Assembly: GCA_946699065.1 (NCBI GenBank)
Contig: CAMPDV010001539.1
Coordinates: 1-64,000 of the forward strand
Origin: Loxodes magnus
Taxonomy: Eukaryota; Ciliophora; Karyorelictea; Loxodida; Loxodidae
Length of the DNA stretch: 64,000 nt
Direction of reading: 5' to 3'
The position numbers and the translations under genes were made by a program. The notes under the pieces were generated by a model. That model was not told the DNA's origin. It saw only the letters and a program-made list of their open reading frames with translations, and ran no database searches. Positions 1-64,000 of this stretch are shown here, one piece after another (within the stretch, counting starts at the first letter, position 1; every line of letters starts with the position of its first letter).

Positions 1-830
1 TATCTACTAATAAAGAACTGATTAGTGTTATCTTTAAATTAAGGAAGCTTATAATTTAGATAGGTATGAAAGCATTTTAAAGTTGATTAAGTTAGTCTAA
101 AGAGAAATGTATTTAAGAATTATGCTAAAATTGTTAAGCTAATTAAAAACATCCATTTAGAGAATCATATGCCCATTACTAACCATTCCAATTTAATAAA
201 GAAGAAGCTATATCATTTGAGTATGTAAATATTAAGAAGTATAAAGTTAATTATAATTCATTACTTTAGTTATTAGATATTATTACGTATAAATGGATAC
301 ACTTAGTATCTCAAAATACTTACAAATGGATATCCAATAAACTTAATATTTCAAATATTTATAACTTAAGCAGGATTATTAGAATTCATTAAATATATCA
401 GATTTATAGAGCACTAACTATACCTATAACTAAACACAGTACCTAACTAATTATATTATTACTTCATTCCTTAATATCTTTATACATACACCCTTCTTAT
501 TACATTATTATATACTACTATATTCCAAATTACAATCTATCATAAACTTAAGATTAACAGATCTTTATTATACTGCTCTCATTATCATCTAGAATCTTAC
601 CAATACATTATAAATCTCTAAGTCAAAATGACATCTATTAAAATATTAAAAGGTATAGATAGTTTAATTATTGTAAGCTTACTATTATGAAGCTCTTATT
701 TTGCTTATTTACATTTCTTTCTAAAATTAAGATTTCTATTTATGCTTCTTAGTTTAACTTATATCATTAAGATTTATACCTGCTTCCTTCTTTACCACTA
801 CTTTATTAATGTAAGCTAATGCTTAAGTAC
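1..830. other. AT-rich stretch without a recognised gene
   Basis: No domain, RNA or repeat was recognised. Positions 12-420 on the plus strand read as a plausible protein when UAR is Gln and UGA is Trp (for example SYAHYQPFQFNKEEAISFEY around 165-225), and the same frame continues to the candidate at 831. The stretch 420-800 is pyrimidine-rich and reads poorly. It could be an exon followed by non-coding DNA. Confidence 0.3.
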
Positions 831-1336
831 ATGAGTGAGGGTAACTACTAAATATTCATTACCGAAGTATAAAAAGTGATTAAATAAACAGATTAAATAT
901 TTATTCTTTGAAAAGAACTCGGCCATTTTAAAGCTTAATAGAGAGTTCTCAAGATTGAAAAGTATGAGACGCTTTAATACTTTAAAGCACGACATTTTTA
1001 TTTAGAAGGATATTACCCCTTAAAATATAATCTTTAATACTTAATAGCATTCAATCAATATTCTCTCTAAAACAGATAGAGCTGAATAATCGAAACAACA
1101 TGGGCATTTAATAATTCAAAAGCTATAATATTTTCGTCAATTGTTCTAAATACAATTAATCTAACTTTGGTTCATTTATAGCTATTAGTATATTTCAATA
1201 AATACAAATAGCATATAAACTGAACAATTCTAGTTGAAGCATATAAAAGATTAGTTATCTTTAGCAGACATTACGAATCTTTTTAATGCTTCAATTATCT
1301 TAAATAGTTTTTAATTTAATCTAAATTGTCGTTCAA
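831..1336 (+). CDS. Candidate coding segment, unknown function
   Basis: An ATG at 831 opens a frame beginning MSEGNYQIFITEVQ that reads well under the UAR=Gln, UGA=Trp code for about 165 codons. It is rich in Tyr, Phe, Leu, Lys and Gln and contains stretches such as LWKELGHFKAQQRVLKIEKY and FKARHFYLEGYYPL, which have a helical, TPR-like look without a full motif. After about 1336 the composition turns into the Phe/Leu/Ile texture typical of AT-rich non-coding DNA here. No homologous family was recognised and no terminator can be identified with confidence. Because the code lacks fixed stops, the open frame itself is no evidence; only the amino-acid texture and the purine bias of the strand support it. 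Confidence 0.3.
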
Positions 1337-2207
1337 ATTTGTTTTTAATCATTTCATAGAATGATTAGATTTTTCTTTTTAGCTTAAATGTTTTAAAAAT
1401 ATGTTTATTTGTTATACTTTTAATATTCTTACTTTTAGCAAACTTTAGTTATTATTAACACAACCTTTAAGATTATTTTTATTCAAATTAAAATGTAATA
1501 TGAGACTTAAATTCTTCATACAATGTTTATATAGCTTCCTACTATTCAAAACTTAAAGGACACAAAATTCTCACTATCTTTAGCTGATTATCCTTTAAGA
1601 CTTATATGTAACCATCTATAACCATCTAAAATTTAAGATATTATTATCTTAAAAAGCAATATATACAAAGAAAATACTTAAATTAATACTAAGCTGTAAT
1701 TTATTAATTGCAAGAATCACAATTAAAAGTATCAAGTTTTAATACTTTTTACCATAATGCAAAATTATCCAATTCTACCTAGTTTTACTTTTAATTTTCC
1801 TGGCTTTAACTTTACGATTAAGTTTATACTTTCATTGATATTAGTACAAACTTAATCGTTTGCTAGATTATTAAATCCTTAAAATTAAATTAATTTCTTC
1901 TAGTTATTATTAATAACTCTTCAACTGCTTTTTAGTTTTTAGTCGGAAGTCTTTCTTTTTCCGAGTTATTTTGATAGGAAATTAACCTAATTTAATCAAT
2001 AGCTTATATTTGTGCAACTAGAAACTTCAAGTCTATTATTCTTATTTCACTTTTACTTTTATAAAGTTAAGACTTTTTACTATTTAAATCTTCATATCAA
2101 TATTAAAAAACCATGCCAACTATTTGTTAAGACTTTCAATAAAACGAAAAAAAAAGAGTGGTAGGTTCGTCAAATAACTCTTCCGCACAATCCTTAAAAA
2201 TAAAAAA
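1337..2207. other. AT-rich stretch, nothing recognised
   Basis: T-rich sequence with no repeat, RNA gene or protein domain that I can recognise on either strand. Confidence 0.4.
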
Positions 2208-2405
2208 ATGGAAAACCAGAACCATAATACAGAAAAACTAAAGAATAAACTAATCTCAAAGCTAGAAAAATAAGTTAATTCAAAGGGCAGGACGCTAATA
2301 CTATGAGACTGAATACGATTAAGATTGTGATGTTCCTTAAAAGGTGGAAGAACTTCGAAAAAAAGAAAAATTTGAATTTTAAGAATATATTGCTTCAAGA
2401 ATAAG
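2208..2405 (+). CDS. Small candidate coding segment with a frame change
   Basis: The ATG at 2208 starts MENQNHNTEKLKNKLISKLE. About 25 codons later the better reading moves by one base to QYYETEYDQDCDVPQKVEEL and RKKEKFEFQEYIASRIS, an acidic then charged helical segment. The strand is locally purine-rich, as expected for a coding strand. The frame change could be a short intron, a sequencing error or decay. I recognise no family. A long opposite-strand frame over 2120-2398 lacks any such texture and is treated as a shadow. Confidence 0.25.
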
Positions 2406-4504
2406 TGGCATAAATATCATTTATACACTTTTCATTTTTAAATTATAAAATTTATATTATCTGCTTAGAAAGACTCCTAAGAATAGAATCTACTTAGAGT
2501 TACTTTACTAAGTTATTTTAAAAGATTAATATCGCTTAGTAATTAAGAAAAAAATTAGGAAGAAATTATAATAGTTCTCTCTTATATAATTAAAGAAATT
2601 TATAAATTAATTTTAGTATATAATTGATTATTAAGGTTTCATACTTTGAGTAAATAGAAATTTTTTAGTCTTAAACACTTATAAATTTTTAACTAAAATC
2701 AGATATACTTGCAAAATGAATTTTAAACATAGTCTTCTAAAAGGATTGGATAAAATATAGCTGAAAATAAATAATTTAAAAACCTAAATCAAGAAAAATC
2801 GTTTAGGTAACAGACTAAGAGAGTGTTAGATAATCATAACAGATAAGTTTTAAAAGTTGAAGCTAAGTAGCAAAAATATAAACATTTGATCAAAAATTTT
2901 TATAATAAATGACTAGAACAATTTATTGTATTATATACAATTAACTTTGGCTATAAACCAAATCCACAAATTTCAATCGTCTGCTTTATGTATGAATGAA
3001 ATAAAAAGAAGATTGTACATATAAGACGAAGAAATATATTTTATGGAATACTAGATATGAATGAATAAGTAGATTTTGCTTAGGATAGAATGCTTTGAAA
3101 TAACCAAATGATTTTTTCAGCACTAGAACTTGCAAATCTTTAAAATTAAATAAATTAAATAAACTAAATAAAATTTTTATTAAATTTCTTCTTTTAAATA
3201 GATATTGCTAAGTCGAACTAAATTATAAAAATAAAAAAACTATTAAAAATTAAATTTATTAGTTTAGGCTTATTTTTGAATCAGCGTAAAACTTAATTTT
3301 CTTAATCTTTTGCTAAAAGAGAGAGTTAAGATGAAGGTTGTCAAATTTGATTCTTTTAATGGTAATTAATTATTTTTAAATTAAGTAACATTTATACCAG
3401 GAAATCAAAAATTTTCACTTTATTTACCAATTTTATTTAAGTTAAACATTTTTGAATATTTAGTCTTTAGTTATTAATTATAAATACCAAAAATTTTTAA
3501 TATGGTTTTTACAAATGTGACAGTGATTAGTTTCTAAATTAAGCTCTGAAAGACAAGCGCCTTAGATCCTCAGCTCCAATATCATTATAATAGGAATTTA
3601 CAATCTTCATAAAACAGATCAAACAATAATAAGCAAAGCTTTCTACCTTTTAACTTCTATTTAGTGTATAAGATCTAATAGTTATATTTATAAATATGAA
3701 TATTAAATACTTTATATCCTAAATTATTGTAATAGTTATAGAGTTATGTATCTAAAGAAATAATTAATTTATAGGTATTTATATTCATTTTATAAACAAT
3801 TTATACTATTTGATTATCTAATTTTTTAAAAAGATAAACATATAAATGCACTAATAAGATAGTTAGATACAATTATTTAGATTTTATCCTATTAAATCGA
3901 AAGATTCTCTTTAAATACTTAATCAGTTTTAATTTTTATGTAAATTTTTAAACATATAATTACTTGAGAAAATTAGAACTGGGAGTAGAGTTCATAGATG
4001 AAAGATTATATTTTATATATAAATTATTGAAATAAACCGAGAAATAGAAGCTTATAAAGATTCTAATAACGTAAAAAAATCAAATAATTTTTGTTTATCT
4101 ATTTTATTTTTTTTAAGTAAAACATCGAATAAATATAGTGCTAAGAGATTTCATTTTTTACATATACTGAAATATTTGAATTAAAAAATTTTAATAGAAA
4201 ATGGGTATATAAAATTATAGAAAAGTGTTGATTGCTTTCAGAATGCAATTAAATGGTAAACATAGTAATGATAAAATTATTTATTAGACTATTATTTCTT
4301 TTGTTTAAACATTTATTTAATTGATGTATTTATGTTAAAAATAAAGATAAAGAACTTTTAATTTTATTTTTGCAATTTCTTTATTTTTAAATCATTTATT
4401 AAGATATATTACATTTTTCAATAATATATCAACGTTTTTTATGATAGGAAATTTTTTAAGCAGGTGAAAGCTTTCTTGTTGTCGTTAAGTTTAAAATGTA
4501 TAAG
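2406..4504. other. AT-rich stretch without a recognised gene
   Basis: About 2 kb of very AT-rich DNA. Around 2700-3120 the plus strand is purine-rich and reads acceptably in more than one frame, so no frame can be chosen. No RNA gene, tandem repeat or known domain was seen. Confidence 0.35.
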
Positions 4505-5432
4505 AAGTACTATAAATTTAGAATAACAAACACAAAAATAAAACTTAGAATATTAAAACTAGAATGGTGATTATTATTTCTATAGAGCTAAGATCTTCCT
4601 TTAATTTTAAGATACTTTTTTATTCAATTATATTAATATATTTAAATAACTTTAATTATCTCTTAACTTTAATATTACTCTATTAATTTGCTTTAGATGT
4701 AATCTAGCTTAATAACTTTTTTAATTCTAATTAATTTTAAAATTCGAAAATCAAATAAAAATGGATATTATTCAAACTAAAACATAGAAACACTAACCCA
4801 CAGCAAAAAAGTAAAGATTTGCAAATATTTAGCAAATAAAGAAGAGATGAAAGATTAATCTTTCTATTTAAAATAACTAAATTGATAGAAGATTCTTACT
4901 CTATAGTCCATCTGATACTTTTACTATTAAAAATACTATGAAAGTTTAATCTAAGTAAAAAGAGCTTTAGCTAAAATAGAATTAGGAGATTGAGGAAAAA
5001 ATTTAGTGTATTTTCTTCTGATTGATTAAGATGAATTACATTTTATCTCCGGGAAAAGAATCTCCTTAAAAGTATAATATTTATAGTATTAAAGATTAGG
5101 AAAGCAATAGATTGGAACTATCTTTAGATCAAAAAATACTTAAAGGCAAAAGGTGATAAGGCCTGAAAATTTTAATAAGAGTGGAATTAGTGTAATGACT
5201 TTAAGATGAGTTAATCTAAGCAAACATTGAAATATGCCTAAAATTTTATCAAATCTGATGACTTTTTATAAGAGTCTGAATTTTACACAGCAATTAAAAT
5301 TCTGAAAATCCTTAAGACTTCCTGCTGATACTAAATTAAACTGAATCTCATTAAGTTCATAAAAAAGTAGAGTTTATGCATATCTTATAGCAAATAAAGA
5401 TACTGTAAGTATTATTTATTTAGATGCTACAA
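4505..5432 (+). repeat. Truncated copy R1 of the dispersed two-ORF element
   Basis: From about 4505 to 5432 the sequence aligns by eye with 47610-48525 and 56840-57760 and, inverted, with about 8880-9780. It covers only the leader of ORF2 and its N-terminal third: the ORF1 half and the C-terminal part are missing. In the diagnostic stretch before position 5060 it follows the alpha subfamily, shared with the copy at 46.2-50.0 kb (ATTACATTTTATCTCCGGG), rather than the beta subfamily of the 7.4-11.5 kb copy. After 5432 the sequence switches to unrelated coding-like DNA. Confidence 0.75.
4761..5432 (+). pseudogene. ORF2 N-terminal fragment of the dispersed element (copy R1)
   Basis: The ATG at 4761 gives MDIIQTKTQKHQPTAKKQRF, followed by a basic region and DRRFLLYSPSDTF, the family's conserved N-terminus. 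These features recur in the copies starting at 9525 (minus), 47860 and 57089, and more distantly at 24175 (minus), with synonymous and conservative differences, so the frame is supported by comparison rather than by openness. Conserved downstream blocks include RLELSLDQKILKGK and LKILIRVELVQWLQDEL, where the Trp is TGA. The reading degrades after about 5230 and the copy ends at 5432, so it is a truncated fragment. The function of the family is unknown. Confidence 0.6.
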
Positions 5433-6140
5433 GTATCTTCAACTTATCCTTAGTAGGAACTAACTAATAATAAGCAAGAAAAAGAGATTTACTAAAAGAA
5501 TACCATCAGAATAAGAGAATCAGTAATTAATCTTTGTAAAGTCAGGATAACTGTAAAAGCTAATCTTGGGTATCTTTAATACCAAGCATAAAACATTCAA
5601 CCTTTGAATAATTATTTTAGACTCAATTAAATAAGATTCTTTAAGAAGAAAATAATATAAAAGGTTATAATCAATTCCAATAGATTTCTCTAAATACGAC
5701 ATGCAACTAGATTCAGATACTATTGAGATACTTAGTGACGAATTAGTAATTTCAAACATTATAACCTATTTTAAACTAGGCTATTAGTAAACTTGAACGA
5801 GGTCTTGCTTATGGGATAAGAAAGTGAAATTTATCGTAGTAGCTAAGTATAGTGTAAAAAGTATTTTAAATGTCTAGAAGAAAAAGAAGGTAGTTTGTCT
5901 AATAATAAGATTTTCCAAACTATCTTTTATGCTGTGAAAATGATAAAGTACAAGGAAGCGGGAAGATGATTAGAGACTTGCTGAAGCAAATAAAATACTC
6001 TTAAAGAAACAGAAGCACTTCAAGAAATGGCTATTTGTATTCTACAAAGTAGCTAAATAAATCTAGCATTGAAATTTCTTCAGATAAAAGAAAAGAGTGA
6101 ATATTACAGTAGAGAAGACCTAAAGAGTAAACTTTCTTTA
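5433..6140 (+). CDS. Candidate coding region, unknown function
   Basis: Immediately after the truncated repeat the plus strand becomes purine-rich, and one frame (codons starting at 5401+3n) reads naturally for about 235 codons. Segments include SGQLQKLILGIFNTKHKTFN, DMQLDSDTIEILSDELVISN and EDDQRLAEANKILLKKQKHF, the last a charged helix typical of a coiled coil. UAA, UAG and UGA all occur as sense codons. No domain was recognised and neither a start nor a terminator is certain. It may be the remnant of the gene into which R1 was inserted, or another domain of a longer element protein. Confidence 0.35.
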
Positions 6141-7011
6141 TTTTTCTTATTAATTTTATAAAATCGATTAAAGATATTCTCCAACTAAAATTGTTAAACA
6201 TGAAAAGACACTATAATAAAATAAATTTAGAGGATTTGAAGTGACTAATTTTAACTAAATTCGTATCAAAAGTATCTTATGTCGTTACATCTTAACAGTG
6301 AAGATTCTTTAATATTTGATTTAAATTTAATAGTCTTTGTCTTATTATTGAATTATATTACTAAGTAATCTTTCTAACTTTAATATCTTCGATATTAACC
6401 CTTCACCTAGTTAAGTATTTTAACTTGTCCTATAGTTAGATTTCATTCTTACAATAAAATAATTCGTTATCATTTAACTGTCATTAATACATAATAAAAT
6501 AAGTAAATCACTTTAAATAAAAAGATCTAAGCTACGCTTTATATATTTAGGACTGGTTTTACATCATTAATTTCTTTATTATACTCTTAAATAATTAAAA
6601 AGTATTGTATTTATAAAATAGACACTTTAGTATATTAAAACCTATTTTCAATGAAGAGATCTTTAATTTATCTTAGTATTATTAATATCCAACTTGTATA
6701 TGTTTAATAATAATCTACTTATTTAAAAAGCCTTAGAAAGTTATATTTCATATATTAGCATTTATTAACTTAATAGCTTCTATTATATATAATTAAACTA
6801 ACTCTTATCTTATTAACATTTACAGCTTGTAGATTTATGATAATTATTTTATAGATATTCATTATCAATATTTGCTTACCAAGTAATTATAGAGCTGTTT
6901 TTATAAATTGATATCATCTTTAAACAAAATATTACTTCTCTAACTTAATTAATTGCTAACCTAAAAAATCAATATACTATCATCTAAATTGAAGTACCCT
7001 AAGGTATTAAG
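6141..7011. other. AT-rich stretch, nothing recognised
   Basis: Mixed, T-rich sequence without a protein domain, RNA gene or tandem repeat that I could see. Confidence 0.4.
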
Positions 7012-7385
7012 ACTATGAATTTAACTATCTTAGAATTTTCTTTCAGATTCGATAAAAGGTTGCAAATATAAGATATAATGAGTAAAGAGGTATATTCATT
7101 AATATATTCTGCTACTGATACTAAAACTGGTAAATATGCAGTAATTTAGATACTAAAAGTTTTTAAACATAAGAAACATGCTAAGAAGCTCTTAAAAGTA
7201 CGAAAGATATTAAGATTTCTTAAGCATGGAAACATCTTAGTACTGTTGAGATATTAAACTATCTTAAGACAAGGAATTAGCAGATTTCTATCCATTTATA
7301 TTTTAGCTAAATTAGTAAGAATAGATAGAGCTGATTATTAATCATGATAACTAGCCAATAATTGATTATAATAATTTGATATTCT
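7012..7385 (+). pseudogene. MAP-kinase-like N-lobe fragment, truncated
   Basis: Translation from the ATG at 7012 gives a protein-kinase N-lobe in MAP-kinase style: IYSATDTKTGKYAV (strands around the ATP site), then KKHAKKLLKVRKILRFLKHG, matching the AxR-LRE-KxLRFLxHxNI region of the family. After a one-base frame change the reading continues as LADFYPFIFQL and INHDNQPIIDYNN, matching the hinge and helix D-E region. The lysine of the VAIK motif is absent (the aligned stretch reads YAVIQI), and the glycine loop is poor. The fragment ends where the dispersed element begins (about 7393), and no catalytic HRD or DFG segment follows it on the far side. It is most likely a dead gene split or truncated by the insertion. 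Identification rests on motif pattern only. Confidence 0.5.
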
Positions 7386-7419
7386 CGTGATGTTATCAAA
7401 AGGAATTAGTCCTAAAGTT

Positions 7420-9525
7420 TTAAAGCCAATAGATGTTCTCAAGCAACTTTAAAGATTTTATTTAAGAATTTTTGGCATGATTAGTATATCTCTTAAGCTT
7501 TTGATTTATTCAATTAAAATGATAAACTTAATTTTATATTCTTCAGCCCTTGATTAATTTAAGTTATGACTTAAATTAAATCAAGATATTTTTTAAGGTC
7601 TATTTAATTAAGTGACTATATCTCCTTATTTTTTTGAAGAACTTTTTCAAAAATATCCCTGAGTTCTCATAAGTAACTAGGCACTAATAATTAAAAAATC
7701 TTATTATTTCATGTGATTTGTTTTTTACTCTTGCTTATTATATTTATTTATTTCTATCCTTCTTGAATCCTCCAAATATTTTAAGGAGTTAGTGGCTAAT
7801 TTTTTTCAATTCCTACCAATTTAGTCTTTATTTTAGTTACAGTCATTTAAAAATCGCTCAAACAGTTTATTATTATTTTTTTGCTTCAATTTAGCAAATT
7901 TTTCTGCAATACTTATTAAATTTGCACTAATTGGCAAGCTTCCACCTTGCCAGAATATTCTTATAATAATCTAAGTATTTATTTTAGATTTTTTAGCAAG
8001 ATATATTAGGAACTATATACTTTTCTCTTAGTGAAATTTGGTAGCCATTTATATCTTTTTCGAATATAGTTTCAGATATCTTTTATCAGATTAACTCCCA
8101 AGCTCAACTAAGTTATTTAAAGTTGTTTTCTACAATTTTTCTTAATTTTATTTCTCAATAATCTGAAATCAAAGCTTCTAAGAATTACATAAACTTAAAG
8201 TTCATTTAAGTTTGAATGCTGAAAGTTCCAATTCAGTCTACTTTAATTTTTGGGTGCTCAATTAGAGCTACTGATGACTCAATATTATTCAGGAGAAGTT
8301 TCTTTTTTATGCTAAATAAATAATCCAGATGCTTCTAAAGTTTATTTAGGAAACTATAGGGTCTTCTTCATATTTATATAAGGACTATTTTCAGTCGGTA
8401 AATGTTCTAAAGTAATCAATCTAACTTTTCATCCTAGCACTTAGTTGCATGAATCTGCTTTTTAATTCTTCAGAATTGACCAAGAAACTTATAATTTTCA
8501 CTTAAGCTTATAATTTTTCCTTTCAAGCATCACCATCTCTAGTTCTTGCTAAGCTTTCTCTACTTTATTAATTAGAGCTGGACTCTATATATTATCTTAC
8601 AAATTCCAAAATTAATTGTGAGGAATTAAGAACACTTGAAGTCGAGCTTGTTAAAAGAAAAAGCTTAATTTCTAATATCTATTTATAGGTACTTAAAATT
8701 TTGCTGCTAAGCTATAAATTATCTCTTAGAATCCGTTTTAAGCTCATAATTGTTTTTTAGATTGAATAACTGCTATTTATTTCAGCTTGCTATAGATCTA
8801 AGTCATTTGAACTTTTAAGATCTAAATTCTTGGCATGTTCTATAATAAAAAAGGATTTTTCTAGCGTCTAAATAAATAATACTTACAGTATTCTTTTGTT
8901 ATAAGATATGCATAAACTCTACTTTTTAAGAACTAAATGTGACTCAGTTTAATTTAGTATTTGTGAGAAACCTTAGTGGTTTTCGAAATTTTGCTGTTAT
9001 GAAAAATTCAGATTCTTCCTAAAACATCTTCAAGTTTGAAACATTTTTGGACATATTTCAATGTTTACTAAAATTAGCCCATGGAACTAGTTCTACTCTG
9101 ATTAGAATCTTCAGATCTTATCATTTTTTGCCTTTACTTATTTTTTGATTGAAATATAGTTCCAGAGTTAATGTCTTTTGATACTCTTTATTACTATAAA
9201 TATTATAATTTTAAGGGGATTCCTTTTTTTCTTGGAGATCAAAGGTAATTTAATCTTTGATTAATCAGAAGCAAATACGCTGAAGACATCTCTCGATTTC
9301 CTAGTTCTATTTGAGCTCCAGGTCTTTTTTCTTAGATTGGGTCTTTCTAATATTTTTAATTGCAAAACTATCAGATGGACTGTAGAATAAGAATCCTCTA
9401 TCAATTTAATTATTTTAAATAGAAAGGTTAATCTTTCATCTCTTCTTTATTTTCTAAATATTGGCAAATCTTTACTTTTTTGCTGTGGGCTAGTGGTTCT
9501 ATGTTGTAATTTGAATATTATCCAT
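7420..9525 (-). pseudogene. ORF2 of element copy R2, decayed
   Basis: It starts MDNIQITTQNHQPTAKKQRF and runs through the family blocks LELKQNQEIE, LKILIRVELVPW, RESLARTRDGDAWKEKL, MKSQIDYFRTFTDWKQSLYK and FRSIWII. TGA falls where sister copies also have TGA or TGG, which supports Trp. Frame changes occur relative to the copies at 47860 and 57089, so I call it a pseudogene; intron or error explanations remain possible. The protein would be about 700 residues, rich in Lys, Gln, Leu and Trp, with probable coiled-coil stretches. No enzymatic motif was recognised. Confidence 0.5.
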
Positions 9526-10539
9526 TTTATTTTATTTTCGAATTTTAAAATTAACTAGAATTAAAAAAGTTATTAAGCTAGATTACATCTAAAGCAAATT
9601 AATAGAGTAGAATTAAAGTTAAGAGATAATTAAAGTTATTTAGTTTTATTACTATATATTTAAATAAAAAGTATCTTAAAATTAAAGGAAGATATTAGCT
9701 CTATAGAAATAATAATCACCATTCTAGTTTTAATATTCTAAGTTTTATTTTTGTGTTTGTTATTCTAAATTTATAAATATTTCGTATTTGTATTTTAATT
9801 CTTTCTTATGACCCAACCACATAAATAATTAAGGCTAACTATAGATTCTATTAATCAATCTACATCATAATTTAAGACACTATTTAAATACTTGAGGTAA
9901 ATAAATTTATAATTGTTTGTTATATTAGTGATTATATCTATAATCTTAAATTTAATTATTCTAACTGTGTATCAAGCATAGTATTTCATATATTTTATTT
10001 TAAAATCTTTAGTATCTTTCTAATATTTTAAGATAGTTATCAGCTAATGTAATTCATTCAATTATTTTAATGGAAATATTGCTTAATAAGTAAAATATAA
10101 TATGGTAATAAAATAAATAGTAATGATAGTAATATAAGATATCTATTGATTAAGATTAACTTAAGAAAGGAATATTTAATTTATTATTTAATTTTAAAAT
10201 ACTAAGCTTCTTAATAGTGGCTATTAAGCCTTAGTTAAATTACATATATAAGCTTACTAATGCTATTATTTTTAACTTTAATTTTATTATTAATTTCCTT
10301 TATTTAGTTATAATACTTTATTATTTTAGCTATAGACATTTCCTTATAATTAAATACATTTAGTAGTTATAGATTATTTAGTGCTTCTTTTATCTATTAT
10401 TTATAAAGTTTATATTTTAAAGATTGCTAAGAATAATAACTTAAATATAGGTAAATTAAAAATTTATATTCTGGCATTTATCTTTTTTATATTTCTTCAG
10501 CTTTTGCAAGATCCAAAGGTAAGTTTTATAATTTCCTAA

Positions 10540-11010
10540 TTTAAACTTAAGATATCTTAAATAATTTTGTGAAATCATTGTTAAAACTCCCTCAGTCACT
10601 TTCTATGAGTAGATGCTAACATAATTTTACTAGAGAAAATTAAAATTGGCTTTCTAGATTGATTTCATTTAGCTTATTTCCTATATTTTTTCTTACATTA
10701 AATATCTTTCTTTAAATTCTATTTTTCTCTTTCTATTTATAGAATTGAAGGCTGTAGCTCATTTTAGGTCTTAAGTTAGCTTAATTTATTTATTTTTGCT
10801 AATTTTTCAATTATTTAATGAATTATTTATTTTCTTTTTACTATGATTCCTCTGGATCTCTAATTAAAATTTAATCTGATTATAACACTTTCTATTTGTT
10901 TATTTAAACATCTTAGAGTTTGCTTTTATCGAATATTTTTAGTGCTTTATATTTATTCTGCTCAATAAATCCTTTTTCTCTTAAAAAAAATAGTTTCTAA
11001 TAGTTTCAGT
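10540..11010 (-). CDS. ORF1 of element copy R2, basic coiled-coil-like protein
   Basis: Reading the minus strand with UAR=Gln gives REKGFIEQNKYKALKIF, KSKLQDVQINKQKVLQSD and the block MSYSLQFYKQKEKNRI. The sister copy at 55490-55980 reads REKRLIGQNKYKSLQNI and MSYIFQFYKWKEKNRI in the corresponding frame, so the frame is conserved while the DNA has diverged. The product is strongly basic and helix-forming. By analogy with the first ORF of many elements it might bind nucleic acid, but no domain supports that. It lies upstream of ORF2 in the same direction, separated by about 1 kb of AT-rich spacer. Confidence 0.4.
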
Positions 11011-11553
11011 AAATCCTTAAAGTCTTAAGATTTTAACTTTCTAATATCTATTAATTTCTTTTAGATTTATAACTTAAACTTTCTTTTTCCGAATAGTTTC
11101 TCAGTTAGTCTAGATGCAGGTAAGATTTTAATTAAAATTCCTAAGGTATTAAAACTTTGATTGCTACCAGTTAAGTCTAAAATTTTTTAATTAAAGTGAA
11201 ATAGGAAGTTTTCTTTAATTTAATTAAGATATATATTAAATTAAAGATATATTAATATATTAATAATAGAAATACTTTTAGTTTAATAGTCTACTAATTA
11301 TTATCTTCCTTATTATTTAAATTATACTAACTCTCTTTATCTAAACTTAAGTCTCATTATTATTATTTTAATAAACCCCTTATTTTTAAATAAGATGATA
11401 ATATTAGTTTGATTAAATAATTTATAAATAAAAGATTAAAATTTAAATAATATTTAAAAAACAATCAAGCAAATTAATAATCATTTTAATAAAACAAATT
11501 ATTCCAAATATTATTAGATAAATTACTAATTTATATTCATAATAAAACATTAA

Positions 11554-12120
11554 ATGTTAAAGGAAATATATCTTTATTTAGATTACTTCAACAAGGATAC
11601 AGAACAATATCAAAAATGAGAACATTACAATTATAATGAAGCAATGAGCAAGGATTACAGAGAAGCTAATAAAAATGATAAACAAGAAATACTTCAAAAT
11701 TAATATTTTAAACTTTCTATACTTTAAATTCTTAGTAATTTTAGTAATTATGGATAAAGTTACTAAATTTTAAGATCTTTAAAATATTTGAAGGTTATAT
11801 AGTATTTGTTTAGTCAATCTGCGATTAATAATAAATATTTAATGCTTTAGAAATGTGTTAAACATATTTTTAATCCCTGTATTTTTAGTAATTTTCTATA
11901 GCACTTTAGTTTGAAAAAGATCTTGAATTGTAAAAAAATCCCTATATAAACATAAACTATGAAAGACAAATTTTAATTATCAACTCGTTGTTAAGGTACA
12001 GATTCTTCACAAAGGTTTATAAATCCTTTTTTATATAAGTCTTTTCTAAAATATGAGGTTCAATTTTCAGAACAATTAATTTGCAAAAAGTTAAAGTTTT
12101 AGATTCGTATAGATAATAAT
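11554..12120 (+). CDS. Candidate coding region, unknown function
   Basis: Starting at the ATG at 11554 the plus strand reads MLKEIYLYLDYFNKDTEQYQ and then NEAMSKDYREANKNDKQEIL, a purine-rich, charged stretch up to about 11705. The same frame remains readable to about 12120 (for example QLSTRCQGTDSSQRFINPFL) but is more Phe/Leu-rich, and no TGA appears as a natural terminator before the convergent gene at 12139. The first 50 codons are the best supported. No family was recognised. It sits just outside the 5' end of element copy R2. Confidence 0.35.
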
Positions 12121-12138
12121 AACAAATTTTTATTAATA

Positions 12139-12777
12139 TCATTTATTTATAAATATTATTTCTTATTCTTCATTTGTGGTAATTTACATACTTTTGGCTA
12201 GTTTAACTTCGTTCTTTTACTTTTAAAAATAAATAATTTAATTTTAAACTTCTATGATAGCACTTATTCCCTTTATATATTATACGTAGTATTTTCAATA
12301 CTGTTATCATATAATCTACATTTTAGATAAATGTCTAGTCATTGTTTATTTAGTAATCCTTTTATAAAAATAACTTCTGCCTTGTTTATACACTATTCAA
12401 ACTTTTATTGTCGTTATAACTTTAAAAATTTGATCTAAAACTACTTCTGTATCAATAGATTAATTTGAGATTACTTTGTTAATATCTTGCATTCAATTAA
12501 ATGGCTACTACGAGCAAGCTGCTTTTATTGCAAAGATACAAAATTGTTGCTCATTAGTATTTTCAACTTAAGAACAGAAATTTTGATAGTTTTTAAAGCA
12601 AAATATGAAGGTAATCTAATCTTTTGAAGAATTTAAAAGAAAGTTATAGAGTTTAGATTAAAATTTAAGTAATAAGGAAATAATTTGTAGAATAGTTTTT
12701 TAGCAACTAGTAATATAATATCTCTCTTTAATAAAAATGTTAAAATAAAAAGCTTCTAATTTTAATCAATATTTCAT
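12139..12777 (-). CDS. Candidate gene of about 212 codons, unknown function
   Basis: The minus strand reads from an ATG at 12777 (MKYWLKLEAFYFNIFIKERY) to a TGA at 12139-12141 that is followed by AT-rich DNA. Internal TGA codons fall in contexts such as PFNWMQD and IKVWIVYK, where Trp is natural. The middle (NTNEQQFCIFAIKAACSQQP, then DTEVVLDQIFKVITT) resembles helical-repeat proteins such as karyopherins, but I cannot assign it. This frame reads better than the overlapping plus-strand alternative at 12600-12720. It is a good test case for UGA serving as both Trp and terminator in one gene. Confidence 0.4.
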
Positions 12778-12811
12778 CTTATTTAAGTTTACTAATGCTA
12801 TACCTCTTTTC

Positions 12812-12852
12812 TCATCTTCCTTCTTCCCTCCTTCTTCCCTCCTTCTTCCCTT
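12812..12852. repeat. Short polypyrimidine tandem repeat (11-bp unit)
   Basis: The plus strand has three to four copies of a unit like CTTCTTCCCTC. On the minus strand this is a polypurine tract that would read as Gly/Arg/Glu/Lys-rich protein if translated. It lies just upstream of the minus-strand gene starting at 12777, so it may be part of its upstream region. Confidence 0.6.
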
Positions 12853-13452
12853 CACTTATATTTCTACAAATTGATTTTTTGTTTTCCTCTTCCTCTTTTT
12901 ATCCCTATCTACCTTTTCCAAATATTTACCACCTTTTTCTTAGTAAAATCCTGTTAAACTTTAGATTTTGTAGATCTATTCTAATTAATATTAAGGATTA
13001 ATAATTAGCTCTAGTATTTAGTAATAAGTCATTAATGTTTCCAAGTTTTTTTAGGAAATTAATAGGAAAGCTGGTTAAGTAGATTCTAATAGTAGACAAA
13101 GACACTATTGGCACTTTTAACTATTAATGCTATTTAAAATTAACTGTTTTTTGTTCAAACATATTATGGGTTCTAGTTTCTGTAAACTCTTCAACAAAAT
13201 AAAAAAATAAAGCATCGTAGTTATTTTTATTTAAAATAGGTTATTTTACACTAATAATGAAAAAAAGGATTTAAATGCTAAAACTAAATTTTTAAATTAT
13301 CTGTTCGTAACATTGTTTCACAAATTTACTAGATAACATCAGCTTTATTAATATTACTCGATATGAAATATCTAAAATAAAACATTGCTTATTTATGTTG
13401 CAACTTAAACATTTTAAGCGAGAAAACAGTTAGAATATATCTTATTAATAAT

Positions 13453-15330
13453 ATGGTATAACTAAAACTAGACTGAACATTGAATTTAATAATAGTTTTA
13501 ATTAATAATTAGATAAATTCAAAATTTAAAATAATAGTGATAGATTATTACCTATATTTGTACAATATGCTATATAACTCTATAAATAGAGAAAGATATC
13601 TTACCTAATCTAATTAATATTTAAAGATCTAATTAAACTTATTTTTCCTTATAATAAGATAAGAAAGTGTAGCATTAAATAATATTCACTGAACTTTATA
13701 AATCCTTGCAAGAAAATTTAAATTCCCACAAAGCTTAATTTATAAAGCTAGAGAATCTTATATGAGAAATAAGAAGTTTATTCTAAGCTTATTTAAGGGT
13801 TATCATATTGAACAAATAACGAAATTAAAAAATATTAGTAAGAGATTAAAGTTATCTATAGTAATACAAAAATAAAGCAATGAAAGAGGAACACTAAAAA
13901 TAATTCTTTAATCCATTTTAAAAAGATATTGTTCAAACTATCTTCAGTTAACAATCTTAATTTCATTTTTAGTAGAAACTAAAAGAAAAAAATCCAATAG
14001 GATAGGATTTTAATATTTTTTAAATTTAACACTTACTTGCTTTTACTCTTATTTCTATCACATAAATGTATTGCTGATTTACTTTATCATAAGGTTATTT
14101 AATTCTAGTTGGAAGATTTTAAATTTTTTAGTCACAGCTAAATCTTTTTATGATTACTTGTTTTATTATGATGTAAGACATTTCTATAGAGTTGTGCGTA
14201 AAAAAGTGTGTATTAATAATAACTTGTGGAAGTTTAATTTACGAGACGTTATGCATAATAAAATGAATAAATGTTTGAATTGAATGGTAAATGTTTTGAT
14301 TGATAAGCCTTATTACTTGATGTAAATACGGATTAGTAATAGCTTATTAATTTATTAGATAGTAAAAACTAATAATATTATTCTCTGATTTGAGTTTCCT
14401 AAATATATTTAAGAATTTTGATACTTTTATAATCTTATTTAATATAAGAACATGAGACATATCTCATACTTGTAACTCTCTATTTCTTTAAAAATTTTAT
14501 TTTTATTCTGTAGATTAATTTTAATAGTTTTAGCTACTTACAACAGACTTAATAATTAAAAAAGTATTTAGTTCCTTAATTTGATCAATCTTAGTCGATT
14601 TTCTTAGATGTGGATTATTGATTAAGATGCTTGCTATAATAATGATTGCTTTCTGGATTTTGGTATTATATACTTGTATTATGCTTAGTTTTAATAACTT
14701 GATAAGCATAAAAATTTCAATTAATTTAAAAAATTTGTAATTTATAACTTAAATTCAAAGCTAAATAGTAGTATCTACCAACTAACATACAGCAATATTC
14801 AAAAAAATTTAAAGAGGAAAACAAATAATAATTTAAGTGATAATAAGCATTAATTTGTTTGCATGCTTTGAGTTTTTTGAAAGCAAAAGCTATTACTAAA
14901 ATTAAAATAACTACAGTAAAATCTTGCATATAACTTAACATAAATTATTACTACTTATATTACATTAACTCTTTAAAAAAAAATTGCATAACAAGAATTT
15001 CTATATCCCTCTATAAATTAATACTCTTTATACTAAACATCCACGCCTATCCTTTTTAATATCACGTTTAATTTATTACATAAATATTAAAACTCTAATG
15101 ATATGTATTTTCTCACTTGCTTCGAACCTTAAATCAATTAACGTTTCTTTTTACTCACCAATTTATGCAGATTACTCTAAAAAAAAATTTGGATTAAGCT
15201 CAAATATATTAGTTTGACTAACTGAAATTTAGTCATAAGCAAGATACGAAATTTATCTACATCTTTAAAAAAAAAAACAGATATAATCTGTCTAAATTGA
15301 AAAATAGTTTTTAAAAAACTCTTTGCTGAA
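13453..15330 (+). CDS. Long candidate gene, unknown function
   Basis: One plus-strand frame (codons at line starts, 13441+3n) reads continuously from an ATG at 13453, or a second at 13567, to a TGA at 15328-15330 followed by AT-rich DNA. Natural-looking stretches include YKARESYMRNKKFILSLFKG, KSFYDYLFYYDVRHFYRVVR, NLWKFNLRDVMHNKMNKCLN and YNNDCFLDFGIIYLYYAQFQ. Internal TGA codons lie in aromatic contexts (CLNWMV, ILWFEF, FWYFYN) that suit Trp. The product would be about 600 residues and rich in Phe, Tyr, Leu and Asn. No domain was recognised. The opposite-strand frame at 14726-14941 is interpreted as a shadow. With no stop codons to limit chance frames, confidence stays moderate. Confidence 0.4.
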
Positions 15331-15784
15331 GCCATGAAAATTAAGAAAAATATTTTATTAAGAAAAAGAATCTAGAACAATAATAAAGAATTAAAAATAA
15401 ACTTACAAATATTCAAAAAAATTTGAATGAAAGATAAAAATTAAAAAAAATAAGTTTATAAAATAGTAAAGTATAAAAAAAGGAAGTATAAAAAAAGAAA
15501 AGAAAAATCGTTAAAAAAGAAAAAAATGTTTAGCACATTTGAAAAAAAAGACGCATGTATGAATAAAAAATGATCTATATAAAAAAAACTGGTTCAGAGT
15601 TATAGATATAATTTAGCCCGAAAAATATTGCAATGTGAATAAACTCAGAGAAAGGATTTTTTCAATATAGATTAAAAGAATTGATTTAACGACTGTGTTC
15701 GAAAAAAAAACGTAGACATTATATTTACATAGCTATATATAAAAATATAGGGAATAAAATAAATTAAACATAATTTATAAAGAA
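15331..15784. other. A-rich low-complexity stretch
   Basis: Dominated by runs of A with interspersed G on the plus strand (for example 15415-15530). No gene or structured repeat recognised. Confidence 0.5.
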
Positions 15785-15849
15785 TAATCGTGGTTACACT
15801 CAATCGCGTCAGACTCTTAATCTAGTGGGTTCGAGTCCCACATTATGCG
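15785..15849 (+). pseudogene. Degenerate tRNA-Lys(CUU)-like sequence
   Basis: The 3' half keeps an intact T-arm (GTGGG-TTCGAGT-CCCAC at about 15824-15840) and an anticodon arm AGA-CTCTTAA-TCT, whose loop places CTT at the anticodon. This matches the general form of eukaryotic tRNA-Lys(CUU). The variable region between the two arms is missing (about 7 nt), the D-arm is disrupted and the acceptor stem does not pair. A short T-run follows (15850-15854), like a Pol III terminator. It is a pseudogene or the tRNA-derived head of a SINE-like unit, not a functional tRNA gene. Confidence 0.5.
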
Positions 15850-15879
15850 TTTTTAATCTTATAAATTTGATAAAAAATA

Positions 15880-15940
15880 AATTCTAGGATTTGAACTCGG
15901 GTCTTTGGAGTGAGAGCTGAGCATGCTAACTACTTTATAT
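15880..15940 (-). pseudogene. Degenerate tRNA-like sequence, minus strand
   Basis: Reverse-complemented, the segment has the box-B-like run GAGTTCAAATCC, an anticodon-loop-like CTCCAAA (CCA, as in tRNA-Trp) and a D-arm-like TAGTTAGCATGCTCAGC. It is followed by a T-rich run (TTTATTTTTT). The stems are poorly paired, so it is not functional. It faces the tRNA-Lys-like sequence 30 bp away, and the pair together forms a unit that recurs at 16504-16636. Confidence 0.4.
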
Positions 15941-16503
15941 GATTTTTTTTGTGTTTACTTTACTTTTTTAAATTTTTTACTTTTCATTTAAGTCTATTTA
16001 CTTTCCTTTAAAAGATAGCTATGCTGATTATATTTCAAAAATTTTAAGTTTTTAGAGTTTGGTTTTAAATTTTTTTTTCTTTTAGTTTTTTAATTTATTT
16101 TATTAAAAGATATAAGTTTTTTATACATTATTGATAACTCATTAATTAATTTTATTTTTTCGCAAAAATTAAGTGTGTTTTTTTTTAATAAAAAAATTTT
16201 CAAGTTTTTACGTTTTTTTGATTAATTTTTTTGTGATATTGCTTAGATTTTATTATAATTTTTTAAGCTTTTTTTCATTTATTGTAATTTTTTTAATCAG
16301 TTTTTTATGAATATTTTAAAATTTGTTAGTTATATAATTCGCAACGTTTTTTTTAAAATATTGCGATATGTTTTAACGTATATTTTAAATTATAGTCTGT
16401 TTTTCAAATAATTTTTTTCTTATTTCTAGGCTCAAAAACTTTTTTTTCATAGCATTATAAAATAGTATCCTGAATCAATATAATTAAGAAATTTAAGTTG
16501 AAA

Positions 16504-16636
16504 GAATAATCACGGCTAGATAAGTTGTTTCAGACACTTATATAAAACGGTTCTGATTCCGCGTTAGATGTTTTTATTTTATGACTTAAAAAAAAATCAA
16601 ATTCTAGGATTAGAACCTGTATCTTTGGAGTGAGAG
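16504..16636 (+). repeat. Second, more diverged copy of the tRNA-like pair unit
   Basis: It aligns with 15781-15915: both start AGAATAATC, carry a CAGAC-type anticodon-arm remnant and a degenerate T-arm (here GGTTCTGATTCC), then an A-rich spacer and the inverted partner ending TCTTTGGAGTGAGAG. The offset is about 720 bp. The copies share architecture but not full tRNA structure, suggesting duplication of a composite tRNA-derived unit followed by decay. Confidence 0.5.
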
Positions 16637-16639
16637 TTT

Positions 16640-17029
16640 TTTATTATTAAAATTTCTTTTTTTTTCTTTTTAGCTGAACCTATTGATCGTTTTATTTTTT
16701 TAACGTATAAGATGATTTTAAAGCTGCCTTTTCTTGGAATTAATTCTTATGTTTTAAATATTTTACTTTTCATTTTAGATTTTAGGTTTTGTTTTTAAAT
16801 ATATTATTTCTTATTCTATTTTAAAATGCTTTAATCGAGCTTGCTTTTTGTGTCTTCGCATTTTTTATGGGTTTATTTCTTTACGATAATGTGTTTTTCT
16901 TTCTTCTTTAGCTGCATTTGATTTCTAACCAGATAGTTGTCTTCTGATATTTTTTGTAAAAATACTTATTATTCAACTGTAACAAATTCATTAATTATAA
17001 AATTTAAGTTGTTGTTATTTATCTTATTA
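16640..17029 (-). other. Possible 3' extension of the upstream gene
   Basis: The minus strand stays purine-rich and reads as a very basic segment (for example NAAKEERKTHYRKEINPQK and MRRHKKQARLKHFKIEQE) in the same frame as the gene at 17030-18340, beyond three closely spaced in-frame TGA codons (17030, 16988, 16973). It is either C-terminal coding sequence with those TGAs read as Trp, or a separate exon, or 3' untranslated sequence. Confidence 0.3.
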
Positions 17030-18340
17030 TCAGGAACATTTTTGCATATTTTCTTTTTTATTTTCTCCATGCTTAGATCAAGACATTGGATGTGTTTATT
17101 ATGAATTAAATCTACTTATTGTCAATACTAATGATTAGTCTGTGAATCTTTTGATGGAAGTCATTTTTTCTTTTTTTTTAGCATTTTTGCATTTAACTTA
17201 AACATCATAAATATCATTAAGTTCTTTATAGTCATGCAATTTGACTTTTTAGTATTTTATTCTCTCTAAGTCTGCTTTAACTTTTATAGCGACATCTGAA
17301 GCGTAATTTTTAAGAGTTAATTTATCAAAAGAGTAAGTTATTTCAGAAATCTTCATCTTAAAAATTTTTCTCTATCTTTACTTTCGATAACCATTCGTTT
17401 CTCTTAGATCCTTTCACACCTATAACACAATTAACCTTTCTTAAAAACATTTTTTCTCACTCTATCTCCAATAAGCATTCATCGGGTTGACACCAAGTGA
17501 TATTTCAATCATACATAAATACTTAGTTAAAATTGTCTTTTCTTAGAATCAGTTACTAAATTATAAATAATTAACGAACTATCAAAAAATTTTTATTCTT
17601 AAGCAGAGTTCTTTTGCATATTCTAGCAAAGTACAAACCACAAGTAAGCTTCTTTATTTTCTTGCTTCCTGATTCAAAACTATCTAATTTTCTTTAAAAA
17701 GCTTTTTTTAATTGCTTCTCTCCTTATATTTAGCTTATTAGTATCTAGTTAATAAGATAGCTAATATGTTTAAATTTGATGTCTCAATAATAATTTTATA
17801 ATTTAAGATTTACATAAAGGATAAAGATATATGAAATTACAATTCTAAACTTAGTTCCTCACTTTAATAGTTACTTTCCATTTTTTACCTTTTCCTGACT
17901 ATATAATTAATCTTATATTTTTATCTATCTCCATTTTGCATCATTCTTTCTTGATCTTTACTGAAATATACTCCATCAGTTACTATGAAATCAGCAAATA
18001 ATCTCAAAGATATTACATTAACTATATTACCCATAAGTTGATTTATCCCTCTAACTATTTCAGAAGCCCTTTACAACTTCCCAGACTACTGATTTATGCT
18101 AAACCCATACTAAGTAAGAATCTTATCTGCATTAGCTACTTCAAATACCTTTTATCAAGCTAAGCATTTATAATGATTAAACCATTGAAATAACTTATTA
18201 TTAAAAGCTTAAAATAAGCTGCCATACTAAGGTATCTCTATACTTTGCTTATGATGCCTTTATAATTTTAGATATAGCTTATATAATTTTTTCTTAGCAT
18301 TAAATTAAATAAAAAAACTAATATAAAGCTTTTTAAGAAT
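17030..18340 (-). CDS. Candidate gene of about 435 codons, unknown function
   Basis: One minus-strand frame gives very natural protein over 1.3 kb: IEIPQYGSLFQAFNNKLFQW, KVFEVANADKILTQYGF, QRASEIVRGINQLMGNIVNV, FADFIVTDGVYFSKDQERMM, LCMIEISLGVNPMNAY and YKELNDIYDVQVKCKNAKKK. It has a balanced content of Asp, Gly, Val and Glu that chance reading of AT-rich DNA does not give. UAA and UAG appear as Gln throughout. The first plausible terminator is the TGA at 17030-17032, after HGENKKENMQKCS; the N-terminus is uncertain (no in-frame ATG close to 18340), and an upstream exon is possible. I recognise no domain. The neighbour upstream on the same strand is the DQQ-repeat gene. Confidence 0.5.
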
Positions 18341-18429
18341 TAGTATATATAAATTAAACTCTTACAATTAACTAAGTTTTAGTTAAAAATGATAAATAAA
18401 AAAGGATAAAGGATAAAATTAAGTTTATA

Positions 18430-21400
18430 GTCTTAGAAAAGAGCTCCAGGGTTCACTTGCTTTTGTTCCTGCTCTTTCCTGAATAAAGGACTGCGTAGGA
18501 CTACATTAGTCCGCCATCCTTGTCTCTCCCTCATCCACTAATTATCGTTATAGTTTCTTCTTCCATTTTTATAAACATCGTTGTTTCTTGAGTTGTAGGA
18601 TTTCTTTCTGTATACTTATCCTGTTCTTGTTGGTCATATTCTGAAAAGTTAGTCTAATATTTATTACTTGTTAATTTTTTCAATTTCTTGTTTCTTCCAG
18701 CATTTTTTCCAGCAATTATTTTTCTAGCATAAATAGCACCGAATATTTTTGCGATAATACTTGATCTAATTTATTTTTTATTATTAGAATTCCGATTAGA
18801 TTTCCATTGTAATATTTGATTATTTATCTTATTAATCTTATTAATCTTATTAATCTTATTAATCTTATTAATCTTATTAATCTTATTAATCTTATTAATC
18901 TTATTAATATTATTAATCTTATTAATCTTATTAATCTTATTAATCTTATTAATATTATTAATCTTATTAATATTATTAATCTTATTAATCTTATTAATCT
19001 TATTAATATTATTAATCTTATTAATCTTATTAATCTTATTAATCTTATTAATCTTATTAATATTATTAATCTTATTAATCTTATTAATCTTATTAATCTT
19101 ATTAATCTTATTAATCTTATTAATCTTATTAATCTTATTAATATTATTAATATTATTAATCTTATTAATATTATTAATCTTATTAATCTTATTAATCTTA
19201 TTAATCTTATTAATCTTATTAATCTTATTAATCTTATTAATCTTATTAATATTATTAATCTTATTAATCTTATTAATCTTATTAATCTTATTAATCTTAT
19301 TAATCTTATTAATCTTATTAATCTTATTAATCTTATTAATCTTATTAATCTTATTAATCTTATTAATCTTATTAATCTTATTAATCTTATTAATCTTATT
19401 AATCTTATTAATCTTATTAATCTTATTAATCTTATTAATTTTATTAATTTTATTAATCTTATTAATCTTATTAATCTTATTAATCTTATTAATCTTATTA
19501 ATCTTATTAATCTTATTAATCTTATTAATCTTATTAATCTTATTAATCTTATTAATCTTATTAATCTTATTAATCTTATTAATCTTATTAATCTTATTAA
19601 TCTTATTAATCTTATTAATCTTATTAATCTTATTAATATTATTAATCTTATTAATCTTATTAATCTTATTAATATTATTAATCTTATTAATCTTATTAAT
19701 ATTATTAATCTTATTAATCTTATTAATCTTATTAATCTTATTAATCTTATTAATCTTATTAATCTTATTAATCTTATTAATCTTATTAATCTTATTAATC
19801 TTATTAATATTATTAATATTATTAATCTTATTAATCTTATTAATCTTATTAATCTTATTAATCTTATTAATCTTATTAATCTTATTAATATTATTAATCT
19901 TATTAATATTATTAATCTTATTAATATTATTAATCTTATTAATCTTATTAATCTTATTAATCTTATTAATCTTATTAATCTTATTAATCTTATTAATCTT
20001 ATTAATCTTATTAATCTTATTAATCTTATTAATCTTATTAATCTTATTAATATTATTAATCTTATTAATCTTATTAATCTTATTAATCTTATTAATCTTA
20101 TTAATCTTATTAATCTTATTAATCTTATTAATATTATTAATATTATTAATCTTATTAATATTATTAATCTTATTAATCTTATTAATCTTATTAATCTTAT
20201 TAATATTATTAATCTTATTAATCTTATTAATCTTATTAATCTTATTAATCTTATTAATCTTATTAATCTTATTAATCTTATTAATCTTATTAATCTTATT
20301 AATCTTATTAATCTTATTAATCTTATTAATCTTATTAATCTTATTAATCTTATTAATCTTATTAATCTTATTAATCTTATTAATCTTATTAATTTTATTA
20401 ATTTTATTAATCTTATTAATTTTATTAATCTTATTAATCTTATTAATCTTATTAATCTTATTAATCTTATTAATCTTATTAATCTTATTAATCTTATTAA
20501 TCTTATTAATATTATTAATATTATTAATCTTATTAATCTTATTAATCTTATTAATCTTATTAATCTTATTAATCTTATTAATCTTATTAATATTATTAAT
20601 CTTATTAATATTATTAATCTTATTAATATTATTAATCTTATTAATCTTATTAATCTTATTAATCTTATTAATCTTATTAATCTTATTAATCTTATTAATT
20701 TTATTAATCTTATTAATCTTATTAATCTTATTAATATTATTAATATTATTAATCTTATTAATATTATTAATCTTATTAATCTTATTAATCTTATTAATCT
20801 TATTAATCTTATTAATCTTATTAATCTTATTAATATTATTAATCTTATTAATCTTATTAATCTTATTAATCTTATTAATCTTATTAATCTTATTAATTTT
20901 ATTAATCTTATTAATCTTATTAATCTTATTAATCTTATTAATCTTATTAATCTTATTAATCTTATTAATCTTATTAATCTTATTAATCTTATTAATATTA
21001 TTAATCTTATTAATCTTATTAATCTTATTAATCTTATTAATCTTATTAATCTTATTAATCTTATTAATATTATTAATCTTATTAATCTTATTAATCTTAT
21101 TAATCTTATTAATCTTATTAATCTTATTAATTTTATTAATCTTATTAATCTTATTAATCTTATTAATCTTATTAATCTTATTAATCTTATTAATCTTATT
21201 AATATTATTAATCTTATTAATCTTATTAATCTTATTAATCTTATTAATCTTATTAATCTTATTAATCTTATTAATCTTATTAATCTTATTAATCTTATTA
21301 ATCTTATTAATCTTATTAATCTTATTAATCTTATTAATCTTATTAATCTTATTAATCTTATTAATTTTATTAATCTTATTAATCTTATTAATCTTATTAA

Positions 21401-22202
21401 TCTTATTAATCTTATTAATCTTATTAATCTTATTAATCTTATTAATCTTATTAATCTTATTAATCTTATTAATATTATTAATCTTATTAATCTTATTAAT
21501 CTTATTAATCTTATTAATCTTATTAATCTTATTAATCTTATTAATCTTATTAATCTTATTAATCTTATTAATCTTATTAATCTTATTAATCTTATTAATT
21601 TTATTAATCTTATTAATCTTATTAATCTTATTAATCTTATTAATCTTATTAATCTTATTAATCTTATTAATCTTATTAATCTTATTAATCTTATTAATAT
21701 TATTAATCTTATTAATCTTATTAATCTTATTAATCTTATTAATCTTATTAATCTTATTAATTTTATTAATCTTATTAATCTTATTAATCTTATTAATCTT
21801 ATTAATTTTATTAATCTTGTTTTTCTTAAAGTTGCTTTATTTTATATTTAATCTAAGAAAAATGAAATTGGAACATTTGAGGGACTTCGTTAAATTATTT
21901 ATCAATTTATTCCAATTTAATTATAATTTACGATTAGATTTTATTTAATGATTCATCTATGTATGGGAATTATAGGTTTAATTATTCCATTAATTTTTCT
22001 ATTAAGTTTTCTAAATTTTCTATTTTTTATCTTTGCTTTTTCAAGTCATATTGGATATTTGATATCCTTTGCTGAACTGATTATGCAAAGGATTCCTTAG
22101 ATTATTAATCTTTATCTTATTAAGGCTATTCTTCAATTAAATTAGGTTATTCTTATTTTTTCAAGTATTAGTTAATAGAGGTCTATTATTTCTTAGTGCC
22201 AT
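18430..22202 (-). CDS. Zinc-knuckle protein with a giant (D/Y/N)QQ repeat
   Basis: Read with UAR=Gln, the minus strand encodes an N-terminus resembling its neighbour (TKKQQTSINQYLKKQEQ), a coiled coil (QRQKIENLENLIEKLMEQL, then NKIQSQIIIKLEQIDKQFNE), and QLQEKQDQQ leading without a frame break into about 330 tripeptides (Asp/Tyr/Asn)-Gln-Gln. The frame then leaves the array as DKQSNITMEIQSEFQQQ and continues to a Cys cluster (CYLCQKNNCWKKC, knuckle-like) and a C-terminal block containing VYRKKSYNS and GWRTNVVLRSPL. The paralogue at 22345-23142 has the same order of parts without the array. The initial ATG GC- ACT AAG lacks one base relative to the paralogue's ATG GCT TCT AAG, so the start is out of frame unless there is a sequencing error. 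No TGA terminator is evident near 18430, so the end is approximate. A role in nucleic-acid binding or aggregation is inference. Confidence 0.6.
18829..21810. repeat. 3-kb tandem array of a 9-bp unit (CTTATTAAT)
   Basis: About 331 uninterrupted 9-bp units with no indels. By my count about 36 units carry A and about 12 carry T in place of the single C; no other position varies. On the minus strand in the flanking gene's frame the unit is GAT-TAA-TAA, and the two variants are TAT-TAA-TAA and AAT-TAA-TAA. Variant patterns recur within the array: the spacing Y-Y-D-Y starts at 19143, 20133 and 20736, and a doubled T variant lies at 19440/19449 and again at 20394/20403. All of these distances are multiples of 9. 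This indicates growth by segmental duplication or unequal exchange. The plus strand would read as Leu-Ile-Asn repeats, which I regard as the shadow. Confidence 0.95.
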
Positions 22203-22344
22203 TTTATTTAATATAATAATAGAATATTATAAACTAAACAGATAGACAGAAATAATACTAAAAAGGTAACTAAAATAAGTATAAAAAAGTTAAAGTTAAA
22301 AAGCTTTGTTAAAGCCTTAGTAGTCAGCCATCTGACCTATTCTA
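21811..22344 (-). other. 5' part of the DQQ gene and spacer to its paralogue
   Basis: 21811-22202 holds the coiled-coil N-terminal coding part of the DQQ gene. 22203-22344 is the AT-rich spacer between the TGA of the upstream paralogue and the ATG of the DQQ gene. Both genes start from the same context, TAAAATGGC, supporting a tandem duplication. Confidence 0.5.
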
Positions 22345-23142
22345 TCAGCTTGTCTCTATTAGTTTTTCTTGAATTCCTCTAGGCTTAGTTAGGCGGTGTA
22401 GCACTTCATTAGTGCACCATCCTTTAATATTCGGAATAGTTTTGGTCTTGCACTTAGCTTTCCTAATTATTTATCCAAGGATTAAGATTTGAATTAAAGA
22501 ATTTTTTTCTATAAATGTTTCCGCTTTATGTTGGATATATCCTAAATAATTTTCTAAAAATATCTTATTTATTCTTTCTTTAAATTTCGCTTAGTTAGTA
22601 GCAGTATTTTCATTGGTGTTATTTATTGCACACGTAGCATTTTATTCTTCTTTTAAACTATTATTCCTGTAACACTTATTTAATTTAAATTTACTACTTA
22701 TTTTAAATAAATGTTTACTGTTTATTTTAATTTGAGGCTTCATTTTCTATTTTCATAGGATCTGATTAATTCTGTTAAAACGAAAATGGCGTTACCTGAA
22801 TTTATTATTAAATTTAAAGAATTCTTTGTTCCAGTTTGTTTTCTATTTCTTATGATTATTAACATTGTTTCTCAAGTAAAGACGTTATTAGTTTTTCTAA
22901 TTTTTCTACTTTATCAGTGAGGTATCTATTTTGAACATAAACTCTTTTAATGACTTAGATAATATTTCTATTTGAGTTTGAGTCAGAAGTTTTTTTAATT
23001 CTGGATTTCCAAGTGGTTAATGTTCGTCATATCAATCATATTTCTCACTTTCACTCATTGTAATTATTTCGCTTTTTTATTTTTTAGAGAATTTTCCTGA
23101 TTAAATGTTTTGTTCAAAGTTCTGTTATTTCTTAGAAGCCAT
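22345..23142 (-). pseudogene. Zinc-knuckle paralogue without the DQQ array
   Basis: It starts MASKKQQNFEQNIQ, continues YDWYDEHQPLGNPELKKLL (Trp is TGA), then a coiled coil (DKVEKLEKLITSLLEKQ, EIENKLEQRILQIQQQIQ) and a Gln/Asn-rich linker. The Cys/His cluster CYVCNKQHQWKYC (C-x2-C-x3-H-x4-C, with TGA as Trp) is followed by IYRKKFFNS and GWCTNEVLHRLTKP before a TGA at 22345-22347. The coiled coil, knuckle and C-terminal blocks lie in frames that require at least two one-base shifts, so it is decayed or contains tiny introns. The same order of domains as in the DQQ gene identifies it as a tandem paralogue. CCHC knuckles are typical of nucleic-acid-binding and Gag-like proteins, but the spacing here is non-canonical. 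Confidence 0.55.
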
Positions 23143-23599
23143 TTTATATATAGTATAATAATATACAAAAGTATGTAAAGTAGATGCTATTAATACTTTA
23201 TTAAATATTAGTTTATTACATTACTAAACAATACATTATCTAGACCTATCTAATGCTAATTACCATCTTATATTATACTAAATACCTTTATTCATATTTT
23301 TAGTCTAATTACCATTATTGATTCATACTAAGCTAGTTTTTTAAAATAAACCTAAATTAAAGAGAATTTGTAAAAGAGATTTTAATCTGTATTGCTCTAG
23401 ATTAAAAATAATAAGATAGTCATTAAATTATAAAAATTCTATACTTACATAGATATAAAAAGCTTATATATAATAAGAGAGTAAGAGATTATTTGCTTAA
23501 ATATATTAATTACAAATCATTTTAACTATAATTAAGAAATTTAAACAAGTATCAAATAGCTTCTAAAACTACCTTGCTAATTATCAATTTAGCTTAGTA
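23143..23599. other. AT-rich spacer
   Basis: Nothing recognised between the paralogue pair and the diverged element fragment. Confidence 0.4.
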
Positions 23600-24175
23600 T
23601 AGCTAGAAGCCTTAATGCTTTCAAATTTTCAAATGCTAATGAAAAATTGGATTTTTCTATAAATGTTTTAGAATTCGCTAAAATATTTGACTTATTTCAA
23701 TGTTTGGTAAGAATTATTTAGATGAAAGCCACGAAAATGGCTCTACTCTGACAACTATCTTCTAACCTAATCATATATTAAATAAGCGTGATTTTTTGGA
23801 TGAAAGTTTTGAAATTCAGAATTATTAATTTCATAAATCTTTAATATTGTAAAAATTTTTCTAATTACGAGACTTTTTCTTTTTGAGATTAAATGTAATT
23901 TTAATATCGACTAAACCAGAAGAAGAGAATTTTGTAGAATAGCCTTTTTATTTCTGAATTCTAATATATTTATAGCTATTTTATTTTTATCTTAACCTTA
24001 TTATTATTTAAAGAGTTTAAATTAGGAATACGATGAGCAAGAATCTTCTCTGCTTTTAGCTATTTTTATAAGTAACTGCAGCCTTTTATCTCCTCTTTTA
24101 TTATCTAAATATTTCTAAGTCTTTAAAATTTAGTTATACTGTAATAATTATAGTTGCTTATTTAGTTTTATCCAT
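23600..24175 (-). pseudogene. Diverged ORF2-like fragment (copy R5)
   Basis: From an ATG at 24175 the minus strand shares the N-terminal plan of element ORF2: a short Lys/Gln-rich start, then KRRQKAAVTYKNSQKQRRFL, which aligns with KKRWKINLSIQNNQIDRRFL of the other copies. The DNA of 23650-23830 aligns with 9020-9180 around TTTCAATGTTT and the Ser/Thr-rich stretch after it. Divergence is much higher than among the other four copies, so this is an old copy or a related family. It lacks ORF1 and the C-terminal part, and stops about 275 bp before the U1 gene. Confidence 0.5.
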
Positions 24176-24449
24176 TTTATCTATTTTTTAAATGTAAAAA
24201 ATAAAACAATCTCAAAAATCCATAAGTCTTGCTTATTGAAATTTTCATGTTTTATTTTTATAAATTAGACAATAAAATAATAGACAGTTTGTCTCAGCTA
24301 AACTTCTAAAAGTTAAGTTATAAATATTTTATTTTATTTAAATTTTGCTTTAAAGTTAGTATATTTTAGGCATACAAATATAACTAAATGTTTTATCTAT
24401 TTATTTATCAAAAACCATTTTACCGTCATTAAATAAGAGTATTTTGCTT

Positions 24450-24589
24450 TATTTACGAGGACAACGACTTGCGATTCCTCACTGAGTAAAATTTAGTTGT
24501 GAGCGTTCCTAACTGGAAGCCCTAGAGATTTACAGTCGCCAAAGTGCACTGGCCTGCTTAATCACCTTTGAATCGAACCAGGTAAGTAC
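24450..24589 (-). ncRNA. U1 spliceosomal snRNA
   Basis: The minus strand begins GUACUUACCUGG, the U1 5' end whose ACUUACCU pairs with 5' splice sites. It continues with a stem-loop I containing UGAUUAAGCAGG (compare the U1-70K loop AUCACGAAGG) and a stem-loop II with the loop GUGCACUU flanked by CCA/UGG, close to the U1A-type loop UUGCACUCC. An Sm-like site AAAUUUUAC follows at about 24484-24494, then a terminal hairpin GAGGA...UCCUC (24457-24480). Length (about 140 nt) and element order match a short U1. The first base is G where A is usual. Ends are estimated. It implies that the genome carries GU-AG introns. Confidence 0.85.
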
Positions 24590-27500
24590 ATAATAATGAG
24601 ATGTTTACTCTTAAAGCATGAATTTTGAATTTAATTAAGGTTTCTAAAATGAATCTAATAGGATTACAATATGAACTAATGACTTGTTAAATATGATTGA
24701 AGGTTATATTTGATGAATGTAAATGAAATGTTTAAGAAAGTTTGAAATTAGTAGGAACAATTAATGTAATTAAAAATAATGATATTATGCTTAGTTATTT
24801 GAGTTAAATGATAATTTTCTTAATAATTAATGAATTTACTTATTCCACTTAATTTAAATTAATTTCTACTTACTTATTCATTATTTAATTATAACCATCT
24901 AAATAGAAAGTTCTTTATTTTTAATCTTGTTACATCTACTGAGTAAGAGAATTAAAAATTTGAAGGTGTTAATATTTTGTTGATAAAAGTAGTGTTTGTT
25001 AATTTAGTGAAAATGATAGTGTTTAAAGTGTAAAGAATTGTTATAAAAGTATTAATTTAAAACTTGTAAAATAAATATTTTTATATTATACTTATATTTA
25101 TTACTTTCATAATCCAAATTCTTTATAATAATCACTAATATAAACTTATTTATTTCACTAAGTTATACATCAAACTATTAAAAACAGACTACTTAAATCA
25201 TTACTAAAATATCTTTTACTATTTAATTTAAATGTTAAAGCTTTCAAATAAGAATGTAAAAACATTTTCATCATTTTATATACTCTAATCATAATCCAAT
25301 AAACCATTACAATATTTAGATTACCTAAAACTAAAAATAGCTTATATTTTATAACTTTGTTCTTATAAGAAATTAGAGACATTTATTATTTAGTTATAAC
25401 TATTTAATTACTAAACTTTAAATATAAACTTAAATTTACCATTCTAATTACTAAAATTTACTTAATACTTTAAATACTACTTTTAAAACATTATTTTATA
25501 CCCATTTTTTCAGCTCTTTTTATACTATTTTATAAAGTAATCAATTCTATTAATATGAAATAAAACGAGCTTACAAGAAGATTTTATATTAAAACTTTAA
25601 AATTTAAAATTATTTTAATTAAAATTGAACAAGCTAGAAAAGATACATCTTAACTGCTTATATATTCTAATACCTTAAAAGTTATATTTATATTAAATTT
25701 AATTTATTCAACGTTTTAAAACCAAAATATACTAATTAAACTGAAAGCTTATTTTTATTTCATAAAGGTAATTAAAATTAAATATTTCTATATAAACAGT
25801 TGAATAAAAGAATTCTTTACAATCATTTTAATTAAAATTTTTGTTTATGGAAATGATAAAGAAAACTAAAAAAGCTAAAGAGAAAATGAGAAAAATAAGT
25901 TTTTAATTAAATTAAAAAGATTCATAATAAAGTTTATTCTATTATAATATTAAATTAAAGAGTTTATTTATTTTAAAGCTATAAAAAGTATATTAAAGAG
26001 AAATGTTTATATTTAATAAACTAGTTAAATTTAACTATATTATAAACATTTAAAAGTTAATTTAAATATTTTAAAGTAAGTAAAAGTAGAAATATTAGTT
26101 TTTAGTCTACTTAGTAATTTTAGTTTAAATAATTTAGATTAGTATTTAAAGTTTTGATAAACTAAAATAATATAGGTATTTCTATTATATTTAGATAAAG
26201 AAAAGACTTTTAAATATTGTATACAAAGAATATTTAATATTTAACTGCTAATACTTTTATTATTTATATAATTTTAGAATATATAATCTATATAAGTACT
26301 AAACTCTTTACAATCAATATTCTTTATATGTTTTTCAATTTATATATAAAAGATTTAAAATTTCTAAGATTACATTATTATTATATGCTAATTTAATTAT
26401 TATTATCAAATCTATTATATCTACTAGTTTATCATTTAACAAATCTTACAAACATACAGTTTTAATTTACAATTTTCTTAATTCTTCTTAAAAATTTTAA
26501 AGGAAGAATGTATTCTTTTTATTATATTTTTAAACATAAATAAATAATTAAATAAAAAGATTAAAATATAGCAAAAGTATCTAAGAGTTATGAGTTATTT
26601 AGGTATTTAAGAAGATAAATTTACTATAAAAATTCTTAATTATATTTTATATTTTAATTAACTTTAAAAAATGCTATTAAATATAATTCAATTAATATTA
26701 CCTAATCAACTACTAACATTTTACTAATCTACTTTATCAATTTACATTTATTTACATGCTCTCTTAAAATTACTTTTATAGTGCTTTCTTTATTATACAA
26801 ACTATAACTAAAAGTAACTTACAAATCTATTTTTAATTATAATGTCATTTGTACTAGTCTTTTAAACTATGTCAACTAGTCAACCTATATAAAAATGCTT
26901 TACTATCAAAAATAATAGTTTAATACTAAATATCATTTATAGAGTAATAGAATCTAAAAGATAAATTAACTTCTTTTCTATATATTTCCTAACTTTTAAA
27001 ATAACTTGAAACATCATCTAGATAATTACCATAGTCAAATTTAATTAAATCGAACATTACTAAATATCTATTTTCATTATTAAGGAAATTAATAATTTAA
27101 TATGCTTCCTATCTTAAATTTATTCTAAAATTAACTAATATTTATATATTTTGGATTATTTTCTAGATTTTAATTCCAACCTAAAAATAACTTGTAATTT
27201 AAGATATATTATGTCAATGAGATAAGATTTTGTGTTGCGGCAACTATTTTTTTAATTTTGTAAATAAAATTAATAATGATAAAATATATAAAATTAGGAT
27301 GATATTCTTTATAATAATAGATTATTTTTAATTGCATGATGAGTTTAAAACTAAAATATTAAAAGTATGATAAACAATTTTTTATCTAAAATTGATAAAA
27401 TTACTAAATTGTAAATATCTTAATTATTTAGTTTATTTTAGAAACTCGTTTATAATTAAAAAAATAAGAAAATCATTATAATAATCATCTTTCTTATAAA

Positions 27501-27904
27501 AAATATTTTTCGCTAATATTTTTAAAATAAACAAACAAAATTTATATTTTAAAATGAAGGAAAAATAATCAAAATATCAAGTAATTTATTTTCCTTTAAC
27601 TATTATTAATTTATATTTCTAAAGTAAATAACTTTAATTTTAATGAATTTATATATTATTTGAATTCTGAATATTTTGCTTTTTTATCTTAAATGGATAA
27701 TTTTATACTCTACTTTAAAAAATTTGTCTTCCACATCCTAATAATATTCTACTTAGACCTTTTCTAAATTTTATTTTTGTCTTCTCCCATCCATTACACT
27801 TTATTCTTATGTAATTTATTAAACTTTCTCTTTTTAATTTTTTTTAATTCTATATTTAAAAACTTACCTTGCTTAAAATAATGCAATCGAGTTTAAGTAT
27901 ATTA
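24590..27904. other. Long AT-rich stretch, mostly without recognised genes
   Basis: 24597-25160 is G/A-richer on the plus strand and reads from an ATG at 24597, but with so many TGA codons that I do not call a gene. The minus-strand frame at 25170-25382 (MSLISYKNKVIKYKLF) is a weak alternative. 25560-27600 is extremely AT-rich with no RNA, repeat or domain seen. Confidence 0.4.
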
Positions 27905-28655
27905 GCTTTATTTACTTTTTGATAAACTTACATAAGCATGTTTTTATATAATCATAGTAAAGTTTATCTAAAAATCTTAAGTTAATTTCTCATATAAATT
28001 CAAAATATATTGCTTAGTTTCTAAGTAAAACTTCTATAGGATTTTATATTTTTCATTGCTATTTTTTCACATTTTTCTGTTAAATCATTCTAAAAAACTT
28101 TATCATAGTAATTTTTCCAAAGAAATTAAGCAAATACGTATCCTAAGCTTTCTAATATCTTCTTGATTATTCTATTCAAGATGCGTAACAACTGAAACAA
28201 ACACGTATTTCCTTCAAAATCTTGGTAATCTCTAAAGGGAATAAGCTTTAATTATCAATTTTGACTAATTTTCTGTGAAAATCATAATAAATTACATGAA
28301 TCATGCTGGAACTCTTACCCAATTAAACTACAAAATTACCAGGTATTATATCTCTTTGAATTGATCTTTTAGCATTTATAAATTATATCCTTTATATAAT
28401 TTATTCTGCACAAGCTAGTGTTGTTTCAAGAATTAACTTTCTATTAAAAAAATTTAAAATATTTTATAATGATGATCCAAAAAGTTTCATAGCCATAGCA
28501 TTATTCTCTTATTTTTATCCTAAGTTTCCTTTCATATCAATATATGCTAGTAATTCCTTTTCCTCCTTATGAAATTTGATAAATTTTATTTTCTTAATAA
28601 AGAAAAGGTTACATAATTTATGGTATCTCTATTTTGACTGCAATATCTTCATTAT
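27905..28655 (-). pseudogene. Casein kinase 1 (CK1) pseudogene
   Basis: The minus strand carries successive CK1 motifs. These are EDIAVKIEI (VAIK strand), GGKGITSIYWYE (GGxGIPxIRWYG in CK1), MKLFGSSLQNILNFFNRKL (MDLLGPSLEDLFNFCxRKF), SIQRDIIPGNFVVQLGK (FIHRDIKPDNFLMGLGK), IHVIYYDFHRKL (the DFG region), LESLGYVFAQFLW, NDLTEKCEKIAMKNI and NPIEVLL...LRFLDKLYYDYIKTC. Order and spacing match the family, but the segments lie in at least three frames. The key residues are changed: HRD is QRD, the catalytic-loop Lys is Ile, and the DFG aspartate is Tyr. It is therefore a dead copy. CK1 kinases are abundant in ciliates, so a functional parent gene is expected elsewhere. Confidence 0.8.
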
Positions 28656-28954
28656 TTAATTAATTTGAAGCAAGAAAAATAAATTAAAATATTCCTTTAT
28701 CTTCATTTATTATTTACCTTAAAATGCATTAAATAACTAACTCTTTTGAACCAATATAAATAATTAAACAATTGAACCCTTTTTTTATTTAATTATACTA
28801 AGTAATAATTTAAATTTTAAAGTATAGAGTATTTCAAATGTAAGTTAAAAGATTTATCTTATCTACTTTAAAATTATTTTTACTTAATAAGTTCTATAGC
28901 AACCTATATATAGTATTTACTAAATTAAGTTAATTTTTCTTTAAGTTAGAAGAT
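28656..28954. other. AT-rich spacer between the CK1 pseudogene and U6
   Basis: Nothing recognised apart from the 3' flank of the U6 gene. Confidence 0.5.
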
Positions 28955-28960
28955 AAAAAA
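28955..28960 (-). terminator. Pol III T-run terminator of U6
   Basis: Six consecutive T on the transcribed strand directly after GTATCCCCAA, where U6 genes normally end. Confidence 0.85.
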
Positions 28961-29065
28961 TTGGGGATACACTTCTCGATTTGAGCGTGTCATCCTTGCG
29001 CAGGGGCCATGCTAATCTTCTCTGTATCGTTCCAATTTAATGGGATGGATCGCCGAGGCGTTCCA
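28955..29065 (-). ncRNA. U6 spliceosomal snRNA
   Basis: The minus strand contains the near-invariant U6 core: AAATTGGAACGATACAGAGA (with the ACAGAGA box), GATTAGCATGG (with the AGC triad) and the internal stem-loop region CCCCTGCGCAAGGATGACAC, followed by GCTCAAATCGAGAAGTG. A 5' stem-loop GGAACGCC-TC-GGCGATCC precedes it. The RNA forms the catalytic core of the spliceosome with U2 and base-pairs to U4. The estimated 5' end is at about 29065, and the 3' end falls in a T-run. The sequence looks intact and its promoter is in place, so the gene is probably functional. Confidence 0.95.
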
Positions 29066-29086
29066 ATGAATAAGATTCTGTAAACA

Positions 29087-29092
29087 CTTATA
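29087..29092 (-). promoter_or_regulatory. TATA box of the U6 gene
   Basis: TATAAG on the minus strand, about 22-28 bp upstream of the estimated U6 start, the usual position for TATA boxes of Pol III-transcribed U6 genes. No further upstream element was recognised. Confidence 0.6.
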
Positions 29093-29099
29093 CTCTTAT

Positions 29100-31925
29100 T
29101 ATTTATTTTTATTTTATTAAGGTTTTTTAAATAATTTTAGTATTATCAATCAACTTCATTTCAACTACTCATACTGATGACATAAGTATTATATATACAG
29201 CCATGTATTTATCTGTAGTAAGTCTATTAAAGGTATTAGTTAGACTGATTAAAAACTCTATAACTGATTGTTGATTAAACTTACTTAGCTAATATACATA
29301 TCTCAGTAAAGTTATACTAGATTTCTTTGCTCTAATAAATAGTCTGTAAGTTACATTTGAATCAGTAGCATAGCGTAATTCTAAGTTAATTTGTTCTCTT
29401 CTATAAACAAAATCTTAGCTACTTATACTAATTTCCTTTACTTCTATTTTGACTTTATTATTCAGTGTATAGTAAAGTGACTTATAAATACAATATCTAA
29501 GCTAAAATTTTAATTATATAATTATTTCCAAATTTATACCCTTTTAAAGCTTCTTAAGATATATATTTAGATAAGTTAGTCAAATATTAACCTTTAAAAG
29601 CAAGAATCTGTGATATTTAACCAGTTTAAGTCAAATAGTTAGGACTTCTAAATGAAGACAAAATAGAACTAATTAAGGGAAAAAGTGAACAGATCCATAA
29701 GAATAAAGTGGGTTTTTAGTTCCTTGTTGTTTCAGTGATTTTATCATAATGATTCAGACTAAATCTAAGCAGTCTAAATGTTAGCGATTGAGTAGACTTA
29801 ATTATAATAATACTATTTTTTAATAATAGCTGCTATAATTATTATTGCATCATCATAGTAAATTATAGAGCTAGCTACTTTTAAATTATCATAGTCTATC
29901 TATCTTTAAATAACTAAACTATGTCTATGTTAAATCATTATCAAACATCAAATAAACTGTAACATCATTAGTACCATTTAAATCATCTCTAACACCATTA
30001 AGGTATGCTTCTTATCTTCAGTTTATATGTAAACAAAAGAGACTCCTAAATAACGATAACTTACCCAGTTAAAAGGGAACATATGTCAAGCTAACTATAG
30101 TATAAGAATACATACTTCTATCTGAATGGTAGGATATTGCTTAGAATCATTTGAGATTAAAACTTGTAAGCTCTATTTAAAACCTAGATATCTTATAATC
30201 AAGACAACCTTAAGATAATATCACAGATATTAAATAATCTTAGCAAAGCTTTGAAAAATAAAAGAAAAAGAGTTTATAGACAATCTATTTGCTTCATTAG
30301 GCGATAATTTTGATCTTTGATTTTAGCATTTAGATAAGCTAATTAATATTTAGGAGCATGATCTCATAAAAAATGGAAAGATTGAGAATTATGGATAAAA
30401 ATAGCTTTTTTAATATATCCTTATAGTGCATTTAAGAAAGCTAATATTTGACTTTTTGAATATCAAATAAATAATGTTAAATATGAGCATCTTATATCAT
30501 ATCATAGCTTCCTTATTGTAAAGCCTTTAAAATTATCTTATAATAAAGATATTAAAATTGAAGCTGAGATTATTAGTTCTTGAAGATACAAGTTATCTAA
30601 TGTTTTTCCTGGTAAAAATGATGAAGGATAATAAAAGTATCTGTCGATATAAGGGAAATTATAAATTTTGATATAGACGTTATTACTAGAAATTTTAGAA
30701 CTGGCAGGATACTCAAAAGTATTTAACTCTATTAATTGAATTTAAGATTCAAAGCTATTTAATTTAATTGTCCATATCTTAATGAACTAAAGACATGGTT
30801 TCGCTTCCAACTAAGGTTTTTAAAAAGTAGCTTCAAATGAATTGATTAGGTAAATTATATCCTAAAGCATATTACCTAGTAGAGAGATAAGTTATATCTC
30901 ATTAGATTAATAAAAATCTGCTTAATTCCATAAAATCTAAACTTATACTTAAGATGTATTTTTATATTTTAATATTCAAACCTCATTTATCTCAATAAAT
31001 TATCTTACAACCTTCCAAGCTTTAGAAACTATATATCTAAACCCTATAACTAATATCCATTATCAATAAGTCAACTTTATTATCACGTGAACCAAATTCA
31101 AGAAAAGTAAAAAGTCTGCTAATGGCATATATAGGCACCAATAATCATCTAGACTTCAACAGCGTCAAGCTAATTATGGAAAGAGGGTAATGGGTTGTTC
31201 AATTTAATAACAAGTTAAGTGAGTTTATTCAAAGATAGACTTATTTAAAGAAACTGACTAAAAATAAATAGCAACTAGTTGTATGAGTATTGATCAATAC
31301 GGTAAAGAAAATAGTATAATTAAAGGTTAATATCATTATTCTAATTAAAGCTACTGATATTAACATGTTTTCATTATATTTGTTTAGGGTTTAGTTATTT
31401 ATTTAATAGAGGTTAATAATCTACAGTATACCCTTATAAGATAAAGATTGCTCTTTATTAAAATTATAAGGTTAGATGTTTCGCTAATTAGTATGACATT
31501 TAAGCGAGAAAAGGAGCGAAGGAGAGTTTGCAAGCAAAAATAATAGAAAATTAATTAATTTATCTATGTAAAGGTAGATAAATGGTAATAAATCGTGGAA
31601 TTTAACTAGATTTAAAATAAATAGTCTCTAGCAGGTAGCTTTACAATTAGTTAAAATTAGAACATATAATTCAAAACAGCTATCGAAGATATTAAAGTTC
31701 AGAACTAGAACTTTATTTAAAATTAAAATTAAAATTTTACATTTAGGAATCGCCAGTATTAAAATGGTAAAGAAGTGCCAAATAAAAATTAGGAGATAAA
31801 TAGCAAGATTTTAAATAAAATAGAAAGGAGAATTAATTTAATTAAAAATAAAAACATAAATAAAACTTAACATTAGTTCAAATATAAATAGAACTTCTTT
31901 AAAAAATAATAAGAACATCTAAAAG
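29100..31925. other. AT-rich region with unresolved plus-strand coding signal
   Basis: From about 29640 the plus strand is in part purine-rich and readable (for example around 29650-29780 and 30240-30700), but frames change often and no domain was recognised. No RNA gene or tandem repeat was seen. Confidence 0.3.
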
Positions 31926-33960
31926 AACGATGAGATGGGATAGAATCAAGGCCTTTTTAAAGGAAGAAAACAGGCAGAATCTTATAATTTCTTCTTTTCG
32001 ATATTGAAAAACTGGATTGAAACTATTTAACTTAAGCTTAGTTAAATAAAAACTAGAAAGCAAACTCAGATTCTGTTTTAAGTGGTAATAGTTAAGTACA
32101 ATGAATTTTAAAAAAATAAGTGAAGGGAAAATTCAGACTAGATTTGAAAGGAGTCCAATTCAAAATAAATATCATAAAAAAGTAAAAAGCTAATGTACTA
32201 ATTAAGCTTAAAGCTAAGGTAAAAACAAAACAAATTAAATTTTGAACTAAAATATAAATGATTTTTAAAGCAATCTGAAAAAGTAAAACTTTTCAAAACA
32301 AATTTAGGTCTAGAAAGGAAAAAACTTAAAGAAACAGTAAAGCAAATCATATATTAAAAGATAGCTACCTTAAATATCTCAAAGCATGTAAGAAAAATTA
32401 AGAAGGATGCAATCTCAGTTTTAATTGGAACTCAAACTAAATAAATGATATGTTATAGAAACTTTATGAGCATAATACAGGAATAATAAAACTTGAGTTC
32501 ATTTTAAAACTAATGTAATAAAGTGTCAGGCATTTCATAAATTTTAGATACTAAATCAGGAATCTAAAAGTCTAATAAGGTAACTTATTTAATTAGTATC
32601 TTTGGCAAGCAAGACATAAAAATCCAAAAATAAGCTTAATAATGTTTGCTACCAGAAAGAAAAATGACCGAGAAAACCTTGGAAAAGCATTTTATTCAAA
32701 TCCCGAGTTCATGTTCTTCTTTTTTCAGCTAAAAGAATTTAAAAAAGACAAACTACTAAATTTAAGAACCCTTTATGCTAGAATATTCAAAAAAAGTGGA
32801 AATATCTAGATAAAAAAGGAAGAATCTGAAGTCTAATTGGAAAGAAATAATTCTAGATTTCCTAGTTTAGAAAATCAGTAGGCAAAAAGATAAAATTCTG
32901 AGCACTTTTGGCAAGAAAATCTTTAAATCATTTTAATTCAACAAAATTATTTATTTCTGAAAGTTAAGATAAAATAAATTTAGAGCCTAAGCACATGAAA
33001 ATCTTTATGAAAGAACTTAGTGAAGAAACAGAGTAGTAAAGAATAGAACAGTTTGTTGAAAATGAAACCAATAAAAGATAAGAGAACTCGAAGCTATAGA
33101 AAAAGAATAGCTTTTTGTACTGGGGATGGAGAATATTTAAAAGATGCCTTCAAGTTTCATGAAAAATAGCTAGCAAATGTCTAAGAAAAATAAGCTATAA
33201 TTTATTATAGGATCTGATTGAAAACTAATTAGATAACTTTTGTATGTTAATAGATAAAAGTTTGATGAACTAAAAATATCTGAGTTTAATAAGCAATCAA
33301 CATTTCTAATAAGGTATTGATAAGAGCTAATTAAAAATATAGCTAATGAGATCTTAAAATTAGCAATTCCATTTAAAGATTTTTTACTTCATATTTACTC
33401 AAGAAAAATCGTTTCAAAATGACTGTCTCTCATGCTTTGAAAAAAGCTGCATTGAAACTCAGGATAATAGCTTTATGTATTTCTTATAATTAAGATGTGT
33501 AAATAACTACTAGCAATACTTTTTAATTTGCTTTTACTTATTGTATAAGATCTTTGCTAGCAAAATCATTCTTTAGCCTTTAAAAATGAAACTAGAAGTG
33601 AATAAGCATAAAAGGAAAACCTTAGATTTTTCTTAACTTTTATTTAAGATCTTATTATTAGAAAATTTCTTGCATGCAGGAAGAGATAAATCAGATAAGT
33701 AGATAATTGAATTCGATTTTTATGGATTGTCTATTATTAAAAGCATATTCTATAAGCCGTTCCCATTAGAAAAACTATGAACGAGTCTCTGATAAACTGT
33801 ACTACCTTTCACAGATATTGCTCCTGCTTATCAAACTTTTGAATTGCGCTTAGAAAATTTAACTACTTTATATAAAAATTGTAAGTGGATGGAGACAATT
33901 TAATGATATTTTGGGATAATACCTAAATATAACTTTAGTAAATTAGGTTGTTTATGAATT
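31926..33960 (+). CDS. Candidate coding region with degenerate RING-like cluster
   Basis: From about 31926 to 32940 one plus-strand frame reads as a charged, helical protein (IETIQLKLSQIKTRKQTQI, NLGLERKKLKETVKQIIYQK, SKHVRKIKKDAISVLIGTQT). Further blocks follow with one-base frame changes: RQKFDELKISEFNKQSTF, then at 33421 DCLSCFEKSCIE...YFLQLRCVNNYQQYF, which resembles the first RING of RBR-type ubiquitin ligases (C-x2-C...L-x-C-x-H-x-Y-C) but with His replaced by Asn and Cys by Gln. A tail follows (PFTDIAPAYQTFELRLENLT). The repeated frame changes suggest a decayed gene or unrecognised introns. The RING assignment is tentative. Confidence 0.35.
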
Positions 33961-34604
33961 TGAATAGGAAATAAAAGTGAGATATAATTGCTTCCAGTCT
34001 TGAATATTGATTATACATATTCCTTGATTGATATAAATAACTTTCTTCTCATTTAGGTATAAGAAATGAATTTGATTGTTACCTTTAATTCTAAAATATT
34101 TGTTTTTGTAATAAGTTCCTTCTACTTAAAATAACCATTATTTATATATCTTAATTAAAATCTAATTTTAAAGCCTTTAAATTTAAAAATCTATATTTTA
34201 AATCCATATTTCATCACTTTAGCATCCCTCAAGTGTTATATAGTTTGGTGGTTTTCTCTTAACTTATTAATCTAGATAATATATAGTTTACTTTACTTTA
34301 TAGCAATATACTGCAAGCTTATCTTTATAAATCCATAAAACAAAATAAAACTTAGATAAAATAAAGGTACTATAATCCCTATAATAGAGAACACTTAATA
34401 TATTATAGATATATTTGAGATCTATTCTGTATACTATACATCTAAGTTTAAAATACATACTTTATGTACTTAAAAAGCCTAAATTAAGTATTCTAGTTCA
34501 TATCCATGCTTTTTAACCCCTGTGGTTTAAGTGATTATTAAGATATAATTAGACTTCATTAAGATCTGCGAAATAATGGTTATAGCTATAAAAAGTTTAT
34601 TTTT
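33961..34604. other. AT-rich stretch, nothing recognised
   Basis: No domain, RNA gene or repeat was recognised. Confidence 0.4.
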
Positions 34605-35310
34605 ACCAAGGAATTTAAAGCAAAGACAAGAAAGAAAGGATAGTAATGGGAATCTACTTAATTAGCTAGGTACTAGCATGTTTAAATAATAGAAGAAGGA
34701 GATATTAAGTGATAATATTTATGAGATAATCATTATAAATTGAATAAAAAAGAATTAATTAGCATGATGCTTATCAATATATTATGATATATAACCTAAT
34801 ATATCAAACTAAAAGTAATCTTATAAATAGAAAAACCTAAATTAAAATAATCAATGTAAGTTAAATTATACATTTAGATATAACTTTAACTAGATTCTAA
34901 ATGGCCATATTAAGAAATATTTTAAACATTCATATACAAACTGCTTAAAATAAAGAGATTAAAGGATATTAAATTTTAATAGTCTTATAATAAAAGTCTG
35001 TAAATTGTATAAGTTGTTAGAGGATAATAGCTGGGTGCTAATAGCTTTTATTTAGATTTATTATGAACAATGAGATGAGGAATGATTGAATGATTACTAG
35101 TATAATATAAGCTAATAAAGAGAACTTAACTTAGCTAATTAGATTAAAAAATACTTGATAGATTAAATCTTTAGATAGTTATTTTAGTCCTTATTTAATA
35201 AATTCTCCGTACTTTAAGATATAATAAATACTTATATGATATATTAAGATAACTAGACTATTATTATAGAGATAGTATCATCATTATGATTTTCTTTAAA
35301 ATAAATTTTT
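34605..35310 (+). CDS. Candidate coding region, unknown function
   Basis: A purine-rich plus-strand frame reads KEFKAKTRKKGQQWESTQLA, IIEEGDIKWQYLWDNHYKLN, QLDSKWPYQEIFQTFIYKLL, VVRGQQLGANSFYLDLLWTM and YKYLYD-like segments for about 235 codons, with TGA in Trp-like contexts. Neither start nor terminator is clear and no family was recognised. The next candidate (35770-36115) lies 460 bp downstream on the same strand and could be a further exon. Confidence 0.3.
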
Positions 35311-35769
35311 AATTAAGAGAAAGAAACTTCAGCCATCTAGTTTATATTTAACTTCTTTAAATAAGAATCAAATAGACTAATTATCTGCTTGTTGATATTA
35401 ACTAATTTTAAACCAATTTTTTCATTAACCATCTTTTCCTATTTTATTGGGCTTTTTAATCTAAATATTATACTATCTATAGAATCTAAAAAATATTCTC
35501 CATCTAAAGCTAAACATCTTTTATCTTTACCTTATAGCAACCATACTAATATGATCTTGACAGCTTGGGTTCTTTAGATATTGGTTGTCTCATTTTTAGT
35601 AAAATAAATGTTATTTGATTAGATATACCAAGCATATAAAAGGATGCTATTACTTAGATTTAAGTATTAACTATACTATTTTATACTTATTTTATAAGTT
35701 TTAATTATAAATATATTATCAAATTTATTATCTTCAGAGTATAAAGATAAGCTATAAAATAGTTACTCT

Positions 35770-36115
35770 AAGTAAAAAAGTAAGTGGATTTGAGTGATAG
35801 CTCTTTCTAAATCTTATGAGTTTTAAATTTTGAAGGAGAATTGATATTATAGTTGATTATTTAAGAAACTAACCCTAAAATATTTCCTAATAGCTCTGAT
35901 ATTTTTAATGTAAAGAAATATAATCAAATGAAGAGTAGAATTGCTAGTTTAAAACTTAAAGCTTTTTTAATAATTAAGAAGAAAAATAAAAGAATATGAT
36001 ACTGAAGTAGATGTGCTATGAGTTGTTAAGGCAATAAAAGAGATAAAAGGGTGAAACTGAAGATAAAGGCTTTATTAAATAACTAAGTCTTTAATAAAAA
36101 AATAATTAAGATATC
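35770..36115 (+). CDS. Candidate coding segment, unknown function
   Basis: The plus strand reads VDLSDSSFQILWVLNFEGEL, then QETNPKIFPNSSDIFNVKKY, MKSRIASLKLKAFLIIKKK and WSRCAMSCQGNKRDKRVKLK, a basic C-terminal region. It has balanced composition, but no domain, start or stop can be assigned. The frame at 35389-35577 between this and the previous candidate looks like a chance frame. Confidence 0.3.
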
Positions 36116-36357
36116 AAATAAATTTAATAATCTCAAAACTTATTATTTTTAGTTATATTTAATAAAATTTTAAACAAGGCTTAGCTAGATAATTCATGTA
36201 ATAAATTCATCAGAACATTTGCTTATTCTTATCTACTTAATTTAGGTAGTTTTAATCGATAAAAAGGTAGCCTTAACTATTCTTGAGTGACATAAATAGC
36301 TAAAGATTAGTCACTTATTGCATTAAATCTAATTATAATTTATATATTTTTAGCTAT

Positions 36358-36503
36358 GATTGATAACCTTCAATTACCTTAGTGAAACTGATCTTCAGAC
36401 TCTTTTTCTTACTTTTCTTCTTAACTTTTCTTAGAAATCTTATCATTCTTAACTTATAGTGATTGATAACCTTCAATTACCTTAGTGAAACTGATCTTCA
36501 GAC
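36358..36503 (+). repeat. Direct repeat of 43 bp
   Basis: The sequence starting GATTGATAACCTTCAATTAC and ending GATCTTCAGAC occurs at 36358-36400 and identically at 36461-36503 (offset 103 bp), separated by a C/T-rich spacer. A weaker third echo (TTTCAGAAACTGATCTT) lies at about 36590. It is unlike anything else in the window and marks the left edge of the tandem-repeat region. Confidence 0.85.
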
Positions 36504-37149
36504 GATTTTTCATTTTTCTTCATTTTTTTGTACAAATTTTTTTCGTTCTCGACATTTCAAACTCTAATTAGAAAATTTTTTTAAATTTCTTTCAGAAACT
36601 GATCTTTAATCTTATTCTTTCTTTCTTTTTTCACTATTCTTACAAAATTTTGCATCCTTGACTTTTCAAACATCATTTGATTACGTCTTTAGTTCATTTA
36701 CAACTATTACTTGTAGTTTGAGATTTTTCTTTTAGTTTTTAATTCAAACATTTGTAGATTTTTTAAATATTCATTTTAAATTTAAACGTTCAGATCAATT
36801 AAAAATAAATCTTTTTTTTTTGAAAAATTTTTTTTCCTTAACGTTCTATTTAATTATTCTTATCAAAGAATTTGGTTTTTTTTAAGAAATTTTCAATTAA
36901 TAGTCTTTATATTATATCTTTTACTTTTTTGTAAATTAATGCTTTTCTTCATTTAAGAGAGTTTCTGTAAGTTTTTTTTTTTTTATAATTTAATAAATTA
37001 GTTAGTCTCTTTTTAAATATTTAAAGTTTTTTTTAAAAAGCTTTCTAAACATTTTTTTTAGTCTATTTTGAAATTTATAATAAGCGAAATGATTCGATAA
37101 TTTTTTGTTTTTATTTTATGTCTTTTTTTTTTATTTTCCAATATATTTT
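36504..37149. other. T-rich low-complexity stretch
   Basis: Long T-runs with no gene recognised, leading into the satellite. Confidence 0.5.
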
Positions 37150-39400
37150 TTAACTATTATTTTAAATCTAAAATTTTTCCGACTTTGTTCCGTCCATAAA
37201 TTTTCTTGTAGTGGTAAACTCAGAGCAAAAAAAGGCTTTTAAACTTTTCACAATTTTTTGAAAACATCTTAATTACTTTCAGGTTTACAAAATACATTTT
37301 AAAAAAAATAAAGCTCTATTTCAAAATTTTTTAAGTTTATTCCGTCCGAAAAAAGTCTTGTAGTGTAAAAAGCTGAGCAAAAAAACAAAAATAAAATTTT
37401 CACAATTTAATGCTTTACTTATTCTATTTATTCTTTCATTTAGCTCTAAAAATCAAAAAAATTATCACAACTCAAATCAAAAAAAATTTTATCGCAACTC
37501 ATATCAAAAAAAAATTTCACAACCAAAACTTAAAAAATTATTTAAAAAAAAATTTAAATCCTATTTTTTCTCAAAACCTTTTATGATTTTAAACTCTTTC
37601 AATAAATTTTATTCCTTTCTGACCTTTTTTCATACCAATTTACCCCAGTTTGTTCCGTCCGAAAAATGTCTTGCAGTGCAAAACGCTGAGCAAAAAAAGG
37701 CCTTTTTTATTTTCGCAAATTTCATACTTTACGTACTCTTATTTCCCCTTTCATTTAGCTCTAAAAATCAAAAAAAATTTCACGCCTCAAATCAACAAAT
37801 TTTATCACAACTCATATCAAAAAAATTTTATCACAACTCATATCAAAAAAATTTTATCACAACTCATATCAACAAATTTTATCACAATCAAATTAAAATT
37901 TTTTTCACAACTCAAATCAAAAAATATTGTAACACACCAAAACTTAAAAAATTATTAAAAAAAATTTAATTCCCATTTTTTCTCAAAACCTTTTATGATT
38001 TTAAACTCTTTCAATAAATTTTATTCCTTTCTGACCTTTTTTCATACCAATTTACCCCAGTTTGTTCCGTCCGAAAAATGTCTTGCAGTGCAAAACGCTG
38101 AGCAAAAAAAGGCCTTTTTTATTTTCGCAAATTTCATACTTTACGTACTCTTATTTCCCCTTTCATTTAGCTCTAAAAATCAAAAAAAATTTCACGCCTC
38201 AAATCAACAAATTTTATCACAACTCATATCAAAAAAATTTTATCACAACTCATATCAAAAAAATTTTATCACAACTCATATCAACAAATTTTATCACAAT
38301 CAAATTAAAATTTTTTTCACAACTCAAATCAAAAAATATTGTAACACACCAAAACTTAAAAAATTATTAAAAAAAATTTAATTCCCATTTTTTCTCGAAA
38401 CCTTTTATGATTTGCAACCTTTTCTATAAATTTTATTCCTTTCTGACCTTTTTTCATCCCAATTTACCCCAGTTTGTTCCGTCCGAAAAATGTCTTGCAG
38501 TGCAAAACGCTGAGCAAAAAAAGGCTTTTTTTATTTTCACAAATTTCATACTTTACGTACTCTTATTTCTCCTTTCATTTAGCTCTAAAAATCAAAAAAA
38601 ATTTATCACAACCAAAACTTAAAAAAATATTATAAAAATATCAAAAAAAATTTTCACAACTCAAATCAACAAATTTTATCACAACTCATATCAACGAAAT
38701 TTTCACAACTCATATCAACAAATTTAAATGCAACTCATATCAACAAATTTTATCACAACCCAAATCAACAAATTTTATCACAACTCATATCAACAAATTT
38801 TATCACAACTCATATCAAAAAAATTTTATCACAACTCATATCAACAAATTTTATCACAATCAAATTAAAATTTTTTTCACAACTCAAATCAAAAAATATT
38901 GTAACACACCAAAACTTAAAAAATTATTAAAAAAAATTTAATTCCCATTTTTTTTCTCGAAATCTTTTATGATTTTAAACTCTTTCAATAAATTTTATTC
39001 CTTTCTGCCCTTTTTTCATCCCAATTTACCCCAGTTTGTTCCGTCCGAAAAATGTCTTGCAGTGGAAAACGCTGAGCAAAAAAAGGCCTTTTTTATTTTC
39101 GCAAATTTCATCCTTTACATACTCTTATTTCTCCTTTCATTTAGCTCTAAAAATCAAAAAAAATTATCACAACCAAAACTTAAAAAAATATTAAAAAAAT
39201 ATCAAAAAAAATTTTCACAACTCAAATCAACAAATTTTATCACAACTCATATCAACAAATTATATCACAACTCATATCAACAAATTTTATCGCAACTCAA
39301 ATCAACAAATTTTTCACAACTCATATCAACAAAATTAAATGCAACTCATATCAACAAAAAAATTTCACAACCAAAACTTAAAAAATTATAAAAAAAAAAA
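37150..39400 (+). repeat. Complex tandem satellite with a conserved core
   Basis: Six copies of a core around TTTGTTCCGTCCGAAAAATG, TCTTGCAGTGCAAAACGC and TGAGCAAAAAAAGG lie at about 37180, 37330, 37650, 38062, 38474 and 39035. Two full units, 37583-37994 and 37995-38406, appear identical (412 bp). The next begins at 38407 and is longer (562 bp) because of an expanded block of a subrepeat of about 24 bp (CACAACTCATATCAACAAAT) at 38650-38860; another starts at 38969. The first two cores are more diverged and lie in shorter units, so copies appear to have been added towards the right. The open frames in this block are by-products of the repeat. Confidence 0.9.
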
Positions 39401-40110
39401 TATTGCTACTTCATTACTACTTGATTATTACTTGATTATTACTTCATTGCTACTTTATTGTTACTTCGTAGACACTTCATTGCTACTTGATTATTACTTC
39501 ACACAATTTAGTATTCTCAATTTAATACTAACTAAAATAAATAGATAATATAAAAAAAACACACTCTAACTTCTATTCTCACCTTACACTTAATCTTCAT
39601 ACCCTCTTCTCTTTCATACTCTTAAATACTCTTAAATACTTCATACTCTTAAATACTTCATATAATATATACAATATACTATATATACTATATATAATTC
39701 ATATTTCATATTTCATACTTCATACTTCATACTTCATACTTCATACTTCATACTTCATACTTCATACTATATATTATATTTCATACTTCATACTCTCATA
39801 CTATATTTCATACTCTCATACTCTCATACTTCATACTCTCATACTCTCATACTTCATACTTCATACTCTCATACTATATATTATATTTCATACTTTATAT
39901 ATTAACTTAATTTAACCTTAACATTCTTATACACTTTTTTACTCACTCATATTAAACACTTTTATTCAAATTAATTACTTAATACATTATTTAAATTAAT
40001 CACTTAATACATTATTTAAAATTAATTACTTAAGACATTATTTAAATTAATTTACTTAATTATTTAAATTATTTTACTTAATAGATTATTTAAATTATTT
40101 TACTTAATAC
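39401..40110. repeat. Microsatellite-rich block
   Basis: Successive simple repeats: TTACTACTTGATTATTACTT-like units (39405-39500), CATACTTCATACTCT units (39590-39890), and a unit of about 24 bp containing ATTACTTAATACATTATTT (39960-40110). No gene. It separates the satellite from the 3' end of the NACHT/WD40 gene. Confidence 0.9.
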
Positions 40111-40276
40111 ATTATTTAAATATCTTAAATGCCCAGTATCACTTTACTCAATCCAAAGATACTAATCCATCCGCAAACAGTCTCACATTCTCCTCACACA
40201 TCTCACATCCCTCTATTTTACAACCATGTATCACCAAACCCGTTCTACCCACTATCCTCACCAACATCCAACTCGC

Positions 40277-43200
40277 TCAGTCACACTCTCTCTTCCTCTC
40301 CCATACCTTAATCGTATTGTCCACACTACCCGAAATGATATTCTTGCCGTCACTCGTTATTACCACTGACAAGATAACATTGGTATGCCCATGGAGAGTA
40401 TTAAGGAGATCACCAGATTCCAAATTTCATATTTTTATTTTCTTGTCATTACTCCCAGAAATTATGTACTTACTATCCACAGATATCGCCAGTGATTAAA
40501 TCCAATCATCATGACCTTATAAAGTTTTAAGTAACTCGCCAGTTTAGAAACTCCATAGATTAATTATTTTGTAACTCCCCGAAATTATAATACCATTATC
40601 TCTTGTTATAGCCACTGCTGTGATAGGTAAATTATGACCAAGTAGCTGATTAAGTAGATTACCCGAGTCCAAATCTCATATTCTTATCGTAGTGTCGTCA
40701 CTACCCGAAATAATAGTCTTATTGTCAGTGGTTATGGCCAGTGATCTGACAGTATCAGTATGGCCAAGGAGAGTATTAAGAAGGTCTCCAGAGTCCAAGT
40801 TTCATATTTTTATCGTATTATCCTAACTACCCGAAATAATAGTCTTGTTGTCAGTGGTTATGGCCAGTTATCAGATTTTATCAGTGTGCCCAAGTAGTTG
40901 ATTAAGAAGGTCTCCAGAGTCCAAGTTTCATATTCTTATCGTATTATCCATACTACCCGAAATAATAGTCTTGTTGTCAGTGGTTATGGCCAGTGATGTG
41001 ACTGAATCAGTATGCCCTAGGAGAGTATTAAGAAGGTCTCCAGAGTCCAAGCTCCATATTTTTATTGCTTGAAAAGATCCTTGTATGATGTACCTGTTGT
41101 CTAATGATGTCGCTAGTGCAATAACAATACCAGTCTAACTTTATAACGGCTTATTCAGAACTTCCATCTACATATCTCAAATTTTTATCGTCTTGTCACC
41201 ACTCGCTGATATTATTGTCTTATTGTCACTTAATATCTTCACAGAATAGACGTAAGATGAGTGACCTTCCAAAGTCTTAAGCAGATTTCCAGAACCAAAT
41301 TCCCATATTTTTATCGTATTGTCAAAACTACCAGAAATGATATTCTTGCCGTCACTCGTTATTACCACTGAGAAGATAACATCAGTATGCCCATGGAGAG
41401 TATTAAGGAGGTCACCAGATTCCAAATTTCATATTTTTATTTTCTTGTCACTACTCCCAGAAATTATGTACTTACTATCCACAGATATCGGCAGTGAATA
41501 AATCCAATCATCATGACCTTATAAAGTTTTAAGTAACTCGCCAGTTTAGAAACTCCATAGATTAATTATTTTGTAACTCCCCGAAATTATAATACCATTA
41601 TCTCTTGTTATAGCCACTGCTGAGATAGCTTCAGTATGACCAAGTAGCTGATTAAGTAGATTACCCGAGTCCAAATCTCATATTCTAATTGTATTATCAC
41701 CACTACCCGAAATAATAGTCTTATTGTCAGTGGTTATGGCCAGTGATTAGACTTTATCAGTATGACCAAGTAGTTGATTAAGAAGGTCTCCAGAGTCCAA
41801 GCTCCATATTCTTATCGTAGTGTCCTCACTACCCGAAATAATAGTCTTGTTGTCAGTGGTTATGGCCAGTGATCTGACAGTATCAGTATGGCCAAGGAGA
41901 GTATTAAGAAGGTCTCCAGAGTCCAAGTTTCATATTTTTATCGTATTATCCTAACTACCCGAAATAATAGTCTTGTTGTCAGTGGTTATGGCCAGTGATG
42001 TGACATCATTAGTATGGCCCTTTAAAGTTGGTATATAACCAAAATTAACTTTACTCATCTTTGCACCAGTAAAATCACAATTCCTCAACCACGCTCTACT
42101 GAAATTCACTTAAGATAAATCAACCTTACTCAAGTCACAATTGTCAAACACCGAATCAATCAATACCGCCTCAGGTACACATATACCCGATAAATCCAAA
42201 GACATAAATTAGTAATCCATCCAATTCAATATCGTTATACTATTAGTTGCCGCTCTTCATAAAGAAACATCAGAACTGGACATTCTCACTATCTCCAATA
42301 AGTTTTATTACACACTTGAATTATTATTTACAGAATCTGAATTGTAAATCTCTCTCACAAACTATAGTATCTCCAGATTGTCCACTATCAAAAATTTATT
42401 TATATTGTGAACCTCTATTTCTTATGCCTTAGCAGATGAAACTAAATCTATAATATTCTTTGACACATAGTAATCTCTTATCGAGGCATGGATAAACTCA
42501 AACCTCTTTTTACCATTCTATTCTTTTATCTATATCAGACACCCTATATGGTTTTAATCGTCCGTAAACTACTCTATCCACTTTTGATTCACTTCATCAA
42601 AACTTGATATCTCCACCGAACCCTGTAACATCTCCCACGCCGCATTCACTTAGATACTTTCAAACAACTTTATTTACTAGTTGAGCACCTTACTTTTTAA
42701 ACCCTGATTTTTCAGCTTCTTTTATGTTCTTGTATCTCATTATCTTATAAATATCTCATATATTCTAGACTTTTAAACTATTTAAACATTTTTTAAATAA
42801 TCTAATATCTCTTCCTCACTCAAACAAATATACAGCAGAAAAGGATTACTGATAATTTCCTTCAGACCAGGTATACTCTATATTAATGCCAGCATCTCTT
42901 ATATTTAAGATGCTTCTACTTGACTTGTGATTTATTATTACTGGTTTTTCTTATCTAGGACTTTCCCGATATATTTTTCTATCTAAACGATATCGAATGG
43001 CTTTATATACAGTTCTTACAACTCATTTATTAAAGGCTCTTCCATTTTGTAGGGCGCAAAATATTCTTAATAGCATTTCTCTTTTAATGCATAATTTACC
43101 CTACATGTGATTATATATTTTGCCTGAGGATACTTTTGTCGTATTTTGTTCGTATTGATTATTGCCTTGTATTCTCCCAACTCATCATACGCGTCAAATA

Positions 43201-45289
43201 AGAAAAGAATTTTCCTGAACATTAAATTATCATTCTCTTTAATCTTAAAATTATCTAAAGCTGATTCTATTAATTTATCTTCGAATTATTTAATTGTTGG
43301 AAGGTAAATGTATATAGATAAGTATTCATGCTTTTACTCTAGATATTTTAAGGCTAAAATCTTCAGGAACAAGGACTTTCCAGAACCGGAATCTCCCAGA
43401 AGTAATAACCCTGTCTTAGTATCGTTTTCTAGAAATTTCAAAATTTCAAGGTCAAGATCATCCTCAGCTTATGAATTAGGGTTAGGCGCACACAGTAAAC
43501 TTACGTAATATTCTTGCTTTTCCTAAACCTCACTTTTTAAATAGTTTACCATATTTTAGTAGATTTTACTGTCTATACCCTTTAAAGCAAGTCAATTCTC
43601 TTCCAATGTTTAAGTAAATAAAACAAGATGCTCTGGATCCATTAACATCTCTATAATTATCTAACGCTCTTTTACATTTTAGCTTAAACTCTCTTTTTTT
43701 TATTTAAATATTCTTTCCTTATAAGGACAGGCTGCTTGTATCTTTTCTAGACTCAATTCCAAAAGTATTTTCATTGAATAGTATCTTATCTACCATTCCT
43801 TGTCGTCACATAGCTTTTCTAGAAGTCTGCATGAGTCTTCTATCAATTCTGCACTAGCTTACGGGTTTTTAATCATGTGTTTTAGAAGAATACAAGCCCT
43901 AAATCTTAAGTCTTAATTTCCTTGGACAATAATATTTTAAAATTCGGCAAATCTTTTTTAGTCGTATTTACTTGCTAGATCATATGCAAGAATATTTAAG
44001 ATTTTTAGTTTAAAGACTAACTTCTTGTGGATTTTTTCATTTATCCAACCATGTCCCCATTCGAAGAAGTCCTTTATTATGGTAATCGCATCAGTATCGA
44101 TCGCTCCAACACCAAACGATAAGGCTACTGCCCATTAGGCGATCTTTAGGACCTTACAGAATATCCCGAAGTAGTCATTTTCTTAATTATCTGGAATATC
44201 TTCTAGGATCATCAAACTGTACCTTAAAGCAAAGTCTAACTCTGGGCCTCCTATTTTTTCTTTTTATACTAGTTTTATACTTTTTTCGATATTTTGCATA
44301 AGATCCTTTTTAGTTTCCTCACTTATGAAGAAATCATTACTTTTCTTCTTTCCCTCATTTTAAGACGAGTTCTACTCCTTCTTTTAAAGTAGCATATCCA
44401 ATAATTCAGGAAGATTTCTTACAAGCTACTCCTTCAAGAGCTAAGACCATCCCTCAGTATATTTATGAGATACTATTTCTATAAATTGATTTATTAGTAC
44501 CAAAGGATCATTTAATTTGGCGAACTTATTCTTTTGAATTGTTTAAATTCCTTGTAGAACTTTTTCCATCTTTTATTCATTCAAGCCTTCTTTTAATAGT
44601 TGTAAACCTTTTTGATAAATCTTTTGTTCCTTATTACCAAAAATTTGTTCATTTTCTTAACCTTTCTTATTATTTAACTAGCTTGGACCTTAATTTTGTG
44701 ATTATTAAGTTACTTATTTACTTTAAGGTTTTAGTTATTGAGATTTAACTACATCATTTACCTTAGCGCTTCCGCAACCTCCTCCTTTCAACTTCATACA
44801 TTTCTGAAAAATTTATTTTTAGCATAATTAGAAAACACCAGTACACTATCTAGAAATAGATTTTAGCTTTTCATCTGGAAGATTCGTTCCAGTAAGGGAA
44901 TAATTTGTACCTTTTTATTTTTTTGAATTAGTTTTATTAAGATACACTTAAACGAAGTTTGTATATTCATAAAACTGATAGTATTGTAAATAGAAATATG
45001 CCTTAAGCCCTGCAATACAGCTGATGTATTAATTTGGAATAGCTTAACTCTCTTTATGATTCTTGTATTCATATTCATTCATTGAATTACTTGAAGTTTA
45101 GCGTTCATCCCTTTCTAGTGTCTTTTGATGGTTATTAATCGTCTTCATAAAGAAAGGCGAACCAAATCGGATTAAAAGAACATGTGACTTTAAGAAGTCA
45201 TTTGTCTAGCTTTATTACTGAAAACCTTGATAGTTTCTCAGAACTTAACTGAAAAGATAGCAATTAGAATTGCAAATTCCAGTCAACAT
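40277..45289 (-). CDS. NACHT NTPase with pentapeptide repeats and 14 WD40 repeats
   Basis: A single unbroken minus-strand frame from ATG 45289 (MLTGICNSNCYLFSQVLRNY). Residues about 1-345 are a Cys/Gln-rich N-terminus; 346-560 form HEAT-like helices. Then NACHT: Walker A GDSGSGKS (632-639), Walker B LFLFDAYDEL (Asp699), sensor KYIITCR, NPFLLYI, and FEFIHASIRDYY (His934), typical of STAND NTPases. Residues 1029-1082 are pentapeptide repeats (FDNCDLSKVDLSQVNFSRA), followed by 14 WD40 repeats to Trp1663, enough for two seven-bladed propellers. The WD tryptophan is TGA in eight repeats and TGG in six; TAA/TAG occur as in WSF(TAA)TGELLKTL(TAA)GHDDW. Family members act as NLR-like sensors that oligomerise after ligand binding; the ligand is unknown. 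The first plausible terminator is TGA 40277-40279 (1,670 aa). A G-rich readable tail reaches further TGAs at 40148 and 40139. No intron is needed. Confidence 0.93.
40320..42050 (-). repeat. Intragenic duplication of a block of WD40 repeats
   Basis: Sequence around 40320-40700 matches 41322-41700 almost exactly at an offset of 1,002 bp (334 codons, eight WD repeats). This includes the atypical repeat YKIINLWSFQTGELL, present in both blocks. Neighbouring repeats ending GSxDNTIKIWNLDSGDLL are also nearly identical to each other at the DNA level, so the array is recently homogenised. High-identity WD repeats are typical of fungal and ciliate NACHT-WD receptors under repeat turnover. Confidence 0.85.
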
Positions 45290-46231
45290 TTTATTATTTT
45301 AAAGACTAAATTCCCTTAAATACCTTAAATTATATAAAACATTAAATAAAATCAATTAATATTAGCTTTATCTTCTATAACTGTAAAAGCTAATTGTTTA
45401 AATAAGAAACAATTAAATCATTTTATACTCTAACTCTATAAACCTAAAACTAATTAAAGTCAGTTAGCTTTAAATTAAGTCTATTAAATAGATTTAATTC
45501 TTAAATATAGAAAAAAGAAAAAGAATCTAATGAATCACAATTAAAAGTTAATAAATAGATAAGACAAAGTATCAAATTGAAAAACAGCTAATTTATACAT
45601 GCTAAGCATTTCTTAAATTTATTAATTTTAATAGGCTTTGTTGATATCATCTTACTTGATATCCAAATAAACTTATAAAATAGCCAGATATTTGCTTATT
45701 TTTGACATAGCTTAAAATAAATCTAATAATTAAGTCTAAAAGCTTTTATTTTCTATTTAACTGAGAGTATTTTAAGTTCCTAACTGAAAAACATAATTAA
45801 GATACTAATTGTAATACTAATTGAAGAGATTCTACATAATTAAATAAATAATTAGTTTCATAATAAATTCTTCCCTAAAAAAGAAAATCTAAAGAAGACA
45901 GTCTTTTAATAAGCTCAAAAAATAGATTTAAACTAAAAAAGCTTTTTATTAGTTAAAGAAGGAAAATGATTACTATTTAATATACTCTTTTCACTAAAAT
46001 TTCTTAATCATAAAAATTAAATAAATAAGCAAAAGAAGCTTATTATTCTAATTAAATAAGCTTTAAATAAAGCTTTTAATAATAGTAGAATCATATATCT
46101 AATAACATAAAAATATAATAATTTCTATAATTAAGGTAATAATAATTAAGATTATATATATTATATCTAATAAAAAGTAAAGCATAAGATAAAATAAAAA
46201 CTTATTTTAACTAGTTATATTTATTTAAATT
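45290..46231. other. AT-rich intergenic region
   Basis: Upstream flank of the NACHT/WD40 gene. A-rich directly before the start codon (AAAATAATAAAATG on the minus strand). No promoter motif or gene recognised. Confidence 0.5.
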
Positions 46232-49200
46232 GTATTAGAATTGGAGACTTAACTTATTAAATAAGAATGATTATGATAACTTGCAAATAATAAAGTTTAA
46301 GGCATAAATCTAAAAGAAATTAACAGATATTACAAAATTAAAGTCTTAAGATTTTAAAGATTTACTTAAGCTATTAGAAACTATTTTTTTAAGAGAAAAA
46401 GGATTAATTGGGCAGAATAAGTATAAATCACTATAAAATATTCGATAAAGCAAAATCTAAGAAATATAAAATAAACAAGAAGAAAGTATTATAATCAGAT
46501 TAAATTTCATTTAGAGATTCAGAAAAATCTTCAAAAAAGGAAAGGAACGCCTCATTAAATAATTACAAAAATGACAAAAAAATAGATATAGAAAAATAAT
46601 TTAAGACCATAAAAATGAGCTACGGCTTTCAATTCTATAAATGGAAAGAGAAAAATAGAATTTAAAGAAAGATATTTAATGTAAGAAAAAATATAGGAAA
46701 TAAGACATAGATAAAGACAACTAATATGAAATCAATCTAGAAAGACAATTTTAATTTTCTCTAATAATATCCTGTTAGCATGTACTGATTGAAAGTGTCT
46801 GAAGGATTTTTAACAATGATTTCACAAAATTATTTAAGATATCTTAATTTTAACCTAGGAAATTATAAAACTTACCTTTGGATATTTGCAAAAACTGAAG
46901 AAATGTAAAAAAGATTAAAGCTAGAATATAAATTTTAACTATATTTAATTATTGTTCTTTACAATCTTTAAAATATAAACTTTATAAATAATAGATAAAA
47001 GAAGCACTAACTAATCTATAACTATTTAATGTATTAATTATAAGGAAATGTCTATAGGTAAAATAACAAAGTATTATAACTAAATAAAGGAAATTAATAA
47101 TAAAATTAAAGTTAATAATAGCATTAGTAAGCTTATATATGTAATTTAACTAAGGCTTAATAACTATTACTAAGAAGCTTAGTATTTTAAAAGTAACTAA
47201 TAAATTAAATATTCCTTTCTTAAGTTAATCTTAATCAATAGATATCTTATATTACTATCATTACTATTTATTTTAATAGCATATTATATTTTACTTATTA
47301 AACTATATTTCCATTAAAATAATTGAATGAACTACATTAGCTGATAGCTATCTTAAAATATTAGAAAGATACTAAAGATTTTAAAATAAAATATATGAAA
47401 TACTGTGCTTGATACACAGTTAGAATAATTAAATAAAATAATTATAGATATAATCACTAATATAACAAACAATTATTAATTCTTTTACCTCAAGTATTTA
47501 AATAGTGTCTTAAATTTGGTTGTTAGTTTGATTAATAGAATCTACAGTTAAGCCTTAATTATTTATGTGGTTGTCTCACAAGAAAGAATTTAAATAAAAA
47601 TAAGAAATACTTATAAATTTAGAGAAACAAATAAAAATATAAAACTTAGAATATTAAAACCTAACTGGTGATTATTATTTCTATAGAGCTAATATCTTCC
47701 TTTAATTTTAAGAATATTTTTATTTAATTATATTAATATATTTAAATAACTTTAATTATCTCTTAACTTTAATATTACTCTAAAAATTTGCTTTAGACGT
47801 AATCTAGCTTAATAACTTTTTTAATTCTAATTAATTTTAAAATTCGAAAATCAAATAAAATGGATAATATTCAAACTAAAACATAGAAAAACTAACCCTC
47901 AGCAAAAGGTAAAGACTAGCAACCATTTAGAAAATAAAGAAGGGATGAAAGATTAATCTTTCTATTTAAAATAACTAAATTGATAGAAGATTCTTACTCT
48001 ATAGTCCATCTGATACTTTTACTATTAAAAATACTATGAAAGTTTAATCTAAGTAAAAAGAGCTTTAGCTAAAATAGAATTAGGAGATTGAGGAAAAACT
48101 TTAGTGAATTTTCTTCTGATTGATCAAGATGAATTACATTTTATCTCCGGGAAAAGAATCTCCTTAAAAGCATAATTTTATAATATTAAAGAGAAGGAAA
48201 GCAAATAGATTGGAACTATCTTTAGATCAAAAAATACTTAAAGGCAAAAGGGGATAAGGCCTGAAAATTTTAATAGGAGTAGAATTAAGTTAATGACTTT
48301 AGGATGAGTTAATCTTAGCAAACATTGAAAGAGCCAAAGGTTTTGTCAAATTTTGAGACATTTTAGAAGAGTCTGAATTTTCCATACCAATTAAAATTCT
48401 GAAAACCACTAAGACTTCCTGTTGATACTAAATTAAACTGAATCTCATTAAGTTCATAAAAAAGTAGAGTTTATGCATATCTTATAGCAAATAAAGAATA
48501 CTGTAAGTATTATTTATTTAGATCCTAGAAAAATATCTTCTTATTCTCGAACTTGCCAAGCTTTTTGATCTTAAAAGTTCAAGAGGCTTAGTTCTATAAA
48601 AGCTGAAAAAATAGCAGCTACAAAATCAAAAAGCAATTAAGAGCTTAAAACGGATTCTAAGAGATAATTTATAGCTTAGCAGCAAAATTTAAATAAATTT
48701 AAAGAGACATTAGAAAAGCAACTCTTTCTTTTTAACAAGCTAGACTTCAAGTGCTCTTAATTCCTCACAAGTAATTTTGAATTTTTTAAGTTAATTTATA
48801 AAGTACAGATCTAATTAATAAAGTAGAGAAAACTTAGTAAAGATAGAGATATTAAAGCTTGGCAGAAAAAATTATAAGTGTAAGTGAAACTTGTAAGTTT
48901 CTTTGTAAATTCTAAAGAATTAAGAAAAAAAAATTCATGGGTCCGAGTGCTAGGGATAGAATTGATAGGTTGAAATAGTTAGCATGATTACTTTAGAAAA
49001 ATTGCCGACTGAAAATAGTCACTAGCTAAATATGAAGAAGAAAACTCTATTGTTTCTTTAATAAACTTAAGAAACATCTGGATTATTACCTTAGCATAAA
49101 AAAGAAATTTACCTTGAATAAATATGGAATAGTCAGTAGCTTTAAACAAGCACTAAAAGATTAAAGCAAACTAAATTAGAATTTTTAACATTCAAGCTTA

Positions 49201-50015
49201 AACTTACGTTAAGATTATATACGTTAGTTCTAAGAAGTTTGATTGCTGATCCTTGAGAAATAAAATTAATATTGCTGACAATAACTGGCAAGACTCTAAA
49301 TAATTGAATCGGGTTTGGGAGTTTATCTATTAAAAGATATATGAAGCTTACTTAAAAAAGACATAAATAACTAAAAAATTTAACTTAGAGAAAAGTGTAT
49401 GGCTTCAGCTTTATATTACTAGAAAATAGAAAAAAGTACTCAGTTTACTATAAGAATATTCTGGCAAGGTGGAAACATGTCAATTAGTACAAAATTAGAA
49501 AAGACTGAACAAAAAATTGACTAAACAAAAAATTTAGAAACAACTGCTTCAGCGATTTTTAATGGCTACGACTAAAATAGAAACTTATCTACTAGGAGTT
49601 GAAGATAATTAGCCACTAACTCCATAAAATACTTGAGGCCTCGAGAAGATTAGCTTCAGTAAATTCAGCCAAAAAAAAAGTAAAAAATAAATCATACAAA
49701 ATAAAAAGAGCATATTATTCCTGGTGTCTAAATACATGTGAATAACTCAGGGATACTTTTAGAAAAAGCTTAAAAATAAATTAACGAGATATGGTCACTT
49801 AATTAGATAGATCTGAAAAAATATCTTGCTTTAATTTAATCCATAGCTTAAATTAGATCAAGGACTGAAAATTATAAAAGTAAGTTTATCATTTTGATTG
49901 AATTACGCAAAATCTTTAAAAGATTTAATAATCATGCATAAATTCTTAAATAAATTTTTTAAAGTTGCTCGAAAACATCTTTTAGCTTTAAAACTTTAGG
50001 ACTAATTCCTTTAAG
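46232..50015 (+). mobile_element. Copy R3 of the dispersed two-ORF element
   Basis: It aligns with 55461-59250 and, inverted, with 7400-11060. The 5' leader present in the other two long copies is missing, so it begins just before ORF1 (GAATTGGAGACTTA). ORF1 (about 46500-46740) shares SLQNIRQSKIQEIQNKQEES with R4 but shifts frame before the MSY block. ORF2 starts at 47860. Up to about 48156 it follows subfamily alpha (with R1); after that it is virtually identical to R4. Confidence 0.65.
47860..50015 (+). pseudogene. ORF2 of element copy R3
   Basis: It starts MDNIQTKTQKNQPSAKG. After a shift the family blocks follow: LELSLDQKILKGKRGQGLKI, ANIERAKGFVKFWDILEESE, LEKYLLILELAKLFDLKSS, KAIKSLKRILRDNLQLSS. 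After another shift near 48830 come KIADWKQSLAKYEEENSIVS, NNWQDSKQLNRVWEFIYQK, EKSVWLQLYITRKQKKVLSL, ATTKIETYLLGVEDNQPLTP and NKLTRYGHLIRQIWKNILL. TGA is used as Trp at several positions shared with R2. The two frame breaks make it a pseudogene unless explained by introns. No enzymatic motif is recognised; the protein is large, basic and Trp/Gln-rich. Confidence 0.5.
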
Positions 50016-51360
50016 ATTGGTTATTAAATAATAGCATTAATTTTAATTATTAATATATTAGTTTTAGAAGCATTTTACTTACTCTTTTAACTAAACTTAT
50101 ATAACTCTTAGATTTCTTTTATATTAGTAGCTTTATCTACCTATTTTAAATAATCTACCAGTCTAATATTAAACATATAATTAGTATAATTGTAAGATTA
50201 ATTAGCTTAAGATATTATAAAGCTACTTATTAATATTCCTACTAATCAATATTACTAACTACTCTAATACTCTAGTCATCCTTTAAAATCAAATCTATTA
50301 TCTACCTATTACCAAATTATTTAACACTTTAACCAAAAAAATCTAATTTTGGAACTAAAATTAATTAGCTATAATGAAAAAGCAAGACTGACTTACAAAT
50401 AATTATTATAAATTATTAACCTGGAATACAATCTTCTTTATGCTTAAAATATAAGCTATAAAGGTACAAGAAATTTAGATATTTAAAATAATTCTTTGAA
50501 GCAAAATTAGTTGAAATATATGAAGAGTAGATATAATGAGAGGGTTATTCTTTTCTAATTAATACAAATTTATTAAGACTAAACATAAAATTAAGGAATA
50601 AGCAAGTCTATTAAGATAAGCTTATATTTAAGTTTTATTTACTTAGCCTATATTTATGTTAATAAATTACAGTATCTATCAATTATAACATTTACATAAT
50701 ATTATCATATCTTCTTAAAATTATAAACTCTTTATACTCATCTAATATTGATATACTTATAAGATACAAATAAATAGTAAAATTAATATTAAAGTCTACA
50801 ACTCTTTTATTTAAAAAGGCGGGAGATTTAGTTAAAGATAGCATTCAAAAATTAACAATAGAGTGTCTTTGTATTTATTAAAGATAATTAATAATTAGAT
50901 ACTTCTTAATTATATTAGCTTTTAACTATTTCCTCTTCATCTTTTGCTTTTTATTTAAATACATACTAACTTAAATAGCAAGCTATTAGATAAGTAGCTA
51001 CTTTTTTGTTAGTTTTATCCTTCTTCATAGCTTTATTACTTTATAACTTTTCCTCAATTTTTAGATTAAGATTCTATTAATATAAGCGCTAAATTCTTAT
51101 GAATCAATCTTAAATCACTTCAACCAATCTAGGTAAAATTTTACATTTTCCAAGATATTACAGAAAAGAGCATGTTTAATAGTGCTGAATGAACAAGTTT
51201 ATTTTAATTTGTTTACTTCAAATGCATCTAGTTTTGTTAAATGGAATATTCTTCCCTTTATGTTATAAAGCTTTAAAATTTTCTATTATTTGGTAATTCC
51301 AAAATCATTGACTTCTACAAAAGTGTTTCTTCTACCAATTTGCATTGCAAGGAAAGTTAC
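50016..51360. other. AT-rich stretch downstream of R3
   Basis: Nothing recognised. It is duplicated at 59250-60594. Confidence 0.4.
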
Positions 51361-51720
51361 TTCATGACCGAATAAATAAAGCGATATTAAGAGTAGTGGT
51401 ATTAAAAGAAAGTAGCCTCCCATTTATTTTGTACTCCTTCGTCGCTCTACGTGTCAGACTAGAGTCAAACTCAACAGGATCTTTTTTCTCATCTGATCAT
51501 GTCAAGCCCGTTCCCTTGGCTGGTTGTTTATTAATATGTCTGAGTTAGAATAATCAAAGTTCTTAACACTTCTAAAATATTTGATTCTTCCTGCAAAGTT
51601 CCTTGAAGAACTGGCAGTTACTCTTTTAATAGATCCTTATTAATAAATGTGAGAAAGTTCTACTTTCTTCTAGAAAATAAATAAAGCAGTGGTTTGCAAG
51701 AATAACTTGGATTCTTTTAA
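51361..51720 (-). rRNA. Degenerate LSU (28S) rRNA fragment, copy 1
   Basis: The minus strand carries GCCAAGGGAACGGGCTTGAC, GATCCTGTTGAGTTTGACTC, TAGTCTGACAC, AATAAATGGGAGGC and AATACCACTACTCTTAATATC. These are in the same order as the conserved LSU segments around GACCCTGTTGAGCTTGACTC and ATACCACTACTCT. The core is 51361-51530; weaker similarity (AAGAGTAACTG...TTCAAGGAAC) extends to about 51720. Substitutions at near-universal positions (GATCC for GACCC, GAGTTTGAC for GAGCTTGAC) and the truncated ends show it is a pseudogene fragment, not an rDNA unit. The open frame at 51345-51548 is accidental. Confidence 0.75.
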
Positions 51721-52841
51721 ACTTCTAATAATTACCATGTATTTGGCATATCTTAATAAAAGATTTCTTAGTTTGAGTTGATAATTTAAAATTAATTTAA
51801 TTACAGTTGAATTAAAAATTAGGTTTAACTTTAGTAGAGTTGTTCTTGACACCTAAAATAATGATGGTTAATTAATAAGGTAAAAAATAGGTAAATATGA
51901 TATAATTAAATAGATTGAATTAAGAATTTGAAATAGATCTAGCATATATGGATATACACTTGAATATTAGATATCTGTAATTATAATTTGATAGTTTATA
52001 TTCTTATAGTATCTATTAATAATCATAGAGTTGCTTATTAATTATACAATTGCTTTAATAAAGCTAAATAGTTTAGAAGCTTATAATTATTTTTTAAGAA
52101 TCTTGATAGTTATTAAATTATTTACAGCTAGTATATTTAACTAAATTATCTCTTACTCTCTTATAATATCAGCGTTGTTATGTTTTATGTAGTTATAGAA
52201 TCTTTTAAATTTAATGACTATCTTATTATTATTAACTATAGATATACTTCAGATTAAAACCTATTTTATAAATATCTCTTTAATTAATTCTTAAAAATAG
52301 AGTAATTGAAAACTAGGTTAGTTATATCAATGTATATTAATGCTAGTTAGATTATAAAATAGCAATAAAGCTATTTATTTTAAATATAATATAAGATACT
52401 AATTAATATAGTATAACTAAGATTAATAAATGTAATACTATAATTAACTAATATTAGCTTACCATATACTATAGAGACTATTATTATACACATAGTTATT
52501 TATTTTTATATTTAGTTAGTTTATGATATTCTATTATTAGCTATTATTAGAAGTCTAACTTTTATCAATTCATATCATTTATTCATTATTTACTTTTAAC
52601 CATTTCTTCTCTTTTTCACATCTTTTAACATTTTTCAACCTACCACTTAAAAATATCAACCCTATTATTTTTACTATTATTAGGCAAATTATAACAGTAA
52701 AACAAACCAATTACTCAGTTTTAACAAAACTATCAATTATGTTTTAAATATATAGATAAGTAGAAGTCTATTCAGAGACTTTAAATTACTATCAACCATT
52801 CAAATAATCTAATTAAGCTTTAGGACTAGATTCTAGGATAA
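51721..52841. other. AT-rich stretch, nothing recognised
   Basis: Duplicated at 60955-62075. No gene recognised. Confidence 0.4.
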
Positions 52842-53691
52842 AATAGAGTCAAGTCATAAAAAACATTCATTAAGACAACAACCAAAAGATAAAGAAACTT
52901 TATTATAATATGACAAAGGCTTTAATCATTTAAAATTTGAAATCTAAAGGTAGAAAGTAACTATGCTTAAGACAAAAAATTATAATCAGTAAGTAAATAC
53001 TTTAAGAAGATATCATTCCAAAATTATCTTACTACCTGATTTAGTGGAGACAAAATCCCTTGTGTTGTTAGAAAAATACAAGATGAAATAAGTGTTTCAG
53101 TAAAGCATCATAAGCTAAAGTCTAAGTTTAGAAACTAATTTTAAAAGAGGAAAAATATAAGTAATTTGGAGAAACAAAAAGAAATTATATGACTGCAGAA
53201 AGCGTAACGTTTAACCAAGACAAGCTTACATTCGCAAGGATTTTTATTTAAATAAATGGAAAATCAGGAGTTATGATTAAAGTTAAGAGATACTAAAAAT
53301 AATAATTAAAAAAGAAGTTGTAAGAACTAAGGAAACAACTTAGTTCTCCTAAATAAAAATAAAATAGCTAGAAATATTCCAACGCGACATTCGAATTGAA
53401 TAAAAATAGCATAAAAACTCATAATGAAAGAGATCTCTTTAAATTAAATGAAAAATAAGCAGAAATTGAAGAGTAATTTGCAAGAGGATGCTTAGATAAT
53501 TAAAAAATGCAGAAACTTAAACTGTTTAAGGATTTTCTCTGATTTTATTTGAAATTTCTTGTAATAAACAACTGAAAGCTAAAGATATTAATTAAGCTTT
53601 AACTAAAATCAAGTCAGAAAGAAAAAAAGATATTTCTAGAATTTAAAAAGCAAGAAGAGAAACGTGAATGTATCATCGAAGATCCTTACTT
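52842..53691 (+). CDS. Candidate basic protein, 3' end deleted (copy 1)
   Basis: A purine-rich plus-strand frame reads LTTWFSGDKIPCVVRKIQDE, SVSVKHHKLKSKFRNQFQ, KQKEIIWLQKAQRLTKTS and MKNKQKLKSNLQEDAQIIKK, ending KSKKRNVNVSSKILTQI at the deletion point. It is strongly basic and helical, with no recognised domain. In copy 2 the same frame continues about 50 codons further (VEKMHRKEVEDFIEWANIL), showing that copy 1 has lost its 3' end. The start is not defined. Confidence 0.4.
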
Positions 53692-54859
53692 AGATAATGC
53701 TAATAGCTTACTTTATAAAGCATTATATTAATTATATAAAATTTTATTTATATTATATTGATAACTTGATATTTAGTATTAATCATACAGGCCAAAAAAT
53801 TACAGTTCTTGCCTTAATTTAAGCTTAGATTATTATTATATTGATACCTTCAACTTAATTAAGATGAATTAAACATATATTAGAATGAGATTGTAGTATT
53901 ATTATTTGCTTTACTAATAATCACAATAAATATTATAAATATATCTTGTACATACTTATTATAATCTCTCTAAAACTAATTTAAATCAAGATATCCTCTT
54001 TATAAATAATAAAACTGGATACAACTGTATCTTTAAGGATATACTTGTAATTTGCAAATTTTTTATTTAGTTGCTTTAATTTTATTGGATATTCTAATTT
54101 AATTAAGTCTAATTAAAAGATTTTATAACCATCCTATTATTACCTTAATAATTTCAGTTTTTTTTGAGGATCTAAACTTATATTAAAGATCTGCAAATTT
54201 CAGCTTAAGTATTTATTTTGGTTTAGTGATTTATTCTTTTAAACTTATTTTAAAGCTGACTATTGATGAAATGGTATTTCAATTATTTTATATTATTTTA
54301 GACTATTTTTCTTGCTTAATTTAATTTTAACTTGGTTTAAATAAATCTCTTACCTGTCCTCCCTTGTATCTTTCATTAAATATCTTCCTTAAGATTTGTT
54401 TTAAGATTTCAATTTATCAAACTAAATTGTTTTAATAATCTTTTTCATAATTCTTTTATTCTTTCTTTAATTAGATCTTGCTTATATTTATAATTCAAGA
54501 GTTATTTTTAGTTTCTCTTAAAGGTTTTTCCACTATGCAAGAAAAAATAAGATTGATAGTTCTATCTAATAGTTTGTTCTTACCACTTACTATTTACTTT
54601 TAGAGAGCATTTTCTCATTTTATAACTCTTTATTTGAACATTATACTTATTCTGTTAGATTAGTCTCTCGATTCTAGTATCTTTCTTCCTATCCAATAGC
54701 TTCGATAAATTCTTTAAATAGGAAAATTTAAATTTTTGGTATGTTGAATATCTTACTCTTGATTTAAGGGTTTTTTGATTTGACTAGGTGTAACTTAAGT
54801 TTGGTTGATTTTGATGGTGATTTTCTAATCTTAGGGAGAATTTGTTGTGTTACTGAGGT
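53692..54859. other. AT-rich stretch shared with 63176-64000
   Basis: Similar at about 95% to the end of the window. No gene recognised; pyrimidine-rich in 54130-54700. Confidence 0.4.
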
Positions 54860-55030
54860 TGTACTGTTAGAAATAGGATTGTATAGAAGTGAAACCTCAA
54901 CAGGCCGGAACATCAAGAACTCAAAAATTAAAAATAACTAAGAGGGAGTTGAGGTGGAAAAAGGAATAGTTTAAGATCATAATATAGATAGGAATAATGT
55001 CTTAAGCTTACAAGTTAAATTTGATTTATC
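54860..55030 (+). CDS. Short candidate coding segment
   Basis: A locally GC-richer stretch reads LLEIGLYRSETSTGRNIKNS then QEGVEVEKGIVQDHNIDRN on the plus strand. Composition differs from its surroundings and there is no recognised family. It ends where homology to the 5' leader of the dispersed element begins. Confidence 0.25.
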
Positions 55031-55489
55031 TAATAATTTTTAATTTATTGAATTATTTAGAATAAGATCATTAGCTTGCTTGATTATCTTTCAAACATTA
55101 TTTAAATTTTAATCTTCTAGTTATAAGCATTAAACCAAAATAATAGAATCATATTAATATAAATAAGAGGTTTATTAAAATAATAATAATGAGACTAAAG
55201 TTTAGATAAAGAGAGTTAGTATAATTTAAGGATAATGTAAATAATAATTAATTGACTATTAAGCTAAAAGTACTTCTATTATTAATATATTAATATATCT
55301 TTAATTTAATATATATCTTAATTAAATTAAAGAAAACTTCCTTCTTCACTTTAATTAAAGAATAGAAGACTTAACTGGGAGCAATCAAAGTTTGAATGCC
55401 TTAGAAATTTTAATTAAAATATTATCTGCGTCTAAACTAAATGAGAAACTATTCTAAAATTAGAATTGGAGACTTAGCTTATTAAATAA

Positions 55490-55980
55490 GAATGATTATG
55501 ATAACTTGCAATAAAGAAAGCCCAAATCATAAATCTAAAAGAAATTAACAGATATTACTAAATTAAAATCTTAAGACTTTAAAGATTTACTGAAGCTATT
55601 AAAACTATTTTTTAAGAGAAAAAAGATTAATTGGGCAGAATAAGTATAAATCACTATAAAATATTCGATAAAGCAAAATCTAAGAAATATAAAATAAGCA
55701 AGAAGAAAGTATTATAATCAGATTAAATTTCATTTAGAAATCCAAAAAAAATTTCAAAAAAAGAAAGGAACGCCTCATTAAATAATTACGAAAATGACAA
55801 AAAAATGATATAGAAGAATAATTTAAGACCATAAAAATGAGCTACATCTTTCAATTCTATAAATGGAAAGAGAAAAATAGAATTAAAGAGAGATATTTAA
55901 TGTAATAAAAAATAAGAAATAAGACATAGATAAAGATAACTAAAATGAAATCAATCTAGAAAGCCAATTTTAATTTTCTC
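55490..55980 (+). CDS. ORF1 of element copy R4
   Basis: The frame reads MIMITCNKESPNHKSKRNQQ, REKRLIGQNKYKSLQNIRQS, KIQEIQNKQEESIIIRLNFI, RKERLIKQLRKWQKNDIEEQ and MSYIFQFYKWKEKNRIKERY. It is very basic and helix-rich, about 160 residues. The R2 copy preserves the frame and the MSY-FQFYK-KEKNRI block despite DNA divergence, which argues for past selection on a protein. Function unknown. Confidence 0.45.
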
Positions 55981-57088
55981 TAGTCAAATTTTGTTAGCCT
56001 GTACTGATTGAAAGTGTCTGAAGGATTTTTAACAATGATTTAACAAAATTATTTAAGATATCTTAATTTTAACCTAGGAAATTATAAAACTTATATTTGT
56101 ATCTTGCAAAAGCTGAAGAAATATAAAAAAGATAAATGCCAGAATATAAATTTTTAATTTAACTATATTTAAATTATTATTCTTAGCATTCTTTAAAATA
56201 TAAACTTTATAAATAATAGATAAAAGAAGCACTAACTAATCTATAACTACTAAATGTATTTAATTATAAGGAAATGTCTATAGCTAAAATAATAAAGTAT
56301 TATATCTAAATAAAGGAATCTAATAATTAAATTAAAGTTAATAATGGCTTTAGTAAGCTTATATATGTAATTTAACTAAGGCTAAATAATTAATACTAAG
56401 AAGCTTAGTATTTAAAAAATAACTAATAAATTAAATATTCCTTTCTTAAGTTAATCTTAATCAATAGATATCTTATATTACTATTATTACTATTTATTTA
56501 ATTACCATATTATCTATATTTTACTTATTAAACCACATTCCATTAAAATAATTGAATAAACTACATTAGCTGATAACTATCTTAAAATATTAGAAAGATA
56601 CTAAAGATTTTAAAATAAAATATATGAAATACTGTGCTTGATACACAGCTAGAATAATTAAATAAAATAATTATAGATATAATCACTAATATAACAAACA
56701 ATTATTAATTTATTTACCTCAAGTATTTAAATAGTGTCTTAAATTTGGATGTAAGATTGATTAATAGAAGCTACAGTTAAACCTTAATTATTTATGTGGT
56801 TGGCTCATAAGAAAGAATTAAAATAAAAATAAGAAATACTTATAAATTTAGAATAACAAACACAAAAATAAAACTTAGAATATTAAAACTAGAACGGTGA
56901 TTATTATTTCTATAGAGCTAAGATCTTCCTTTAATTTTAAGAATATTTTTTATTTAATTATATTAATATATTTAAATAACTTTAATTATCTCTTAACTTT
57001 AATATTACTCTATTAATTTGCTTTAGATGTAATCTAGCTTATAACTTTTTTAATTCTAGTTAATTTTAAAATTCGAAAATCAAATAAA

Positions 57089-59250
57089 ATGGTTAATATT
57101 CAAACTAAAACATAGAAACACTAGCCCACAGCAAAAAAGTAAAGATTTGCCAATATTTGAAAATAAAGAAGAGATGAAAGATTAATCTTTCTATTTAAAA
57201 TAACTAAATTGATAGAAGATTCTTATTCTATAGTCCATCTGATAGTTTTGCAATTAAAAATATTAGAAAGACCCAATCTAAGTAAAAGAGCTGGAGCTCA
57301 AATAGAATTAGGAAATCAAGAGATGTCTTCAGCGTATTTGCTTCTAATTAATCAAAGATTAAATTACCTTTGATCTCCAAGAAAAAAAGGAATCTCCTTA
57401 AAAGCATAATTTTATAATATTAAAGAGAAGGAAAGCAAATAGATTGGAACTATCTTTAGATCAAAAAATACTTAAAGGCAAAAGGGGATAAGGCCTGAAA
57501 ATTTTAATAGGAGTAGAATTAAGTTAATGACTTTAGGATGAGTTAATCTTAGCAAACATTGAAAGAGCCAAAGGTTTTGTCAAATTTTGAGACATTTTAG
57601 AAGAGTCTGAATTTTCCATACCAATTAAAATTCTGAAAACCACTAAGACTTCCTGTTGATACTAAATTAAACTGAATCTCATTAAGTTCATAAAAAAGTA
57701 GAGTTTATGCATATCTTATAGCAAATAAAGAATACTGTAAGTATTATTTATTTAGATCCTAGAAAAATATCTTCTTATTCTCGAACTTGCCAAGCTTTTT
57801 GATCTTAAAAGTTCAAGAGGCTTAGTTCTATAAAAGCTGAAAAAATAGCAGCTACAAAATCAAAAAGCAATTAAGAGCTTAAAACGGATTCTAAGAGATA
57901 ATTTATAGCTTAGCAGCAAAATTTAAATAAATTTAAAGAGACATTAGAAAAGCAACTCTTTCTTTTTAACAAGCTAGACTTCAAGTGCTCTTAATTCCTC
58001 ACAAGTAATTTTGAATTTTTTAAGTTAATTTATAAAGTACAGATCTAATTAATAAAGTAGAGAAAACTTAGTAAAGATAGAGATATTAAAGCTTGGCAGA
58101 AAAAATTATAAGTGTAAGTGAAACTTGTAAGTTTCTTTGTAAATTCTAAAGAATTAAGAAAAAAAAATTCATGGGTCCGAGTGCTAGGGATAGAATTGAT
58201 AGGTTGAAATAGTTAGCATGATTACTTTAGAAAAATTGCCGACTGAAAATAGTCACTAGCTAAATATGAAGAAGAAAACTCTATTGTTTCTTTAATAAAC
58301 TTAAGAAACATCTGGATTATTACCTTAGCATAAAAAAGAAATTTACCTTGAATAAATATGGAATAGTCAGTAGCTTTAAACAAGCACTAAAAGATTAAAG
58401 CAAACTAAATTAGAATTTTTAACATTCAAGCTTAAACTTACGTTAAGATTATATACGTTAGTTCTAAGAAGTTTGATTGCTGATCCTTGAGAAATAAAAT
58501 TAATATTGCTGACAATAACTGGCAAGACTCTAAATAATTGAATCGGGTTTGGGAGTTTATCTATTAAAAGATATATGAAGCTTACTTAAAAAAGACATAA
58601 ATAACTAAAAAATTTAACTTAGAGAAAAGTGTATGGCTTCAGCTTTATATTACTAGAAAATAGAAAAAAGTACTCAGTTTACTATAAGAATATTCTGGCA
58701 AGGTGGAAACATGTCAATTAGTACAAAATTAGAAAAGACTGAACAAAAAATTGACTAAACAAAAAATTTAGAAACAACTGCTTCAGCGATTTTTAATGGC
58801 TACGACTAAAATAGAAACTTATCTACTAGGAGTTGAAGATAATTAGCCACTAACTCCATAAAATACTTGAGGCCTCGAGAAGATTAGCTTCAGTAAATTC
58901 AGCCAAAAAAAAAGTAAAAAATAAATCATACAAAATAAAAAGAGCATATTATTCCTGGTGTCTAAATACATGTGAATAACTCAGGGATACTTTTAGAAAA
59001 AGCTTAAAAATAAATTAACGAGATATGGTCACTTAATTAGATAGATCTGAAAAAATATCTTGCTTTAATTTAATCCATAGCTTAAATTAGATCAAGGACT
59101 GAAAATTATAAAAGTAAGTTTATCATTTTGATTGAATTACGCAAAATCTTTAAAAGATTTAATAATCATGCATAAATTCTTAAATAAATTTTTTAAAGTT
59201 GCTCGAAAACATCTTTTAGCTTTAAAACTTTAGGACTAATTCCTTTAAGA
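57089..59250 (+). pseudogene. ORF2 of element copy R4 (chimeric)
   Basis: It starts MVNIQTKTQKHQPTAKKQRF. The beta-type N-terminal part joins the alpha-type remainder at about 57390, after which the sequence equals R3 with the same frame break near 58060. No terminator can be assigned. The shared frame break shows the R3/R4 identity arose after ORF2 had decayed. Confidence 0.5.
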
Positions 59251-60594
59251 TTGGTTATTAAATAATAGCATTAATTTTAATTATTAATATATTAGTTTTA
59301 GAAGCATTTTACTTACTCTTTTAACTAAACTTATATAACTCTTAGATTTCTTTTATATTAGTAGCTTTATCTACCTATTTTAAATAATCTACCAGTCTAA
59401 TATTAAACATATAATTAGTATAATTGTAAGATTAATTAGCTTAAGATATTATAAAGCTACTTATTAATATTCCTACTAATCAATATTACTAACTACTCTA
59501 ATACTCTAGTCATCCTTTAAAATCAAATCTATTATCTACCTATTACCAAATTATTTAACACTTTAACCAAAAAAATCTAATTTTGGAACTAAAATTAATT
59601 AGCTATAATGAAAAAGCAAGACTGACTTACAAATAATTATTATAAATTATTAACCTGGAATACAATCTTCTTTATGCTTAAAATATAAGCTATAAAGGTA
59701 CAAGAAATTTAGATATTTAAAATAATTCTTTGAAGCAAAATTAGTTGAAATATATGAAGAGTAGATATAATGAGAGGGTTATTCTTTTCTAATTAATACA
59801 AATTTATTAAGACTAAACATAAAATTAAGGAATAAGCAAGTCTATTAAGATAAGCTTATATTTAAGTTTTATTTACTTAGCCTATATTTATGTTAATAAA
59901 TTACAGTATCTATCAATTATAACATTTACATAATATTATCATATCTTCTTAAAATTATAAACTCTTTATACTCATCTAATATTGATATACTTATAAGATA
60001 CAAATAAATAGTAAAATTAATATTAAAGTCTACAACTCTTTTATTTAAAAAGGCGGGAGATTTAGTTAAAGATAGCATTCAAAAATTAACAATAGAGTGT
60101 CTTTGTATTTATTAAAGATAATTAATAATTAGATACTTCTTAATTATATTAGCTTTTAACTATTTCCTCTTCATCTTTTGCTTTTTATTTAAATACATAC
60201 TAACTTAAATAGCAAGCTATTAGATAAGTAGCTACTTTTTTGTTAGTTTTATCCTTCTTCATAGCTTTATTACTTTATAACTTTTCCTCAATTTTTAGAT
60301 TAAGATTCTATTAATATAAGCGCTAAATTCTTATGAATCAATCTTAAATCACTTCAACCAATCTAGGTAAAATTTTACATTTTCCAAGATATTACAGAAA
60401 AGAGCATGTTTAATAGTGCTGAATGAACAAGTTTATTTTAATTTGTTTACTTCAAATGCATCTAGTTTTGTTAAATGGAATATTCTTCCCTTTATGTTAT
60501 AAAGCTTTAAAATTTTCTATTATTTGGTAATTCCAAAATCATTGACTTCTACAAAAGTGTTTCTTCTACCAATTTGCATTGCAAGGAAAGTTAC

Positions 60595-60954
60595 TTCATG
60601 ACCGAATAAATAAAGCGATATTAAGAGTAGTGGTATTAAAAGAAAGTAGCCTCCCATTTATTTTGTACTCCTTCGTCGCTCTACGTGTCAGACTAGAGTC
60701 AAACTCAACAGGATCTTTTTTCTCATCTGATCATGTCAAGCCCGTTCCCTTGGCTGGTTGTTTATTAATATGTCTGAGTTAGAATAATCAAAGTTCTTAA
60801 CACTTCTAAAATATTTGATTCTTCCTGCAAAGTTCCTTGAAGAACTGGCAGTTACTCTTTTAATAGATCCTTATTAATAAATGTGAGAAAGTTCTACTTT
60901 CTTCTAGAAAATAAATAAAGCAGTGGTTTGCAAGAATAACTTGGATTCTTTTAA
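60595..60954 (-). rRNA. Degenerate LSU (28S) rRNA fragment, copy 2
   Basis: Identical counterpart of 51361-51720, carried along by the segmental duplication. Same substitutions and same truncated ends; not a functional rRNA gene. Confidence 0.75.
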
Positions 60955-62075
60955 ACTTCTAATAATTACCATGTATTTGGCATATCTTAATAAAAGATTT
61001 CTTAGTTTGAGTTGATAATTTAAAATTAATTTAATTACAGTTGAATTAAAAATTAGGTTTAACTTTAGTAGAGTTGTTCTTGACACCTAAAATAATGATG
61101 GTTAATTAATAAGGTAAAAAATAGGTAAATATGATATAATTAAATAGATTGAATTAAGAATTTGAAATAGATCTAGCATATATGGATATACACTTGAATA
61201 TTAGATATCTGTAATTATAATTTGATAGTTTATATTCTTATAGTATCTATTAATAATCATAGAGTTGCTTATTAATTATACAATTGCTTTAATAAAGCTA
61301 AATAGTTTAGAAGCTTATAATTATTTTTTAAGAATCTTGATAGTTATTAAATTATTTACAGCTAGTATATTTAACTAAATTATCTCTTACTCTCTTATAA
61401 TATCAGCGTTGTTATGTTTTATGTAGTTATAGAATCTTTTAAATTTAATGACTATCTTATTATTATTAACTATAGATATACTTCAGATTAAAACCTATTT
61501 TATAAATATCTCTTTAATTAATTCTTAAAAATAGAGTAATTGAAAACTAGGTTAGTTATATCAATGTATATTAATGCTAGTTAGATTATAAAATAGCAAT
61601 AAAGCTATTTATTTTAAATATAATATAAGATACTAATTAATATAGTATAACTAAGATTAATAAATGTAATACTATAATTAACTAATATTAGCTTACCATA
61701 TACTATAGAGACTATTATTATACACATAGTTATTTATTTTTATATTTAGTTAGTTTATGATATTCTATTATTAGCTATTATTAGAAGTCTAACTTTTATC
61801 AATTCATATCATTTATTCATTATTTACTTTTAACCATTTCTTCTCTTTTTCACATCTTTTAACATTTTTCAACCTACCACTTAAAAATATCAACCCTATT
61901 ATTTTTACTATTATTAGGCAAATTATAACAGTAAAACAAACCAATTACTCAGTTTTAACAAAACTATCAATTATGTTTTAAATATATAGATAAGTAGAAG
62001 TCTATTCAGAGACTTTAAATTACTATCAACCATTCAAATAATCTAATTAAGCTTTAGGACTAGATTCTAGGATAA

Positions 62076-63080
62076 AATAGAGTCAAGTCATAAAAAACAT
62101 TCATTAAGACAACAACCAAAAGATAAAGAAACTTTATTATAATATGACAAAGGCTTTAATCATTTAAAATTTTAAATCTAAAGGTAGAAAGTAACTATGC
62201 TTAAGACAAAAAATTATAATCAGTAAGTAAATACTTTAAGAAGATATCATTCCAAAATTATCTTACTACCTGATTTAGTGGAGACAAAATCCCTTGTGTT
62301 GTTAGAAAATATAAGATGAAATAAGTGTTTCAGTAAAGCATCATAAGCTAAAGTCTAAATTTAGAAACTAATTTTAAAAGAGGAAAAATATAAGTAGTTT
62401 GGAGAAACAAAAAGAAATTATATGACTGCAGAAAGCGTAACGTTTTAACCAAGACAAGCTTACATTCGCAAGGATTTTTATTTAAATAAATGGAAAATCA
62501 GGAGTTATGATTAAAGTTAAGAGATACTAAAAATAATAATTAAAAAAGAAGTTGTAAGAACTAAGGAAACAACTTAGTTCTCCTAAAGAAAAATAAAATA
62601 GCTAGGAATATTCCAACGCGACATTCGAATTGAATAAAAATAGCATAAAAACTCATAATGAAAGAGATCTCTTTAAATTAAATGAAAAATAAGCAGAAAT
62701 TGAAGAGTAATTTGCAAGAGGATGCTTAGATAATTAAAAAATGCAGAAAATTAAACTGTTTAAGGATTTTCTCTGATTTTATTTGAAATGTCCTGTAATA
62801 AACAACTGAAAGCTAAAGATATTAATTAAGCTTTAACTAAAATCAAGTCAGAAAGAAAAAAAGATATTTCTAGAATTTAAAAAGCAAGAAGAGAAACGTG
62901 AATGTATCATCGAAGATCCTTACTTAGATTATTAGAATGAAGAAACCTTAAAAATTTAAAATAATTATTATAGTTGAGAAAATGCATAGAAAAGAAGTTG
63001 AAGATTTTATCGAATGAGCAAATATTTTAAATTAAATGACAGTCTATTAATGTGTCTATACTTGAATATCTTAAAATTAA
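62076..63080 (+). CDS. Candidate basic protein, longer copy 2
   Basis: Counterpart of 52842-53691. It has a one-base deletion at about 62309 (GAAAATATAAG against GAAAAATACAAG), compensated by a one-base insertion at about 62443, so about 45 codons are read in another frame. It then continues past the copy-1 deletion point as IIRMKKPQKFKIIIIVEKMH and RKEVEDFIEWANILNQMTVY. The end is not defined (AT-rich after about 63080). No domain recognised. Confidence 0.4.
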
Positions 63081-64000
63081 ATTTTAGGGTTTATTATTAG
63101 GATTATTAAGTTAATATATGAGAATACTTTTGTTTCTCTTATTATTATTATTTTTACCTAAGATATCTTAAACTCTAATGCTAATAGCTTGCTTTATAAA
63201 GTATTATATTAATTATATAGAATTTTATTTATATTATATTGATAACTTGATATTTAGTACTAATCATACAGGCCAAAAAATTACAGTTCTTGCATTAATT
63301 TAAGCTTAGATTATTATTATATTGATACCTTCAACTTAATTAAGATTAATTAAACATATATTAGAATGAGATTGTAGTATTATTATTTGCTTTACTAATA
63401 ATCACAATAAATATTATAAATATATCTTGTACATACTTATTATAATCTCTCTAAAACTAATTTAAATCAAGATATCCTCTTTATAAATAATAAAACTGGA
63501 TACAACTGTATCTTTAAGGATATACTTGTAATTTGCAAATTTTTTATTTAGTTGCTTTAATTTTATTAAATATTCTAATTTAATTAAGTCTAATTAAAAG
63601 ATTTTATAACCATCCTATTATTACCTTAATAATTTCAGTTTTTTTGAGAATCTAAACTTATATCAAAGATCTGCAAATTTCAGTTTAAGTTATCTATTTT
63701 GGTTTAGTGATTTATTCTTTTAAACTTATTTTAAAGCTGACTATTGATGAAATGGTATTTCAATTATTTTATATTATTTTAGACTATTTTTCTTGCTTAA
63801 TTTAATTTTAACTTGGTTTAAATAAATCTCTTACCTGTCCTCCCTTGTATCTTTCATTAAATATCTTCCTTAAGATTTGTTTTAAGATTTCAATTTATCA
63901 AACTAAATTGTTTTAATAATCTTTTTCATAATTCTTTTATTCTTTCTTTAATTAGATCTGCTTATTTTTTATGATTCAAATGTTATTTCTAATTTCTCTT

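Follow-up and report, generated by a model that had tools for sequence, protein, structure and literature searches.

The locus lies in a stretch of DNA of 64,000 nucleotides, which we call the window, and comprises two tandem gene copies on the minus strand. Gene A consists of a Q-rich, coiled-coil-like N-terminal part (21817..22202), an array of 333 units of 9 bp read as (D/Y/N)QQ (18820..21816) and a C-terminal domain (18634..18819) with a cluster of cysteines (CYLCQKNNCWKKC, 18738-18700). Paralog B (22406..23142) shows, by comparison with gene A, the same plan minus the array: a start reading MASKKQQ, a coil, a Q/N-rich linker and a Cys cluster (CYVCNKQHQWKYC, 22639-22601). The in-frame TGA codons of B at 23034 and 22612 are read as Trp, and the TGA at 22408-22406 is a candidate stop. 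A GT-AG intron of 17 bp (22926..22942, minus strand) is predicted in B, as its removal restores the frame; the length of this single predicted case equals the modal intron length published for Loxodes magnus, where 17 bp is reported as compared with 15-16 bp in heterotrichs (PMC11441545). Both copies also carry the same hairpin-forming element on the minus strand, downstream of the Cys cluster in A (18493..18519) and at 22396..22422 in B, with two base-pair differences between them, both compensatory; a search for the hairpin pattern in the viral contig collection returned 0 matches.

The array is as regular as the preliminary description, which spoke of an indel-free 9-bp repeat of about 3 kb, had claimed. 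Tandem Repeats Finder reported a period of 9 at 18820..21818, with 333.2 copies, 97% matches and 0% indels, and when the minus strand is parsed from 21816 all 333 units fall in phase, with no indel over 2,997 bp. The unit types on that strand are GATTAATAA (n=284), TATTAATAA (n=36) and AATTAATAA (n=12), together with one boundary unit, GATAAATAA. Translated with UAA as Gln, the array yields 999 residues (665 Q, 285 D, 36 Y, 12 N and one K), and its 665 TAA codons agree with the two thirds of codons and the roughly 660 Gln stated earlier. It is ~91% A+T, and G+C outside the array is 23%. No second array of the same unit was found in the window by Tandem Repeats Finder, and a 54-base array pattern had 0 matches in the genome contig collection.

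Variation in the array is confined to the one G:C pair of the repeat unit. The A:T positions show zero changes over 8 x 332 = 2,656 sites, which is more than mutation bias alone would explain, unless the array is very young. All 48 variant units (D to Y or N) are non-synonymous in the DQQ frame, so that the variant pattern gives no evidence of purifying selection in that frame, and TAA stands at 665 of 665 Gln places of the array, as compared with 53 of 84 such places in the flanks and paralog B. The idea that the array is maintained by selection on the protein thus finds no support. Instead, variants recur every several units, as in satellites: sharing at a period of 26 units (234 bp) was observed 34 times, the shuffled mean being 13.4. 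None of 2000 shuffles reached this value, and 1 of 2000 did so with correction for the best of 55 periods, in the stricter version of the test, with at least five variants. A longest-repeat shuffle test was noisy, with an observed value of 30 and a value of 38 reached in 1 of 200 shuffles.

Within genes of the window, UGA is Trp and UAA and UAG are sense codons. This is best seen in a NACHT/WD40 gene (40302..45448, minus strand), in which 8 of the 13 tryptophans of the WD40-repeat motif are encoded by TGA and the frame contains 89 UAA/UAG versus 32 CAA/CAG codons. Moreover, a TGA in B faces TGG in A within the Cys cluster. The Tetrahymena/Paramecium-type code 6 is therefore ruled out, and UGA is read as in the karyorelict-type code (NCBI table 27), in which UAA and UAG stand for Gln and UGA also serves as the sole stop, close to where the mRNA ends. 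That UAA means Gln, as had been assumed beforehand, holds as far as sense use is concerned, but Gln and Glu score alike. The NACHT piece scored 24.4 bits with Gln, 23.4 with Glu, 23.0 with Lys, 22.9 with Leu, 22.8 with Ser and 20.3 with Tyr, and the best structure match of the WD40 piece scored 434.2 bits with Gln and 440.9 with Glu, other matches being mixed; the NACHT piece had no match among solved structures with either reading. UAA/UAG at aligned places face mixed residues, and CAA/CAG occur at none of those listed. We infer Gln by analogy with known ciliate codes, as published accounts describe ciliates with UGA as Trp and sense UAA/UAG as reading the latter as Gln. The code, the predicted 17-bp intron and the base composition are compatible with a karyorelict ciliate, for instance Loxodes. 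A heterotrich host such as Condylostoma is less likely in view of the shorter introns published for that group, a comparison made with a single predicted intron. Translation of all three stops is likewise described for Amoebophrya sp. ex Karlodinium veneficum, which we consider a less likely host. A Pfam search of the six frames of 46.2-53.7 kb returned nothing at E 0.01.

Both the coiled-coil-like stretch before the array and the Cys cluster after it lie in the array's DQQ frame, so that the in-frame joins proposed for the two sides stand for these segments. They fail at the start: the ATG of gene A at 22202-22200, which is homologous to the start of paralog B, is one base out of the DQQ frame, since gene A has one base fewer than B directly after the start codon, and in its own frame it is followed by TGA after 13 codons. 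The DQQ frame runs without TGA as far as the array, and its first ATG lies at 21990-21988, from which an ORF of 1118 aa extends to the first in-frame TGA; a product of more than 1,200 residues, as first proposed, is obtained only by reading from stop to stop (1229 aa). That first TGA (18636-18634) aligns with a Tyr in B and has three UAA within its ten preceding codons, and a scan of the frame from 18636 to 18004 met no TGA. Because UGA is also sense in the window, the codon at 18636-18634 may not end gene A; were it Trp, a read-through extension (18430..18633) carrying the hairpin would be possible. Frame openness was discarded as evidence for coding, since across the array all six frames are open.

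Comparison of A with B bears on which parts of gene A evolved as protein. In the joined frame, 35 of 94 residues of the C-terminal alignment are identical (BLASTP E 3e-23 with composition adjustment off; phmmer 4.2e-16), with a score of 190 versus at most 73 in 1000 shuffles (0 of 1000) and 44 and 47 in the other two frames of B. In raw values, differences between A and B by codon position are 19/17/33 over 56 codons, with pS 0.68 and pN 0.35, and the BLOSUM total is 172 in the DQQ frame, whereas none of the five remaining frames exceeds 101. Judged from this sequence comparison, evolution of the Cys-cluster C-terminus of gene A as a protein is supported, and that the minus strand is the strand of the gene is supported by the flanking homology and the codon-position signal. 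At the DNA level, the C-terminal stretch matches only modestly (4 of 1000 reach the same score), the match of the start region was equalled by 2 of 1000 resampled sequences when the search window was wide and by none of 1000 when it was narrow, and the protein similarity of the N-terminal parts is non-significant on its own, being equalled by 166 of 1000 shuffles. Together, the C-terminal protein homology and the start-region DNA homology place the repeat inside a coding region with the frame kept, as in a coding minisatellite.

The Cys spacing is C-X2-C-X4-C-X3-C in A and C-X2-C-X3-H-X4-C in B, and a CCHC zinc knuckle is C-X2-C-X4-H-X4-C. A zinc knuckle was rejected for both clusters, as their Cys/His spacing departs from this pattern and no zinc-knuckle family appeared in Pfam at E 1 or below. 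No Pfam family reached its cut-off with pieces of A and B, the weak matches being YlxR (E 0.0098) for the C-terminus of A and 13 of coil type for its N-terminus. At E 0.1 no homologs were found, either for B (140 candidates scored) or for the C-terminal alignment of A and B (6 candidates), and solved structures gave the latter alignment two chance-level matches only (E 0.16 and 0.29). An AlphaFold2 model from the two sequences of this alignment had a mean pLDDT of 49 and is not interpretable.

We consider it probable that the array is an in-frame coding satellite whose growth was neutral and took place in the linker of a paralog undergoing decay. Gene A would be a tandem paralog of B, and the organism, most likely a karyorelict ciliate, uses all three stops as sense within genes; the ancestral plan, suggested by comparison with B and solid for the C-terminal part, would have been coiled coil, Q/N-rich linker and Cys-cluster domain. 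A DQQ-coding seed, GATTAATAA, may have expanded in the linker, probably by slippage, and with a unit of 9 bp the frame stays intact whatever the number of copies. The array would then have grown in the manner of a satellite, with blocks of ~26 units (234 bp) being copied, as the period-26 sharing of variants shows, and variation at the lone G:C pair would reflect GC-to-AT mutation and homogenization rather than protein selection. Since gene A is one base shorter than B directly after the start codon, this paralog is most likely in decay or silent already, and a giant polypeptide is presumably not made, or is a by-product from the downstream ATG. The locus therefore resembles a repeat that has run away inside a probably damaged gene copy more than it does a proven giant protein. 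Two points weigh against decay: the one-base offset at the start could be an assembly error, and A aligns with B over 94 residues past the array, which is not guaranteed in a long-dead copy.

It would be tempting to regard gene A as intact and expressed, with the offset being an assembly error or translation starting at ATG 21990, and its product as a functional acidic Gln-rich scaffold of more than 1,100 residues, flanked by a coiled coil on one side and, on the other, by a Cys-cluster domain with possible nucleic-acid binding. The conserved start region, the N-terminal frame that reaches the array without TGA, the 2,997 bp of array with zero indels and the protein-level conservation of the C-terminal domain in the joined frame all favor this idea. 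However, openness is automatic in all frames, the array variants are solely non-synonymous, the start codon is off frame, the frame is TGA-free from 18636 to 18004, and the three UAA before TGA 18636 are unexpected in L. magnus, in which depletion of UAA before true stops is reported (PMC11441545); we thus regard it as unlikely. The giant protein of the preliminary description, with its ancestral start one base off frame and no clean stop, is correspondingly not supported, and translation of a polyanionic (Asp-Gln-Gln)n chain of ~1,000 residues, serving as a length-variable acidic scaffold between the coiled coil and the Cys-cluster domain, is a rather unlikely outcome. UGA as Trp, the neighboring paralog and the 26-unit higher-order repeat did not figure in that description. 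Nor does the prion-like character attributed to the product there hold. Prion-like proteins have a Q/N-rich tract with few charged residues; here Asp makes up 285 of the 999 array residues, and the charge of the 1118-aa ORF at pH 7 is about -276 with the Gln reading.

Other readings place less weight on the protein, or read it differently. The array could work as DNA or RNA, either as an AT-rich satellite or as a repeat RNA, with a part in chromatin or nuclear function; its position within a gene would then be incidental. Its satellite-like higher-order repeat, its A+T content and the large share of low-complexity tandem repeats in L. magnus, one third of the MAC assembly as published, are consistent with such a role; we nevertheless think it quite improbable, since no second array of this unit exists within the window, and both ends match parts of one gene with the frame kept, which argues that the array arose inside the gene. 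A coiled coil plus a Cys cluster resembles ORF1- or Gag-like proteins of retrotransposons. Non-LTR elements with an ORF1 carry a linked reverse transcriptase or endonuclease and occur as interspersed copies. Were A and B such proteins, the array would be a mobile-element expansion, an idea that is compatible with satellite growth in a decaying paralog and fits the richness of L. magnus in LINE-related repeats that has been described (PMC11441545), but to which we give an equally small chance, given that the predicted intron in B speaks against RNA-mediated copying, that the window holds only two copies, in tandem, and that neither has a Pfam family at cut-off. If UAA and UAG were Glu, as in the Blastocrithidia-type code, the array would read as (Asp/Tyr/Asn)-Glu-Glu and be a nearly pure polyacid. 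The similar scores of Gln and Glu allow this, and a trypanosomatid with UAR as Glu and UGA as Trp is described; yet the 23% G+C outside the array and the predicted 17-bp intron point to a ciliate, where this combination of codons goes with Gln, making it very unlikely. Trypanosomatid genomes differ from those of ciliates in G+C and introns. It is scarcely credible that the plus strand codes: its Leu-Leu-Ile frame is open, and all 48 variants are synonymous there, as ATC, ATA and ATT all encode Ile and the three unit types all read LLI, but the cause of this is the location of the variable G:C pair, at the third base of the Ile codon, the flanking homology and codon-position signal sit on the minus strand, and a purely hydrophobic protein of a thousand residues is implausible.

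The locus has a broader implication. Where all three stops are sense, a tandem repeat can grow in a gene and meet no stop in any frame, so that coding and non-coding satellites are hard to separate, and standard annotation would overlook such an array. Should the product be made, a message with 665 UAA codons would put UAA decoding versus termination to an extreme natural test, and we know of no natural case in which reassigned stop codons are used more densely than in such a translated array. If it is not, the locus is a clean case of satellite growth with a higher-order repeat in a gene copy.

Among the best matches in the open-access literature there is no described protein of this type. 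A protein search with a 400-residue array query (7999 candidates sharing most words scored, at 0.55-1.75 times the query length) gave 12 bacterial Asp/Gln-rich matches, the best at E 4.5e-6. They resemble the array in having imperfect DQQ-like runs, and we rejected them as relatives: the matches are weak, and the three of 12 inspected (P0001, P0005 and P0010) are imperfect tails of ~60-170 residues that lack related flanks. A viral-contig match (L001) is a short Ile-Asn-Lys linker of another protein and was taken as unrelated. With L. magnus, of whose MAC assembly low-complexity tandem repeats are reported to make up 231 of 706 Mbp, the locus agrees in a compatible code, a predicted intron of the modal length, the contrast in composition between coding and non-coding DNA and the presence of a long tandem repeat; unlike those repeats at large, as described there, the array lies inside an identifiable gene (PMC11441545). 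Ciliates with UAA/UAG as Gln are reported to use more Gln and to have more Gln-rich flexible tracts, and gene A, if read with Gln, resembles them in reaching Gln richness via reassigned stop codons; polyQ and Q/N tracts are counted proteome-wide in that account, whereas here a single acidic tract of 999 codons sits in one gene copy (PMC10942620).

The closest likeness is to coding minisatellites and other intragenic tandem repeats, which, like the array, lie in a reading frame. Their unit length is a multiple of three, and growth thus preserves the frame. What differs here are the 333 near-perfect units, the two thirds of codons that are standard stops, all of them TAA, and the block-wise higher-order structure. 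As far as the sequence allows us to judge, the giant in-frame array of stop codons would thus follow a known principle, that of the coding minisatellite, and appears unusual in its scale and its all-TAA content.

The array of gene A, a minus-strand gene that carries it in its linker, consists of 333 nine-base units running from 21816 down to 18820 without any break; the preliminary account of the array is correct. By type, the units are 284 GATTAATAA, 36 TATTAATAA, 12 AATTAATAA and one terminal GATAAATAA, the final unit, which passes into unique sequence. When this boundary unit is set aside, eight of the nine positions are invariant across 332 units, and the variable position is the unit's lone G:C pair. 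Translated with UAA as Gln, the array gives 999 residues (665 Gln, 285 Asp, 36 Tyr, 12 Asn and one Lys), hereafter the DQQ reading. In the plus-strand Leu-Leu-Ile frame (18820-21816), 48 of 48 unit variants are synonymous (ATC, ATA and ATT all encode Ile), which probably follows from variation being confined to the unit's only G:C pair.

The code itself can be judged from a NACHT/WD40 gene at 45448-40302 (minus strand), a single frame of 1715 residues when read with code 27, with 13 WD40 stretches (Pfam) and a NACHT-like domain slightly under the Pfam cut-off. The Trp of its motif I-[KNR]-[ILV]-W is encoded by TGA in eight of 13 cases and by TGG in five, which is direct evidence that UGA is Trp in the window; over the entire frame, there are 12 TGA and 17 TGG. 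In Loxodes magnus, UGA is reported to be the sole stop codon and also to encode Trp (PMC11441545). UAA and UAG are also sense codons (89 in this frame vs 32 CAA/CAG). The residues facing them in the aligned WD40 repeats and in the alignment of A with its paralog are mixed, and the two readings score much alike: a Gln reading gives 24.4 bits for NACHT and 434.2 bits for the best WD40 structure match, a Glu reading 23.4 and 440.9 bits. We took them to be Gln by analogy, because known ciliates with UGA as Trp and sense UAA/UAG use Gln. The G+C content is 32% in the NACHT/WD40 gene and 23% in the window minus the array, and values of 33.5% for coding sequence and 18.6% for 3'-UTRs are given for L. 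magnus (PMC11441545). Code and base composition, with the intron length given below, make a karyorelict ciliate the most probable host.

Paralog B (23142-22406), a relative without the array, sits directly upstream of A and is likewise encoded on the minus strand. A single frame break ahead of its cysteine-rich motif is repaired by a 17-bp GT-AG stretch at 22942-22926, a predicted intron and the only such stretch, among those of 15-26 bp listed, that begins in the first 270 bases; the modal intron of L. magnus is reported as 17 bp (PMC11441545). B then begins MASKKQQ... and continues with a coiled-coil-like segment, a linker rich in Q and N, and the Cys cluster CYVCNKQHQWKYC; the tryptophan of this cluster is encoded by TGA in B and by TGG in A. 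The plan of A is that of B, plus the array placed in the linker. The C-terminal piece of A (115 residues) matches B over 94 aligned residues, 35 of them identical (E 3e-23, BLASTP with composition adjustment off; E 4.2e-16 by phmmer), and its local score of 190 exceeds that of every one of 1000 shuffles (73 at most) as well as the scores for B's other two frames (44 and 47). This protein-level match upholds the proposal that the array joins in frame to a Cys C-terminus. Over 56 ungapped codons, differences at positions 1/2/3 number 19/17/33 (pS 0.68, pN 0.35). Homology and codon-position pattern together argue that the post-array sequence of A evolved as protein in the exact frame of the DQQ reading. 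At the DNA level, the score of the C-terminal stretch was reached by 4 of 1000 resampled sequences, and that of the start regions by 2 of 1000 (wide window) or 0 of 1000 (a narrow window picked around the start); the N-terminal proteins have no similarity beyond composition (166 of 1000 shuffles reach the score). We found no third copy within the 64-kb window at E 0.1, and no relatives of B or of the A/B C-terminal alignment in 5.8 billion proteins, which we suppose were mostly predicted by other methods and with other codes.

D, N and Y units do not succeed one another at random along the array. The variants repeat every 26 units (234 bp): at lags 26, 52, 78 and 104, there are 34 shared variants vs a shuffle mean of 13.4, equalled in 0 of 2000 shuffles (1 of 2000 after picking the best of 55 periods). 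Moreover, a 30-unit block with five variants is present twice, 78 units apart, a pair seen in 0 of 2000 shuffles, with block length and variant number picked post hoc. The array thus grew by satellite-style block copying. Variants of common descent represent few independent mutations, which limits selection arguments drawn from them. Because only the G:C pair of the unit varies, GC-to-AT mutation together with homogenisation is the simplest account; that not one A:T position has changed still requires the array to be young.

Several signs speak against the putative giant DQQ protein being made. The ATG at 22202, which matches the start of B, is one base off the DQQ frame because A is one base shorter than B directly after it, an offset that may be a sequencing error. 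Counted from the next in-frame ATG, at 21990, the frame is 1118 residues long up to its first TGA, at 18636, which faces a Tyr (TAT) in B; the following TGA is at 18004. Should 18636 be the stop, three of the ten codons ahead of it are UAA, a codon that L. magnus is reported to avoid ahead of true stops (PMC11441545). All 48 D-to-Y/N variants alter the amino acid, and TAA makes up 665 of 665 Gln codons in the array vs 53 of 84 in the flanks and B; this pattern is typical of a young repeat that has been homogenised, and not of a tract kept by protein selection. The suggested "prion-like" character has to be given up, since the calculated charge of the 1118-residue Gln reading is about -276 at pH 7.

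Both Cys clusters are followed downstream by a 27-base element (minus strand; 18519-18493 in A, 22422-22396 in B) predicted to form a hairpin that has a UAC bulge of three bases and a loop of the AAUG type. Of the five differences between its copies, four make up two compensatory base-pair changes (C-G to U-A, G-C to C-G) and the fifth falls in the loop. With five changes placed at random, at least two compensated pairs arise in 0.12% of trials, the structure having been picked after seeing the sequences. The stretch is also readable as protein (GWxTNxVL). This is possibly a conserved RNA element, a lead from two copies. The frames of A and B disagree from the Cys-cluster domain to the hairpin (22330-22500, minus), a further sign against the giant protein, and B has a second possible stop in the other frame, TGA 22347, preceded by more than 20 codons without UAA, UAG or UGA.

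Elsewhere in the window are a U6 spliceosomal RNA gene (28958-29064, minus; Rfam RF00026, 95.2 bits), 25-27-bp tandem arrays downstream of the NACHT/WD40 gene (37450-39389), some nested within a 412-bp repeat, and a tandem duplication of ~8-9 kb (46234-54519 and 55459-64000, ~97.5% identity). Parts of the duplication are related to 4500-5429 and 7399-11086 (83-93%), and six frames of 46234-53695 contain no Pfam domain at E 0.01.

Among ciliates, the reassignment of stop codons to Gln is reported to be accompanied by increased use of Gln and a larger number of polyQ motifs (PMC10942620), and low-complexity tandem repeats make up 231 of 706 Mbp of the L. magnus MAC assembly, according to its description (PMC11441545). 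A (DQQ)-type tract as long was found neither among the 7999 candidate proteins with the most words in common with a 400-residue query (lengths 0.55-1.75x the query) nor among the open-access papers listed; the nearest database proteins have imperfect Asp/Gln-rich tails that match weakly (three of the 12 hits examined). A viral contig (L001:4567-4630) encodes, with the array's 9-bp unit, a short (Ile-Asn-Lys)n linker in a 253-aa protein, which we take to be unrelated. Among known systems, the array of A works like a coding minisatellite, and its higher-order structure is like that of a satellite.
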